Shown here: piece after piece, positions 1 to 64,000 of the stretch | Layout of the letters: each line of letters begins with the position of its first letter | How positions within the stretch are numbered: the stretch's first letter is position 1 | Assembly (NCBI GenBank): GCA_903813345.2 | Contig: CAIIXF020000007.1 | Location: 33,820,538 to 33,884,537 of the forward strand | From: Owenia fusiformis | Lineage: Eukaryota > Annelida > Polychaeta > Sabellida > Oweniidae | DNA length: 64,000 nt | Direction: 5' to 3' | Translations under genes and position numbers: made by a program | Notes under the pieces: model-generated | Told to the model about the DNA's origin: nothing | Databases searched by the model: none | What the model saw: the letters and a program-made list of their open reading frames with translations, nothing else

Positions 1-212
1 GTATTTTACTTGAAGTCTCGACAAGTCTATTGCGACACTTGTGTTGAACTAATTGAACTTTGTCTTGATGAGTCTATTCGAACGCCCGAAAAGCTATACA
101 AATGAATACATATTCCGCCGTATGAGTCTATGACTCGTGGAATTCCTTTGGACAAAGTCCTGTACTGCCCCATTGATGTACGCAAGCCTTTGCTACTGTG
201 GTTACCATCTGT

Positions 213-357
213 AATGCCTGGGTCACATTTACCCCAATTCATCGGCCGGCGCCCGGCCGATTGAGTATCCTGTTTACAATTGTATTCAGTTTTGAACAGA
301 ACACTCAATCGGTCGAGCGCCAGCCGATGAATCGGAACAAATGCGACCAAGGCATAA
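213..357. mobile_element. Palindromic MITE, 'cggccgattgagt' family, copy 1
   Basis: The ends read tgcctgggtcacattt and aaatgcgaccaaggca, which are imperfect reverse complements. The inner arms carry cggccgattgagt and its complement around a short AT-rich loop. Flanking 'ta' could be a target duplication. Related copies occur at 721-839, 30,874-31,006, 39,371-39,440, 43,341-43,463 and 47,678-47,800. There is no coding capacity, so it is a non-autonomous DNA element. Confidence 0.75.
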
Positions 358-720
358 GCGCAGAGGGGATTAGTAAGTACACACTACATTATAATAAAGG
401 ACCGAGAGCGATGTTCAGGGCTAACATAGAATAAACAAAGTGCATTGCATCATTGCATGGCTACAGTGTTTTATATGTCTGCTTGTATTTAAAGTCATTT
501 CACTGCCATAGCATAGCAAAACATTCTTTACAATTAATATCGTTAAAAAAGATTGGAAATTTAAACACAACCTTCATAAATTTATTGTTTTGCATTCATC
601 ATGCTTTCCCTATAAAGGTGACTAGTTATTAAAGCCTTTGAAAATTGTGCAAATTGTCTGTTATAGAATAGCAATAGTGTGTTCTGATTGGCCAGAAAGT
701 AATTGAATGCATACGTTCAC

Positions 721-839
721 ATGTCTTGGTCACATTTGCTACGATTTTTAATACGGCGCCCGGCAGATTGAGTATTTTGTTCAAAATTGAATACAAATTT
801 GCACAAAACACTCAATCTGGGCAAATGTGACCCAGGCAT
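721..839. mobile_element. Palindromic MITE, 'cggccgattgagt' family, copy 2
   Basis: Same family as the copy at 213-357. It starts at tcttggtcacatttgct and ends at gcaaatgtgacccaggca, with agattgagtattttgttc and its complement inside. It is more decayed than copy 1. Confidence 0.7.
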
Positions 840-1750
840 TAGTTCTGTGCGAATGTCTGATACGTTATTTATTGTAATACGTATATTTTAGCTTCGTATA
901 CTATGTTCTGATTGGTCAGAGAATGACAATGTACTTCTAGCTATGCGGGAATATTTGATAACTAAAGCAATGAAGATGTTAGAGTACAGGGTAAAACATA
1001 ATAAGGCTGCGTTTTTGAATGCCCGCGGCGCAAGTCGGTTGCATAATACTTAATAAGTTTTCTCCCTAGTATCACGAAAAACAATAAGCCCAGCGGGGCA
1101 AATTACATGATGACACGTTTCCAATAAAAATAGCCCATCCAAGCGCACATACACTCACATATTTCTTTTGAAAGACATCGTGATATATTGCAATGAAACT
1201 TATGTGATGCACGAGCGAGTAGCCAACGCGATCGACACACGCGGTTAGCCGAAGTTTTACACAGCATAATTAGCGGTGTACGTGAGCTTGGATGAGCTGT
1301 TTTTGTTGTTAACGAGCGTGAGCATTTGCACTGCAGGAGCTTATTGTTTTAATTCGTGATACAAAGGGGGAAACTTGGGCAAAAACGCAGCCTGGATGAA
1401 GCAAAGGTATCCAACACCCGATTTTCCATGATATGGACTTAATACTTTAGTCTATGAAAAGAATAAAAAAGCGCTACAAAATCAATGTACTATGTGCTTT
1501 CAAACCTTCTTCACTTTTTTTGTGAACTGATTTATCTCGTGGAACAACCTGCGCTTTTCGCCCTATAATAAATAGGTTTAAATGATTAAATAATTACATT
1601 TCGGTCCCGCCTATATACAGCTAATAAGGCAAAATACAACAAAGGCTACAAATATTCTTCTAAAAATAAATAAAGACAACAAAGGCTTACGGATTACTTT
1701 ACCTGTGTTTATGGTTTGGTCATGTTACAATTATGAATGATTGCTTACCT
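840..1750. other. No gene seen
   Basis: AT-rich sequence with stops in all frames. It was searched on the minus strand for the missing M2-M3 and S2 exons of the glutamate receptor, and none was recognised. Confidence 0.6.
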
Positions 1751-2612
1751 ATAGTAGAGCAAACTAGGGTGATATAAACGACCTTCTCTGCACTAAGCTT
1801 CCAATTACACTGTTGGAAAGCTGAAAGGGTCAGCTTTAAGAATCTGACTTTCAGTCGAATTTTTAGTGAATGCTAAATAAGTTATTAATCCTTTCACCCC
1901 CAATGGGTCATTTATTAATTTTATCAAAATCAATTTCAAAATGACAAAAAACATGACCAGAATGGATTATTTTTAAGTTTACAATAACCAGTTCAATGTC
2001 AAATTATACTTTGGAGAATATTTAAGAGTTTCAAACCAGCTGGCTGAAATGGGGGTCATTAAGTGCAGTAACCCCATTATGCTACAAAATGCGTCAGAAG
2101 TTTTGTTTTCGGTAGAAATTAGATTTGATAATTGAAAATAGTGTGTACATTTGGGTATTTAGGAATGTAATATACAAATTACTAATTTTCTCCTGAGAAT
2201 ATCAAGATTGCAGCAAGTGTGTATTGACTTAACATGAGAATATGATGAAAACAAGAAAGTTGGCATTGTTTTCAACTATATTTTGGGTGGAAACTTCAAT
2301 AAGAAAATGTTAACATAACCACGGAGTTTAAATATCATGATTATATACATGTACTATTATGCTGCTTAGACCACAAACTTTGTTGTTGTGACCATTTAGA
2401 TTAATTAAATATAAAAACCGATTGTCAAAATTTGTTTGATTGAAAAAGCATGATCGATTTCTTAATTTACCCATTGGTGGTGAAAAGGTTAATTCAAATG
2501 AAGGTTAGATTCTTAAAGCTGACACTCTCTGCTTTCCAACGGTATATTGGAACCTTAGTGCAGAAGATGTAATTTAAAAATCACAGAGGAGCACACTTAT
2601 AGGCTTTATTTT
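1751..2612. mobile_element. Long palindromic repeat, 'ctctgcactaag' family, copy 1
   Basis: The left arm begins near tagtagagcaaactagggtg and continues through ctctgcactaagcttccaat. The right arm near 2,520-2,612 carries the complement (attggaaccttagtgcagaa). A second copy in the opposite orientation lies at 6,448-7,356 in intron 3 of the receptor gene. No transposase was recognised. Confidence 0.7.
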
Positions 2613-2691
2613 GCTCAAGTACAAGAATGTTGTCAATCGTATATTGAGAATGAAGATGACGATGATGTAAATGGATTATTACATTATTTAC

Positions 2692-2954
2692 CCACATCTG
2701 AACCTACCATGATGCCCATAAGGACTGAGCTTATCAATACAGCTAAGAGTTAGGGCCACGGCCACCGTAGTACCGAGAATCAAACCCCACAACTCGTATG
2801 TGAATGGGATTAGGAACGACCACGGGCTGTAGGTAGGATCAGCCAGGGAGCCCATAAGAATGCCCATTTGGAAGTCCAGGAATGGTTTACTAAATGCAAT
2901 CACTTGCTGACGTTCGTATGTGATTGTGAATGCACCAACGGCTAGGTCAGATTT
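2692..2954 (-). CDS. iGluR exon 11 (end of S1, M1)
   Basis: 263 nt, entering in phase 0 after ttctag and leaving in phase 2 at gtaaat. It encodes KSDLAVGAFTITYERQQ, FSKPF and the first membrane helix (LWGLILGTTVAVALTL), then LSPYGHHGR. The last motif sits where SPYEW lies in vertebrate kainate and AMPA subunits. It is the last exon visible, and the transcript must continue beyond the left edge. Confidence 0.92.
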
Positions 2955-5900
2955 CTAGAATAAAATAAAACAACAAAATACAGACCGACTTTGTCCATGA
3001 AACCTTACCCGTTCTCTTCGAAAGCACGTGCATACTGTCTTTGTGAATCACAGTCGAGAATGAGCTTCATTCGTTCAGGTTACATATTTACCAGAATTCA
3101 TTGTAATGGTATCGTTTTAATGACCTTTTACCATACACATACCGTGTCACCATTATTATCTGCTATAAGCTCTGACACCATCCCTGTCCACTTTCCCGTT
3201 GACTCATTCCTCGAGCCATATGTGCTGGCCTCGTGTATGACGTAGTTAAACTGGAGCTCCTCCGCGATCTGCTTGAGGATATCAATAGCAAGTCCAGTGA
3301 AACAACTGTTGCCCTCACATGCCACACTGTCTGTGTAGGATATATTCGTGGAAGGCTCTTCTTTGAAAACGAATGGTGGATCCTAGAAAGATAGAGTCAA
3401 CATCACTACTAGGGATACATCAATATTCTACTTGTTGAAACCCAATTACTTTGATATTTTTTGGGAAATGAGGATTTCAGCAAGGGTGTATTGACTTAAC
3501 ATGGGGATATCTCATCATATCATCATGAGGATAGATACAAAATCCTCAGAAGAGATGCATATTATTAGAATTTCATTTTTTGGCTAAACAATCAGTTTAT
3601 AGTTAGTTATAATAAGATGTTTTAATAAGCTGTTTTATGCTTTATGGGATATCCTCATTCTCTATAAGTAAAAGTGACACTAGCTCTGAGACAAGTTAGG
3701 GATGTATGGTAAAATAGATTGATGACACCACGTTCTGGTAAATAAAAAGGTCAATATATTCTAGAGCTAGATGCCATGGGACCACAAATGAAAATTCAGT
3801 AAAATGGCCCAAACTGACAATCATAACAATTTCCATAAGCTTTACAGTTACACTGATTAATTAAACACAGAAGAAAATTCTGTGCGAAGGGCTAATGTAA
3901 AAATGTCAGTCTGTCCAAGTTGGGATCGAACCCACGATGATGTATTCAGGAGAACAGAGACTTACCACCACAACTGCCACTTTAAGTGTTTTGTTGTTGA
4001 GGTCACCTCTATAGTCCATTATATCCAGTAAAGGTTTACCTCCCAATGTGGTGATGTCAGTGATATTTGGAGTCAGTTTAAGTCTGTTCTCCTCATCCCA
4101 AGAACCAAACTGAAACGACACAAGTAGCCAATAAACAACCACCGAACACAGGAGGCCAGAATCCAGGTTAGGTCCTGTTAAAAAGGATCCATTCTGGTTG
4201 CTGCAGCTCTGCATTTGGAGGATGTCGATGCAATCAAATGATTGATTATGATATTAGATCATGATATTAGTACATCAGTATAGGTGGCGCTGGTGATTGC
4301 TATAATGATATTTACCTTTTCCCATCCTTGATTTGTAAAGCGCACAATTTCATACTTTGAGTGTAGAGGGGACCCATAACCGTTGAATCGCAACCGCATC
4401 CGTACACCGTCCGTATCCACCTTCAAAATAAAAAAGAACATTGAACGAACAGGTCTGGGAAAGATATGATTATTCCACAGCCATGTCGTGCACAGGAATC
4501 CTCATTGACCGTGTTTATAATGATCACCACGTTTGAAACCATTCGAATTTTATAAAGTTTTAGCTAATTGGACATTGTAAATATTGAGCTTTGGTATAAT
4601 TAATCAAAGGAACCAATCAAATTATTTCACCGTTTCGCCGGTGGAATTTATTACAGAGTAATGGTTGTGATAAGTGTGTAGTAAATGTTACTTGTTTAAG
4701 ATATTTGAGTAAGTCTTTCCCTTGATCCCAGGGCACAGCCGGAATCTGCTTGCAGTCAGAAACTTTGGTGGATAATCGGATGCCGTCCTCCTCCAGCATT
4801 GTGTGCATTGCACTGGCATAAACGAGCACAGCATCGTAGAAACTGAGCATACTACCCTGAAAAAAGAAATAGTCATTGAACAGTATTGCCCCTCGTTGGT
4901 AAGCATATGGAAGCCCAAAGTAAATGGGGCAAAACATAACCATTCTCTTTTGAGTCAGGTAGAGTGGCGCTTTTATTGCAAATACCAGGAACTATACGCA
5001 AATGTTAAATAAACTTTTAAAAATAAGGGTCTATCGATATATTTGGTCGCTACTTACAGTAAAACTAGTATTGTTGCCTGCCCCGTGGTACATTGTTCCG
5101 TTTGCTGCCTGCCAACGCTTCTTGAAGTCGTCATAAAGTGCGCCATCGAAGCTTGTGGGACGGATTCCTACAAACCCTTCCAAGAAGTCGTTTGATTCAA
5201 AATTATTTTCAAATGTGTCGCCCTGTAAAACGCATAACGCTTATTATATAAATTTCCGTCTCTAGGACGTGTTACAGACAATGGTCCACCACGTTGGAGC
5301 AGTGGCGGCAGAAAATGCAAAAGAAATCAGCGGCTTCTAGGCCTATTCGTTTTGTTAATTCGATAATTTAGGCATTCAATGGGCATTCGTTTGCTACCAT
5401 TGATACGTACTATTTTGCTTACATAAGTTGTGATGCCATCGGTTCCGATCCAGAGCCAACCTCTGCCCATCATCCCCATGTTGTGCGCTTGTTTCAGTAC
5501 AGAGAGCGCCATAGGGGTATATGTGTTCAACAATATCACACGGCAACCTAAGAATTAACAGTAGGCTAAATATTGCAAAGGGTCGCTTCTCACAGATGGG
5601 GACCCAAACGACGCTAAAAAGAGGGACTCTATAAATAATAATGCACCAAAAGAAAGGCATTTTTGTTTTGCTTTTAATGGAACAAGTTTGAAGAAAAACG
5701 GTGCAGTATGAGATACAATCCTTGATTTTTTTTAATGATCTGCAGTTTTGTATATGTATGACTTCCTGGGTGAGCAATCGTAGATTCAGATTCACTGGGT
5801 AAGGCAATGTATAGCAAACCATTGTGAGAACTATGGGCGATTTCCTGATGTTTAAAGAAGCACATATATGACATGTCTGTTCATGAATCACTAAAATAGG

Positions 5901-8900
5901 TATTAAAGTGGAAGAGGCCTAGGTAACTGTGTGTAATCATTGATTGTGTTTACCCGTCTCCTTGATGTGCCTCAGTTGATCAGTGGCGTCTACGTTTGAT
6001 GCGTTATCTTGAGCTTCGAACTGTTGGACGCTGACCACTCTCCATTTATTTGAAGAGGCCAACGTCTGGAACTGCACAAGCCCATTGATACCTGGGTAAT
6101 ACAGTAAAACTAGTACACGTTCTAGGGAACTTGCATGTGAAAATGTAATAATTCTCCCCTTTATAGTATTCACTTGACTGAGTATCAAGTACATGTTCTC
6201 TTAATAGAATGTAAGAAGCTTTTTATCGATTTCATTTAATCGTGCGGAACCATATTACTTGAGCATGATAGAGACTCTAAGTCAGGCGTGAAAGAAATTA
6301 TGGTCCCCGGGGATTATGGTCCCCCTTCTTAACGGCCCTTACTGGCCCTGATTGTGTATAAAATAATAAGGGAAAAAGGTCACCGTATAAATCAATGGAG
6401 AGTGGGACCATAAATTGATAGGACCTCTTACCCTTTTACACCTGCTCTAAGTGCGCTCCTTCGTGGTTTTAAAATTACCTCTTCTGCACTAAGGTTCCAA
6501 TACACCATTGGAAAGCTGAAATGGTCAACTTTAAGAATCTAGCCTCCATTTGAAATTTCACTAAATGAAAAATTAGATATTAACCCTTTCATCACCAAGG
6601 GGAAAAAACACTTTCTCTTTGAAATTACCAAACAAATATCCATGAAAACAATACCAAGTTTCTTTTTTTACATCATAATTCTTCATATAAAACAGGAGAA
6701 TGTACTTTATACTGGTACTGTATGAGTAAATAGGTGTGGCAATAAATGTCAAAGGTCAAATATTTGGCTTGATAGATTCCACTTAACCTTGAATAGTGTA
6801 GTGAGTCACCCATACTACTTGTTTAGATTGCGTGTGGTGCTCCTTTGGAATTAATTATAGCATTGATAAGTATATGGCATATTTAAAAAAGATAATAAAG
6901 TCAAAAGTGATATGATGGTACCCAATGTCAAATACAAAAAAGTCAAAGGTTGCTGAAATCTTAATATTTTCGGGAGAAAACAAAAATGCTGACGCATTTC
7001 GTAGCATAATGGGGTCACTGTACTCAATGACCCCTATTTTAGCCTCTATGGGTTCAAACTCTTAAATATTCTCAACTGCCAAAGTATAATTTGACACTGA
7101 ATTAGTTATTGTAAACCTTGAAGTAATCCATTCTGGCCATAGGGGTATTTGTCATTTTGAAATTGATTTTCGTAAAATTAATAAATGAATTAATAAATGA
7201 CACCTTGGAGATGAAAGAGTTATTTTCTATAGTATTCACTAAAAATCCGAATGGTGGTCCGATTCCTAAAGCTGGCCCTTTCAACTTTCCAACGGTGTAT
7301 TGGAATCTTAGTGCAGAGGTGGTGATTTATACCACACTACTTTGCTCTACTATAAAGTCTATTCGTTCACAATAGATCTTATATCTTTTCTATTTCTGTG
7401 TTTATGCTAATTTTTACAGAGAATCATGCATCGCATACCGTAATCTGAATTGTCACTCAGTATTGCCACCGTGTCCCATCTGAACCACTTGACCAAGTCC
7501 ACAAGGGCCTGGCTCTGCAATGAGTCCGGTGCAGATAGCCTCACAAGGTACTCGTACTCCATAACGTTCACCAGCGTGGGATCAGTAGCAGATGGGGCGA
7601 TCATTGGCGTCTGGAAGCCTCCGCACATAGGATGGGATGCCTTCACTGATGTTGATGATAATGGCCCTATTATCGCAGTGATTCCCTGCTTTAGTTGGTC
7701 ACACACTATAAACGTGAATTTGAATGAATGTATTGATTCAGTTTGTGACTGAATTAAGCACTGGAAATTACAAAAGTTATTTATACCTTCAATATGTAGC
7801 GTACGCTGCTTTGAAACTGGAGATAGCTCCATCAAATGTTTCAAGGCCACACATTTCCGCAACAATTTTTAAGTGAAGTTGGGACCCAAGAAATCAGGAT
7901 CAAAATAATCCAAATGCCCCTTGCAATTACCTGCCATAATCGTATTGAACTTTCCCAACAGATTTGTAAAATTTGCTACATATTCAATGTTGTAGTTTGG
8001 TAAAAGATTGGGATCAGCGTTCACCGTGTCAATGGCGAATTTCATAGTTCCTTCCAGTTGATCCTCTTCCTCTGGAAAGATCCCACCTGCAGATAAATCA
8101 GAAATATTACTCATTCGGAGAGATTTTGCAACTCATTTATAACATATTTGTTTTTCATTGTCGTATAATGTTTTGCATGTAAGAAAGCAAATAGTTGGAA
8201 ATATGTTGAGCACATCATGACCTAAAGGCATTGACAATAACTTAGATACTTTGATTGAACATTATGAATCATCTATTCAGAAGACCTGCGACCTGTTGAT
8301 TGCAACAGGGGCTTTTGCCTTTAAAACGGGGTTAGATAAGGTACCCTTCTATACGCTATTTTTATATCCATTATTTTGCATGTTTGATAAAAGTAAAATA
8401 AGAGAATATGGAATTTGGAAAATATTGTCTCCTGACAGGCTGCAAACATCTGCAATAGTGAAAACTGAATTGGGCAATGTTTTGGTGAAACTACATTTTC
8501 AAGCTAATGCTTGAAAAAAGGTAATGCAAGGTGACATGTATAAAAGGTACATGGTGACAAAAACTTTATCCAAACTAATATCTATGATGGTTTATTAGGA
8601 ATATGATGATAAACCAACACATGGACAACCAACTCCTTATATAGAGCTCTTAGAAAAATCAGCTCATTGACTCATAAAAATCTACAGCATTATCCAAAAA
8701 TGATTTCTATTTTGCAAGTGCACGAATTCTTTCTCGGACTGGGAAACTAGGTCTTAAAGGTGAACCATATAAATGGGCAAATGTACAACTAAATAGCCCA
8801 TTCTGTGATTCATGCTTTGATAGAGAATAGAGATTCACATATAGCTAGGCAAGGTGTGTCTGATTCCAGCCAATACAAACACAGTATTTCACATATAGAA

Positions 8901-11900
8901 CAGTGTGTGAAATAATCAATAACACACTCAAGGTCACTAGTTAAACAGTTGTCATTTTCATTTTAATTACATATCTTACACAGACACCATAGGGCATATA
9001 CGTGTGGTAGGATAATGTTACTTGATCTCTAAGGTAGAAACAGCTCCCCGTATTAACCTGACAGAAACTGGTATCTTTCTTCTGGCTAGAACCACAGACA
9101 GTTCAAGCCAGGACAGTTCAAGCCAGCACAGGCCTTTTATCGAGTTAGTATTACTCTAGTAATCAACTTCTCTGGTGTACTAGTTAGCATAAGCTGGCTC
9201 CTGTCGCCGCAAGCTGGGATTGAACCCAGGATCTTGGCATCAGGAGTCCAGAGTGATAACCTTTACACCACAGAACCGAAGACACAATTTCACAAATGGA
9301 TTTGATGACTTGACCCTTGCAAAAAAGTCCATTGAAAATATGTTCTTTTAGTGATTTCGTTGAAAATATTTTGCAATGTGTGAAAATAATTTAAGCCCAA
9401 GACTCAATGCATTGTGGCTGCTTCATTCCACTCAGATGTTGTTTGCGGTCATGCAAAGATTTGGAAACAACAACTTCATGGAATGGTTCAGCACACAATG
9501 CACTGAGACCAAGGCTTATATCCTTAAACATCGGTTACTATTTTGTTATAACTTTGCAGGAGAAAGATCCAAAGGATTTGTATCGATATGGCGAACTGAA
9601 TTCAACATTGTTTTTCTCTTAAACCAATTATTGAAAATATTCAGTAAAAAACACGTCCTTTATGTAATGGTCACTGATTGACAAAAATTTAATGCGAAAA
9701 TAACTGTCTTTGTTAATATTTTTTGATTTTTAGTGCAATTGTTTTTTGTTCCTTTTGACTTGAGAATGAAATAAAATATCTTTCCGAACCTTGTTGGAAC
9801 AAAATAGCATATACCATTTTCTTAGACCTCTCAATATTATAGTCACATAAAGGAATATTTGGTTGATCTAACAAATTTATTCAAATTATTTAAACAAAAA
9901 AAACAAAATAGGTAAAAATTAAAGTAAACTTTTTGTTTCATCAACAAGATACTTTTTTTAAATCAACCAAATTTTCCTTTGTGCAATTACAATATTGAGA
10001 AGCCTAAACACGCTGTGTCGTATATGTCGTTTTGTTCCAATGAGGTTCGGAAAGATGTTGTTTCGTTTTATTCTGAACATATAATGCTTAATATAGGCTT
10101 AATGCAGGTGTCGATATCGCAGGAGACAATGTAAGCATATTACTGTATGCTGATGATGTTGCATTGATCGCACCAACTGAATTAAAGCTGCAACAAATGC
10201 TGAACTGTCTTCATGATTGGATATATAAGTGGCGACTGACTGTAAATGTTGAAAAAACGAAAGTAGTGCACTTTAGGAGAGCGTCGACAATGTTAACAGA
10301 AACAATATTTGTGCTAGAGGATGCAAAAATAGGAAAAATAAACTCTTATCGCTATCTTGGAGTTGTTATGAATGAGACTCTCGACTACACTGAAATGGTT
10401 TCCACTCTAGCTGATGCAAGTTCTCGATCCCTTGGCGCTCTTATTGGAAAATATTATTCGATTAATGGACTTCATTATTCGACATTCACAAAGATGTATA
10501 ATGCAACCGTTATCCCCATCATGGATTACGGGGCTGGAGTTTGGGGCTATAAAGACTACGACAAACCAAATACTGTCCAAAACCGTGCCATGAGAACATT
10601 TATGGGCTTAGGGAAATATGCTCCCATTCCAGCTATGTATGGAGATATAGGCTGGATACCACCATGTGTTAGGCACCATGTTGAAATGGTTCGTTTATTC
10701 ATCCGACTTAGTAGAATGCCAAGAACAAGGATTACTCGAAGAATATTTGACTTTGACTATGCCAATGCTGAAAAAGGCCATAGAGGATGGTGTAAAGAGG
10801 TCAAAGATATATTTAAAAATTCTAACCTGTTAGACCTCTATAATGAACGTTTCTTTAATAATTCAAGTGCAAGGTCAACATTAAAAACTGTAAAAGATTC
10901 TGAAATGAATCGCTTTATACATAAATGGACAGCTCAAATAACTACAATGCCAAAGTTACGTACATATAAGTTAATTAAAGACAATTTTGGTACAGAGGAT
11001 TATATAAAATTATTTTTATCAAGGAATCAAAGATCTGTTATTGCTAGAACTCGGTCAGGTACTCTTCACCTGAACATAGAAACTGGTCGATATAAAGGCC
11101 TTGCTGTTGAACAAAGACTCTGTGAGGCATGTAAATGTGGACATATAGAAACTGAGAAACATTTTCTTCTAGAATGCTCTTGTTACAAAGATTTGAGAAA
11201 AACTATAATCAGACCCACTATGGTTCATGATAATCAAGATTTACTGAAACATCTTCTTTCAAATAAAAATTGTGTAAAACTTACAGCAAAATTTATAATG
11301 TCAGCACTTGAAAAACGACAAAAAATTGTATAAATAACACACTGTAATTACATGTATATGTATTTGTATAGTGCCTCATAAGCCTGATAAGGCTGGGTGC
11401 CGATTAAGGTGCGTGGCACTTAATAAATAAATAAATAAAAAATTATAAAAATAAATATAATACCAGGATCAAAAGAAGTGTCTGATGTGTTTTCTAAAAC
11501 AATATAGAGAAACACTGTGAGAAAGGTATATATTTTTTCAAATTCAAATGTTAACATTCAGAAGATGATCATTAGATTGACGGATGTGTAAAATTTTCAG
11601 AATTTTTTGATGACTGGTTTAAGAGAAACATGTGTTCAATTCAGTTCGCCCATCCTTTTATAGAATACTCGAGGATAAATTAAATAAATAAATATGAAGG
11701 GTTTGATTACGTCATCATTTATTGCGCAGCTCTATAAGTCCATAAGTGTGATATTCTTAAGTATTCTTACCCTGTGCGCAGAGTCACTAGTTAAAAACTA
11801 CCGAAGACGAAGCTCTCTTTTAAGAAGCGAAGTCGAACGAATGCAAAGGGTATACGTATAGTAGTAGTAATAGTATATGGTCATTATTTGGCCTTTTTTG

Positions 11901-14900
11901 GCCTTTTTAGGCCAAATCATCAAAAAATCGGCGCGGAATTTTTGGGCATCTGAAATGTGCCCCCCCCCCCTGTTATCTTCTGGATCCGCCAGTACTCAAG
12001 GCTTTCTAAAGACTGAATATACAGTGCGTATAAAAAACGCAACAGATTGTTATCTCGGAAAAGAACAAAACCAGTGATAACAGCATTGATTTCATTCAAT
12101 GCAACATAAAGCCATGTGTCTCCTCTTTACAATGATATTTCATTCATTGATATTTGGTCATGGTTGTGTGAGTAATCATTCCATTTGCAAAGTGGGCCAA
12201 AATTAGCTTTGGGCCAAGTTATAAACATCGCAAAACTCAGTGTACGGAGCCCGATGCAATATTGGAAGAAAACATAAAACCAATGCTGACTGCATCCTTT
12301 TCATTCAATGTGCCAAAAAGCCAAATTACTCCTCTTTGCAATGGAATATCATTCATTCACAGGAAGTCATGGCTGGCCGAATAATCATTAATTTTGCAAA
12401 GTGGGGCAAAATTCAGCTCGGACTCAAGTTTCAAACATCGAAAGTCAGTACAAGGGGCATAGGGGCTATTGGAAGAAGGTGTGACAGGTGTGGCATAGAC
12501 AGTTAAGTGTTCATACTCATACTCTTGCAAGAATGCACCACCTCCTTGCACATAAAGATGCGCTCATCTGTCCACGTCATGCATGGTTCAGCACCGAGTC
12601 ATCTGTGGGTAAAAGCAGAGAAAAGCAGCCCATGGGCAATTCTTTCTCGAGGTTTTGCAATATCTGGTGAAGGAATTGTAAGCACAGATGCTCCTGAGAT
12701 AGCTCCAAAAGAAAAAGTCACAACAATTCAAGTCAGGGGAACTTCCATTGGCACTTAGCCCTCGCACTGATTTTTGCAATATCTAAAACCGATTTTGACC
12801 CACTGTGCAAATGGAAGGATTTCTCACCCAACCATTACCACATGTGAATGAATGACATATCATTGCAAAGAGGAGAGACGTGGCTTTATGGTACATTGAA
12901 TGAAATTGATGTGGTCATCACTAGTTTTGTGATTTTACGAGATAACTAATTGTTGCGTTTTTTTTGATACGCCCTGTATTTTCAAAATTACAGCCGGTAC
13001 ATGGTCAAGATTAGTAAAATTCCAAAGATGATTTTTCAACCTTCTCACGAGATGATGCATTTGGAAAATAGAAATTGAGATGAATCAGTCCATGGGCTTT
13101 TAATATTGAAAGCCCATAATCAGTCATAGCAAGCAATATATTCTGCTGAAGCTATCCATTAGACACCGAAACATCCTGACAACAGTAAAGATGGCAAAGT
13201 CGGTTATCGTTGTCACAAATAATGGCGGTCACGGGATCGTATTCGATTGATTTTCATGAACTATTAGACAGGTTCCAATTTCAGAATATCTCAAGGGAAG
13301 GGGTTTTTGAGGCATTTTTTAGAAAAAGCAACAGACCTATTCTTTCTAGACCAGTTTGTCATGCTGATAAAGATATTAAAAGATGACAGCTCAATGGGAT
13401 GGCCATGACACTGATTTCTAGCTTTTTTACCCCCCTAGGAAAATATTTTAATGGTACTATAATATTAGTTTATAATTTAAATGTTATTAAGAACTATTGT
13501 TCTGAGTTCTACAGCATACATTGTTAGTACAGAGATGAATACTTTCCTAAAGTTATAAGGTTGATATCTTTGTTGGTTTCGGAAAAATACAATTAATTAG
13601 AAAGAAATATGCAATTTTTGTCAACTTGATACGTATTTTGAATATATGCGATACCACGCATCTTTCGTTATACGGTACATGTATTTATGTGGGGTTTAGT
13701 CACGTGACAAAACCGAATGGTTTTATGACAAAACCAAATGACGTTTTGTAACTTTTGGTCATGCGTTAAACACATATACGTGTACATAAATCGAATGTAC
13801 AGGGTGGTCAAAAAATGGAAACCCTGCATTTTCCTTATATCTTTGTCACTTTGAGGATTTACTCCCTGATATTTCACACATTTGTACATCATTCAATGTC
13901 CTACCACCCTACCATATTTCATGACCATCAGACTGATAGTCACAATTTTACAGCACTTTGAATAACATGTTCAGATTTGACCATTATCGCGCTGTAGGCA
14001 AAACAGCACAGTTGTCAATGAGCCGAATGCATTCCTCAGCAGGTATGGCCTGAATGAAACAGATGATCTCACTTTTGAGGTTCGCAATTATCCTGAGGTC
14101 ATTCTCATATACTCTATCTCTGCCATATCCCCACAGGTAGGGACATTTTAGAGTACAGGTTTACCCACAACGCAATAGTGGCCACTGGGCATGTTCTTTA
14201 AAGTACTGTAACATTGTGACTATCAATCTGATGGTCATGAAATAAAGTAGGCTGGTAGCAAATTGAATGATGTACAAAAGTGTAAAATATCAGGGAGTTA
14301 TTTTTTAAAATAAGAAAGATATGAGGAAAATGGTAATAGGGTTTCCTTTTTTTGACCACCCTGTATTTGTGTAAAAACGAATAGATGTAAATGTGTTTTG
14401 AAACGTTTTTAATAGAATGGAATGTCGAATGTCTATAATTGAATATCAAAGTGTAAAAATCGAATAAAGATGCAGAAAAAATTCCATAACATCCTATCAT
14501 ATGCCGTTGTTAATTATTTCAAATTCAGATTCCGTTGCCAATTGACGATATGGAAAACGGTGTATTGAAGCGATTCACGACCACATTTGATCGAAATTGG
14601 GATTTCATATATAATACACCATCACAAGAGCTAATACATGCAGAGAATTAGCGACGATAAAGTTCTATGAATTGAGAACCAAGTAATTAGAGAGTTAAAG
14701 CGACGGTTACGTCCGACATCTGTGACAACGGTATCTGACTTAACCGTTTTCAGGGTATTCCGGAGTGCATTAGGGATGAAATTAATATTAGGTTTCCAAT
14801 TTATTAATCACTCTAAAACATCCATCTCAACGAGAAAAGCAATTAGTATATAGCAAGAGTCAGATTGTATCATTAATATTTTTACTCAGGTGGTTTAATG

Positions 14901-16680
14901 AATATAGTCTAGGCCTACTCAAATCGCTCTCATACATGGGAATGCAATTACCAGAGCGTCCTCGAGGGACCCACTAGATTGAAATACTTGATAGTGCAGT
15001 CTGACGCAACAGATATCGTGGCTGCTGCTATCGGATATGAGAGGCCTTTCCCTCATAAACTGGCCCCGATTGCCCGGATGCCTCTGGCGAAACTGAAGAG
15101 TTGACAACTTGGATATCTTTTCAATTCGATAATATTTCAGTTGGTAGCAGGCTATAATATTCGAAAGGTTTCTTGTTTTGGCTCTTATTTTAACATTTGA
15201 CTTCATTATTCATCAAATTTTAATTTCATTGGTTGGATGATGAAATGAGAACTAAGCTGATAACTACATTCAGGGTAATAGTAGGGAAATAGAAATTGAC
15301 ACCCAAGATTCCTGCCCGTGTAAAGAAATCCGAAAGGTTAAGACAAGTGTTCTGAACACTTTTCATGACATTCAAATGTAAACCTTGCTCCGTGTGTTTG
15401 TTGATGTGAAAGAACACTGACACCATATGAGGAATACATGTATGCCTAATGGTTAGGTTCTCAGAATCACTGATCTATATGAGGAATACATGTAGCCTAA
15501 TGGTGAGGTTCTCAGAATCACTGATCTATATGAGGAATACATGTAGCCTAATGGTGAGGTTCTCAGAATCACTGGATCTATATGAGGAATACATGTAGCC
15601 TAATGATGAGGTTCTCAGAATCACTGGATCTATATGAGGAATACATGTCTTGCCCGTAGCCAGCTTTTACCAGGAGGGGGAGCTTTTTTCCAGGGGGGAG
15701 CTTTTTCACAATTTTGGCCAAAAATCATGCAAAAAATTCTCAGAATGGTGAAAAACTGCATGATTTTGAAAGAATTTCTGGCCAGGGGGGAGAGCTTCCG
15801 CTCCCCCACTGGCTACGGCCCTGCATGTAGCCTAATGGTGAAGTTTCAAAAATAACTGGATTTATATGGATGCACAATGTACTCGTTAATTCGGATAGAT
15901 GAAATCCAGTCTCAAAGTTCATAGGCGCTAGGCAATTTAAAGGGTTCACATTTATTCGCAGAGCCGTCGGCATAATCCATTAAATGCAATAGTTCACAAT
16001 GTTCACCAGTGGCTAAAACTATGAAGTAATCAAACATGATATAGATGAAATTCACACATAGCTAGGCAAGGTGTGTATAACTGCACGACATTATATAATC
16101 AACAATCCACCCAAGGTCATTTGTTGAATGGTTGTCAAGGTGACAACTTGACTACAGATTGAAATTAATGCTTTGTCAATTTGACACTTGCTAAAAGTTT
16201 CATTGAAAATATGTTCCTTTAGTGATTTCGTATCTTTTAGGTGATTTTGCAATGTGTGAAAAGAATTTAAGCCCAAGACTTGATGCATTGTAGCCGATTC
16301 CTTCCATTCAGGCGTTATCAACATTCAAATAAGCCCAAAACATCGTCGTTTTCCGGAGATATAGACTCAGAGGGAAGAATAACTGAAAACTTGTGGCTCG
16401 AGATGTTCGAAGAATGTCAATCTTTACTGATTAAACAGTCATAAATCAAAGTTTCTTATCCATAATTTATCACAATAATTTTGGTTTCATCGATGAACAC
16501 ATTGGTCAGTTGTGGTCGCTTGTCTAGGCCTGCTAGTTTACTCTTCTGATGTTCATATAGTATTATTTATCTATTGTGGATGACAAACTCACCTATTCTC
16601 AACGTTTCCTTGGCAACAACCATGTTTAATCCATAAATCCAGTAGATAACGAGAAGCAGATACAGCATCGTCACGGCCAT
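2692..16680 (-). CDS. Ionotropic glutamate receptor subunit, partial (11 exons, 3' exons off window)
   Basis: Ligand-gated cation channel subunit of the plasma membrane. Coding exons, in transcript order, are 16593-16680, 7931-8086, 7439-7705, 5954-6091, 5423-5547, 5058-5222, 4692-4856, 4316-4420, 3966-4109, 3143-3382 and 2692-2954. All junctions are GT-AG with consistent phase and give 618 codons plus 2 nt. Residues 1-24 look like a signal peptide (MAVTMLYLLLVIYWIYG). Residues about 30-403 form the amino-terminal domain, including ITAIIGPLSST and FRWDTVAILSD. S1 starts near residue 445 (LKVAVVV then DPPFVFKE). Exon 11 holds GAFTITYERQQVIAFSKPF, whose Arg (about residue 546) matches the Arg that binds the agonist alpha-carboxylate in this family. 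M1 spans about residues 586-605. Several N-glycosylation sequons (NFT, NGT, NNTS, NIT, NKT, NIS, NES) suit an extracellular domain. Pore, M3, S2 and M4 are absent from the window, so the subfamily (AMPA, kainate, phi or epsilon) is not assigned. Confidence 0.93.
3143..3382 (-). CDS. iGluR exon 10 (S1 ligand-binding lobe)
   Basis: 240 nt, phase 0 to 0. It encodes DPPFVFKEE, a Cys-bearing segment (SVACEGNSCFTGLAIDILK) and GKWTGMVSELI. The last is the usual 'W-G-M-V-x-E-L' signature of S1 in this family. Confidence 0.93.
3455..3540. repeat. Fragment related to the 1,751-2,612 palindromic element
   Basis: The run gcaagggtgtattgacttaa in intron 9 matches the interior of the palindromic element near 2,210-2,235 (gcaagtgtgtattgacttaa). 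It is probably a truncated copy. Confidence 0.45.
3898..3965 (-). repeat. tRNA-like 3' half (SINE remnant) touching a splice donor
   Basis: Read on the minus strand, the sequence just after exon 9 contains gggttcgatccc, a good pol III B box. Weak T-arm pairing flanks it. A box-like tggtggtaag lies about 35 nt upstream and overlaps the exon 9 donor. No acceptor stem closes, so this is a SINE or tRNA remnant, not a working tRNA gene. Confidence 0.5.
3966..4109 (-). CDS. iGluR exon 9 (linker into S1)
   Basis: 144 nt, phase 0 to 0, following ttcag and ending at gtaagt. It encodes FGSWDEENRL then LNNKTLKVAVVV, the usual entry from the amino-terminal domain into S1. Confidence 0.92.
4316..4420 (-). 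CDS. iGluR exon 8 (end of amino-terminal domain)
   Basis: 105 nt, phase 0 to 0. It encodes VRMRLRFNGYGSPLHSKYEI and ends WEKV. This resembles the 'G-x-R-x-x-Y-x-I' strand that closes the amino-terminal domain of iGluRs. Confidence 0.9.
4692..4856 (-). CDS. iGluR exon 7 (amino-terminal domain)
   Basis: 165 nt, phase 0 to 0. It encodes GSMLSFYDAVLVYASAMHTM, the usual 'Y-D-A-V' helix, then CKQIPAVPWDQGKDLLKYL. Confidence 0.93.
5058..5222 (-). CDS. iGluR exon 6 (amino-terminal domain)
   Basis: 165 nt, phase 0 to 0. It encodes FLEGFVGIRPTSFDGALYDD and two sequons (NGT and NNTS). 'F-x-G-x-x-G-x-R' followed by a helical F-x-x-x-W stretch is usual in this domain. Confidence 0.9.
5423..5547 (-). CDS. 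iGluR exon 5 (amino-terminal domain)
   Basis: 125 nt, phase 1 to 0. It encodes CRVILLNTYTPMALSVLKQA and GRGWLWIGTDGITTY. Both match the ligand-cleft strand and helix of periplasmic-binding-like domains. Confidence 0.92.
5954..6091 (-). CDS. iGluR exon 4 (amino-terminal domain)
   Basis: 138 nt, phase 1 to 1. It encodes GINGLVQFQTLASSNKWRVV and ends LRHIKETG, a helix-strand-helix unit of the receptor's extracellular domain. Confidence 0.88.
6280..6445. mobile_element. Short TIR element, 'caggtgtgaaaga' family, copy 1
   Basis: It is bounded by caggcgtgaaagaaa and cttttacacctg. Inside are inverted runs of the 'ttatggtcccc' type. A related copy in the opposite orientation lies at 30,715-30,880. 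Confidence 0.6.
6448..7356. mobile_element. Long palindromic repeat, 'ctctgcactaag' family, copy 2
   Basis: It fills most of iGluR intron 3. The left arm has ctgcactaaggttccaatac and the right arm has gtattggaatcttagtgcag. The right end (tactttgctctactat) is the complement of the left end of the copy at 1,751. The intron transcript could fold into a long hairpin. Confidence 0.75.
7439..7705 (-). CDS. iGluR exon 3 (amino-terminal domain)
   Basis: 267 nt, phase 1 to 1. The acceptor ttatag gives VCDQLKQGITAIIGPLSS, the usual 'acaIiGP' start of strand 3, followed by APSATDPTL and VDLVKWFRWDTVAILSDNSD. It ends at gtatgc. Upstream sequence to 7,866 is open in this frame but is treated as intron. 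Confidence 0.92.
7931..8086 (-). CDS. iGluR exon 2 (start of mature amino-terminal domain)
   Basis: 156 nt, phase 1 to 1, after ctgcag and before gtaatt. It encodes GGIFPEEEDQLEGTMKFAID and an NFT sequon. The exon 1-2 junction reads LRIGGIF, the usual 'i-x-i-G-x-I-F' first strand. Confidence 0.92.
8835..9460. repeat. Interspersed repeat shared with 16,040-16,320, split by a SINE
   Basis: The outer parts (tagctaggcaaggtgtgt near 8,840 and ttgcaatgtgtgaaaataat near 9,370) match one continuous repeat at 16,040-16,320. The middle (about 8,980-9,285) is absent from that copy and ends in a tRNA-like head. Confidence 0.65.
8980..9285 (-). mobile_element. tRNA-derived SINE
   Basis: The minus-strand head at 9,278-9,208 resembles a tRNA-Gln: ggttctgtggtgtaaaggtt (D-arm and A-box region), actctggactcctg, and a T arm ctgggttcaatcccag with perfect 5-bp pairing. 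The acceptor stem does not close and the anticodon loop is disturbed. About 200 nt of unrelated body follows, so this is a SINE rather than a tRNA gene. Confidence 0.65.
10086..11455 (+). mobile_element. 5'-truncated non-LTR retrotransposon (LINE)
   Basis: It contains one long reading frame with a reverse-transcriptase active site near its truncated 5' end. A short 3' UTR (gtgcctcataagcctgataa and following) and an ataaataaataaataaa tail follow. The left junction falls inside the arm of a fold-back element, where the uninterrupted copy at 28 kb has no such sequence. 5' truncation is usual for target-primed reverse transcription. Confidence 0.88.
10101..11333 (+). CDS. LINE reverse transcriptase C-terminal part
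   Basis: The frame is open from about 10,101 (no native start) to a stop at 11,333, 410 codons. It begins just before the YADD catalytic box (10,144-10,155), then has LTVNVEKTKVV and YLGVVMN, the thumb-side signatures of LINE reverse transcriptases. Near the C-terminus, LCEACKCGHIETEKHFLLEC gives the Cys-His cluster common in CR1, jockey and related clades. The fingers domain, endonuclease and ORF1 are missing. The frame has no stops, so the copy is fairly young. It sits in the sense orientation opposite to the host gene, inside iGluR intron 1. Confidence 0.85.
   Translation, partial: NAGVDIAGDNVSILLYADDVALIAPTELKLQQMLNCLHDWIYKWRLTVNVEKTKVVHFRRASTMLTETIFVLEDAKIGKINSYRYLGVVMNETLDYTEMVSTLADASSRSLGALIGKYYSINGLHYSTFTKMYNATVIPIMDYGAGVWGYKDYDKPNTVQNRAMRTFMGLGKYAPIPAMYGDIGWIPPCVRHHVEMVRLFIRLSRMPRTRITRRIFDFDYANAEKGHRGWCKEVKDIFKNSNLLDLYNERFFNNSSARSTLKTVKDSEMNRFIHKWTAQITTMPKLRTYKLIKDNFGTEDYIKLFLSRNQRSVIARTRSGTLHLNIETGRYKGLAVEQRLCEACKCGHIETEKHFLLECSCYKDLRKTIIRPTMVHDNQDLLKHLLSNKNCVKLTAKFIMSALEKRQKIV
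12020..12978. mobile_element. Tc1/mariner-superfamily element with transposase relic
   Basis: It is TA-bounded with termini tacagtgcgtataaaaaacg and the complement of gcgttttttttgatacgccctgta. Two direct internal copies of a ~150-bp segment (near 12,090 and 12,310) and an inverted partner near 12,850 show internal rearrangement. Confidence 0.8.
12505..12765 (-). pseudogene. Mariner-type transposase C-terminal relic
   Basis: Minus strand near 12,740-12,700 reads GSSPDLNCCDFFFWSYLRS, a decayed form of the SPDLNPCDFFLWGYLK signature that carries the third catalytic Asp of mariner-like transposases. Further on, in shifted frames, RIFMCK and GGAFLQEYEYEHL resemble the usual 'RIxxC...GGHxEHL' C-terminus. 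At least one frameshift and stops are present, so it is inactive. Confidence 0.7.
13798..14365. mobile_element. Tc1/mariner-superfamily element with transposase relic
   Basis: TA-bounded inverted termini: tacagggtggtcaaaaaatg and the complement of tttttttgaccaccctgta. The subterminal arms (tatttcacacatttgtacat and its complement) extend the match to about 100 bp. Confidence 0.82.
13980..14160 (-). pseudogene. Mariner-type transposase C-terminal relic
   Basis: Minus-strand translation from about 14,140 gives CPYLWGYGRDRVYEND, then LRIIANLKSEI and IPAEECIRLIDN. This matches the 'CDFFLWGYLKDRVY...IxxLKxxI' C-terminal part of mariner-like transposases, with a stop after LPTAR. The catalytic Asp position before CP is not convincingly kept. 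Confidence 0.6.
14366..15420. other. Intronic sequence, nothing recognised
   Basis: AT-rich part of iGluR intron 1 with no repeats, splice-consistent exons or domain signatures that I can see. Confidence 0.5.
15425..15855. repeat. 52-bp tandem repeat, about five copies, last one split by a MITE
   Basis: The start atatgaggaatacatgta recurs at 15,425, 15,477, 15,528, 15,580 and 15,632 (periods 51-52 bp). The fifth copy is cut after ggaatacatgt and resumes at 15,824 with catgtagcctaatgg. Confidence 0.9.
15649..15823. mobile_element. MITE inserted in the 52-bp array
   Basis: Termini cttgcccgtagccag and ctggctacggccctgc are near-complements. The interior has G-rich and C-rich stretches. The pentamer catgt sits on both sides (15,644-15,648 and 15,824-15,828) and looks like a target duplication, because neighbouring array units have it once. 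Confidence 0.8.
16040..16320. repeat. Interspersed repeat shared with 8,835-9,460
   Basis: An uninterrupted copy running from tagctaggcaaggtgtgt to aatttaagcccaagacttga. It serves as the empty-site version of the SINE-split copy. Confidence 0.65.
16593..16680 (-). CDS. iGluR exon 1 (start codon and signal peptide)
   Basis: 88 nt ending at gtgagt in phase 1. The ATG at 16,680 opens a hydrophobic leader (MAVTMLYLLLVIYWIYG), then KETLRI leads straight into the family's first strand in exon 2. Intron 1, about 8.5 kb, separates it from exon 2. Confidence 0.88.
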
Positions 16681-18700
16681 TGTGTTACCTGGTGATCATA
16701 GAGACGGCGTTAACCCTTTTTAGCAAATATGGATTGAACCCAAAGCGATAATATTCTTTAGTACATTTAGTTAATTCCAACTTGTACAATTCTTGTTGGA
16801 TGGTTTATTGCTTTACTGCTATACTGCTAGTCCTGTTACAGTATATACCTGCATAAAACAGATCGAAAATTCAATATTTGCTGAGGTATTCAGACATAGG
16901 AAATCTTTGAATGATGTAGCAAGCACGAACATCGATCAGTCATTATAATAATGTGTGGCATTCAGGTGCGCCAGAAATCCGATTAGCGACTAACAGTCAG
17001 TAAAAGTATTGGGCATTGCACTGTATTGTACTCTATCAAAAGCTAAACATAAAACACATTACCAAAATAAGCATAAATTAATCTCTTTTGGAACGAAAAC
17101 TTCGTGTTTGCTGAATTTCGACTCGTACTCATCCGTTCTCTGAAATGTATGTCTCATCTGCATCCTTGTAAATGTCATACTAAATTAAGTTTAGTTAAAA
17201 ATAAAACTGGCAATTTGTCATGATAATTTCATTAATAGCATGCTATTCGTGTTTTGTGTAGTTTATAAATACATGCAAATTGAAAGTTATTCACGCAGCG
17301 AACTCGATAGGAGAAGTAATTTTATGATATTTTCTCAACTGATAAATTTTAAGGTGTGAGATCTATGAAGAAGGCGCAAAGCCACAAAAGTGCACAAGTC
17401 AACGTTTTTGCTAAATCAACCGGGGTCTACATGACCTGTAATAAATAGTTGTAAGTGACGTTATCATCATTGCAGCTTTAAAAATAAGTTTACATATCGT
17501 CCCATTATTTCCAAATTGTTATAACCATGGGCTTTCATCTAATTGAAAGCCCATGTTATAACTCATGTTTTGCAGGTTTTGAGTTAAAAGTATACTATCT
17601 TTTTCAATTTTTCACGCGAATTCATTTCTGAGGTCCATTTCAATGGATCTCATCTCCTTTTCTAGATATCCATAGCGTCACATTGTTATATAATAAGGGC
17701 AAAATGAGGAAAAATGCTAGGCCAACCTTGCCATATCCGTTTGGGTAGGCAGAATGCGAGCCAATCAGATTACATGAATTTGATCATGTGACTTACCATT
17801 TTGGTTGGCTTTATGTATTTTAAAATATTTTCCGTAAATCAGTAAATATAGAGCTGTAGAGCACAAAAATGTTATTCTATGTAATATTTTGGTATGTACC
17901 TATAGAAACGTATGGCATCTATAATTGGAATCAAAAGAAATGCTGCAACTTCTGGCTCAGATATGCTTATTTATGACGCGCGGCCAGTCGCGAGTTTACT
18001 GGTCGAGATGCACTAAAATGTTGTTTTTCTCAGCCAATACTCAACCAATGTCCAAAGTTTTTAATTATATTTTAAATTATTATAGCCAGGGATATTTTCT
18101 AGGAAGTTCATTTTGCAAAACTATTATTTGGTTAGTATTCCAGGTCCTAGACTGTGTTTTATTTCCCCTCCCCCATTTTCGATATTTTATTTTTTCAAAT
18201 TTTCTACCAAATTACCTATCTCAAGATCTAGGAAAGGTATTTACCCACGGTTTTTTGTTCTAAAACGTTAGTTCCTATACATATCTATCACATTTATCAC
18301 TCTTTTCTGGCTAAAAAATATTAAATGTCGTTTTTTCTAGAAATAGTAAAAAATAAAAACATACACCAAAAAATCGTCCCCTATGATACTTTGACCTACT
18401 TTTGACCCCATTTGACCTACTTTCTTTGAGATTTTATTACACCTTTCACGAGAATTTTTAATGACCTATAATATGCTACCTTAGTCTTTGCATTATCTCT
18501 TCAACTTTGGAAATGCCAGAGGGAAGGGGGGGGGGGTCATCTGTCCATTAGTTTAAAAAAAATGAAATATACATTGCACACATTAGGGACAATGGCATAT
18601 GAGGGATAATGGTTTATGAGACAATAACAAAATGAAAGTGAATAAAAATTCAGTTTTCGGGGTTATTTTGGTATTTGAAAAACAAGAAACAATAAAAAGG
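16681..18700. other. Upstream of iGluR; no gene seen
   Basis: It would contain the receptor's 5' UTR and promoter, but no TATA box or initiator stands out. Short hairpins such as gggctttcatctaattgaaagccca lie near 17,530. Low-complexity c- and g-runs occur near 18,170 and 18,530. Confidence 0.45.
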
Positions 18701-18704
18701 TGTG

Positions 18705-18905
18705 TTTTATTTAAGGAGTAAAGACCGAGATTTTATGATTTATGGCGTAATATATGACCGAAAATTTTATTCTGTTCATTGTTAAAAGACCGAAATCGCG
18801 TAGCGATTGAGGTCTTTGGCAATGGCCAGAATAAATTTTGAGGTCATATATTTGACATAAATCATAAAATCGAGGTCTTTGTTACGATTCTAATATGATA
18901 AACTG
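18705..18905. mobile_element. Palindromic MITE, 'taaagaccgag' family
   Basis: The left arm taaagaccgagattttatga and the right arm tcataaaatcgaggtctttg enclose an inner palindrome with agaccgaaatcgcgtagcga. Related, more decayed sequence occurs at 39,485-39,660 and at 43,836 onward. Confidence 0.75.
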
Positions 18906-18918
18906 ACAAGAAACACGA

Positions 18919-19600
18919 AACATGACTTTACAAACAAGATTTTAGGACGGAAAATCCAAAATGGCTGCCTTGACATTTACCCAGAATGCCCAAAACCTAA
19001 TCAGATCTAGATTTTTATACTAAGAATCATCCCTGAAAATTTGAAATTGATCTACCAAATGGTTCACCTAAAAACGCGTAGACAAGACTTTACAGGCAAG
19101 ATTTTAAGACAGAAAAATTAGAAAATCCAAAATGGCTGCCTTGACATTTATTCAGAATGCCAAAAAACTAAATAGATCTAGATTTTCATACTAAGAATCA
19201 TCCCTGAAATGCGTAGACAAGACCGTTTACAGATAAGATTTTAGGACAGAAAATCCAAAATGGCTGCCTTGACATTTACCCAGCATGCCCAAAAACTAAT
19301 CAGATCTAGATTTTCATACTAAGAATCATCCCTGAAAATTTGAAATCGATCTACCATACGGTTAACCTAAAAATGCGTAGACAAGACTTTACGGGCAAGA
19401 TTTTAAGATGGAAAATCCAAAATGGCTGCCTTGACATTTATCCAGAATGCCAAAATCTAATCAGATCTAGATTTTCATACTGAGAATCATCCCTGAAAAT
19501 TTTTAATTGATCTACCACACAGATCACCTGGAAATGCGTAGACAAGACTTTACAGACAAGATTTTAGGACGGAAAAACCCAAAATGGCCGACAATAAAAA
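18919..19600. repeat. ~161-bp tandem repeat, four to five units
   Basis: The word gactttacaggcaagatttt and its variants recur at about 18,925, 19,085, 19,215, 19,384 and 19,545. Each is followed by aaaatccaaaatggctgcct. One unit lacks about 30 bp. Degenerate continuation runs to about 20,215, ending in tgtggtggggacataaaaat. Confidence 0.85.
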
Positions 19601-19789
19601 AGTGATTATGAGATTTTGCTGATTTCTTTTTACAAAATTATCACATATAACTACTGTTAACAATAACATAGGCTTTTACAACAAAGTACACCTGAAATTA
19701 TTTATAAAGCTACTAAATAGTTAAAGTATGAAAACTGAAAAACACCATTCAATATGATACAAAGTATTATCGCGCGCTAACTTTTCTTA

Positions 19790-20215
19790 AAACATTCAAA
19801 ATGGCTGACATGACTGAGTTAACAGGTCCAAAACATAATCAGATGTAGAATGAAGTGAGCTGAACAAGATGTTAAAGTTTCAAAAGCAACTGTGAAGCCA
19901 TTTTCTTAAAGTTTGCAGACAAGGATTTTAGCATTTGACTTCAAAATGGCCGACAGGAAGTAGGTATCGAGTTAAATTTTTTTCATCCACATCTAGATGC
20001 ACTCATAAGTTATCCCTGAAAATTTGAAGGTGATATCTGTAGCGGTTTTGGAGAAAACTGCCGGACGTACGGACGGACATCTTGTAATATATAGATACAC
20101 TGTCCCACATGTTTTGTTAAAGAGCAACTGAAGCATACAATCTTTCCACAAAGACAGACGGACAGACGCGCCTAGGCCAACAATATGGCCCCACACTATG
20201 TGGTGGGGACATAAA
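19790..20215. repeat. Degenerate continuation of the tandem repeat with 'ggtggggacataaaa' end
   Basis: It contains ttcaaaatggccgacaggaa, cggacgtacggacggacatc and gacagacggacagacgcgcc. It ends at gtggtggggacataaaaatg. Similar ends are seen at 24,675 and 27,045. Confidence 0.55.
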
Positions 20216-20219
20216 AATG

Positions 20220-21329
20220 GACCGAGGGAGGGGGGTTGATAAAAGATGTTGCTTTACTTTATTTCCTATAACTCCAAATTTCCCCATTTTTAAGGAACAT
20301 CCAGTTTCTTACTGAGTTCATTTTTCAAATAAACGAATTCGTCTAAACCCGTCCGTCCGGGTGATAACTCAAATACCGTTGGCTCAATTTTGTAGAAGTT
20401 CTGCTAGAAAGCCAATTTTCAAAAAGGACGCTCGTTTATAAATGACGGCAATTTTATTACCGATTTTACAGTAATTTTGGTAGAATATATGAAACTCTTA
20501 TAGCAATATGTTGTATATGTAATTAATAAAGCTAGAAATATAGATACTTAAGAAACTCATGGTAGCTATCTTGAAATTACACATTATTTTGAGCGTTATA
20601 TCGGGTGGGCATAAAAATTGGCCGTACGATGCTACATTTCTCCATTAAACTACAAATACTATGATATGATAGTATGATATTTACACAGGGTTAAAATAAA
20701 TATATGGCCTCAAAAGTTCAGGTGACCAACACTTGATTAACGAATTGTCTTGGTCTAGTGTCAAATAAATTCTTCCAGATAGGCACAGATTTGCTGAATC
20801 AAGATGTTTTGCTATGTGGAGGACAAGGAATTCGCATCATGTTTTTATGAAAACGGTTGGATTTTGGAGAGGCAAAATGTGCAAAAAATTCACGGGGGAA
20901 AAATGGATAAAAGTTCTATAAACAATGTGATCAGAAAGTTCTGAAGAAAGGACCAGAAACAACTTAGGACTAAAATTGTGAGAGAATACGGTCGTTGAGA
21001 AGGGACGAAACGGTTTGACAGAATAGAAAATTGTGATGATGAGTTTTCAATGGAGAATGTGAAGTAAATTAGGTTCACGGATGAAATAGACTTCATTTGA
21101 GACTGCACGCAATAGACAGATGATCGCGATAATAACAAAGGAAAGCAGGACATTATTGTTAAAAGCCTACTGGAAAAATTTACTTTTAAGGAGATTCAAA
21201 ATGAGATGTGCAAAATTTTCGAGGCCTGCTAATTATGAACTGGCGCCACTTTTCAACAACACTTCGTTAGATATCAAAAGTAAATGTATTAGTGATACTT
21301 CATGTTCTTAAGTCAAAAATGGTGCTATA
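20220..21329. other. Intergenic, nothing recognised
   Basis: AT-rich sequence between the iGluR 5' end and the METTL2 3' end. There are no convincing exons, and the longest open frames are 60-90 codons with unremarkable composition. Confidence 0.5.
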
Positions 21330-21936
21330 TACAGAGTGGGCCAAAAAACGCCACTTTTTTTCAAGACACTATAACGTTTTCATTTTACAACCTACATACA
21401 CCAAATTTTGCAGTTATAGAGCCAGGGGTCCTGAGTAATAAAATAATGTAACAAGTCCTTCAACTTGGATTGTAAAAGAGGAGTTCAATTGGTCCGCCAC
21501 CCTCTTTGGTTATTGCCTTAAGTCTTAGTTGCCATGCTAATATAGCAGTATCAATGAAATGTTGACTAAGTTTCTTTCAACCTGTCTTAATTGACAGCTT
21601 TGGTTGAGCAATTTTTGAGTTTGAGTGCCTTTATACCATCATTTGGAGTCCTTCTCGTATCCTATACTCACTGGGGTTTGCATCAGGACTACTAGCTCTG
21701 TGGTTATTAGGTTGTATCAGTTCAGGTACATTATGGAAATTCTGTTCATTTCTCATGGCACACAACATGTTTAGGTGAGACGGTGGTGACATATTTTATT
21801 CAAGTAAAAGTGTAAAATTCATAATCCATGGCTAGATTGCATCTTCAAGTTTAATTTGGTATGCAAATTACGATTTTGGATCAAAAATTAAAGTAATAGC
21901 ATTTTGAAAAAGTGGTTTTTTAGCCCACCCTGTGTA
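21330..21936. mobile_element. TA-bounded Tc1/mariner-type element
   Basis: Termini tacagagtgggccaaaaaac and the complement of ttttttagcccaccctgtgta, with further similarity inwards. No transposase signature was recognised. Confidence 0.7.
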
Positions 21937-22073
21937 AAGCGTGTGCAATTGAACACTTAACTGACTTCACTATATGTGTGCAGTATGCAGTGTCTGTCCC
22001 CTGACTGAAATTCTCCCATCTGTAGTAACACCTATTTTTCTCTATCCACAGAACACAAAGTTATTTTGATTCA

Positions 22074-22079
22074 TTTATT
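22074..22079 (-). terminator. Probable polyadenylation signal of METTL2
   Basis: AATAAA on the minus strand, 54 nt past the METTL2 stop codon. It is in a plausible place, but AT-rich DNA gives such hexamers by chance. Confidence 0.5.
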
Positions 22080-22132
22080 TTCATTCCTTCTATGTAAAAC
22101 CAACTAAAATGTCAGTTCTCCACTACATTAAA

Positions 22133-22275
22133 TCATGTGAGTGGTTTCCTATATTTACACTGGACCCAGACTCTGTACATCTTTATCTGTCGACCCCGGT
22201 TCACCTGAAGTCGCCTGTCAATCAAATTTTGTTCCTCTACTAATCCTGCCTTTGTGAACAAATCCCTCAGTTCTT
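22133..22275 (-). CDS. METTL2: METTL2 exon 8 (C-terminus and stop)
   Basis: 143 nt entering in phase 1 after ttcag. It encodes [39 protein letters not shown] and ends CKYRKPLT-stop. The 'R-L-Q-V-N-R' and 'M-Y-R-V-W-x-Q' strings are characteristic of the METTL2 C-terminus. Confidence 0.95.
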
Positions 22276-25200
22276 CTGAAATAAATTTAATGTCAGTTTA
22301 GATAATTGAATATTTCAGACATTAAAATAGAATCCCATATAAGGGCAATAATACATACATAAGGTAAAAGGATTTTTACACCATCAAAGCCTTTATCAAG
22401 TCATTAAACAGCATGCCATGTTTCAAGATTAGATAGCTCATTTCCTTTTTCAGTTATAGCAAAATATGTAAGATAACACACATAAAAATGGAAGCTTACT
22501 AGCCAAACTGTCATATGAAAGAAGTTGCTGTTTTCTTGTGATATCTAGGATGACTGTTGATGAGGGGACGGCTTACTCACTTCGAGAGCCATGTTAGATT
22601 TTGAACAACCTCTATCCTGAGACATCTTTTGGGAAAGTTTCTCACTTGATTGAATTTTGCTTTTAGTATTTACCTTGAGTGAAGAAATAGACCCTTGTGC
22701 CATCTCCTCGAACATAGAAATTATCAGATAGACATTTACCTGTAAATAAATTTTGATTTTATGCAGGGAATAGAAACGCTTCCAGTATTTTCGTCCGGTA
22801 CAACCATTTTTGATCGAGAGAGAGGTAGGTGTACTTTTAATTGGTAGCCTGTGATCCTTTTACAGTGTTTCATTACTTAGCAACAGGCCCTTTTCGTTGT
22901 ACAAGTTATATAATAACTTAAGTTATCACTGTTTGGCATTGGGCAGGGTTTACAACGACAAATGTTCAGGATATTGTATACTATTCTAGTACTATTACAG
23001 TACTTAAATGTACAGGGATTCCTCAAGGTTTTTTTAATATTCGTGTATGGCATTGTAACAACATTTTAAAAAATACAAATTTAACAGAACTGCATGTAAA
23101 TAAGTGTATCTAGTGGAAACCCAAGGTAAAATTATGTTCTGCATACTGTAGCTATATAATATAGATTTTCTTGCGTCCAGTACATTTTCATTGCGTCCAG
23201 CATTTTTTCGAATTTCTGAAATTTCGTCATTACTCTACTATCAATCACTCCAAAGTTAAATTTGCTGACTGGATGGTGTATTTTTGTTCCAGACACAAGA
23301 AAATGGCATATATTGTCAATGAAAGGGTAAAGATGGCTGTCATTTTATAAGAACTGGATGTTCCAAAATATACTGGGAATCTGATGAGCCTGTTGCTAAG
23401 TAATGAAACACTGTAAAACGATCACAGACTACCAATTAAAAGTACACCTACCTCTCTCTCGATCAAAAATGGAGGTCTGCGTCAAGTATTTCTGGTTGTA
23501 ACGGACAAAATTACTAGACGCCTTTCCATCCTGTTATGAGGACAACCAAAATAATACAAGATGGAACAACTTCTACATCTTCTAATCTTGCTATAGATGT
23601 TACTTCTGAAGCTTGAACCATGAATTTGAAGGATCTTTAGCAATATGTCCCTTCTCAAATCAAGCAATGAATAATTCTAACTTTTAATTCTTTTATTAAT
23701 AAAAGAAAACATTTATTAAACTGATTTTAATATGCAGTCAGTGAGGATTAGTGAAGATTAAAAAAGATTTACCATTTTTGAAGCGAAGTTGAGCCATGTC
23801 ATATCTGCCGTAATCCCTGAACATGATTTTTCCCCCAGGCTTCAGGTGTCTTGCTAGTCTATTCATAGCTTCTTGCATCCTTCAGGACATCAACAGCAAA
23901 AGAAGATTAAAACAAGACACATAGTGATAAATATTGCACTTTGAAGAGCAAAATGGTCAACATGTATTTTTCCCAATATGCTCAAAACCTAACTTGATAA
24001 CAGCAATGCCAAAGCGTAGCTAATCCTATCAAACAGTCATTATTGCCATTTTTACAAAATCCTTCTTCTACTTTTAGCAAAATGGTCGCTTACTAGCCAA
24101 ATTGTCATAATAAAATGTAACAACTGTAACATACTTCTAAGTCGGTAAGTAAATTAACTTTTTTGACCTTTCAAAGGTCACTGAAGGTCAAATCTCAAAT
24201 TCAAGGTCAGATTTGAACTCCTGAGAACTTTTAGATAACTTTTTTAAATTGTGTCAGTTTGAAGCAGGTTGAAAAATTCAAAAGGGCAACCATGTAATTA
24301 AGCCAGAATACCTAAAACCTAATCAGATATTGGTCTGCTCTTACATCTGTACAAATTTTAAGTTGAACAGATAGGTGGCTTTCCTAGGATTTTGATGATG
24401 GAAAAAATTCAAAATGGCAGCCAAGTAATTAACAGAGCATGCCCTAAAACTAATAAGAGCTGCTCTTGCACCTGTAAATATTTCAAGTTGGACAGGTTCA
24501 CAGTTTTCCTGAAATATTGATGACAAGAATTGATCTGTGGTCTCAAACTTTGAGAAATTAGAAAACATTATTTGTGACCTAGTATGATGACCTTGAACTT
24601 CTACCTCAAAAAGTTCACTTTTTCAGATCTCAGTAGGTCTTTTGACATACCCAGATGTGATAAGGTAGTTGAAAGCTCCACCACCAGGTGGCTTATTCAA
24701 GGAGGCGGTGTTCCTCGAATTTTGATGACAAGATGTGATTTATGTTTTTCAATTTTTCTGTACTTGAAGGAGCTAGGTCGTGTCAGAAACAATTTTTCAA
24801 TATCATGACAAACCATGTCACAATTAATAGGTTTTATATATCTATTCTGATAACATATGTATACATATTTCAGTCACCTATCCTATTGTTTGATTTTATC
24901 ATGGGCTTTCAAATTATTAATCCATGTCATTTTATGGGTGGGAACACACATTTTTTCTTACTCACGAGACTACTAGAATTCTACGCGACAATCTGCAAAA
25001 TTCTACAAAAAATGGAAATTCTGCAAACCAAAATGTGAAATTCTGTAAAAATTCTGCATTTTATCAAAATAAATCTGCCATATTTGTTTCAATGTTTTTT
25101 CAACATTGAAATAAAGTTTTTAGTTTACTAGACTAAGTCTGTTGGCCAGGAGCAATAGAAAATGAGTATCTAGTCTTCACATATTTTGTAATTTACATTA

Positions 25201-28200
25201 GATGTTCCTCACAAAGTAAACTCAAAAAAATAAAATAAAACGTTTTCTGTTTAAATTGCTAAAAAGGTGAGCTACAAATGATACTTTCTCAAAGCATGAA
25301 TTCAGCGAAAACCAACAGAAATTCAATGTTCTGCAAATTTTTGCAAAACTAAAAATTTTGCATTTTTTCTGCTGCGGTGCAGAGAAAAGGAATTCTATTA
25401 GCCCTGCTTGATCAGTGCAATGTGCAGAGTGCAGACCAAGAAATACATGATTGCAGGTGAATGCTAAAGAGATGTTATATGTGGCTTACTTATGTGGGTG
25501 AGTAGCTGACAGCACAAAGATCATGACAATTACATCCAGACTATTCTCAGGGAATGGTAGAGGGGCTGACATGTCTGTGATGTCACAATAGAAAGCATGA
25601 CACCTCTCTGGATCGTAATCTGCATGCTCCTAAAATAAATACATTTTATGTTTGCATGTTTTCTTTGTAACACTGTGATATACAATTTACAATCTTATAA
25701 TAGCACAAACAGACTTCCCTACATGGGCTTCCCAACAGTTACAGTTACTAAGATATTTCTGTTAAAGTCACTTTCAAGCACTTATAGAGAAAAATAAGAG
25801 ATTTCAAACCGTTAGTCTCAAGAAAATAGTCCCACCTTTCTATAAAGGTTAAGGTGCCAAAACACTGATCCATGAGTATACATCATTTTGAACATTAAAA
25901 TCGAAATAGAAGATTTTTGAGCCTTGCATTTTAAACTTGCCATGACAGGAAACTGATTCTTAAAATGAAAACTGGCTGAAGCATAATTAATTCTTAATTT
26001 GGCTAAGAATACTTACTCATTTTAAATTCATTTTAGTACAGTGATTCAACATTTTTCTAAGATTATTTATATATTTAAAAAATTACTCCGGAATACCATA
26101 AGCTAATGCAGTAGAGGTTAGCGAGCTTGTCTTTTAATACTTTTACTCTGACAAAGCAGGTAAGAATCCCTCTGCAAAGTCATTTGTTTTAATTTTTTCC
26201 TCATTATTGAACCACAATACATTTCTTCATCTCTTTTTAATAAGATAAAATGATTCTGCTTTTGTATGATCATGTCGTGAAACTACATGACCAAACTTAC
26301 CTTCACAATATCAATTGCAGTGTTGGAGAAATCACAACAATATACAAACACACCAGGATCACTGCAAGAAGGCAAAATGTTACCATCAAGTTAGTTAATG
26401 CAAATGGTTACACAAGGCATTAACATGACAAAATGTCACCACCTAGTTGCTCACAATATTATTAACTCAATCTTAAGTTAGATTTGAATTTCTGAAAACT
26501 TGTAATGATTTCAAAAACATATTGGTCAATTTGAAGCAAGTTGAAAGAATACCTTTTTTACCCTGAGAAGTTCATTGAAGGTAAAATCTCAAATCTAAAG
26601 TCAGATTTGAACTTGTAAGAACTTGTAGATGATTTTGAAAAAAAATTGGACAATTTGAAGCAAATTGAAAAAATACCTTTTTGACCTTGAGATGGTCAAT
26701 GAAGGTCAAATATTTTTTTGACCTTGAGAATGTCATTGAAGGTCAAATCTATAGTCAGATTTGAACTTTTGAGAACTTCTAGATGATTTTGAAAAAAAAA
26801 TTGGTCAATTTGAAGCAAGTTAAAAAATACCTTTTTGACCTTGAAAAGGTCACTGAAGGTCAAATCTTCAATATAAAGTCAGATTTGAACTTCTGAAAAC
26901 TTGTAGATAATTTTGGAAAAAACTGAAGTCAGTCTTAACAGTACTTGTTAAGTTATTGGAAGTTTTAAGAATTTGTTACGGACACCAACCGCCGATCGCC
27001 AACAAACGTCAAAATGGAGACCACCAAAATATGTCACCACATTTTGGTGGTGGCATAAAAAGTGTAACACAAATAACAATACGAGTATTTACAGAACCAA
27101 ATCTTGGACATCCTAAACAGTCACAGAAAAATGTTAAAGGTCATAACATGTCTGTGTTCACAATAAAAATTTCAGGTCCATGTGAACACTACTTAAATTA
27201 TTGCAAATGGCTACAAAATGTTACAAGCCCACTTTTTTGTTGCCACGGTAACAGATATTGGCAGAAATATGTTGGAACTCATAACATGTTCAGTGTTCAC
27301 ATTTAACATTTGAAGGCAATCTAAACTTGTTAAGTAATTGGACTTTTATAGACAGCGAATACCGTCCACAAAAAAGTTGGAGACAATAACAATATGTCAC
27401 CACTTCTGATGGTGATGTTAAAATTGGAAAACTTATTAACAATGTCAAATGAATAATTAATTACAAGGCCGTAGGGAGAGGGGGTTCGAAGGGTTCATGT
27501 GAACCCCCCAAAATCTTGCCTAAAAAATTCGAATCCACCTATTCCGGCAAATATGCGAACCCCCCAAATTAAATTTTGCAGTATTTCAGTAATTTATTGT
27601 TTTTTTGATTAAGATATTCGAGGTATTAAGCAAATACAGAAAAACAATCTATTTTGACTGGATGGGCGATTATAGGTTTGCACTTTGCATTTTAAGCCTG
27701 AAATACTGTTCTAACACATCAAAAGGAATTCAAGTATAAACTTTTTATTGGGATATAAGGTCAAAATTGTCCCTAATTTATGATATAAATTTTGAACATG
27801 TGAAAGTTCAGTGATGCAATGCACATGATGCACCAAAGTTCTGAATGCTAAAAACTCTAATTCTGGTCAGGAGTCACTTTCAAAATTGTTAGTCTTCATT
27901 AGAACTCACATTTTTGCTATTTTTGCCTCTTATTTATTTGAAGAGTACATTGTGCAAATAATGGAAAATAGACGATTGAATTACAAAACCTATGATTGAA
28001 TTAAATTGGGCAGTTTTTGTCTGATAATGATTAAATTAAAAGGGGTTATAACAGGCCTTTCTTGAAAAAAGTTCTAGATTTTTGTCCATAAATGTTCCAA
28101 ATGAACGAAATTGGTCAAAAATTGGGATATTTCACTTATGATTTTGTTTTGCAATTGTTTGGCAAATGGCAAGGCAAAGGTAAAACTTTAGATTCCAGCA

Positions 28201-31200
28201 AACTGGCAAAATAATAAAATGGACCACAATTAAGTAAATTTGGCATAATTTAAGCAAAGGAGTGGTATTGCTATGGTGAACTTTTTGAACATGCATTTCT
28301 CTTTAACCAGTCATCAAAACATTCTGAAAATTTTACACATCGTCAATTTAATGGTCATCTTTTGGATGGTAACATTATAATTTGAAATATACATATACAT
28401 GTTTACTTTTCTCTACATTGTTTTAGAAAACACATCAGACACTTCTTTTGTTCCTGGTATCAAATGTTTGGATTGAGATGAAACATCTATCCAAATCTCA
28501 TCGGAACAAAACGACATAAACACAATGTGTGATTGTACAAAGGAAAATATGGTTGATTTCAAAAAAGTATCTCCTTCATGAAATAAAAGGTTTTTCTTAA
28601 TTTTTATCTATTTTGGGCATTTTGTTTTAAGTTTTTGCATACTATTTGTTAAATCAACCAAAATTTCCTTTGTATAACTATAATATTGAGAGGTCTAAGA
28701 AAATGTTGTGTATGCTATTTTGTTCCAACAAGGTTCGGAAAGACATTTTATTTCATTCTCAAGAATTTGTAGAAAGGCACAAAAAACAATTGGACTAAAA
28801 AATGTTAACAAAAACAGTTATATAAAATGTATATAAATAATTTTTGCATTAAATTGTTGCCAATCAGTCAACATTACATAAAGGACCATGTTTTTTACAG
28901 AATGTTTTCAATAATTGGTTTAAGAGAAAAACAAATTCAGTTCACCATATCGATACCTATCCTTTGGCAAAATTTAAGCAAATTAGGGAGAGATTTAGCA
29001 AAGGAAGAGGCTCGATAGAGAGAGCTTTTTAGATGGGTACAACTTTTTTATTATTTCGATGATCAATATAAAATTGTAACACAATTTAGGAGATGAGGTG
29101 AATTTTCATATTCTAAAATATTATTTCTGAATCATCAAAATGGATTTTTCTACAACCTTTTTGGCGAATCGATGAACTCGTTTTTCAGGTTTAACCCTTT
29201 CTTTGTGGTTAAATATAATGCCCTTTATATAATTATAGAAATAAAATATTTTGTTTCTAGGTCTCTAATTATCTAAAGTTTTACATAATGTGGACACATA
29301 TTTGTTGAACTGATCAGAAATATTTCTTTTCCCCATTCATCAATTTTTCCATGTTAAAGTATAGGGGGGCTGAGATCCCCGGGAATTCCTGAGGTTTGAC
29401 CCATTATGTTATGGTTTTGAACCGATGATAAGTTTATAGAGGGAAATGCTGTTCCATCGAATTATTTGATTTTGACTGAAATTAACGCATTACGTTATTC
29501 ACACTGGGAGCTACAAAATATTGGGTTACGGATTTATTAAAACGTACCTTTATCTCGCATTCTCGGTTTACCTGCGTATCATGATTTATGATCATGATTT
29601 ATCGTTTATGCTTTGCTCACATAAGTTCAGATTCACCTTATGGGTGCCTACCGATTACGGTATTTTTCAACTGCCAACCGATCACCGGCAGACGTTGCGC
29701 CGGGAGAATTTTCACAATCAAAATGTAAATTACATTATAAAATATGTATCTAATGAAGAAAAGGATGTCCAGATGGGTGCTGTTCGGCAATTGTAAGATT
29801 ATAGTGTTGCTTGTAATATCATAAGTTGAAGAAAATTGGGTTCTTGGAATACATGTTCGTTAATGTTTTGATTTTGATTGTATATATTTATAATTCATAT
29901 GTAATATACGATTGACTGTACTTTGAAGAGAAAACAAGTATTTTACCAATTAATAGAACAATTCAAAAGCTCTAGCGAAGTAACCTCTTTAGTTTATATT
30001 CGCCAAAACGTAAAACGATAGAAAATCATATATTTTTGAAACATCGCTTATTGGAACCATTTCACTTGTCGACTAACTTGCGGTAAGTTAGTTGTACATG
30101 AACTGGGCAGGTCGTAATATCCCTTATGACCGAAATAATCAGTTACGATCCGTAGTATAATTAACAAATCCAGTGCCACGGAATAAATAACTTGAAAGTG
30201 GTGATAAGCCATTTAGGACTACTTAGATTATTCATTTATTTTATTTTTCTAGTTTATTGACGGCCATTTATGTTTGTTAAACATTTTCATCATATAAATA
30301 TGTATCAAAATGTTTTGGTCTGCAATATTTCTTATTTAATAAATATTTTTCAAGCAAATGGAAATTGTTATCATAATTCCATCTGAAACAATGGAACAAT
30401 CATATAAATATGAAATACAGGCATTTCACAGATAAAGTATAGTTAGCGTTGCTGCAGAAATAGGATTAAAATTCCAAGCGGGGCTATTGTAATACATATT
30501 ATTGAAAAGGGAAATCTTAGACTGGCTGAAACTTATGTCCAAAAGATATATGAAGAATTGCCCCTAATTGAAATTGCAGCATTTTAAGAACTTACCAGGG
30601 TTTATCTATTCAAAACTAGCTACAGTTCATAAGATGCGAGGCATTTATAAAATAGTGAATCAATATTAACAACGAAAGCATATCTATACAAGGATGGATA
30701 AAAACATTAATGCCTGGTGTAAACGGGTAGGAGGTTCTATCAATTATGGTCCTACTCTCCATTGATTTATATGGTGACCTAAACTCTTTCCCTCATTATC
30801 TTATACGCAATCTGGGCCAATAAGGGCCGTTAAGAAAGGGGACCATAATCCCTGGGGGACCATCATTTCTTTCACACCTGGTCACATTTGCTCAGATTTA
30901 TCGGCCGGCGTGGGGCCGATTGAGTATCCTGCTGACAATTGCATTCAGTTTTGAACAGAATATTTAATCTGTCGGCCGCCGGGCAATGAATCCGAGCAAA
31001 TGTGGGATAACCAATTAACGAATATCTACAGACTGCTCATCTCTTGTATAATGGTACTGTATATGTCTATGAATTCCGTCTAAAAGAAGACGTTCTCTAA
31101 AACTTTCTAATGGAATACATGTATAGGACTAGAAACACAATGCAAATTCACGTTTATGCAATATAATTTCTTTTTTATTAAATTCAATCTTACAACACTT

Positions 31201-34200
31201 TATGGAGCTGTTACGTTAGACCACGTGGACTCACCGTTCGCTACAGTATGGATACGTTTTGCAGATGGCAGGGCTAGACATGGACATACGGTTGGCTAAT
31301 AATCAAATAGTTTTAAAGCAGGATATTCCGAACGGTGAGCCCACACGGCCTAGTGCAATAGCCACTCATTACATTTCGATACTCATAACATCCTTCTGTT
31401 TCAACCGAAACTTGCTTTGATTTTATTAGGCATATTCTGTGATCTGAACACATCAGATGGGATGTGTTATAACTGTCAATAAGTGTGATAGTTATCATAT
31501 ACCTTAATGTCAATCCATTACATAATAGGCATTGTATTCAACCACATATAAATTAGCAAAGGCACAGATGCACAGTTTTAGTACAGGAGAAGAAATAAGA
31601 TGTCATGATTTATCAGGACTCATTAGCTATTTACCATACTCTATATGTTAACATTATTATTGTATTTTGTTTCAATTCAAAAATTGAATTCAATTAATTT
31701 TAGTTGTACAATGATCACTGGTGATCCGCTCGATTACGCTGGTTACCGAAACGGTTCGTTTTGGTAACAATATGTCGGACATCGAAGGTACGATTTTTCT
31801 TTTTCCTTATTTCACGCGTTGAAGGCAGAATACCAACGACGTTTTTTGTCACAAACGTGTATCAGCATCATATGTTTTAGAAAATGTACATGTTTGCGAA
31901 AAAATAGCTCAGAAGACAACAGAATCGTCGATTTAATTCCTCACTTAAGTGCAGATCTTAACTGTTTTTCGAAAAACCGTTTATGTAACTTAAGTGAGAA
32001 ATTAAATCGACGATTCTGTTGTCTTCTGAACTATTTGTTCGCAAATATGTACATTTTCTTAAACATATGATACTGATACACGTTTGTGTTAAAAATGTCG
32101 TCGGAATTCTGCCTACAACGTGTGAAATAAGGAAAAAAGTAAAATCGTACCTTCGATGTTCCGACATTTTGTTACCAAAACGAAACGAATCGTTTTGGTA
32201 ACCAGCGTAATCGAGTGGATCACCAGTGATGGTTATCCCCGAACAATAACTCAACTGAGTCTACATTCAGCGCTTTATCGTATTCTATATGTGTTATTTT
32301 TAGTACCATCGTAAGTACATCTGTGAAGCCCCGTTGTGTAGCCTAACGTAGCTACTTGTACAATGGTAACTTTGTGAGTGTCTGTAAATGCCATGATGCA
32401 ATATAAAACACTGTAAAAATCTGATAATTATTTTTGATTACTATGACAAGTAAAAGATTTATAACACTAACCTAATGCATAGTTTTACACATCTACATGC
32501 ACACATTCTACTCGAATGTTACTATTTGAGATAATTCTTTTCGAAGCGATCGTACAGTCTTCATACATTGGAAGAATCACAATTGAGCATTGTTTTTTTA
32601 TGATTATAATAAATATAAATATGATAAGGTTAATGGCATATCAAAATTCTTGTTGGAGTGGTCAAAATCATATACTCTCGATAAACATTGATAAACGATT
32701 TTTATTCATTATCCATGGAAGACAAAATATGGCATATCTACACCCTGATGTGGTGTTAAATTCATGTAGGCATATTATGTACATCTATATTTATGTTGAT
32801 GTGAAATATAAAGTTATGATATTGGTCAACATGCAAAAAATGAACAAAAAATATTATTCGAAGCGTATTTCGAAAGTTTTGATGACGACATTTTGTTTTT
32901 CGATTTTGACCAATCAAAAACATATGTCATCTCAATAGGGGTTTACATGTTCATGTTCTCTACCTGGGAATGAGAGCCCATAGTTCAATTTTTGAACTAG
33001 TCTGAAGAGACCTACATGCAAAGTTCATAGAAAAAAGAAAATTCACAAATATGAATACAGTTTGATTATAAGTCTATTGGAATTTTCATCGTGTTGATTT
33101 TAAAGTCTATTACAGAAGTTACTGTTATGTTTACCACACTGGTACCAGTTAGTGGTATGTTGAATGGTACGAGTTGTTGAGTTTCACCTTCACCCAGATC
33201 ATGCAGAATATCAACACGGCGTTCCTTGTAGAAAGTAGTTCTTGGTTTGTCTTACATATGATAGATAGTAAGATATGATAGGCAATATTCTCCTTTGACA
33301 AGATGTGACTGACACAGTTTTGTGTTGGAGTGTAGCAATATGCGGTGCAATCATACCATATCTAACATCACATAACATGCTCATCCCCGTGCTCATCACA
33401 GAAAGATGTCAACACGTATACCTCTCCATTAAATAATTCTTTTTTATATGCAGTATCTCGACCCGATCCTATCTGAAATATAAGAAATATATATAATCAA
33501 GTTACTTGTTGTATTTCCCATAACTTATATAAACATCCATGACCAATATTCCCATTCTATTGATATTGTTATCGTCTCGGGGTACCATAAATCGAAACAA
33601 GTAAATCCAAAATCGCAAGAAAAGATAAAGCTTGAAACAGGAACTACATGTTTCAAGACAGCTTGCAAATCCTATGGTTTTTCACATGATGAAATGGAAG
33701 AGCTAAAACTTATTCAAACATACTAGTTAATTAGTTCTAGTAATTCATCTAGTTTGTCATTATTTATTACATTAAATATGTCTAAAGCATCGAAAAGTAA
33801 TGTTTTCACCGCATGAAAGTAAAGTTGATCGATTTGTCGTACATGTAGATCGAGAGAATTGTGTGAAATCAACCGGGCTTTCTTGTGTCATCTGGGCTTT
33901 GTTCAGAATTAGTGAAACTTGAAACATAGAAGCAAGAAAAGAAATGTACGGTTTCTGTTATTTTGCTAAAATATAGGTTTCATCGCTCTTATTTGAGGCA
34001 ATGCCATGCCACATGGCAGTTGTTAATCTTATTCTTTCTTTCTTTCTTTCAATAACAAGCCACTTAAATGTCATGTCAAACTCTGTTTATTTCGTATTAT
34101 CTTCAGTAATTGTTTAACCACTCTTCATGTTTCATAAGCTAATTCCACTCATATTGTCATGCCAAACACTGTTTATTTCATTTATCTACAAGTTGTCTAT

Positions 34201-37200
34201 CGCATTGTTTCAAAAGCTAATCAAACAATTGTCATACCAAACTCTGTTTATTTCGTATTATATACATGTTTTTAATCGCTTTTTTATGTTTTACAAGCTA
34301 GCTCTACTCAATTGTCATGCCAAACTCAGTTTATTTCGTAATTTTCATATGCTAATTCCACTCAATTGTCATGCCAAACTCTGTTTATTTCATTTATCTA
34401 CAAGTTGACAATCGCCTCTTCGTGTTTCACAAGCTAATTCCTGCCAAATGTCATGTCAAAATCAGTTTATTTCGTATTATCTACATTTTTTCAATCGCTT
34501 CTTTATTTTTTACAAGCTAGCTCCACTCAATTGTCATGCCCAACTCGGTTTATTTCATTTTAAGATACAGTTGTCAACCGCCCCTCGGGTCTCATAAGCG
34601 ACAATCAATTGTCATGCCGAACTCAGTTTATTTCGTAATTTTCATATGCTATTTCCACTCAATTGTCATGCCAAACTCTGTTTATTTCATTTATCTACAA
34701 GTTGACAATCGCCTCTTCGTGTTTCACAAGCTAATTCCTGCCAATTGTCATGTCAAACTCTGTTCATTTCGTATTATCTACATGTTTTCAATCTCTTCTT
34801 TATCTTTTACAAGCTAGCTCCACTCAATTGTCATGCCAAACTCGGTTTATTTCGTTTTAAGATACAGTTGTCAACCGCCCCTCAAGTTTCATAAGCGAAT
34901 TCCACTCAATTGTCATGCGAAACGTTTTATATTTCATTTATCTACAAGTTGTCAATCGCCTCTCCATGTTTCACAAGCTAATTCCACTCAATTGTCAAAC
35001 ATAATTTATCTACAAGTTGTTAATCGCCTCTTCATGTTTCAAAAGCTAATTCCACTCAATTGTCAAGCATCATTTATCTACAAGTTGTCAATCGCCTCTT
35101 CGTGTTTCACAAGCTAATTCCTGCCAATTGTCATGTCAAACGCTGTTCATTTCGTATTATCTACATGTTTTCAATCTCTTCTTCATCTTTTACAAGCTAG
35201 CTCCACTCAATTGTCATGCCAAACTCGGTTTATTTCGTTTTAAGATACAGTTGTCAACCGCCCCTCAAGTTTCATAAGCGAATTCCACTCAATTGTCATG
35301 CGAAACGTTTTATATTTCATTTATCTACAAGTTGTCAATCGCCTCTTCATGTTTCACAAGCTAATTCCACTCAATTGTCAAACATAATTTATCTACAAGT
35401 TGTTAATCGCCTCTTCATGTTTCAAAAGCTAATTCCACTCAATTATCAAGCATCATTTATCTACAAGTTGTCAATCGCCTCTTCATGTTTCACAAGCTAA
35501 TTCCACCCAACAGTAATGTCAAATTCTGTTTATTTCGTATTATCTTCATGTTTTCAATCTCTTCTTTCTTTTTACAAGCTAGCTTCACTCAATTGCCATG
35601 CCAAACTCGGTTTATTTCGTATTAAGATACAGTTGTCAACCGCTCTTCAGGTTTCAAAAGCGAATTCCACTCAACTGTCATGCCAAATTCCGTTTATTTT
35701 TTTCTCTACATGTTGTCAATCGCCTCTTCATGTTTCAAAAGCTAATTCCACACGATTGTCATGCCAAACCCTGTTTATTTCCTATTATCTACATGTTTTC
35801 AACCTAACCTTCATTTTTTTACAAGTCAGCTCCGCTCAATTGTCATGCCAAACTCAGTTTATTATTTATTATCTACAGTTGTTAGCTGCTCTTCATGTTT
35901 CAATAGTTAATTCCACTCAATTGTCGTGCCAAACATGTTCCGGTGCTTTATAAGCTATAATTATGTACATGATATAAAAGCATCTTTTCAAGACTAATTA
36001 TTACTACGAACAAATGACATTCAATACCTCTTCCCAAATAATATCTTCTCATCATAAACGATATCAACATCTTTGTTGCCATTGTTACACTCGTTATATT
36101 GAACCTGAACCTGATACGACTTGGATACATTTACCGAAGAGTACATAGAAAAAGACAAATATTTTTATAAACCCTAGAGATACATATATCGAAAGATATA
36201 CAGGACTCTCTAGGATGTAACCAATGTGAACGTTCAAGATAAGTTTCACTTTCATAAATATATTGAAATACATACAAGAGCAATGAATCCGAGTTAGCCT
36301 GAGTCAATTGTCAGAGATAAAAGATTGCTTCAAGGACAACGTATTTCCCCAAATTAGTTTCTGAGTTCACACTTCGTATTTTAATCCTAATATCATTAGA
36401 TCGTTTTGAGTATAGACATCACTTCAACACAAACAATCACAATGTTTAGATATGCCTCAAGCTACAAATCATATTAACGTCGTCGTCATCATGAGCACCA
36501 TCAGTCATCGTTGTCGCCAGAGTTATCGTCGTCATCTTGCACCTGAAAGTACATTAATACATGTATGGATGCACACCATCTTCTCTTCAACTTGCATGCA
36601 TTACAGACAACATTTGCATAATTTCAAACAGGCCTCGGTTCTGCTAAAAACTCCTGCCAAAGAACCCTACCTATTCGAACGAATTGGACTTATACATGTT
36701 AATACGTATAGCCTGTATTATTATTATTAGATTTATTTTCCCTCCATTGATTGGAGATAATATAATAATTATATATTACAGTATTATTGGATGCGTATCA
36801 AAATATAAACAATAGACAAAATAGAACTCTAATAAACACCAATAACATTATAAGTAAGATCTGAGAATTGATAAGAGTAGGTATAATACACAAATATGAA
36901 TATAAGCTATGAAATACTTGGAACCGCATACATCTTCCCCAAGGTCGATGTTGCATGACCAGGAGGTCATTCTTGCTACGTGTTAAAATATTGTATGCAA
37001 TTCATTGAGCTATACATGATTTGACAAAATAAAAATTTTCCTTATGAAAATACACCTGTATTCTATGATAACTGACGTTCCGTTGGTCACACACGGTGCC
37101 CATCACACACTCATTGTAGGGGGGGGGGCGGCCTGTTTATATATGCCTATTAACTTATACTAGGCCATAGCTATCCCAAGTAAATCTAATTGACTCCAAT

Positions 37201-40200
37201 CCGGGCGAGGTACATGTTCTGTATAATAGTGCTCACACGTTTAAGTCCACTTTCGTTAATACAGTTGTCTCCCCCGAAGAGAGCTCGCAGTTTCATTGAA
37301 TTTGACATTGCACTAATGTTTGGTACTCCATCTAGAATTGTATTTAATGTGCCCCTATTGTGCAGTCTACATTTTAAGACAAAGTGTTCAAGCGTTTCAA
37401 TTTCCTCATAGCAGCTCTCACAAAACCTATCTCTCAACGGTATCCCCTCCCATTCGCCTGTGTTAATTCTTAAGCGGCCTTGTCCGACCATTAAGCGTAC
37501 CATTAAGTTGCATCTTTTAATGAACCTTGAATCACTCCTAGCTATTGTCCACCATATACAGGGTTTCACACATTGGATAACTTCCTTATAGAGTGTTAGT
37601 TCTTTATATGTGTTAACTTCGTGTCTCCAACCATCCAAATCGCAATTCCTTATCACATTCTGCACATGGCGTTTCCATGTCAATTTTGATGGATTTGCAC
37701 CATTGTCCAGTACTTGATATATCATGTCTGTCATTCCATATCGATTCACAAGCTCCATTATGTCTCGCAACGGTGACAGTCTGTTAAGTTTAACACCATG
37801 TCTGTACATTGTAATTCTCTTGATAGCAATGCTGCGATACACAGACCCAGATATTAGAAACAATAACTGTAAAATAATATAACTCGTTAAAACTCAATCA
37901 ACTAATGTTCTTTTGAGATAATGAGGATGGTGTCGAAGAAAAAAAATAATTAAAAATTAAAAAATATCGGACACAGATAAGACACAAATAAAATCATCGA
38001 TAATCAAACTGAAGAGGTTTTACAGGGCGTTCAATAAGTACTGATAAAAATGCTGTAACTTTTTATTTTTTCAGATATCTAACTAATTATTGTTGAGTAA
38101 TATACAGTGTGTCTAAAAAAATATCTTACACTTACAAAAAGTTCAATATTTTTCATAATTTTGATTTTTCCCTAAAACATACTTTGGATATCAAAAGACA
38201 AATCTTTCTCGAATAATTTGACACCATTGAATTCAAAATCATCAAAATGAAAATTGTTCCTCAGTCAATTGTTTGCGCACTGATAGGAATTCATTCAATA
38301 AGTATATTGCATCAATCTGACAATGGGAAGTTACAGCTTTTGGTCACTCCTGTCTGGGTTCATCTTCAACTGACTTTCTCCCTATTTGAAATAGCAGAAC
38401 CAATGATATATGCCAGGGATAGATATAGTGTCCTCCCCAAAACCTTCATTAATGTCCTTTGTTGCATCCTATTTTGATTAACTTATGGTTGCATGTATAT
38501 AGAACTTGACACTGCTTCTAATTTGATGAATATCATTGATATATTCTGTTCAGCAGCCATGTTAAGTGATGCCAAGGTATCTTAGTACCAGTGTGTATTA
38601 CCCAACTGTCAAAATCGATTCAAAATAAAATTATTAATGACTGTTCACATTTGAAGTGGTTCTTTTGAAAAGATTTTCGTGCAGATCTAAACCACGGCGA
38701 ACCATCTTAGGCTCCATCCAGTACCACTTTCCTGTTAGAGTGCACTTCCTTGATGCCAAGGTATCTTAATATTATATTATGAAAATGTTCACATTTGAAG
38801 TGGTTCTTTTGAAAAGATTTTCGTGCATATCTAAACTACAGCGAACCATCTTAGGCTCCATCCAGTACCACCTTCCTGTTAGAGTGCATTCTTGTAATTC
38901 TCACAGCACAATACTCAACAACGTTCAGTAGAAAAGTTAGTCAGAAATATAAAAATTAGCAATTTTATCAGTATTTATTGAACGCCCTGTATATAGCTCT
39001 GATATGCAATATTTAGGCCTCTTGGATATAATCGCCTTTTTAAAAATCGCTTAAAATACTTCCTTGCTGACGTCCTTACTTTCGAAGACGAACACTAATC
39101 CAAATTGTTATAATAAGGGTTCCTAAATACGTAGGAGTTTTTACATGATTTATAAAGATTTTGGTTACATCTAGATAAGTATATTAAGCCTATACCGAGT
39201 TATATATTATAATTCGATAACCAGAGCCACTACAATATTATGTTTTAGATATGAAATGTCAAAATAAATTCTATGAATAAAAAATGATGATCAACTTTGT
39301 GTTTGTGAAATACCATGAACCACAAAATACCATAGACGCGGATAAATGATTAGTTTTGCGCTTAGATACATATTGAATTGAATAAAAATACTCAATCGGC
39401 CGGGCGTCGTAGTAAATATCGGAGCAATGTGACCACGGTATTACCAGGCCTGTTCTAGGGGTATAAGTGCTAGTTTAGAAGGCATTTATTTAAGGAATAA
39501 AGACCGATATTTTATAATTTATGGCGCAATGTATGACCAAAAATTATATTCTACTCATTGTTAAAAGACCGAAATCGCGTAGCAATTGCCAGAATAAAAT
39601 CTGAGGTCATATATTTGACATTAATCATGAAATCAATTCTAATATGATAGACAGACAAGAAAAACAATTATTACCACCTTACCGGTCCTATTCTAGGGTT
39701 ATGAGTGCTAGTTTAGAAGGCATTTATTTTACTATATCAACATGAGCAGTTACGTCATATTGGCGGGCCATATTGCCGGTCAATAAATAAGGGTTATGTA
39801 CTGGGAGGTTTTGGGTATGGGGTTTATCCAGAGGGAGATATGCATATCTACCTGAGGGACCGTAGGGACTGATGGTAGATGTGCATATCTCACGAGGAAT
39901 GAACCCAATATCCAAACCGACCGTACATAACTGCTTTATCGTATACCAAGTAGAGTTTTCAGGAGCATATGGCCATTTCAATAGTACAAGGTGTGAAAAT
40001 AAACAAATCATTCATATGCAAAGTCATTTTATTGCATTACCGGAAGCGGGAAGATATGCACCGGAAGCGGGAAGATATGCACCGAAGCGGGAGATATGGC
40101 GGGAGATTTGGAGGTTCTGGATATGGAAACCTCAAAATCAGGATACGGGATATATATTACCAACTTATCTCCCTAAAACTCTACTTGGTATAGGATAATG

Positions 40201-43200
40201 CATTTTACAATCGGCAATTTTCCCCGAGAAATTAGATATCGTTCAGCGCGTAAGGTTTTCTTGCTATTTCAGCTCTGGTCATTAACGGTGGTAATACTCG
40301 TAGTAACGTCATTTCTGCGAGCAATATAGAAAAATATTGGACCTTGGGCCTTCGGCGCTCAATCCAATATTTCAGTATATTGCCCTTCGAAATGACGTTA
40401 TTGTACTACTCTTTGTATTTATGAATTTTGGCGGCCATACATATTCCAATAAAGACCATTAATTCAATTGTTGTAGCTATTGTGACTTCACGTATCGTAT
40501 TAGAATTTACTATATCGACTTGACCAGTATGTGGAAATAAGATGAAATGACGTTATTAGTACTATTCAACTTAGTTTAGCAGAAATCGGTATTTTCGAAA
40601 ACGAAAGAATGTCGGCAACTATCTTGAATGAAGCTACAGTCAAAACAGAAATGTTTGGGAGTACTTTGAATTTAAAACTAAGCAATCAAATGACCATATT
40701 GAAACAGTTTATGTAAAAATCCTATACAGACCAGTTTAAGGTACAGCTGGAAAGTAACATTTTGGTAAAAAATTGCTAGTATATACCTGCACATGTTATT
40801 TTCTGGTACAAAATTAAGTATGAAGTCATGTGTGTATTTCCTTGCTTTTTTCAGGAAAGGATCATTACACTGTCTATTTTTAGTAAACCTGGAAACAGGT
40901 CAATGATAGTTCCTGTGTTGTCTGAAAACTTTGAAAGAAAAATAGAAAGTGTGGAATATCGGAATGTCCTGGAGTTCCCATTGAACTCCTACCAGATACT
41001 CTAAAAGAAGACAATGTAATGATACTTTCCTTAAAAAAGCAAGGAAATTGACACATGCCTTCATACTTTATTTTGTACCAGAAAATAACATGTGCAGGTA
41101 TAGAAATGTTTTACCAAAATGTTACTTTCCAGCTGTACCTTATGGTCAGGGTGCATGATGGGAAATTTTCTGCATCCCTCAATTGAGTCACATGTTATTT
41201 TTCAAACAAGAATCACTCCTTCCCCACATTGTCTATATATTCCAGTTTTGCACAAAGAGTGCACTTATGTGCCTAGAAAAGACTTGTGAGAAGATTTGTT
41301 TTGTAAAATGTATAAAAAACGAGAAAATTCAGTCAAAAAAATTTCTGAAAATTTTCTGAATTTTTTCACTGAATTTTCTTGTTTTTTATACACTTCATCA
41401 AAACATTCTTCTCACAAGTCTTTTCTAGGCACATAAGTGCACTCTTTGTGCAAAACTGGAAGATATATACAATGTGGGGAAGGAGTGATTCTTGTTTGAA
41501 AAATAACATGTGACTCAATTGAGGGATGCAGAAAATTTCCCATCATGCACCCTGACCTTAAGACGTTTTCATCTGGGGTTTTGTAGTGACTTATTCCGTC
41601 CCTATTAATAAATGGAGGGCATCAATGATAACACCTCTCAACCAAATGCTCCAATTTACTTGACCCACACAAAAGCAATATCCAAAAACAATTATGTATA
41701 TCATGATATCATGAGAGGTACGAGTGGTCGCACTTTATACGACCTTTCAAACGTTATTGGGGTGGGGGGGGGGCATACTCACTCTTGATTTGTGATGTGC
41801 CAGCTTTCAGAAGCATCACAGACAACTGTAGCCTTTCCCGTCTTGGGTCGGTCGCTTTTGCTTTTGGGTACGTTGCTGAGACTTATTAGACCTGATGCAT
41901 TCGTTATAATATGTTTCTAAATTCAACTGTGCTTCAAGTACGAGGCTGAACACGGAAATCGATTCTGTACAAGTGTAAGTTCAATTCACTCCAGGGAGTG
42001 TATTCAGTTGTTATATGTTACGTACATATTCATTGATGCGTGCTAAATGTTCGAGCTTGTTCGGTCAACCTGTCCTTGAATGTAATACATAATGTATAAT
42101 CATTGTGAACATAAAAACTCTTTTAGTCGTTAGTGTCCTAAACATTGTACCCCTAATTAACAAAACATTCTAGATTCTATGAGCATGTATTTTTGAAGTT
42201 ATTGATTATATCAATCATACGAGTGTACGAAATAAACGTATCAAACAAAAAGCATCCATCGTTGACACACACATTCCGTGAACACTCAAATTAATCAATT
42301 TGATGCTTCAAGCAAGGTTGACATATAGAGATTTTGTTGGGACCGCCCTCAGTGATGTTTCAATACTAATATTATCTAAACGATGTTCATTCAACAAAGA
42401 CCATATCAATATGTTTCTTTTCTGGAATATATTGATGGCAATTTCTTTCCCAATTTGTATATTACCTTGAAGTTAATTATGTCTGAAATCTGACAAAAAG
42501 TGCGAGGCGTATTTTTCATACGCTCTCTACATCTTTCACATTTACACAAAGAGTACACTAAAGGTAACCAGAAAAGAGCGTAGTGAACGTTTTGGATATT
42601 TTTATAGATATAAAAATTGGAAAATGAAGTAGCCGACTTATTTTTTATTTTTAAAAAGTAAGTCACTGGATTTTCTCGTTTTCATACATTTTATAAACGA
42701 AATATTGTCCACACTCTTTTCTCGCTACAATAGTGCAGTCTTTATGCAAAACTGAAAGTTGTAGACAACATTGGAAAGAGGTCCATATTTGAAAGTAATG
42801 TGTGGCTTCGTTAAAATTAGACTGTATAAAAATTCCCAAAAACACATCTACCTTAAAGTTGCTTGAGAGATTAAGAAAGTGTTTCCATGACTAACTTGGG
42901 GTCTGTTTTGAGAGAAAGTCCCTGGAATTAGAAATTCACAAAAATCGAGGGGATCACATTCTGCTCAATTTTGTTCATGACATTGCTAATGCGCATAAAC
43001 ATTACTAAGTACACCTTGCAACACCGTTGTGTTACAATGTAGGTACATACAATTAATGTAGTTACGTGTACAATACATAATACAACTTAATATCTTTAAC
43101 GAGCAGGTTAGACTCTTCCATACTTTTTTAAAAACTTTTCAAAAGCAGTACTAGTTTTAATATGTATTCAGTCATAAATCACGTCAACACAACCAACGTG

Positions 43201-46200
43201 CAATATTTTGCCTAAACCTGTCATGAACACGTACAATCAAAATATTTGTGCGTCAATCAAGCCGTGAAAATAAGCAACCAATATCAAAATATAAGAAAGC
43301 CCAAGATACATTGTATTTGTAAAAAAGGGAACGTTACATAATGTCAGGTTCATATTTGCTGCGATTCATCGGTCGGACCTCGGCCGATTGAGTATTTTGT
43401 TTCAAACAAATACAATTTTGAACAAAACACTCAATCGGCCAGACACCTATGTGACCCAGCCATAACGTGGGCTAATTGTCACGAAATGGTTGTTCTAGCT
43501 AACTGTGATATAAATGCTAATTGCATATATTTTGTAATCTCTCAATTTATAACATGTTAGGCTATGTCAGATATGTGTGAGCGTAAAATATTAAATCGAC
43601 TCCTGTATGATATATATATAGGTCACGTCTCACAAGGCTTATACCTTATCTCAAATCCAGCCTTTAAATATATTAAAACCTGTTGTACATTGTAGGGAGA
43701 AGTGTTAGTTTAAACAAGTCAGTCAATGGAAGTACTAGTGCTGTAACTCGACTAAAAACTAGCCATCATAATTACAAATAAAATTCATCTATGGTCATTA
43801 CCCCATAACAAATCGTGGGAATACTAAAACCGATAAGACCGATATTTTATAATTTATGGCGCAATGTATGACCAAAAATTATATTCTACTCATTGTTAAA
43901 AGACCGAAATCGCGTAGCAATTGCCAGAATAAAATCTGAGGTCATATATTTGACATTAATCATGAAATCAATTCTAATATGATAGACAGACAAGAAAAAC
44001 AATTATTACCACCTTACCGGTCCTATTCTAGGGTTATGAGTGCTAGTTTAGAAGGCATTTATTTTACTATATCAACATGAGCAGTTACGTCATATTGGCG
44101 GGCCATATTGCCGGTCAATAAATAAGGGTTATGTACTGGGAGGTTTTGGGTATGGGGTTTATCCAGAGGGAGATATGCATATCTACCTGAGGGACCGTAG
44201 GGACTGATGGTAGATGTGCATATCTCACGAGGAATGAACCCAATATCCAAACCGACCGTACATAACTGCTTTATCGTATACCAAGTAGAGTTTTCAGGAG
44301 CATATGGCCATTTCAATAGTACAAGGTGTGAAAATAAACAAATCATTCATATGCAAAGTCATTTTATTGCATTACCGGAAGCGGGAAGATATGCACCGGA
44401 AGCGGGAAGATATGCACCGAAGCGGGAGATATGGCGGGAGATTTGGAGGTTCTGGATATGGAAACCTCAAAATCAGGATACGGGATATATATTACCAACT
44501 TATCTCCCTAAAACTCTACTTGGTATAGGATAATGCATTTTACAATCGGCAATTTTCCCCGAGAAATTAGATATCGTTCAGCGCGTAAGGTTTTCTTGCT
44601 ATTTCAGCTCTGGTCATTAACGGTGGTAATACTCGTAGTAACGTCATTTCTGCGAGCAATATAGAAAAATATTGGACCTTGGGCCTTCGGCGCTCAATCC
44701 AATATTTCAGTATATTGCCCTTCGAAATGACGTTATTGTACTACTCTTTGTATTTATGAATTTTGGCGGCCATACATATTCCAATAAAGACCATTAATTC
44801 AATTGTTGTAGCTATTGTGACTTCACGTATCGTATTAGAATTTACTATATCGACTTGACCAGTATGTGGAAATAAGATGAAATGACGTTATTAGTACTAT
44901 TCAACTTAGTTTAGCAGAAATCGGTATTTTCGAAAACGAAAGAATGTCGGCAACTATCTTGAATGAAGCTACAGTCAAAACAGAAATGTTTGGGAGTACT
45001 TTGAATTTAAAACTAAGCAATCAAATGACCATATTGAAACAGTTTATGTAAAAATCCTATACAGACCAGTTTAAGGTACAGCTGGAAAGTAACATTTTGG
45101 TAAAAAATTGCTAGTATATACCTGCACATGTTATTTTCTGGTACAAAATTAAGTATGAAGTCATGTGTGTATTTCCTTGCTTTTTTCAGGAAAGGATCAT
45201 TACACTGTCTATTTTTAGTAAACCTGGAAACAGGTCAATGATAGTTCCTGTGTTGTCTGAAAACTTTGAAAGAAAAATAGAAAGTGTGGAATATCGGAAT
45301 GTCCTGGAGTTCCCATTGAACTCCTACCAGATACTCTAAAAGAAGACAATGTAATGATACTTTCCTTAAAAAAGCAAGGAAATTGACACATGCCTTCATA
45401 CTTTATTTTGTACCAGAAAATAACATGTGCAGGTATAGAAATGTTTTACCAAAATGTTACTTTCCAGCTGTACCTTATGGTCAGGGTGCATGATGGGAAA
45501 TTTTCTGCATCCCTCAATTGAGTCACATGTTATTTTTCAAACAAGAATCACTCCTTCCCCACATTGTCTATATATTCCAGTTTTGCACAAAGAGTGCACT
45601 TATGTGCCTAGAAAAGACTTGTGAGAAGATTTGTTTTGTAAAATGTATAAAAAACGAGAAAATTCAGTCAAAAAAATTTCTGAAAATTTTCTGAATTTTT
45701 TCACTGAATTTTCTTGTTTTTTATACACTTCATCAAAACATTCTTCTCACAAGTCTTTTCTAGGCACATAAGTGCACTCTTTGTGCAAAACTGGAAGATA
45801 TATACAATGTGGGGAAGGAGTGATTCTTGTTTGAAAAATAACATGTGACTCAATTGAGGGATGCAGAAAATTTCCCATCATGCACCCTGACCTTAAGACG
45901 TTTTCATCTGGGGTTTTGTAGTGACTTATTCCGTCCCTATTAATAAATGGAGGGCATCAATGATAACACCTCTCAACCAAATGCTCCAATTTACTTGACC
46001 CACACAAAAGCAATATCCAAAAACAATTATGTATATCATGATATCATGAGAGGTACGAGTGGTCGCACTTTATACGACCTTTCAAACGTTATTGGGGTGG
46101 GGGGGGGGGGCATACTCACTCTTGATTTGTGATGTGCCAGCTTTCAGAAGCATCACAGACAACTGTAGCCTTTCCCGTCTTGGGTCGGTCGCTTTTGCTT

Positions 46201-49200
46201 TTGGGTACGTTGCTGAGACTTATTAGACCTGATGCATTCGTTATAATATGTTTCTAAATTCAACTGTGCTTCAAGTACGAGGCTGAACACGGAAATCGAT
46301 TCTGTACAAGTGTAAGTTCAATTCACTCCAGGGAGTGTATTCAGTTGTTATATGTTACGTACATATTCATTGATGCGTGCTAAATGTTCGAGCTTGTTCG
46401 GTCAACCTGTCCTTGAATGTAATACATAATGTATAATCATTGTGAACATAAAAACTCTTTTAGTCGTTAGTGTCCTAAACATTGTACCCCTAATTAACAA
46501 AACATTCTAGATTCTATGAGCATGTATTTTTGAAGTTATTGATTATATCAATCATACGAGTGTACGAAATAAACGTATCAAACAAAAAGCATCCATCGTT
46601 GACACACACATTCCGTGAACACTCAAATTAATCAATTTGATGCTTCAAGCAAGGTTGACATATAGAGATTTTGTTGGGACCGCCCTCAGTGATGTTTCAA
46701 TACTAATATTATCTAAACGATGTTCATTCAACAAAGACCATATCAATATGTTTCTTTTCTGGAATATATTGATGGCAATTTCTTTCCCAATTTGTATATT
46801 ACCTTGAAGTTAATTATGTCTGAAATCTGACAAAAAGTGCGAGGCGTATTTTTCATACGCTCTCTACATCTTTCACATTTACACAAAGAGTACACTAAAG
46901 GTAACCAGAAAAGAGCGTAGTGAACGTTTTGGATATTTTTATAGATATAAAAATTGGAAAATGAAGTAGCCGACTTATTTTTTATTTTTAAAAAGTAAGT
47001 CACTGGATTTTCTCGTTTTCATACATTTTATAAACGAAATATTGTCCACACTCTTTTCTCGCTACAATAGTGCAGTCTTTATGCAAAACTGAAAGTTGTA
47101 GACAACATTGGAAAGAGGTCCATATTTGAAAGTAATGTGTGGCTTCGTTAAAATTAGACTGTATAAAAATTCCCAAAAACACATCTACCTTAAAGTTGCT
47201 TGAGAGATTAAGAAAGTGTTTCCATGACTAACTTGGGGTCTGTTTTGAGAGAAAGTCCCTGGAATTAGAAATTCACAAAAATCGAGGGGATCACATTCTG
47301 CTCAATTTTGTTCATGACATTGCTAATGCGCATAAACATTACTAAGTACACCTTGCAACACCGTTGTGTTACAATGTAGGTACATACAATTAATGTAGTT
47401 ACGTGTACAATACATAATACAACTTAATATCTTTAACGAGCAGGTTAGACTCTTCCATACTTTTTTAAAAACTTTTCAAAAGCAGTACTAGTTTTAATAT
47501 GTATTCAGTCATAAATCACGTCAACACAACCAACGTGCAATATTTTGCCTAAACCTGTCATGAGCACGTACAATCAAAATATTTGTGCGTCAATCAAGCC
47601 GTGAAAATAAGCAACCAATATCAAAATATAAGAAAGCCCAAGATACATTGTATTTGTAAAAAAGGGAACGTTACATAATGTCAGGTTCATATTTGCTGCG
47701 ATTCATCGGTCGGACCTCGGCCGATTGAGTATTTTGTTTCAAACAAATACAATTTTGAACAAAACACTCAATCGGCCAGACACCTATGTGACCCAGCCAT
47801 AACGTGGGCTAATTGTCACGAAATGGTTGTTCTAGCTAACTGTGATATAAATGCTAATTGCATATATTTTGTAATCTCTCAATTTATAACATGTTAGGCT
47901 ATGTCAGATATGTGTGAGCGTAAAATATTAAATCGACTCCTGTATGATATATATATAGGTCACGTCTCACAAGGCTTATACCTTATCTCAAATCCAGCCT
48001 TTAAATATATTAAAACCTGTTGTACATTGTAGGGAGAAGTGTTAGTTTAAACAAGTCAGTCAATGGAAGTACTAGTGCTGTAACTCGACTAAAAACTAGC
48101 CATCATAATTACAAATAAAATTCATCTATGGTCATTACCCCATAACAAATCGTGGGAATACTAAAATAAATTTAAATGTATCAGGTCTTATCACTATACA
48201 AGAAATGTATTTTATTGCGTTTGAGTCACGTAGTACGAATTAGCAAGAAAATGATTTCTATTTGGTCGTTTAACGTTATGAAAATAGAACGGTAATTGTA
48301 AATGCAGTATTACTGAGTGAACGGTGTATGTATTAGTGAATAAGATCACTTAGGCTCTAAGCGGCGAGATAAACTAAGTCTATGTCTTTAAAATGTTTAT
48401 GAAAAATTTTCGGACAAACCTTTTTCCTTATAACCTCAATTGTTGAGGATTTCAAAGATTTTTAGCATCATGTTCTCAACAGAATAATAATGGGCATTAA
48501 TGAATTTGTGATGCTAAAGATAGAAAAGGTTTTACAGGTGGTCGGAAAGTTTTTAATTTTGAAATGAGATTTGTTATTACTACATTATCGAGAAAGCTTA
48601 TCAATTGTCCATTATAAACATTTTTGTATATTGTCCAGCGGCGACACAGCCGCAGAGCCACATTTTGGCAACCAGCATGTATATACGACAACATTATTGT
48701 ATGTAAATAATACACTCAGTTTTTCTGCAGCAGCCGCAGAGCCACATCCTAGTTAATGTTATGTTTCTTAAGTGAAGGTTAGAATAGAAATCTCAATACT
48801 TAACTTGAAAGGCGACTACGTCAACCGCAGATCAATTTACCCCCCAGTCACATTTGCCGCACAGTGGCCGTAAGTAGACCGCAGATCAATTATATCAGTG
48901 AAGGGAAGCCGTAGATTTTATAACTCGGAGTTACAATATTTGTTGATTTCTGCGGTCCCCGTAGAAATCAAGAGGCCGTACGTAGCCAGACCGCATAAAG
49001 GTCATTTCATTGCAATCCGTTCAAATCGTTAGCTACAAAAAATTGATTGACTAAACGTATGATACATAAATGAGAGCTAAGAAAAAAGCGCAAGAAAAAA
49101 CAGTGAAATGTACTTGAAGTGGCGATTGTGTTTTCTGCTTACCAGTTACCCAGCTCTAATAGTGCGATATAAGGTGACTTGATTATGCAGATGAGAAGAC

Positions 49201-52200
49201 CCCATTGGTTTCCCGGTCAAACAATCAAAACAGACGGGGACAAGCTTTGTTTGAACTGTTACTATCAGACTATATCTAGTATTTCTTTGTTTCGTGACCA
49301 GAAATCCACTTCAACTATAGGGAATATATTCCGTTATAAAGATAGATTGTTTTCACTTACCAATCATTCACTAACATGTGCTGTCATATTCAGCTCTGGC
49401 CTCCATGTCAAAAGGGGGAAGGGTAACCCCCACACTGAATAAATTCAAAGTTCGCGCACCCTTCTTTTTCATTGATGATAGAACAGTTTACGATAAAAGG
49501 CCGAACGCAGAAAACATTGAAATTACGAACGCGGTACGTTCGGGGTATTTCTCTCGGCCTTGGAATTACTTAAGAAAAATAGACCATCCATAGACGACAT
49601 GGCAACGACATCTAATTTTCGTCGAGTGAATCATTTCCAAAGATAATCAATTTTAAGAGAAAATTGCACATAATGGTTTTGCGAGACGACCTCTATCTAA
49701 CACAAGTAAAATTCTACTAAAGAGATCGCTCAAAAATATTGAAAAAATGTAACCATTTTTCTCATCAATTTTAAGACATACTTCTCATGGATCGAATCAC
49801 GATTTCTTTACAGAAAATAAGACTTTGCTTTATTATGTGGTTACGATATATGTTATTTTGCTGCTTAAAAAACGTTAAGTCATTCTATTTACGCACTGAA
49901 AAACGGTACAAAATATAAGATGGAATTTCATCACTTCGCCAAAAAAGTTCTACAAAATGCGTTTTTCATAATTCAACAATAATATTTTAGAATATAAAAA
50001 TTCATCACACCTCCGATATTGTCTGAAAATTCCATAATGATCGTGTAGAAAATAAAAAAGTTGTACTCATCTAAAAAGCTCTCTCTATCGAGCCTCTTCT
50101 TTTCACCAAACTCACCGTTAGGTGGTTACTAAAAAATTTTGCTGAAAATATTCGAACCCCTCCTGTCAAATCCGAATTAAAATGATATCAGCATTTATAC
50201 GAGGGTTGATCCAAAAGTTCCGAACCGTTTGCTCTAAAAATCTTAATATTTTATGAATATTGTTCATATTTGGCCTCAACCACCCCATATATAGTAGTTC
50301 CATTTTGTGTAAAAATAAACAATTAATTTGACAAGTAACATAGGTATCTGGTTACCATAGCAACATGACAACAGGGTATGTGGAGCAAGAGAATGATACA
50401 TTGTAGAGTTGGAAAAAAGTTGACACTTGAAGAGTGTATATAGGGTATCAAATGTATTTCAAATTTGTTACTCATGCCTATTAATCAATTATTCTTTCAT
50501 TAGACCAATGCTATACGTTTGATCTGATATCATACAAGCTACAGTTGGCAACTATGATATCATTGACCAGAAGAATGCCTTGCGCCAAAAGCAGTCAAAT
50601 TAAAGCATAAAATCCAGTTCGATTTTGACAATGCGAAATTCCATTCCTCAATACTTACTCAAACGTCAATGAAAATATGCACATGCCTTTGCTTACCCTT
50701 GCATCCTTCTCACTATATCTGCCTCCCTCTGACGTTGATCTTTATATTAACCTGAAGTACTTACAAGACAAGACAAGACATGCTTTTGAATATTAAATGA
50801 AGTCTCTCTTGCTGTTCTTGAGTGGCTTTCTGAGACAGGTGATGGTGAATTTAAAGATGGGTTTGATCAAAGGGTCAGCAGATATACTAAGTGTATATAA
50901 GGGGATAAGAGACTTTTTTTGCGAAATTAAATCAAGAACTAACAATGAAATATGGACAAATTGAAAAAATAATTGGTTAATAGGCAGGCATGACTGACAC
51001 ATTTGAAATTTGGTACCCTGTAACACTCTTTTAGAGTCAACTTTTTTCCACCTCTACTATATGTCGTACTATTGCTCCACATACCCTGTTGTCGTGTTAC
51101 TATGGTAACCAGTTACCTATGTTGCTGGTCACATTAATTGCTTATTTTTACACATAATGAAACTACTATTTATAGGGTGGTTATGGCCAAATATGAACAA
51201 TTTTCATAAAGTATTAAGATTTTTAGAGCAAACGGTTCGGAACTTTTGGATCAACCCTCGTATATTTAATAATAACAAAATCACATTCAAATGATTTATT
51301 CACCTGATCTTATTCAATGACTTTTCTTGAATGATATAGGGGATTCATTGCGCAGGGAACAGGCGATTTTTTCTCCATCTGGTTCACCCTAAATACTATT
51401 GTGGACTCTTTCCATTATTAAATTATTGATGCTAATAATTTTCCCTATTATTTTATTTGCTATTAAAAAATTGGCAGTTGTTTCAACTTGTTTGGGAACA
51501 TTAACAACTTAATATTCAACTAAACAACAAAATTTGGTAGACTTACTTGTTGGTTTGGAGGACAGGAAAAACTGTATTGCCAACTCCACATCCAACTTCT
51601 AGTATTCTCATGTGAGCCTTCTCACCAGGATATACATCACCTTCACCTTTATCACCTGTAATGGTATCATTTGAACCTTCCTCATAACACACTTCAGGTT
51701 CTTTTGTTTTCAAATCATTAGCTAAAGAACTCGAAGCTTTATCTATCTGTGCACTGTCTGATTTGGGTTCATTGTTTATCTCTCTTGCAGTGTTTAATGA
51801 AAATTTTGTCTTTTCTTTATCATCATTAGTGTTAGTTGTATCTCCTATTTTTAGAACGGTCTCTTTTGCAGTCAATATTGTTGAATTGGATTCTGAGCTG
51901 TCTTCATCTATGTTTGACGCTTCCATAGCATCAGTCAGTGTTGGAGGGGCAAGTTCTGGAAATTCTGTGAATAACCAGTGTCGATCTTTAAAAAATCTAT
52001 TTTGATGTATTGTATAGAAACTGTCCCAATAATCCCCAGCTTCATTTTCATATTTCTCTGAAATAATGATAATAGTAACTTAATTTAACAAGCAATCTAT
52101 CTATTAATTTGAAATGATATTGATTACCTAAATATTTCAACTTTTAAATATAAAATATAAATTACATCCAGGTTCAAATACTTACCAAACATTTCCTGGC

Positions 52201-55200
52201 TGACAAGATTAATTGAGTTTGCTTTGACTTTCTCCAATGCCTCTTTCTCTTGCTCTTCATCCCAGACCACATTGTCCCTTAAATATGAAGTGTCAGTTTT
52301 TTGTTAAAATCATTTGTCTTTCACTAAGTTATATGTCGCCATGTGATTTTTATTGGAACTATGTGAATTAATGCAATTATTCACTGCTATTAAAGCAGTC
52401 AAGTGTAACAGGAGAATTAGAAGAAATAATAGGAATAAGATTGATGAAGCCTGTATCTGGAAAAACAGCACCTCTCTGAAATAACAAATCCCACTAAACA
52501 AAACACATTTTATCAAATCAGTCATCATTTAGAACGAAACATGATAACTAGGTAATAGTTACATGACCACAACACACCACAACGCATAAGCCCACAAAGT
52601 TCTGAGAGCATATGCGTTATCAGGAAAATATTTTTCCTGAAAAATGCAGCCATTTCAAATACAAATTCCTTCAGGAGAATCTCTAATCTATAAAGGAATT
52701 AAATCTTACAATTTTTCAATACAGAGCTGTCACATTCTGAGACAGGCATTTTTTGAACTTTTGTTTTGGTTGTTGTGATCCTTGTCATGTAAATGTTCTG
52801 TGGAACTAAAACCCACACGCTTTTGTCACATCCTGTTATGTCATTTCCTGTTAGGTTAACTACCAGGAGACCTCAAGGTCTTGAGGTAGTTTAACACCAA
52901 ACAAGAAATGAAAAGCATGAGTATTTCAAAATTTTTTGAACTGAGATAACAGAGTTCTGCATTGACCTTCAGTTAGTTTTACTATACAGGGTGTTCCACA
53001 AGTAACAGGACTGGTGCTGGTATTTTGTTAAAAATTTTTTTTTTTTTTTTTTTTAATTTTTATATTTCCTTTATTTCATAATACATCATACAAACAGATA
53101 CAGATACAGATTGTTAAATATGCACCAATCGTCCTCAAAAGTTTACATGATGTACTTTTATGTATCGTTACTAAGACTGCAAAGTGTCGACAAAATATAT
53201 GAAACTCGGGTAGAGTTATGGTTGCTATAGTAACATGACATCGCAATACCCGGGGCAACATTCCAAGCAAAAAGTTACAGAGACATTAAGCATTTTGTAC
53301 ATCCCATATCATTTTGTACATGCCATATCAAATTTGAAATGCAACAACTGGTGGGAATTACATTTGTTTTACATCATTTGATATTCCTATGTATCCTCTA
53401 CTTTGAAAATAGGCTCCTCTTTGGTCAGTACAAGAGAAGTTCTCTGTATCCATGACCCAAACACATGAGTGAACCCATTTGAGGACATGTCACGCAGGGT
53501 CGATTGGACAATTTGTAGAAGGTCATTCTCATCTTTAAAGGTCTTAATGCACTGATTAGCATTCCGTTCTCAATATAAGTAAAAATTAGATATTGCATGA
53601 TCAGAAGAGTATGGTGCATGATTTTAGACCTCAAGACCTAGCTCCTCTATAGCTGCATGGTCTTTAATGGTGACCTGCGGGTAGGTGCGCTATCAAAGTG
53701 GATGACTGGCTCCAAATTTGGTCTTTTTAAAAATTCAACCGTGAATTGTTCAGACTGTTATACATATTTATATTTCAGAAAATTGAATAAATATTATTAT
53801 CATTATGAAATTATACTTGAATCTGCTTGTATCTGGTTGTATAGCAACATCTTAACAACAAAGCAACTTATAAAATAAACAAGAAATGTTGTATTATAAT
53901 AGGTGAATTAGATACTTTATTCAGTAATACAAAAATGTTAGATAACACATTTTCAGAAAAAAAGTTGCCCCAGGTATTGGGATGTCATGTTACTATAGTA
54001 ACCATAACTCTAAGCGCATTTCATCATTTTCTCTGAAACTTTATAATTTTAGTTACAATACTTCAAAGTACAATTTGCAAAAATTTGAAGACACTCAGTG
54101 CAAATTTGACAAAATGCCAGCACCAGTCCTGTTACTTTTGGAACACCCTATACTCATATATAAATTACTGGGGTTTCATTAACAGCAGGGAACATATGAT
54201 TTTCAATGATTGTTTTCACACAATCACTTTTCAACTTTTCCATATTAAAAAAAATATATGATTTCCATTAAGTTTGCCTGTTGTTTTCATTTGTTTAGCA
54301 ATGTGTGCCAAGCTTAGTATTCACATATCAAATATGAAACAAAATCGCTCCATTACTTTTCAAACAATATCGCTCCATTACTTTTCAAACTAAAGTAATA
54401 AATAGTACAGTGGATACTGGGCTCACATGGTGTTTTGTTAAAAAGAGAAAAGGAATGATGGCTAAAATGGCAGAAAAGAAAAACATTAATGTAATTTTTG
54501 CTGATTTTTTGTAACAAAATGATTTCATACAACTACTCTTTACAGTGACATGGCTTTTTACAATGCAGGACACCTGGAATTATTTATAAAGTTAGGAGAT
54601 GGGCCAAAAGTGAATTTCGCGATATAAATATGGTGACCATTTTGAAATTACAGTGCTGGTATATATATACAGGGTGTCCCGAAAGTATGGGGCCCCCCCT
54701 AGGCAGACATATTCCAGAGTCCTCATAGTATGTGTCATATATCATTTTAAAGCTTATCCAAAGTTACATTGATTCGCCAAGTATCATGGTTTAACTCCCA
54801 AATGGGAAAAAGTTACAGTCATTTTAAAAGTTAGTGTTTTATCAAAATAAAGTTCAATTTTACACCACATTACGAGTCAATGAGTCCCCCCTTGGACATG
54901 TTAACAGCCGCAATTATTTTCAAATATGACCTTAAAAGCCCTTCAAATAGGGGTGTGGAATTTTATAACCCTCTTAAAACCTGTTAAGGCACTTTAGAAG
55001 AGGTTCCTTGGAGTTTCTACCCTCACCGTTCTATTTTTCCAACTCAATATCTATCCGACCCAAAAAGAATTGCCGCTGTTAAGATGGCCCGGGAGGACAA
55101 ATTGACTAGTGATTTGGTGTAAAATTGAACTTAATTTTGACCAAACACTAAATTTTGAAATGCCTGTAACTTTTTCACATTTGAGAGTTGAACCATGATA

Positions 55201-58168
55201 CTTGGCGAATCAATGTAACTTTGGATAAGCCTTAAAATGATATATGACACATACTATGATGACACTGGTATATGTCTGCCTAGGGGGGGGCCCCATACTT
55301 TCGGGACACCCTGTATATTAATTGATAAGTCGTTTAATTGGCATATTTTCTTGAATTTTAACATTTAATGTCCTAAACTCCCACAAACTGCAGAAAAGTA
55401 TACATCAAAAATCATATTTACCAAAATGAGTGTCTCCAAGGCTTCATACCAGCGTATGCATAATTCATTTGTCACGAGTTTGAGCTGAGATTTCGCCAAA
55501 ATGAAGTAGGCTTAGGGTAGTCATTGCCAGGTTAAAATGTTTATTGTGGTAAGCTTGTAAGTGCTCAGAAGTAAATAATTCATGTGCGCAAAATAATCAA
55601 ATAATCTGATTGGTTTAAACTTTGCTGCGCACTAGATGTGTGCCATGTTTTTTTCTAGTGATTTCGTTTCGTTTCATGGAGTTTGCATGTCAGTGTAACT
55701 TCCGCAAAAATGGCAGACCATGGACAGAACTAACAAGTAGAATCACTTTGACATTTCATGAGAACTTTTTACCTATATTAGCAAAACTTTTGTTTTATTT
55801 GTGCATTCTTATCTATCAGATAAGAGTCTCAGGGGTATGTAGGCAAATTCATTTTGATAGGAGCACTCTGTTTAGTTTGAAAATGCACCCTTTTTATTAC
55901 AGTGGGGAGCATAAAGAATTACAAAAGCTATGAAAATTACATGCTGTCACACATGTAATTAATTTTTACCTCAGTGTATTCAGTGCTCTATTTTCTCCGT
56001 CCTAGTAAGTCCAAATATAGTGGAATTTGTGTTCATAATGACAAATAAGAGCTTAAAAATTTGAAGTGGATATTCACATGTAAATATTCACGAATGAAAA
56101 CATTCGTTCGATTTGGTAGGAATTTATCCATCATTTGCAGGTATGAAGCTGTGGATTCATTTATTGTGCTTCTTGAAGTGAATGGGAATTATTTTTCTAC
56201 TGCTTGGGAGAGTTTGAGACTTGAAACTTAGAATTTAGCTCATTGTGACAACTTTTGAGGGTTGAGTTTTATTTTTGGTCCACACTTTATATATCAGCTC
56301 TTTACATTTGTATCAGCACTTTAGAGTCAATATGTCTAAATCCAAACAAACCTGAACGGGTTGCAAACAATGGCAAGCAAATCATTGAATTGAATAATAG
56401 CCCCTCGCCCTCTACTACCTCTATATAACATTTATATCCTGAAAGATACCATATAATGATATATACCAACACTCTTGTCTTAAATGATAAAATGATCAAT
56501 TATGATGATTTAGGTGTTTGGAATTACCCCCACAAACCCTATGCCTTGAAATAAATAGATGACACTTATAAATCAATTATATTTGGGGTTATTGATATGC
56601 AGGGGTGTTAGGATCCAGTATCATTACTTCAGAGTACCATATTATGATATACCATCAATCTAACAAGTAAAACAATGAAGTTTAGTTAAGGTGCTATGGA
56701 ACTTAACAGGAAATGACAAAACAGGAAGTGACAATTTTTTTTGCATTTTTAGACATTTTTTGAACAAAGATAACAGAGTTCTGTTTTGACCTCCAGTCAA
56801 TTCAACTAGTTCCAAATACCATTTACAGGTCCAGGATCACAATGTGCATGGTCAGAATGACCCTAAACATGATGAAATAACGTTTTCAGCCCTATGAAAA
56901 TGTGACTGAAAAATAGCTAAAAGTAGGAGGGTAGGAAAGGTGAAAGGTCACTGAACAGAATCTTTTGAATTTTTCAGAAAATGTGCCCAATATATTACTC
57001 TAAATGATACAATCTTTGAAATTTTAAAAGCGATTTATTTTCCTTTTTATGACTGTCATTTTTGTTTAAGACAATTTTCTAAAATTTTAAAGATTGTATC
57101 AGTTGGAGCATTATATTGGGCACATTTTCTGAAAAATTCAAAAGATTCTGTTCAGTGACCTTCCCTAGCTCCTACTTTTAGCTTTTTTTTCAGTCACACT
57201 TTCAAAGGGCTAAAAAGGTTATTTCATCATGTTTAGGGTCATTCTGACCCTGCACATTGTGATCCTGGACCTGTAAATGGTAATTGGAACTAGTTGAATC
57301 GACTGGAGGTCAAAACACAACTCTGTTATCTTTGTTCAAAAAATGTCTAAAAATGCAAAAAAAATTGTGACTTCCTGTTTTGTCATTTCCTGTTAACTTC
57401 CATAGCACCTTAAGTGTTTGGAAATACCCCCATGCAAGTGTTCGGAATTACCCCCTAAAAATCTCCTGTTTGGATTTACCCCCATAAAATACATTGTATT
57501 TAAAGTGGTATAACCCAGATTTTTGACAATTTATCGGAATATTTTTTTTTCAAATGCATTATACAGCGTCTAATTCACATAACATATATATAAAATTATT
57601 CCACAGATGTGCAGTACAGCCATGCAAGCTAACTACATTTTTTGATGGGGGTGTTTGGAAATAGACGTATTGACTCTAAGATTTTCGACATCTATTTAGA
57701 ATATTTATTTTCATCTTGTCCAGTCCTGTATACAATCTGCCCTTATCTTTTTGCTGTAGTAATGTTGAAATTATGGAATAGATTCTCTGAGAGTGGCGAC
57801 ATGTCTTCATCTCTACCATTTTGCGTTTGACACCCCTCGTTTTGGGCGAGTCCAAGTAAACTGCACATCCGGGTGATTAGAAAAGGGACATTTTTTTTTA
57901 AATCGAGCGGCAACAAAGATACTTCTGGTCAAACTGAGTTTATGACGAAACTTATGAAAGAATCAATAAAAGGTAAGTGGTATACATTAGGCGGATGCCA
58001 AAAATTAAACGTGGAGCCAATTTGAAACTTCAGAATGCTTTCTTTGATTCAAAATCACAAAAAAGTCGAAAATCTTAGTCGTAATAAATTTTACCAGGCA
58101 TTGTGTTCAAACACATTGTTTGACTCCGTCAGGAATCTGTTACCAAATTGAGGTCGTTTGTCTTCCAT
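22133..58168 (-). CDS. METTL2: METTL2-type tRNA N3-methylcytidine (m3C32) methyltransferase
   Basis: SAM-dependent enzyme that in this family makes m3C at position 32 in the anticodon loop of tRNA-Thr and tRNA-Arg. Coding exons in transcript order are 58095-58168, 52186-52277, 51547-52057, 26301-26361, 25490-25629, 23773-23879, 22674-22739 and 22133-22275. All are GT-AG, phases agree, and the total is 397 codons plus stop (human METTL2 proteins are about 378). Landmarks: FGNRFL at residues 8-13; [10 protein letters not shown] near 25-34; [13 protein letters not shown] near 82-94; SAM motif [13 protein letters not shown] at 206-217; motif II region [75 protein letters not shown]; and the C-terminus [20 protein letters not shown]. 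Residues about 100-200 form an acidic, Ser/Asn/Lys-rich insert of low conservation. Intron 3 is about 25.2 kb. METTL6 and METTL8 are paralogues; the [12 protein letters not shown] end and full N-terminal extension favour METTL2/8. Confidence 0.95.
22674..22739 (-). CDS. METTL2: METTL2 exon 7
   Basis: 66 nt, phase 1 to 1. It encodes [20 protein letters not shown], near-invariant in the METTL2/6/8 family ([14 protein letters not shown]). Confidence 0.95.
22804..23472. mobile_element. Long palindromic element in METTL2 intron 6
   Basis: The left end ccatttttgatcgagagaga continues through gtgtttcattacttagcaac. The right end carries the complement (gttgctaagtaatgaaacac to tctctctcgatcaaaaatgg). 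Arm length is about 110 bp. No coding sequence. Confidence 0.8.
23773..23879 (-). CDS. METTL2: METTL2 exon 6
   Basis: 107 nt, phase 2 to 1. It encodes [19 protein letters not shown] and [21 protein letters not shown] and [13 protein letters not shown] are conserved in the catalytic domain of this methyltransferase family. Confidence 0.95.
23930..24700. repeat. Degenerate 'aggtcactgaaggtcaaatc' repeat in METTL2 intron 5
   Basis: Repeated words (tcaaaggtcactgaaggtca; ttcaaaatggcagccaagta; acctaatcagata) relate this stretch to the arrays at 26,440-27,060 and 18,919-20,215. It ends near ccaccaccaggtggctt. Confidence 0.6.
25490..25629 (-). CDS. METTL2: METTL2 exon 5
   Basis: 140 nt, phase 0 to 2. 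It encodes [19 protein letters not shown] and [18 protein letters not shown]. It covers SAM-fold strands 3 and 4 of the Rossmann-like domain. Confidence 0.94.
26301..26361 (-). CDS. METTL2: METTL2 exon 4
   Basis: 61 nt, phase 2 to 0. Joined to exon 3 it reads [19 protein letters not shown], matching the family's N-D-P-G-x-F-V-Y-x-C-D-F-S stretch exactly. It lies about 25.2 kb from exon 3. Confidence 0.94.
26440..27060. repeat. ~120-bp tandem repeat in METTL2 intron 3
   Basis: About four degenerate units carrying aagtcagatttgaactt, agatgattttgaaaaaa and ttttgaccttgagaaggtc variants. The array ends at ccaccaaaatatgtcaccac and ttttggtggtggcataaaaa, a small hairpin at 27,020-27,058. Confidence 0.75.
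27470..27600. mobile_element. Element end with 'ggccgtagggagagggggttcg'
   Basis: The sequence begins aaggccgtagggagaggggg and has an inverted pair of ttcatgtgaacccccc type. Similar sequence (cgaacccctcctgtcaaatcc) borders the repeat at 50,140-50,170, suggesting both belong to one larger element that includes the fold-back at 28.2-29.0 kb. Confidence 0.45.
28200..29035. mobile_element. Long fold-back element, copy B (uninterrupted)
   Basis: The arms are complementary across a centre near 28,600: aggaaaatatggttgattt at 28,541 against aaatcaaccaaaatttcct at 28,651, and ggttaaagagaa against ttggtttaagagaa farther out. It matches copy A at 9,540-11,680 in reverse orientation and lacks the LINE. 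Confidence 0.75.
29000..29180. repeat. Repeat shared with 49,900-50,100
   Basis: The stretch aggctcgatagagagagctttttagatg and the following 150 nt match the reverse complement of about 49,920-50,100 (ctaaaaagctctctctatcg). It adjoins fold-back copy B. Confidence 0.65.
29200..30700. other. METTL2 intron 3, nothing recognised
   Basis: AT-rich. A 91-codon frame at 29,521-29,796 starts with TTG and shows no recognisable domain. Confidence 0.5.
30715..30880. mobile_element. Short TIR element, 'caggtgtgaaaga' family, copy 2
   Basis: It carries cctggtgtaaacgggtagga at one end and tttctttcacacctgg at the other. It matches 6,280-6,445 in the reverse direction. Confidence 0.6.
30874..31006. mobile_element. 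Palindromic MITE, 'cggccgattgagt' family, copy 3
   Basis: It runs from cctggtcacatttgctcaga to ccgagcaaatgtggg, with tcggccggcg and ggggccgattgagtat. It directly abuts the preceding element. Confidence 0.7.
31714..32230. mobile_element. Near-perfect ~517-bp fold-back element
   Basis: The ends are atcactggtgatcc and ggatcaccagtgat. The arms (about 240 bp each) agree almost throughout, for example agaagacaacagaatcgtcg at 31,911 against its complement at 32,009, leaving a loop of a few tens of bases near 31,970. No coding potential is recognised. Confidence 0.9.
32231..34020. other. METTL2 intron 3, nothing recognised
   Basis: AT-rich. The 140-codon frame at 32,516-32,938 is rich in Ile, Lys and Asn, as expected of chance frames, and has no domain signature. 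Confidence 0.5.
34020..35950. repeat. ~97-bp minisatellite, about 20 units, with higher-order repeat
   Basis: A ctttctttctttc run (34,035) precedes units carrying caattgtcatgccaaactc, gtttatttcgtattatctac and tttcacaagctaattccactc. The block at about 34,826-35,117 recurs at 35,209-35,500 with only a few changes (offset 383 bp), so expansion went by multi-unit steps. Confidence 0.92.
35950..37140. other. METTL2 intron 3, nothing recognised
   Basis: Non-repetitive AT-rich sequence, with a g-run near 37,120. No exon with compatible splice sites was recognised. Confidence 0.5.
37186..37863 (-). pseudogene. LINE C-terminal fragment (second family)
   Basis: An open frame of about 225 codons on the minus strand, without a natural start, ends at a TAG (37,186-37,188). 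Its C-terminal part reads [20 protein letters not shown] then [15 protein letters not shown]. That is the 'R-x-C-x-x-C...E-T-x-E-H-F-x-x-x-C' cluster at the end of many LINE ORF2 proteins. It differs clearly from the LINE at 10-11 kb. Reverse-transcriptase motifs are missing, so this is a 5'-truncated copy. Confidence 0.75.
38021..38991. mobile_element. TA-bounded Tc1/mariner-type element with internal duplication
   Basis: Termini are tacagggcgttcaataagta and the complement of tatttattgaacgccctgta. Inside, a ~140-bp segment (cacatttgaagtggttcttt to cctgttagagtgca) occurs twice, at about 38,645 and 38,790. No transposase motif was recognised. Confidence 0.8.
39371..39440. mobile_element. Half copy of the 'cggccgattgagt' MITE
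   Basis: Only one arm is kept: atactcaatcggccgggcgtc to ggagcaatgtgaccacggta. Confidence 0.55.
39485..39665. mobile_element. Decayed 'taaagaccgag' MITE at the left edge of the duplication
   Basis: It matches the element at 18,705-18,905 (agaccgatattttataattt; agaccgaaatcgcgtagcaa) with an internal deletion. The left boundary of the 4.33-kb duplication falls within it. Confidence 0.65.
40736..41142. mobile_element. Palindromic element 'ttaaggtacagctgg', copy 1
   Basis: Complementary arms: ttaaggtacagctggaaagt and actttccagctgtacctta. Further in are tgcacatgttattttctggt and its complement. Related copies lie at 45,071-45,477 and 58,726-59,137. Confidence 0.85.
41144..41568. mobile_element. 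Second palindromic element, 'ggtcagggtgcatgatggg', copy 1
   Basis: The arms begin ggtcagggtgcatgatggga and end tcccatcatgcaccctgacc, match for about 190 bp each, and meet at an AT-rich loop near 41,340. It lies at the edge of the preceding palindrome, whose terminal 'ttaag' is found again after this one, so it may have inserted into it. Confidence 0.88.
43341..43463. mobile_element. Palindromic MITE, 'cggccgattgagt' family, in unit 1
   Basis: It contains cggccgattgagtattttgt and the complement caaaacactcaatcggcc, and ends near tatgtgacccagccat. Confidence 0.7.
45071..45477. mobile_element. Palindromic element 'ttaaggtacagctgg', copy 2
   Basis: The duplicate of 40,736-41,142 inside duplication unit 2. 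Confidence 0.85.
45479..45903. mobile_element. Second palindromic element, copy 2
   Basis: The duplicate of 41,144-41,568 inside duplication unit 2. Confidence 0.85.
47678..47800. mobile_element. Palindromic MITE, 'cggccgattgagt' family, in unit 2
   Basis: The duplicate of 43,341-43,463 inside duplication unit 2. Confidence 0.7.
48170..49600. other. METTL2 intron 3, short repeats only
   Basis: Contains a repeated agccgcagagccacat (48,649 and 48,730) and several 'accgcagatcaatt' words (48,825-48,890). No exon was recognised. Confidence 0.5.
49620..50170. repeat. Repeat related to 27.47-29.18 kb
   Basis: About 49,920-50,100 is the reverse complement of 29,000-29,180, and 50,150 carries the 'cgaacccctcctg' end word. 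It is probably a partial copy of the larger element containing the fold-back at 28.2 kb. Confidence 0.6.
50198..51262. mobile_element. Mariner element with long inverted termini
   Basis: TA-bounded. The left end tacgagggttgatccaaaag and the right end cttttggatcaaccctcgta continue as arms for about 80 bp (to catatttggcc). The 'cgagggtNNNNcaaaagt' terminus is usual for mariner-family elements. Confidence 0.88.
50620..50790 (+). pseudogene. Mariner transposase relic
   Basis: Plus-strand frames give [17 protein letters not shown], resembling the D-N-A-x-x-H block around the second catalytic Asp. After a frame change, [17 protein letters not shown] resembles PYSPDLAPSDFxLFxxL, with the third catalytic Asp. 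Frameshifts show it is dead. Confidence 0.6.
51547..52057 (-). CDS. METTL2: METTL2 exon 3 (N-domain, acidic insert, SAM motif I)
   Basis: 511 nt, phase 1 to 2. It starts [20 protein letters not shown], then [13 protein letters not shown], then about 100 residues rich in Ser, Asp, Glu, Asn and Lys, then [20 protein letters not shown]. The acidic insert is longer than in human METTL2 and probably disordered. Confidence 0.95.
52186..52277 (-). CDS. METTL2: METTL2 exon 2
   Basis: 92 nt, phase 2 to 1. The junction with exon 1 makes [12 protein letters not shown], a family landmark. It continues [17 protein letters not shown]. Confidence 0.93.
52790..52980. repeat. Partial copy of the 56.7-57.4 kb palindrome
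   Basis: Carries tgtcatttcctgttaggtta and ttgaactgagataacagagt, both matching the arms of the palindrome at 56,686-57,414. The copy is incomplete and ends at the adjoining mariner element. Confidence 0.55.
52985..54150. mobile_element. Mariner-type element in METTL2 intron 1
   Basis: TA-bounded, tacagggtgttccacaagta and the complement of gttacttttggaacacccta. The arms extend over cagtcctgctggcatttt-like sequence. A t-run lies at 53,035-53,055. Confidence 0.82.
53405..53620 (-). pseudogene. Mariner-type transposase C-terminal relic
   Basis: Minus strand from about 53,620 reads [16 protein letters not shown], a decayed PPYSPDLAPSDFxLF signature. It then gives [17 protein letters not shown] and [14 protein letters not shown], where the family has 'F-x-x-x-F-x-x-W-x-x-R-W'. 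An in-frame stop breaks it and the key Asp is not secure. Confidence 0.6.
54668..55315. mobile_element. TA-bounded fold-back MITE ('tacagggtgtcccgaaagt')
   Basis: The left end tacagggtgtcccgaaagta is mirrored by tactttcgggacaccctgta. The arms continue past ggggccccccctaggcagac and extend about 220 bp. The interior has no transposase. Confidence 0.9.
55322..55905. repeat. Left arm of a 6.5-kb inverted repeat around METTL2 exon 1
   Basis: The order (gataagtcgtttaattggca, ccaaaatgagtgtctccaag, tgtgtgccatgtttttttct, ggagcactctgtttagtttg) recurs in reverse complement at 61,253-61,845. A partial third copy starts near 63,590. Confidence 0.8.
56686..57414. mobile_element. ~730-bp palindromic element in METTL2 intron 1
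   Basis: Ends ttaaggtgctatggaactta and the near-complement taacttccatagcaccttaa. The arms run more than 300 bp, for example ggtccaggatcacaatgtgc at 56,839 against its complement. The centre is near 57,050. Confidence 0.92.
58095..58168 (-). CDS. METTL2: METTL2 exon 1 (start codon)
   Basis: 74 nt ending in phase 2 at gtaaaa. It encodes [20 protein letters not shown] then EHNA. The 'K-R-x-Q-F-G-x-R-F-L' string aligns with residues soon after the human start, so this ATG is preferred. It lies about 5.8 kb upstream of exon 2. Confidence 0.9.
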
Positions 58169-58456
58169 CTTCTGCTTGACTTCAGTCCTCGAAGTTCTTG
58201 AGATTTTTCTTGAAATAGAAAAAAAATGAAGAAGTCTGAAAATTTTGAGAGAAAACATGAGTTGCATAAAAATTCCGAACGCATTTCATTGTTGGAAGCG
58301 AATAGGTTTGGATTCCAAGATCCCTAAAATTTTCGAAAATAAATGTTCTTATTTATATTTTCAATTCTATGCTACTTGCACTTGACTTGTCGTTGGTAAA
58401 ATGTCATTAAAGTAGACTAACATGTCCTTCATTACCTATCTTACTATCTACTTTTT

Positions 58457-58464
58457 ACTTCCGG
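58457..58464 (-). promoter_or_regulatory. Possible ETS-type site upstream of METTL2
   Basis: ccggaagt on the minus strand, about 290 nt upstream of the METTL2 ATG. This octamer is common in TATA-less housekeeping promoters of animals. A single short match, so weak. Confidence 0.25.
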
Positions 58465-58725
58465 TTAAACAAAACCGTAAACAAAAAGCGTTCGTTAATT
58501 TTATCCACAGCTTAACCTTCAGCCATTTTTACAAAAAGTTGCAAATTGCCGTATTTGAAGAAGAAGAACGTATTTTGTGTATCTTCATGGTGCTATAACT
58601 TGTGTTATGACGTACTGCGATCAACGAATAAATCTCCAACATTGAGAATCATAGGTAAGGAAGTACATTTACTGACATTTTTTGGGCATAATTTGATAGT
58701 AAATGATACATATTTGCAGTAATGG

Positions 58726-59137
58726 TTAAGGTTCAGCTGGAAAGTAACATTTTGGTAAAAAATTGCTATACCTGCACATGTTATTTTCTGGTACATAATT
58801 AAGTATGAAGGCATGTGTGTATTTCCTTGTTTTTTTCAGGAAAGTATCATTACACTGTCTACTTTTAGTAAACCTGGAAACATGTCAATGGTAGCTCCTG
58901 TGTTGTCTGGAAACTTTGAAAGAAAATTTGGAAAAACAGGAAGTGTGTAATATCAGAATTCCCTGGAGTTCCCTTTGAACGCCTACCAGATATTCTAAAA
59001 GAAGACAATGTAATGATACTTTCCTGAAAAAAGCAAGGAAATTGATACATGCCTTCATACTTTATTTTGTACCGGAAAATAACATGTGCAGGTATAGCAA
59101 TTTTTTACCAAAATGTTACTTTCCAGCTGTACCTTAA
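58726..59137. mobile_element. Palindromic element 'ttaaggtacagctgg', copy 3
   Basis: Arms ttaaggttcagctggaaagt and actttccagctgtaccttaa. It is closely similar to the copies at 40,736 and 45,071, with small differences, and lacks the second palindrome beside it. Confidence 0.85.
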
Positions 59138-59350
59138 AATAACGAAATAATGAAATGTTACCGTGTGTCTACTGAGCAATTCGTTCTATGTCATCTCTCC
59201 TGCTAGGTTACATTGTGGACTGCAGCCAAACAAGACAACGAAGGTAACAACATTTCGATATTGATCTTAGCAGAATTTTTGGAAATTTAGATCGTCCATT
59301 TTGCAAGCTTACATGACTGATCGCGTAACACGTGTCTGATCACGTGACAC

Positions 59351-59614
59351 ATGTCTGATCACGTGACTAGTTACTGTATCGATAATGACGTGTCACCCAA
59401 CCATGTCTTCAAGGAAAGCGGTAGTAAATATTTTGGAAAATGTTTTGCGAGGATGACTACTCATAGAAGAGGGCACGCCGAGATAGCAATGTCAAACATT
59501 GTAGGGAGGGCTGCTAAAGTCACTGGGTATTCCAAATCAGTTTTTTCAATGAAACTGCTCAATTGTAATTTTTGTCTGCGTATTGATCTATTGATTCATA
59601 AAGACCTGAAATGA
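59351..59614 (+). CDS. Short ORF with a helix-turn-helix-like string, possible transposase relic
   Basis: The frame opens at TTG rather than ATG. It contains GHAEIAMSNIVGRAAKVTGY followed by SKSVF. The 'R-A-A-x-x-T-G-x-S-x' pattern resembles helix-turn-helix segments in Tc1/mariner-type transposases and some regulators. It sits inside the inverted repeat 59,138-60,477, so it may be a leftover of that element's own gene. Nothing shows expression. Confidence 0.25.
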   Translation: MSDHVTSYCIDNDVSPNHVFKESGSKYFGKCFARMTTHRRGHAEIAMSNIVGRAAKVTGYSKSVFSMKLLNCNFCLRIDLLIHKDLK

Positions 59615-59712
59615 TGCATTCAAATAAGACCGCCTCTTGAAAGAAAACACTACTAATAAAGTGGTGAAAAAACAACGAACTAAAGTTGAAAGATCGCAAC
59701 GTTCGCTACTTT

Positions 59713-60280
59713 CCCGGGGGGTTCACTATATATAAACCTTGACGGGGATCCTCGGCGCATGTGGGGTACCTTTTTCAACGTTTGGTATGGCAATGGACCC
59801 ATATTTTAGGATTTGGTATGGGAATGCCTGGAAATTTCTGACTTCTGAGGTATGGCAATGGTCGGACTTTTGCTCTTCTGGTATGAGAATTGTCGTTGTA
59901 GATACATTACCTAACATTCGTGGTATGGCATTGGTCCAGTAGTTGCAAATTTGAAGTTGTTTTGGATCATTTCCCGAAGTATCTTCTTTTCCAGGGCCTT
60001 CTTCACTTTTGAATTTTATATGGTATGGCATTGGTCCTACATTTTGACATTTGGTATGGCATTGGTCCCATAATTGGGCATTTGGTATGGCATTGGTCCT
60101 ATATTTGGACATTTGGTATGGCATTGGTCCTATATTTGGACATTTGGTATGGCCTTTGGGCGTTATTTTGGTTGGTATGGGAACATATTGAAATTTGACA
60201 GATTGGTATGGGAACATATTGATATTTGAGGCTTCAGCCTAGGACCCCCGTCGAGTTTTACATACAGTGAACCCCCCGGG
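59713..60280. mobile_element. TIR element carrying a minisatellite, 8-bp target duplication
   Basis: The left end cccggggggttcactatata and the right end tacagtgaaccccccgggg form terminal inverted repeats of about 40 bp, continuing over gacggggatcc and ggacccccgtc. The octamer gctacttt lies on both sides (59,705-59,712 and 60,281-60,288). The interior is almost wholly tandem repeat, with no transposase. Confidence 0.82.
59775..60215. repeat. ~30-bp 'tttggtatggcattggtcc' minisatellite
   Basis: The word ggtatggcattggtcc and close variants recur at about 59,785, 59,815, 59,850, 59,925, 60,020, 60,052, 60,084 and 60,115. Spacing is 31-32 bp in the most regular part (60,020-60,150), and the array is degenerate at both ends. 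Confidence 0.88.
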
Positions 60281-60959
60281 GCTACTTTGTTCTATTCCGG
60301 AAATCTCCAAGGGGCTGCAAATGGGAAATTTTTAAGATTTAGATTTTATAACCTCAGAATACTGCCTTCAGCGTCGTGTTTGCCTGAGTTCCACAATGTA
60401 ACCTAGCAGGAGGGATGACATAGAACAAACTGCTAAGTAGACAAACGGTTAACATTTCATTATTTCATTATTTTAACCATATGAACTTATCTGTCGAATA
60501 AGTGTTTTATTTTTAGTAATATAAATCCGACCGTTGTATGCTGTTTTTCGATGTTCCTTGTTCTTATTTGGATATTTATTTTATATCATTTTCTTTGTAT
60601 AGTGTTGTAGATATAATATGTAACAAATTGTGGGAAACGCTTTCTTGGCCTGTCTGGGTAACCATACCAACCAAAGTCACACAAATTATTGATTTATTAC
60701 GACACTGCTTTTCTTCCGTCTGAATCTTCGTGCAACAAATACTTATGATTTCGTTTTAATATAGTTTTACATCTAGACTATAAGATTAACCCGGAAGTGA
60801 CCTTGGTGGGCGATAATGAGAAAATATTAAAAGTCATATGAGTTTCGTTGTGAAATTAATATACATTTTTATTTATCAATGAACATGAGTACCATGTACA
60901 TGTATATTAGTCTTGATTTACATATTTAGGGTAGTTGAACACGAAGAAAATTGTTATTA

Positions 60960-61160
60960 CAGTGTTGTCTTGCTACTTTAATACAACTATTGTCACGGTC
61001 AAATCAGGCTTTAACATTACCACGGTCATGACAGGCCTTGCAATATAATAAAGCGTTGTCACGGTTATACCAGGCTTACACAACAAAAACACTACCACGG
61101 TCATGGCAGGATCCTTGGGCTACTTAAAAACACTGAATAACATGGTGACAGTTACGCCAG
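60960..61160. repeat. Degenerate ~50-bp repeat with 'cacggtcatgacaggc'
   Basis: Variants of cacggtcaaatcaggct, cacggtcatgacaggcc, cacggttataccaggct, cacggtcatggcagg and gacagttacgccaggc occur in order between 60,995 and 61,160. Confidence 0.65.
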
Positions 61161-61252
61161 GCGTAAGTCTTGCAATAGATAGCATGTGTATTTGCATGTA
61201 AAATTTTAAATGTTTGGAACTAAATTGAAAGCCCATAGAACTACAGTGCTGA

Positions 61253-61845
61253 CAGTAAATAAAAAGGGTGGGTTTTCAAACTTAACAGAGTGCTCCTACC
61301 AAAATGGATTCGCCTATATACCCCTGACACTCTTATCTGGTAGATTATTAAGAATGCACAAATAAAACAAAAGTTTTGCTATTATAGCATGGAGCTGAAG
61401 TCCGTGATTATAGGTGAAAAAGTTCTCTAAATTTCGAAGTGATTTTACCTGTAATTCTGTCATTGGTCCATCATTTTTGCTGAAGTTACACTGAAACACA
61501 AACGCCATGGAACGAAACAAAATCACTAGAAAAAAACATGGCACACACTGTGCGCATGCGCGGTAAAGTTAAAACCAAACAGATTCTTTGATTATTTTGC
61601 GCACATGAATTATTTGCTTCTGAGCACTTACCATTAAAACCTAACTACAATAAAAATAAACTGGCGGAGATAACCCTTACTTCATTTTTGCGAAATTTCA
61701 GGTCAGACTCGTGACAAATGCATTATGCTGGTATGAAGCCTTGTAGACACTCATTTTGGTAAATATGATTTACGGTGTATACTTTTCTGCAGTTTGGGAC
61801 ATTAAATTCAAGATAATATGCGAACTATACAACTTATCAATTTAT
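61253..61845. repeat. Right arm of the 6.5-kb inverted repeat
   Basis: The reverse complement of 55,322-55,905: cagagtgctcctaccaaaat, agaaaaaaacatggcacaca, ttgtagacactcattttggt, atacaacttatcaatttatt. Confidence 0.8.
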
Positions 61846-62367
61846 TTATATCAGCATTGTAGCCTACTTTGAATTTAAAAAACAAGAAAATGCAGCAAAC
61901 TCCTTGAGTCGAGGTCTCCAAGTCAAAAAGTTGCCTGACCCCGTCTTACATCTGTTGATTCTCCCTGTTTATAATTGATTCAAGAGCATGGTACTGAACG
62001 AACCTACATGCTTATTTGTTATTTGTTTCGTTGTTGGTTGGGTAACATGTTAATGACATCACAAATGATATGAAGAATCTTAAAACCAATAAGTGAAGTC
62101 TATATTGTTTGTTTAGTTGTTGATGTGGCAGTCTGACATCACGGTGATTGCATCATATTCCAGTCACGCCATTTTACGACATTGCAAAATTTTAGCTGAT
62201 TTTGACTTCATTTCACTTTATTTTAAAGATTTTTAAAAATATAATAATGAGTCAGTATTTTTTTTTTAATATTAATGTTTTAATTGAGGTCAAAGTCCGG
62301 AAATTTGATCAACTGAATTAAATCACGTTTTAAAGAGGTGAAGAAGTGAATAATTACAGGAGCAAAC

Positions 62368-62445
62368 CTGATGAATGGTACGAGGTCTCCCGCAAAGTAG
62401 TCGCTATGTACACTCCTACTTTGTGCTGCCTTCAGCAGAGGAGAC
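62368..62445 (-). CDS. Candidate exon of an unidentified gene
   Basis: 78 nt between a possible acceptor (ttgcttatttcaag) and a weak possible donor (gtttgc). In phase 2 to 2 it reads SPLLKAAQSRSVHSDYFAGD followed by LVPFIR, whose composition looks more like protein than its surroundings. I do not recognise it, and no neighbouring exons were found. Confidence 0.2.
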
Positions 62446-62481
62446 CTTGAAATAAGCAATCAAATGACTATTACAACAGTA

Positions 62482-62970
62482 TAGATTTAGATTTAGATTT
62501 ATGAACTTTATTACACATTCATACCCATAAAAGGTTAAGTGTACACAAAGTAAACACTAATTTTACAATATATCAATACAACAGAAAACAGTATATATAA
62601 CAACACACAAAATTAACACTTCATAATAAATAAATAAGTGAATAAATGAACAAATAAATATGCATCATGGATAAGCACATGAATGGTGATTGTGATACGC
62701 GTCCATTGTTTATGTCATATATCACACCCTTCTATGTTATATTACATTTATGAATAAATTCTGCTACAATTTCAATTTCTTTATTTTCACAAGACATACA
62801 ATATTGGAAAAAAAGTGAATCGTCCTCCATGTTGAAAAGGTGTTTAATTGGGTTGCCGTGTGATACAAGTTTATCGAGCATTTTCTTTCTATATATACTG
62901 TATTTTTTACATGAACGCATTATGTGTTTTTCGTTTTCTATTAAATTGTATATGAAAAATAGAAACAATG
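62482..62970 (-). mobile_element. LINE 3' end (third family) with '(aaatct)n' tail
   Basis: Minus strand: a frame at 62,968-62,732 has NEKHIMRSCKKYSIYRKKML, the 'E-x-H-x-x-x-x-C-x-x-Y-x-x-x-R' end of LINE ORF2. A 3' UTR of about 240 nt ends aataaagttcataaatctaa and aatctaaatct. Only the last part of the element remains. Confidence 0.75.
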
Positions 62971-62999
62971 TACAAGATATTTCAGATAGTTATATATAT

Positions 63000-63585
63000 A
63001 GTGTGGGTCTTACGATTTTTCTATTACTCGCCAATTGCCTAGTAACTTGTGTTTTTACACTCGCCAGTGAAAAATTACGTTCGCCAGTATATATCTTTAT
63101 TTTTCCGAAATGTTACCCATTGTCCAATTTGGTCAAAGCTATAAACAATCATTCAACCAAGTGGTGGAAGCTTAATTTAATTGACTTCATGTCAGAGGTC
63201 CATACTAAAAAAAAATTAGCTAGCCAAAATGGCTAATAAAAAAAAAATATATTTGCAAAAATATCAATTATTAACCGCTTTACCCAATTCAGGTCAAGAC
63301 TCAAGAGTCATCCATCTTGCCATTTCCCTGTCTGTTCTTTACCAATCAACAAAAAACAGTGAAATTACAGTCTAAAAATACATTTTTACTTAAAAATGTT
63401 GAATCATGGAATAGTCAGGGCTCAAGTTATTACAGCTCTGCAAGTTTCAGTTACCAACATGAGCTAATTAGGCAAGAATCGGGAAACAAAAAAGGTAACA
63501 TCATTTTTTAAATAATTCTTGTTGCAATCCTCAAGTTAAATTATGTCTGAGTTTCGATAGAAGGTCACTCCTGTCTGTGCCCCTG
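63000..63585. other. Nothing recognised
   Basis: AT-rich with an a-run near 63,236. No repeat family or exon was recognised. Confidence 0.45.
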
Positions 63586-63589
63586 AGAT

Positions 63590-63940
63590 TTTGGTAAATA
63601 TGATTACATCGTGTACACTTTTATGCAGTTTGTGGGAGTTTGGAACATTAAATATTAAAATTCAAGAAAAAATGCCAACTATACGACTTATCAATTAATT
63701 TGTATCAGCACTGTAAATAGTGATTCGCTATGAAAAACACATTCTGTCCCACATGTAATGAATTCTTACCTCTGTTAATTGAATGCTCTATTTTCTATGT
63801 CCTGGTATGTACAGATATAGTGGATTTTTGTCCATAGTGACAATTAGGAACTTAAAAATTGGAAGTGATATTCACATGTTAAGGTCAGGTTGCACTTTGA
63901 TGAAATTTCATGATCATAAACATTCCACACATATCTTACA
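63590..63940. repeat. Third copy of the 55.3-56.1 kb repeat
   Basis: It carries acttatcaattaatttgtat, gtcccacatgtaatgaattc and gatattcacatgttaag. The first resembles the outer part of the arm at 55,322; the others match 55,940-56,090, the flank of that arm. Confidence 0.6.
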
Positions 63941-64000
63941 TTCTTGCACAAAAGATGCATTACAGTCAAAACAGAAATGTTTGTGACTACTTTGAATTTA

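Follow-up and report, generated by a model that had tools for sequence, protein, structure and literature searches.

Results

A flush 8-bp duplication and matched inverted termini delimit the element

The locus at positions 59713-60280 raised the question of whether a minisatellite lying between inverted termini is the cargo of a transposable element, and we addressed it within a 64-kb window, that is, the whole stretch of 64,000 nucleotides of Owenia fusiformis DNA that was analysed. The initial annotation had described inverted termini of about 40 bp together with an 8-bp target duplication, and both were borne out. The terminal inverted repeats (TIRs) of this 568-bp element extend over 44 nt and are 86% complementary (38/44 positions), with the outermost 15 positions of both being identical, and GCTACTTT forms a perfect, non-palindromic direct repeat, the target site duplication (TSD), flush with both tips (Table 1). 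Thus, six of the 44 arm positions differ, yet the TSD is perfect. The tips begin with the palindrome CCCGGG. When up to three mismatches were allowed, the 18-base tip had two sites in the window, both of them the termini of the element itself, as compared with a mean of 0.00 in 100 shuffles, and no second copy of the tip pair was found in the window.

As a check against chance, we collected identical 8-mer pairs whose starts were 60-3000 bp apart and compared the 18 bp inside each pair as inverted tips. The window contained 12,621 such pairs, and at most five tip mismatches were seen in nine, of which six were self-complementary 8-mers in inverted repeats, two had 5 mismatches and the last, the pair belonging to the element, had 1. 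The GCTACTTT pair was the sole non-palindromic one with three or fewer mismatches, which places the termini and duplication beyond chance in this window. Folding of the element as single-stranded DNA gave a z of -3.03, with 1 of 100 shuffles equally good, and both termini were paired in the minimum-energy as well as in the centroid structure; this predicted stability is probably due to the TIRs.

Table 1. Coordinates of the features in and around the element, as positions of the window
Feature	Position	Strand	Basis
Left target site duplication GCTACTTT	59705..59712		Read from sequence, 8-mer pair check
Left terminal inverted repeat, tip CCCGGGGGGTTCACT	59713..59756	+	Inverted-repeat comparison
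170-codon open frame over array, judged a repeat by-product	59726..60238	-	Pfam, shuffles
Left diverged units, GGTATG at 59784, 59815, 59849, 59880, 59922	59782..59952	+	Motif positions, unit alignment
Stretch without recognisable units	59953..60020		100-bp spacing
Minisatellite core of homogeneous units (period 31, 4.3 copies)	60021..60153	+	TRF, unit alignment
Right diverged units, GGTATG at 60146, 60174, 60205; last two 81% identical	60144..60236	+	Motif positions, unit alignment
Right terminal inverted repeat	60237..60280	-	Inverted-repeat comparison
Right target site duplication GCTACTTT	60281..60288		Read from sequence, 8-mer pair check

A one-directional 31-bp array dominates the interior

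Between the termini, the motif GGTATG occurs 12 times in one orientation and never reversed, from 59784 to about 60236, and its successive spacings are 31, 34, 31, 42, 100, 31, 31, 31, 31, 28 and 31 bp, so that 7 of the 11 are exactly 31 bp. TRF reported only 60021-60168 in the element, including an overlapping 62-bp row, and the period-31 core in it showed 92% matches. The core units at 60022, 60053, 60084 and 60115 share 81-100% pairwise identity, two being fully identical, while the identity of the remaining unit pairs lies between 31 and 81%, and both ends of the array are degenerate. The spacing of 100 bp from 59922 to 60022 encloses about 70 bp with no recognisable unit. Hence the interior had rightly been described as dominated by a repeat, but the period is 31 bp rather than 31-32 bp, and its description as almost only repeat slightly overstated the case, given the unit-free stretch and the degenerate ends.

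When up to two mismatches were allowed, the 13-mer GGTATGGCATTGG matched at 12 places in the window, of which 8 lie in the element and 4 outside it (shuffle control: mean 1.14, largest 5 matches). A comparison of the unit with the TIRs yielded no good match, the best being 9 of 12 bases, a value that has no shuffle control.

The element lies among further inverted repeats

The element is enclosed by a further pair of inverted arms, 59134-59236 and 60373-60476, of about 104 bp and alike at 94 of 105 positions (90%), and it seems to have inserted into an older inverted-repeat element formed by these arms. A further inverted-repeat element, at 58730-59133 (58726-59137 with its flanks), adjoins the left arm; it has the tips GGTWCAGCTGG and TTAA on either side, and its relatives at 40736-41142 and 45071-45477 are about 91% alike. 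The relative at 40736 has TTAA to its left and TTAT to its right, and this TTAT tells slightly against TTAA being a strict target. Since ATGG and then TTAAAATAA stand on the two sides of 58730-59133, as in the right arm, this element too may have gone into an arm of the older one, a weak suggestion, as the shared extension is four bases long. The window also holds long, imperfect, foldback-like palindromes at 56686-57413, 31714-32230 and 41139-41562, which are 88-94% self-inverted.

Other repeats in the window include a direct tandem duplication of 4.33 kb (39500-43829 and 43835-48166, 99.93% identical), which is either a very recent event or an assembly artefact, and a complex tandem array at 34128-35934, for which the periods reported by TRF overlap and run from 68 to 383 bp, including 82-83, 219, 297 and 383 bp. 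Retrotransposon remains lie at 10092-11333 on the plus strand (RVT_1 match, E 1.5e-09) and at 37186-37893 on the minus strand, the latter supported solely by a zf-RVT match below threshold (E 0.25). As to host genes, the window looks eukaryotic: two frames of the minus strand match the ANF_receptor domain in consecutive portions (E 4.3e-23 and 7.3e-09), as would be expected of split exons, and the probable exons, from a receptor whose ligand-binding domain is of the ANF_receptor type, lie at 4617-4991 and 7407-7868; among the best 60 of 156 solved relatives of the frame with an E of 4.3e-23, kainate and metabotropic glutamate receptors are foremost. An open frame at 51543-52079 on the minus strand resembles a methyltransferase exon, possibly METTL2-like, with a Pfam match below threshold (E 0.14).

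The duplication length suits several superfamilies, and the tips differ from hAT and Merlin termini

Terminal tips of the hAT type are CAG/TAG-like, and the P-type tip is not known to resemble CCCGGG. The element begins with CCCGGGGGG and lacks a tip of this hAT type. Merlin elements are described as having a conserved terminal 5'-GG-3' and a TSD of 8 or 9 bp (PMC8101967), whereas here CCC is flush with the TSD, and no flush duplication was seen when the ends were moved to the G run in the manner of Merlin. As far as tested, then, the tips fit no standard terminus, in agreement with the initial annotation, which had also read the 8-bp duplication as fitting hAT-like or P-like integration. The TSD length does suit both of these, as 8 bp is given as the usual length for hAT (PMC12730594) and has been reported for P elements (PMC1562414), but it is common also to Mutator-like elements (8-9 bp; PMC5225508), Merlin and Zisupton (KDZ), for which 8 bp is described. 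In Repbase, a non-autonomous element is classified by the length of its TSD together with its first 11 bases, and on length the element agrees with hAT, Mutator-like (MULE), P and Zisupton (KDZ) alike. Tandem repeats inside both TIRs, as in Muta1, were not found, the unit being absent from the TIRs and all 12 units having one orientation. The length of the TSD is compatible with hAT, Mutator-like, P, Merlin and Zisupton elements alike, the terminal GG of Merlin does not fit, and we do not assign the element among these superfamilies.

Searches of other sequence collections

We scanned viral contigs (four scans) and prokaryote contigs (two scans) for tip and repeat patterns and obtained only unrelated matches, an absence that says little about the host since the collections are viral and prokaryotic. 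The scans returned 20 loci, comprising 16 viral and 1 prokaryote locus with the two-unit pattern and 3 viral loci with the tip pattern, while three other scans gave 0 stretches. In the first match of each of the 16 viral stretches the unit recurs at a 33-base step, so we set them aside as unrelated; from their sequence, they read like a putative coding repeat rich in Lys, Gly and Met. The prokaryote locus, in a Sediminibacterium MAG (L017), was rejected as a chance match to two units, and the three viral loci (L018-L020), found with the 15-base tip plus one base, each contain GGGGGTTCAC once and so lack a paired terminus. None of the 20 loci resembled the element outside the pattern used to find them. 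When the element and its TSDs were compared with all of these loci by BLAST, no match had an E under 0.06; a distant-mode comparison of the element with phage records gave no match, and Rfam gave 0 matches at gathering score over 58500-60800.

In the literature, we found no mention of these termini or of such a family, the sequence-level search being one by short strings only that did not extend to Repbase or most subscription journals. The short tip and unit strings returned only a paper on a Bacillus phage holin, which holds one 13-base string and was discarded.

Discussion

A probable MITE-like transposon with an internal array

Matched termini, a flush 8-bp duplication, a one-directional 31-bp array between the termini and the lack of a recognisable gene can all be read directly from the DNA, and the anatomy supports the earlier proposal of a TIR element most of whose interior is a minisatellite. 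We conclude that 59713-60280 is very probably a non-autonomous, MITE-like, cut-and-paste DNA transposon with a minisatellite inside, inserted by a trans-acting transposase with an 8-bp stagger. This conclusion rests on a TIR and TSD anatomy beyond chance, on an array with a homogeneous core and decayed edges, on the presence of other inverted-repeat elements nearby and on the precedent of published MITEs with tandem repeats. As in a MITE, a 44-bp TIR and a perfect, flush 8-bp TSD enclose no transposase: the 568 bp have a single frame of at least 110 aa, which is without a Pfam match. In the window, no transposase domain was found in the nine frames scanned with Pfam, out of 16 of at least 110 aa. 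Counting against our conclusion are the single copy in the 64-kb window, whereas a transposon family would be expected to have more, the differences between the TIR arms despite the perfect TSD, and the antisense frame discussed below, which is longer than most nulls and leaves a small opening for coding.

As to mechanism, a transposase supplied in trans would cut the target with an 8-bp stagger and insert the element, within which the array would expand through slippage or unequal exchange. We infer this growth from the near-identical core units flanked by diverged ones, and, since the termini would be enough for mobility, we also infer that the array may ride as passive cargo.

Alternative explanations

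That the locus is no transposon at all, but a minisatellite lying by chance within an inverted repeat, or else a foldback from a local duplication, might be argued from its single copy and from the many other inverted repeats in the window, but we consider this very unlikely, because a flush, non-palindromic 8-bp repeat with such well-matched tips was unique among the 12,621 pairs. Similarly slight, and if anything slighter, is the probability that the element encodes a protein of its own in the antisense frame of 170 codons, which spans nearly the whole element and is its sole frame of at least 110 aa. Of 2000 dinucleotide shuffles only 7, and of 2000 permutations of repeat blocks only 49, produced a frame of at least 170 codons, a length thus rare in the nulls; the window, however, has five open runs of this length or more, the frame itself included, and Pfam gave no match to the 170-aa product at E up to 1. 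Moreover, as the unit measures 31 bp, the reading frame changes from one unit to the next, so that a repeated peptide is not preserved. On the Pfam result together with the shuffles and permutations we rejected coding and judged the frame, with a small reservation, to be a by-product of the repeat and not a gene.

Two further explanations are variants of the MITE-like reading, and their odds therefore overlap with it. The minisatellite could have expanded at this locus only after insertion, the family as a whole being without an array, and the near-identical core units do point to recent growth; we regard this as possible though doubtful, in view of the diverged units on either side of the core, which make part of the array look old while the TSD is still perfect. 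It appears less probable, indeed unlikely, that the GGTATG units are not passive cargo but functional subterminal repeats of the kind that a hAT or Mutator-like transposase binds. Such repeats are described as targets of the BED domains of the Hermes (hAT) transposase, and the Mutator-like Muta1 is described as having subterminal tandem repeats of 12 bp and a terminal motif that forms an imperfect palindrome (PMC5225508), to which the palindromic tip of our element may be compared. The Muta1 repeats, however, lie within both inverted TIRs, while the 12 units here all run one way and none is in the TIRs, which makes them unlike paired binding sites at both ends.

Relation to known elements

Returning to the MITE-like transposon that we favour, its design had been taken as unusual, but MITEs with tandem repeats are already in print (PMC9659126, PMC4596501). 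MITEs that contain tandem repeats or were their source are listed in a review for Xenopus, ants, bivalves, Lepidoptera and rye, the animal examples including Xmix/Xstir and miDNA4 of Xenopus, CvA/Pearl of bivalves and the (GTCY)n MITEs of Lepidoptera (PMC9659126). Like the Owenia element, these are non-autonomous, have inverted repeats and carry, or have given rise to, a tandem array; they differ in host and, as far as described, in sequence, and the review files miDNA4 under Tc1-mariner and CvA under Pearl (PMC9659126). For rice, another review cites Inukai 2004 on the spreading of minisatellites by transposable elements. In the BrickBuilt MITE of Porphyromonas gingivalis the body is likewise a minisatellite, and its leader and tail include inverted ends (PMC4596501); in contrast to our element it is bacterial, has a 23-bp unit and is described with 19 occurrences in one strain, versus one copy in the Owenia window.

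Among elements with comparable duplications, Muta1 and its relatives, Mutator-like elements of Aedes aegypti with many non-autonomous derivatives, share an 8-9 bp TSD, a palindromic terminal motif and tandem repeats (PMC5225508), but the latter are part of both 145-bp TIRs, whereas those in Owenia are internal, one-directional and outside the TIRs. Merlin shares an 8-9 bp TSD, and copies of one family are described with internal 163-bp tandem repeats (PMC8101967), but its conserved terminal GG contrasts with the CCC at the TSD-flush tip. Given the tandem-repeat MITEs of the review, BrickBuilt and the cited work in rice, the general design of a MITE with a tandem repeat is already known and our element adds one more example.

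Only tentatively, and with little confidence, do we suggest that the element represents an as yet undescribed family, marked by CCCGGG tips and 8-bp duplications, in which array length varies from copy to copy and from which independent 31-bp satellite arrays have been seeded at other sites of the host genome. With one copy to go by, the element is a clean example but an ordinary one. Should there be further copies, a comparison of their array lengths with their ages would reveal whether a transposon can spread a growing tandem repeat through the genome, a MITE route to satellites of the kind already proposed for Xenopus and bivalves (PMC9659126).
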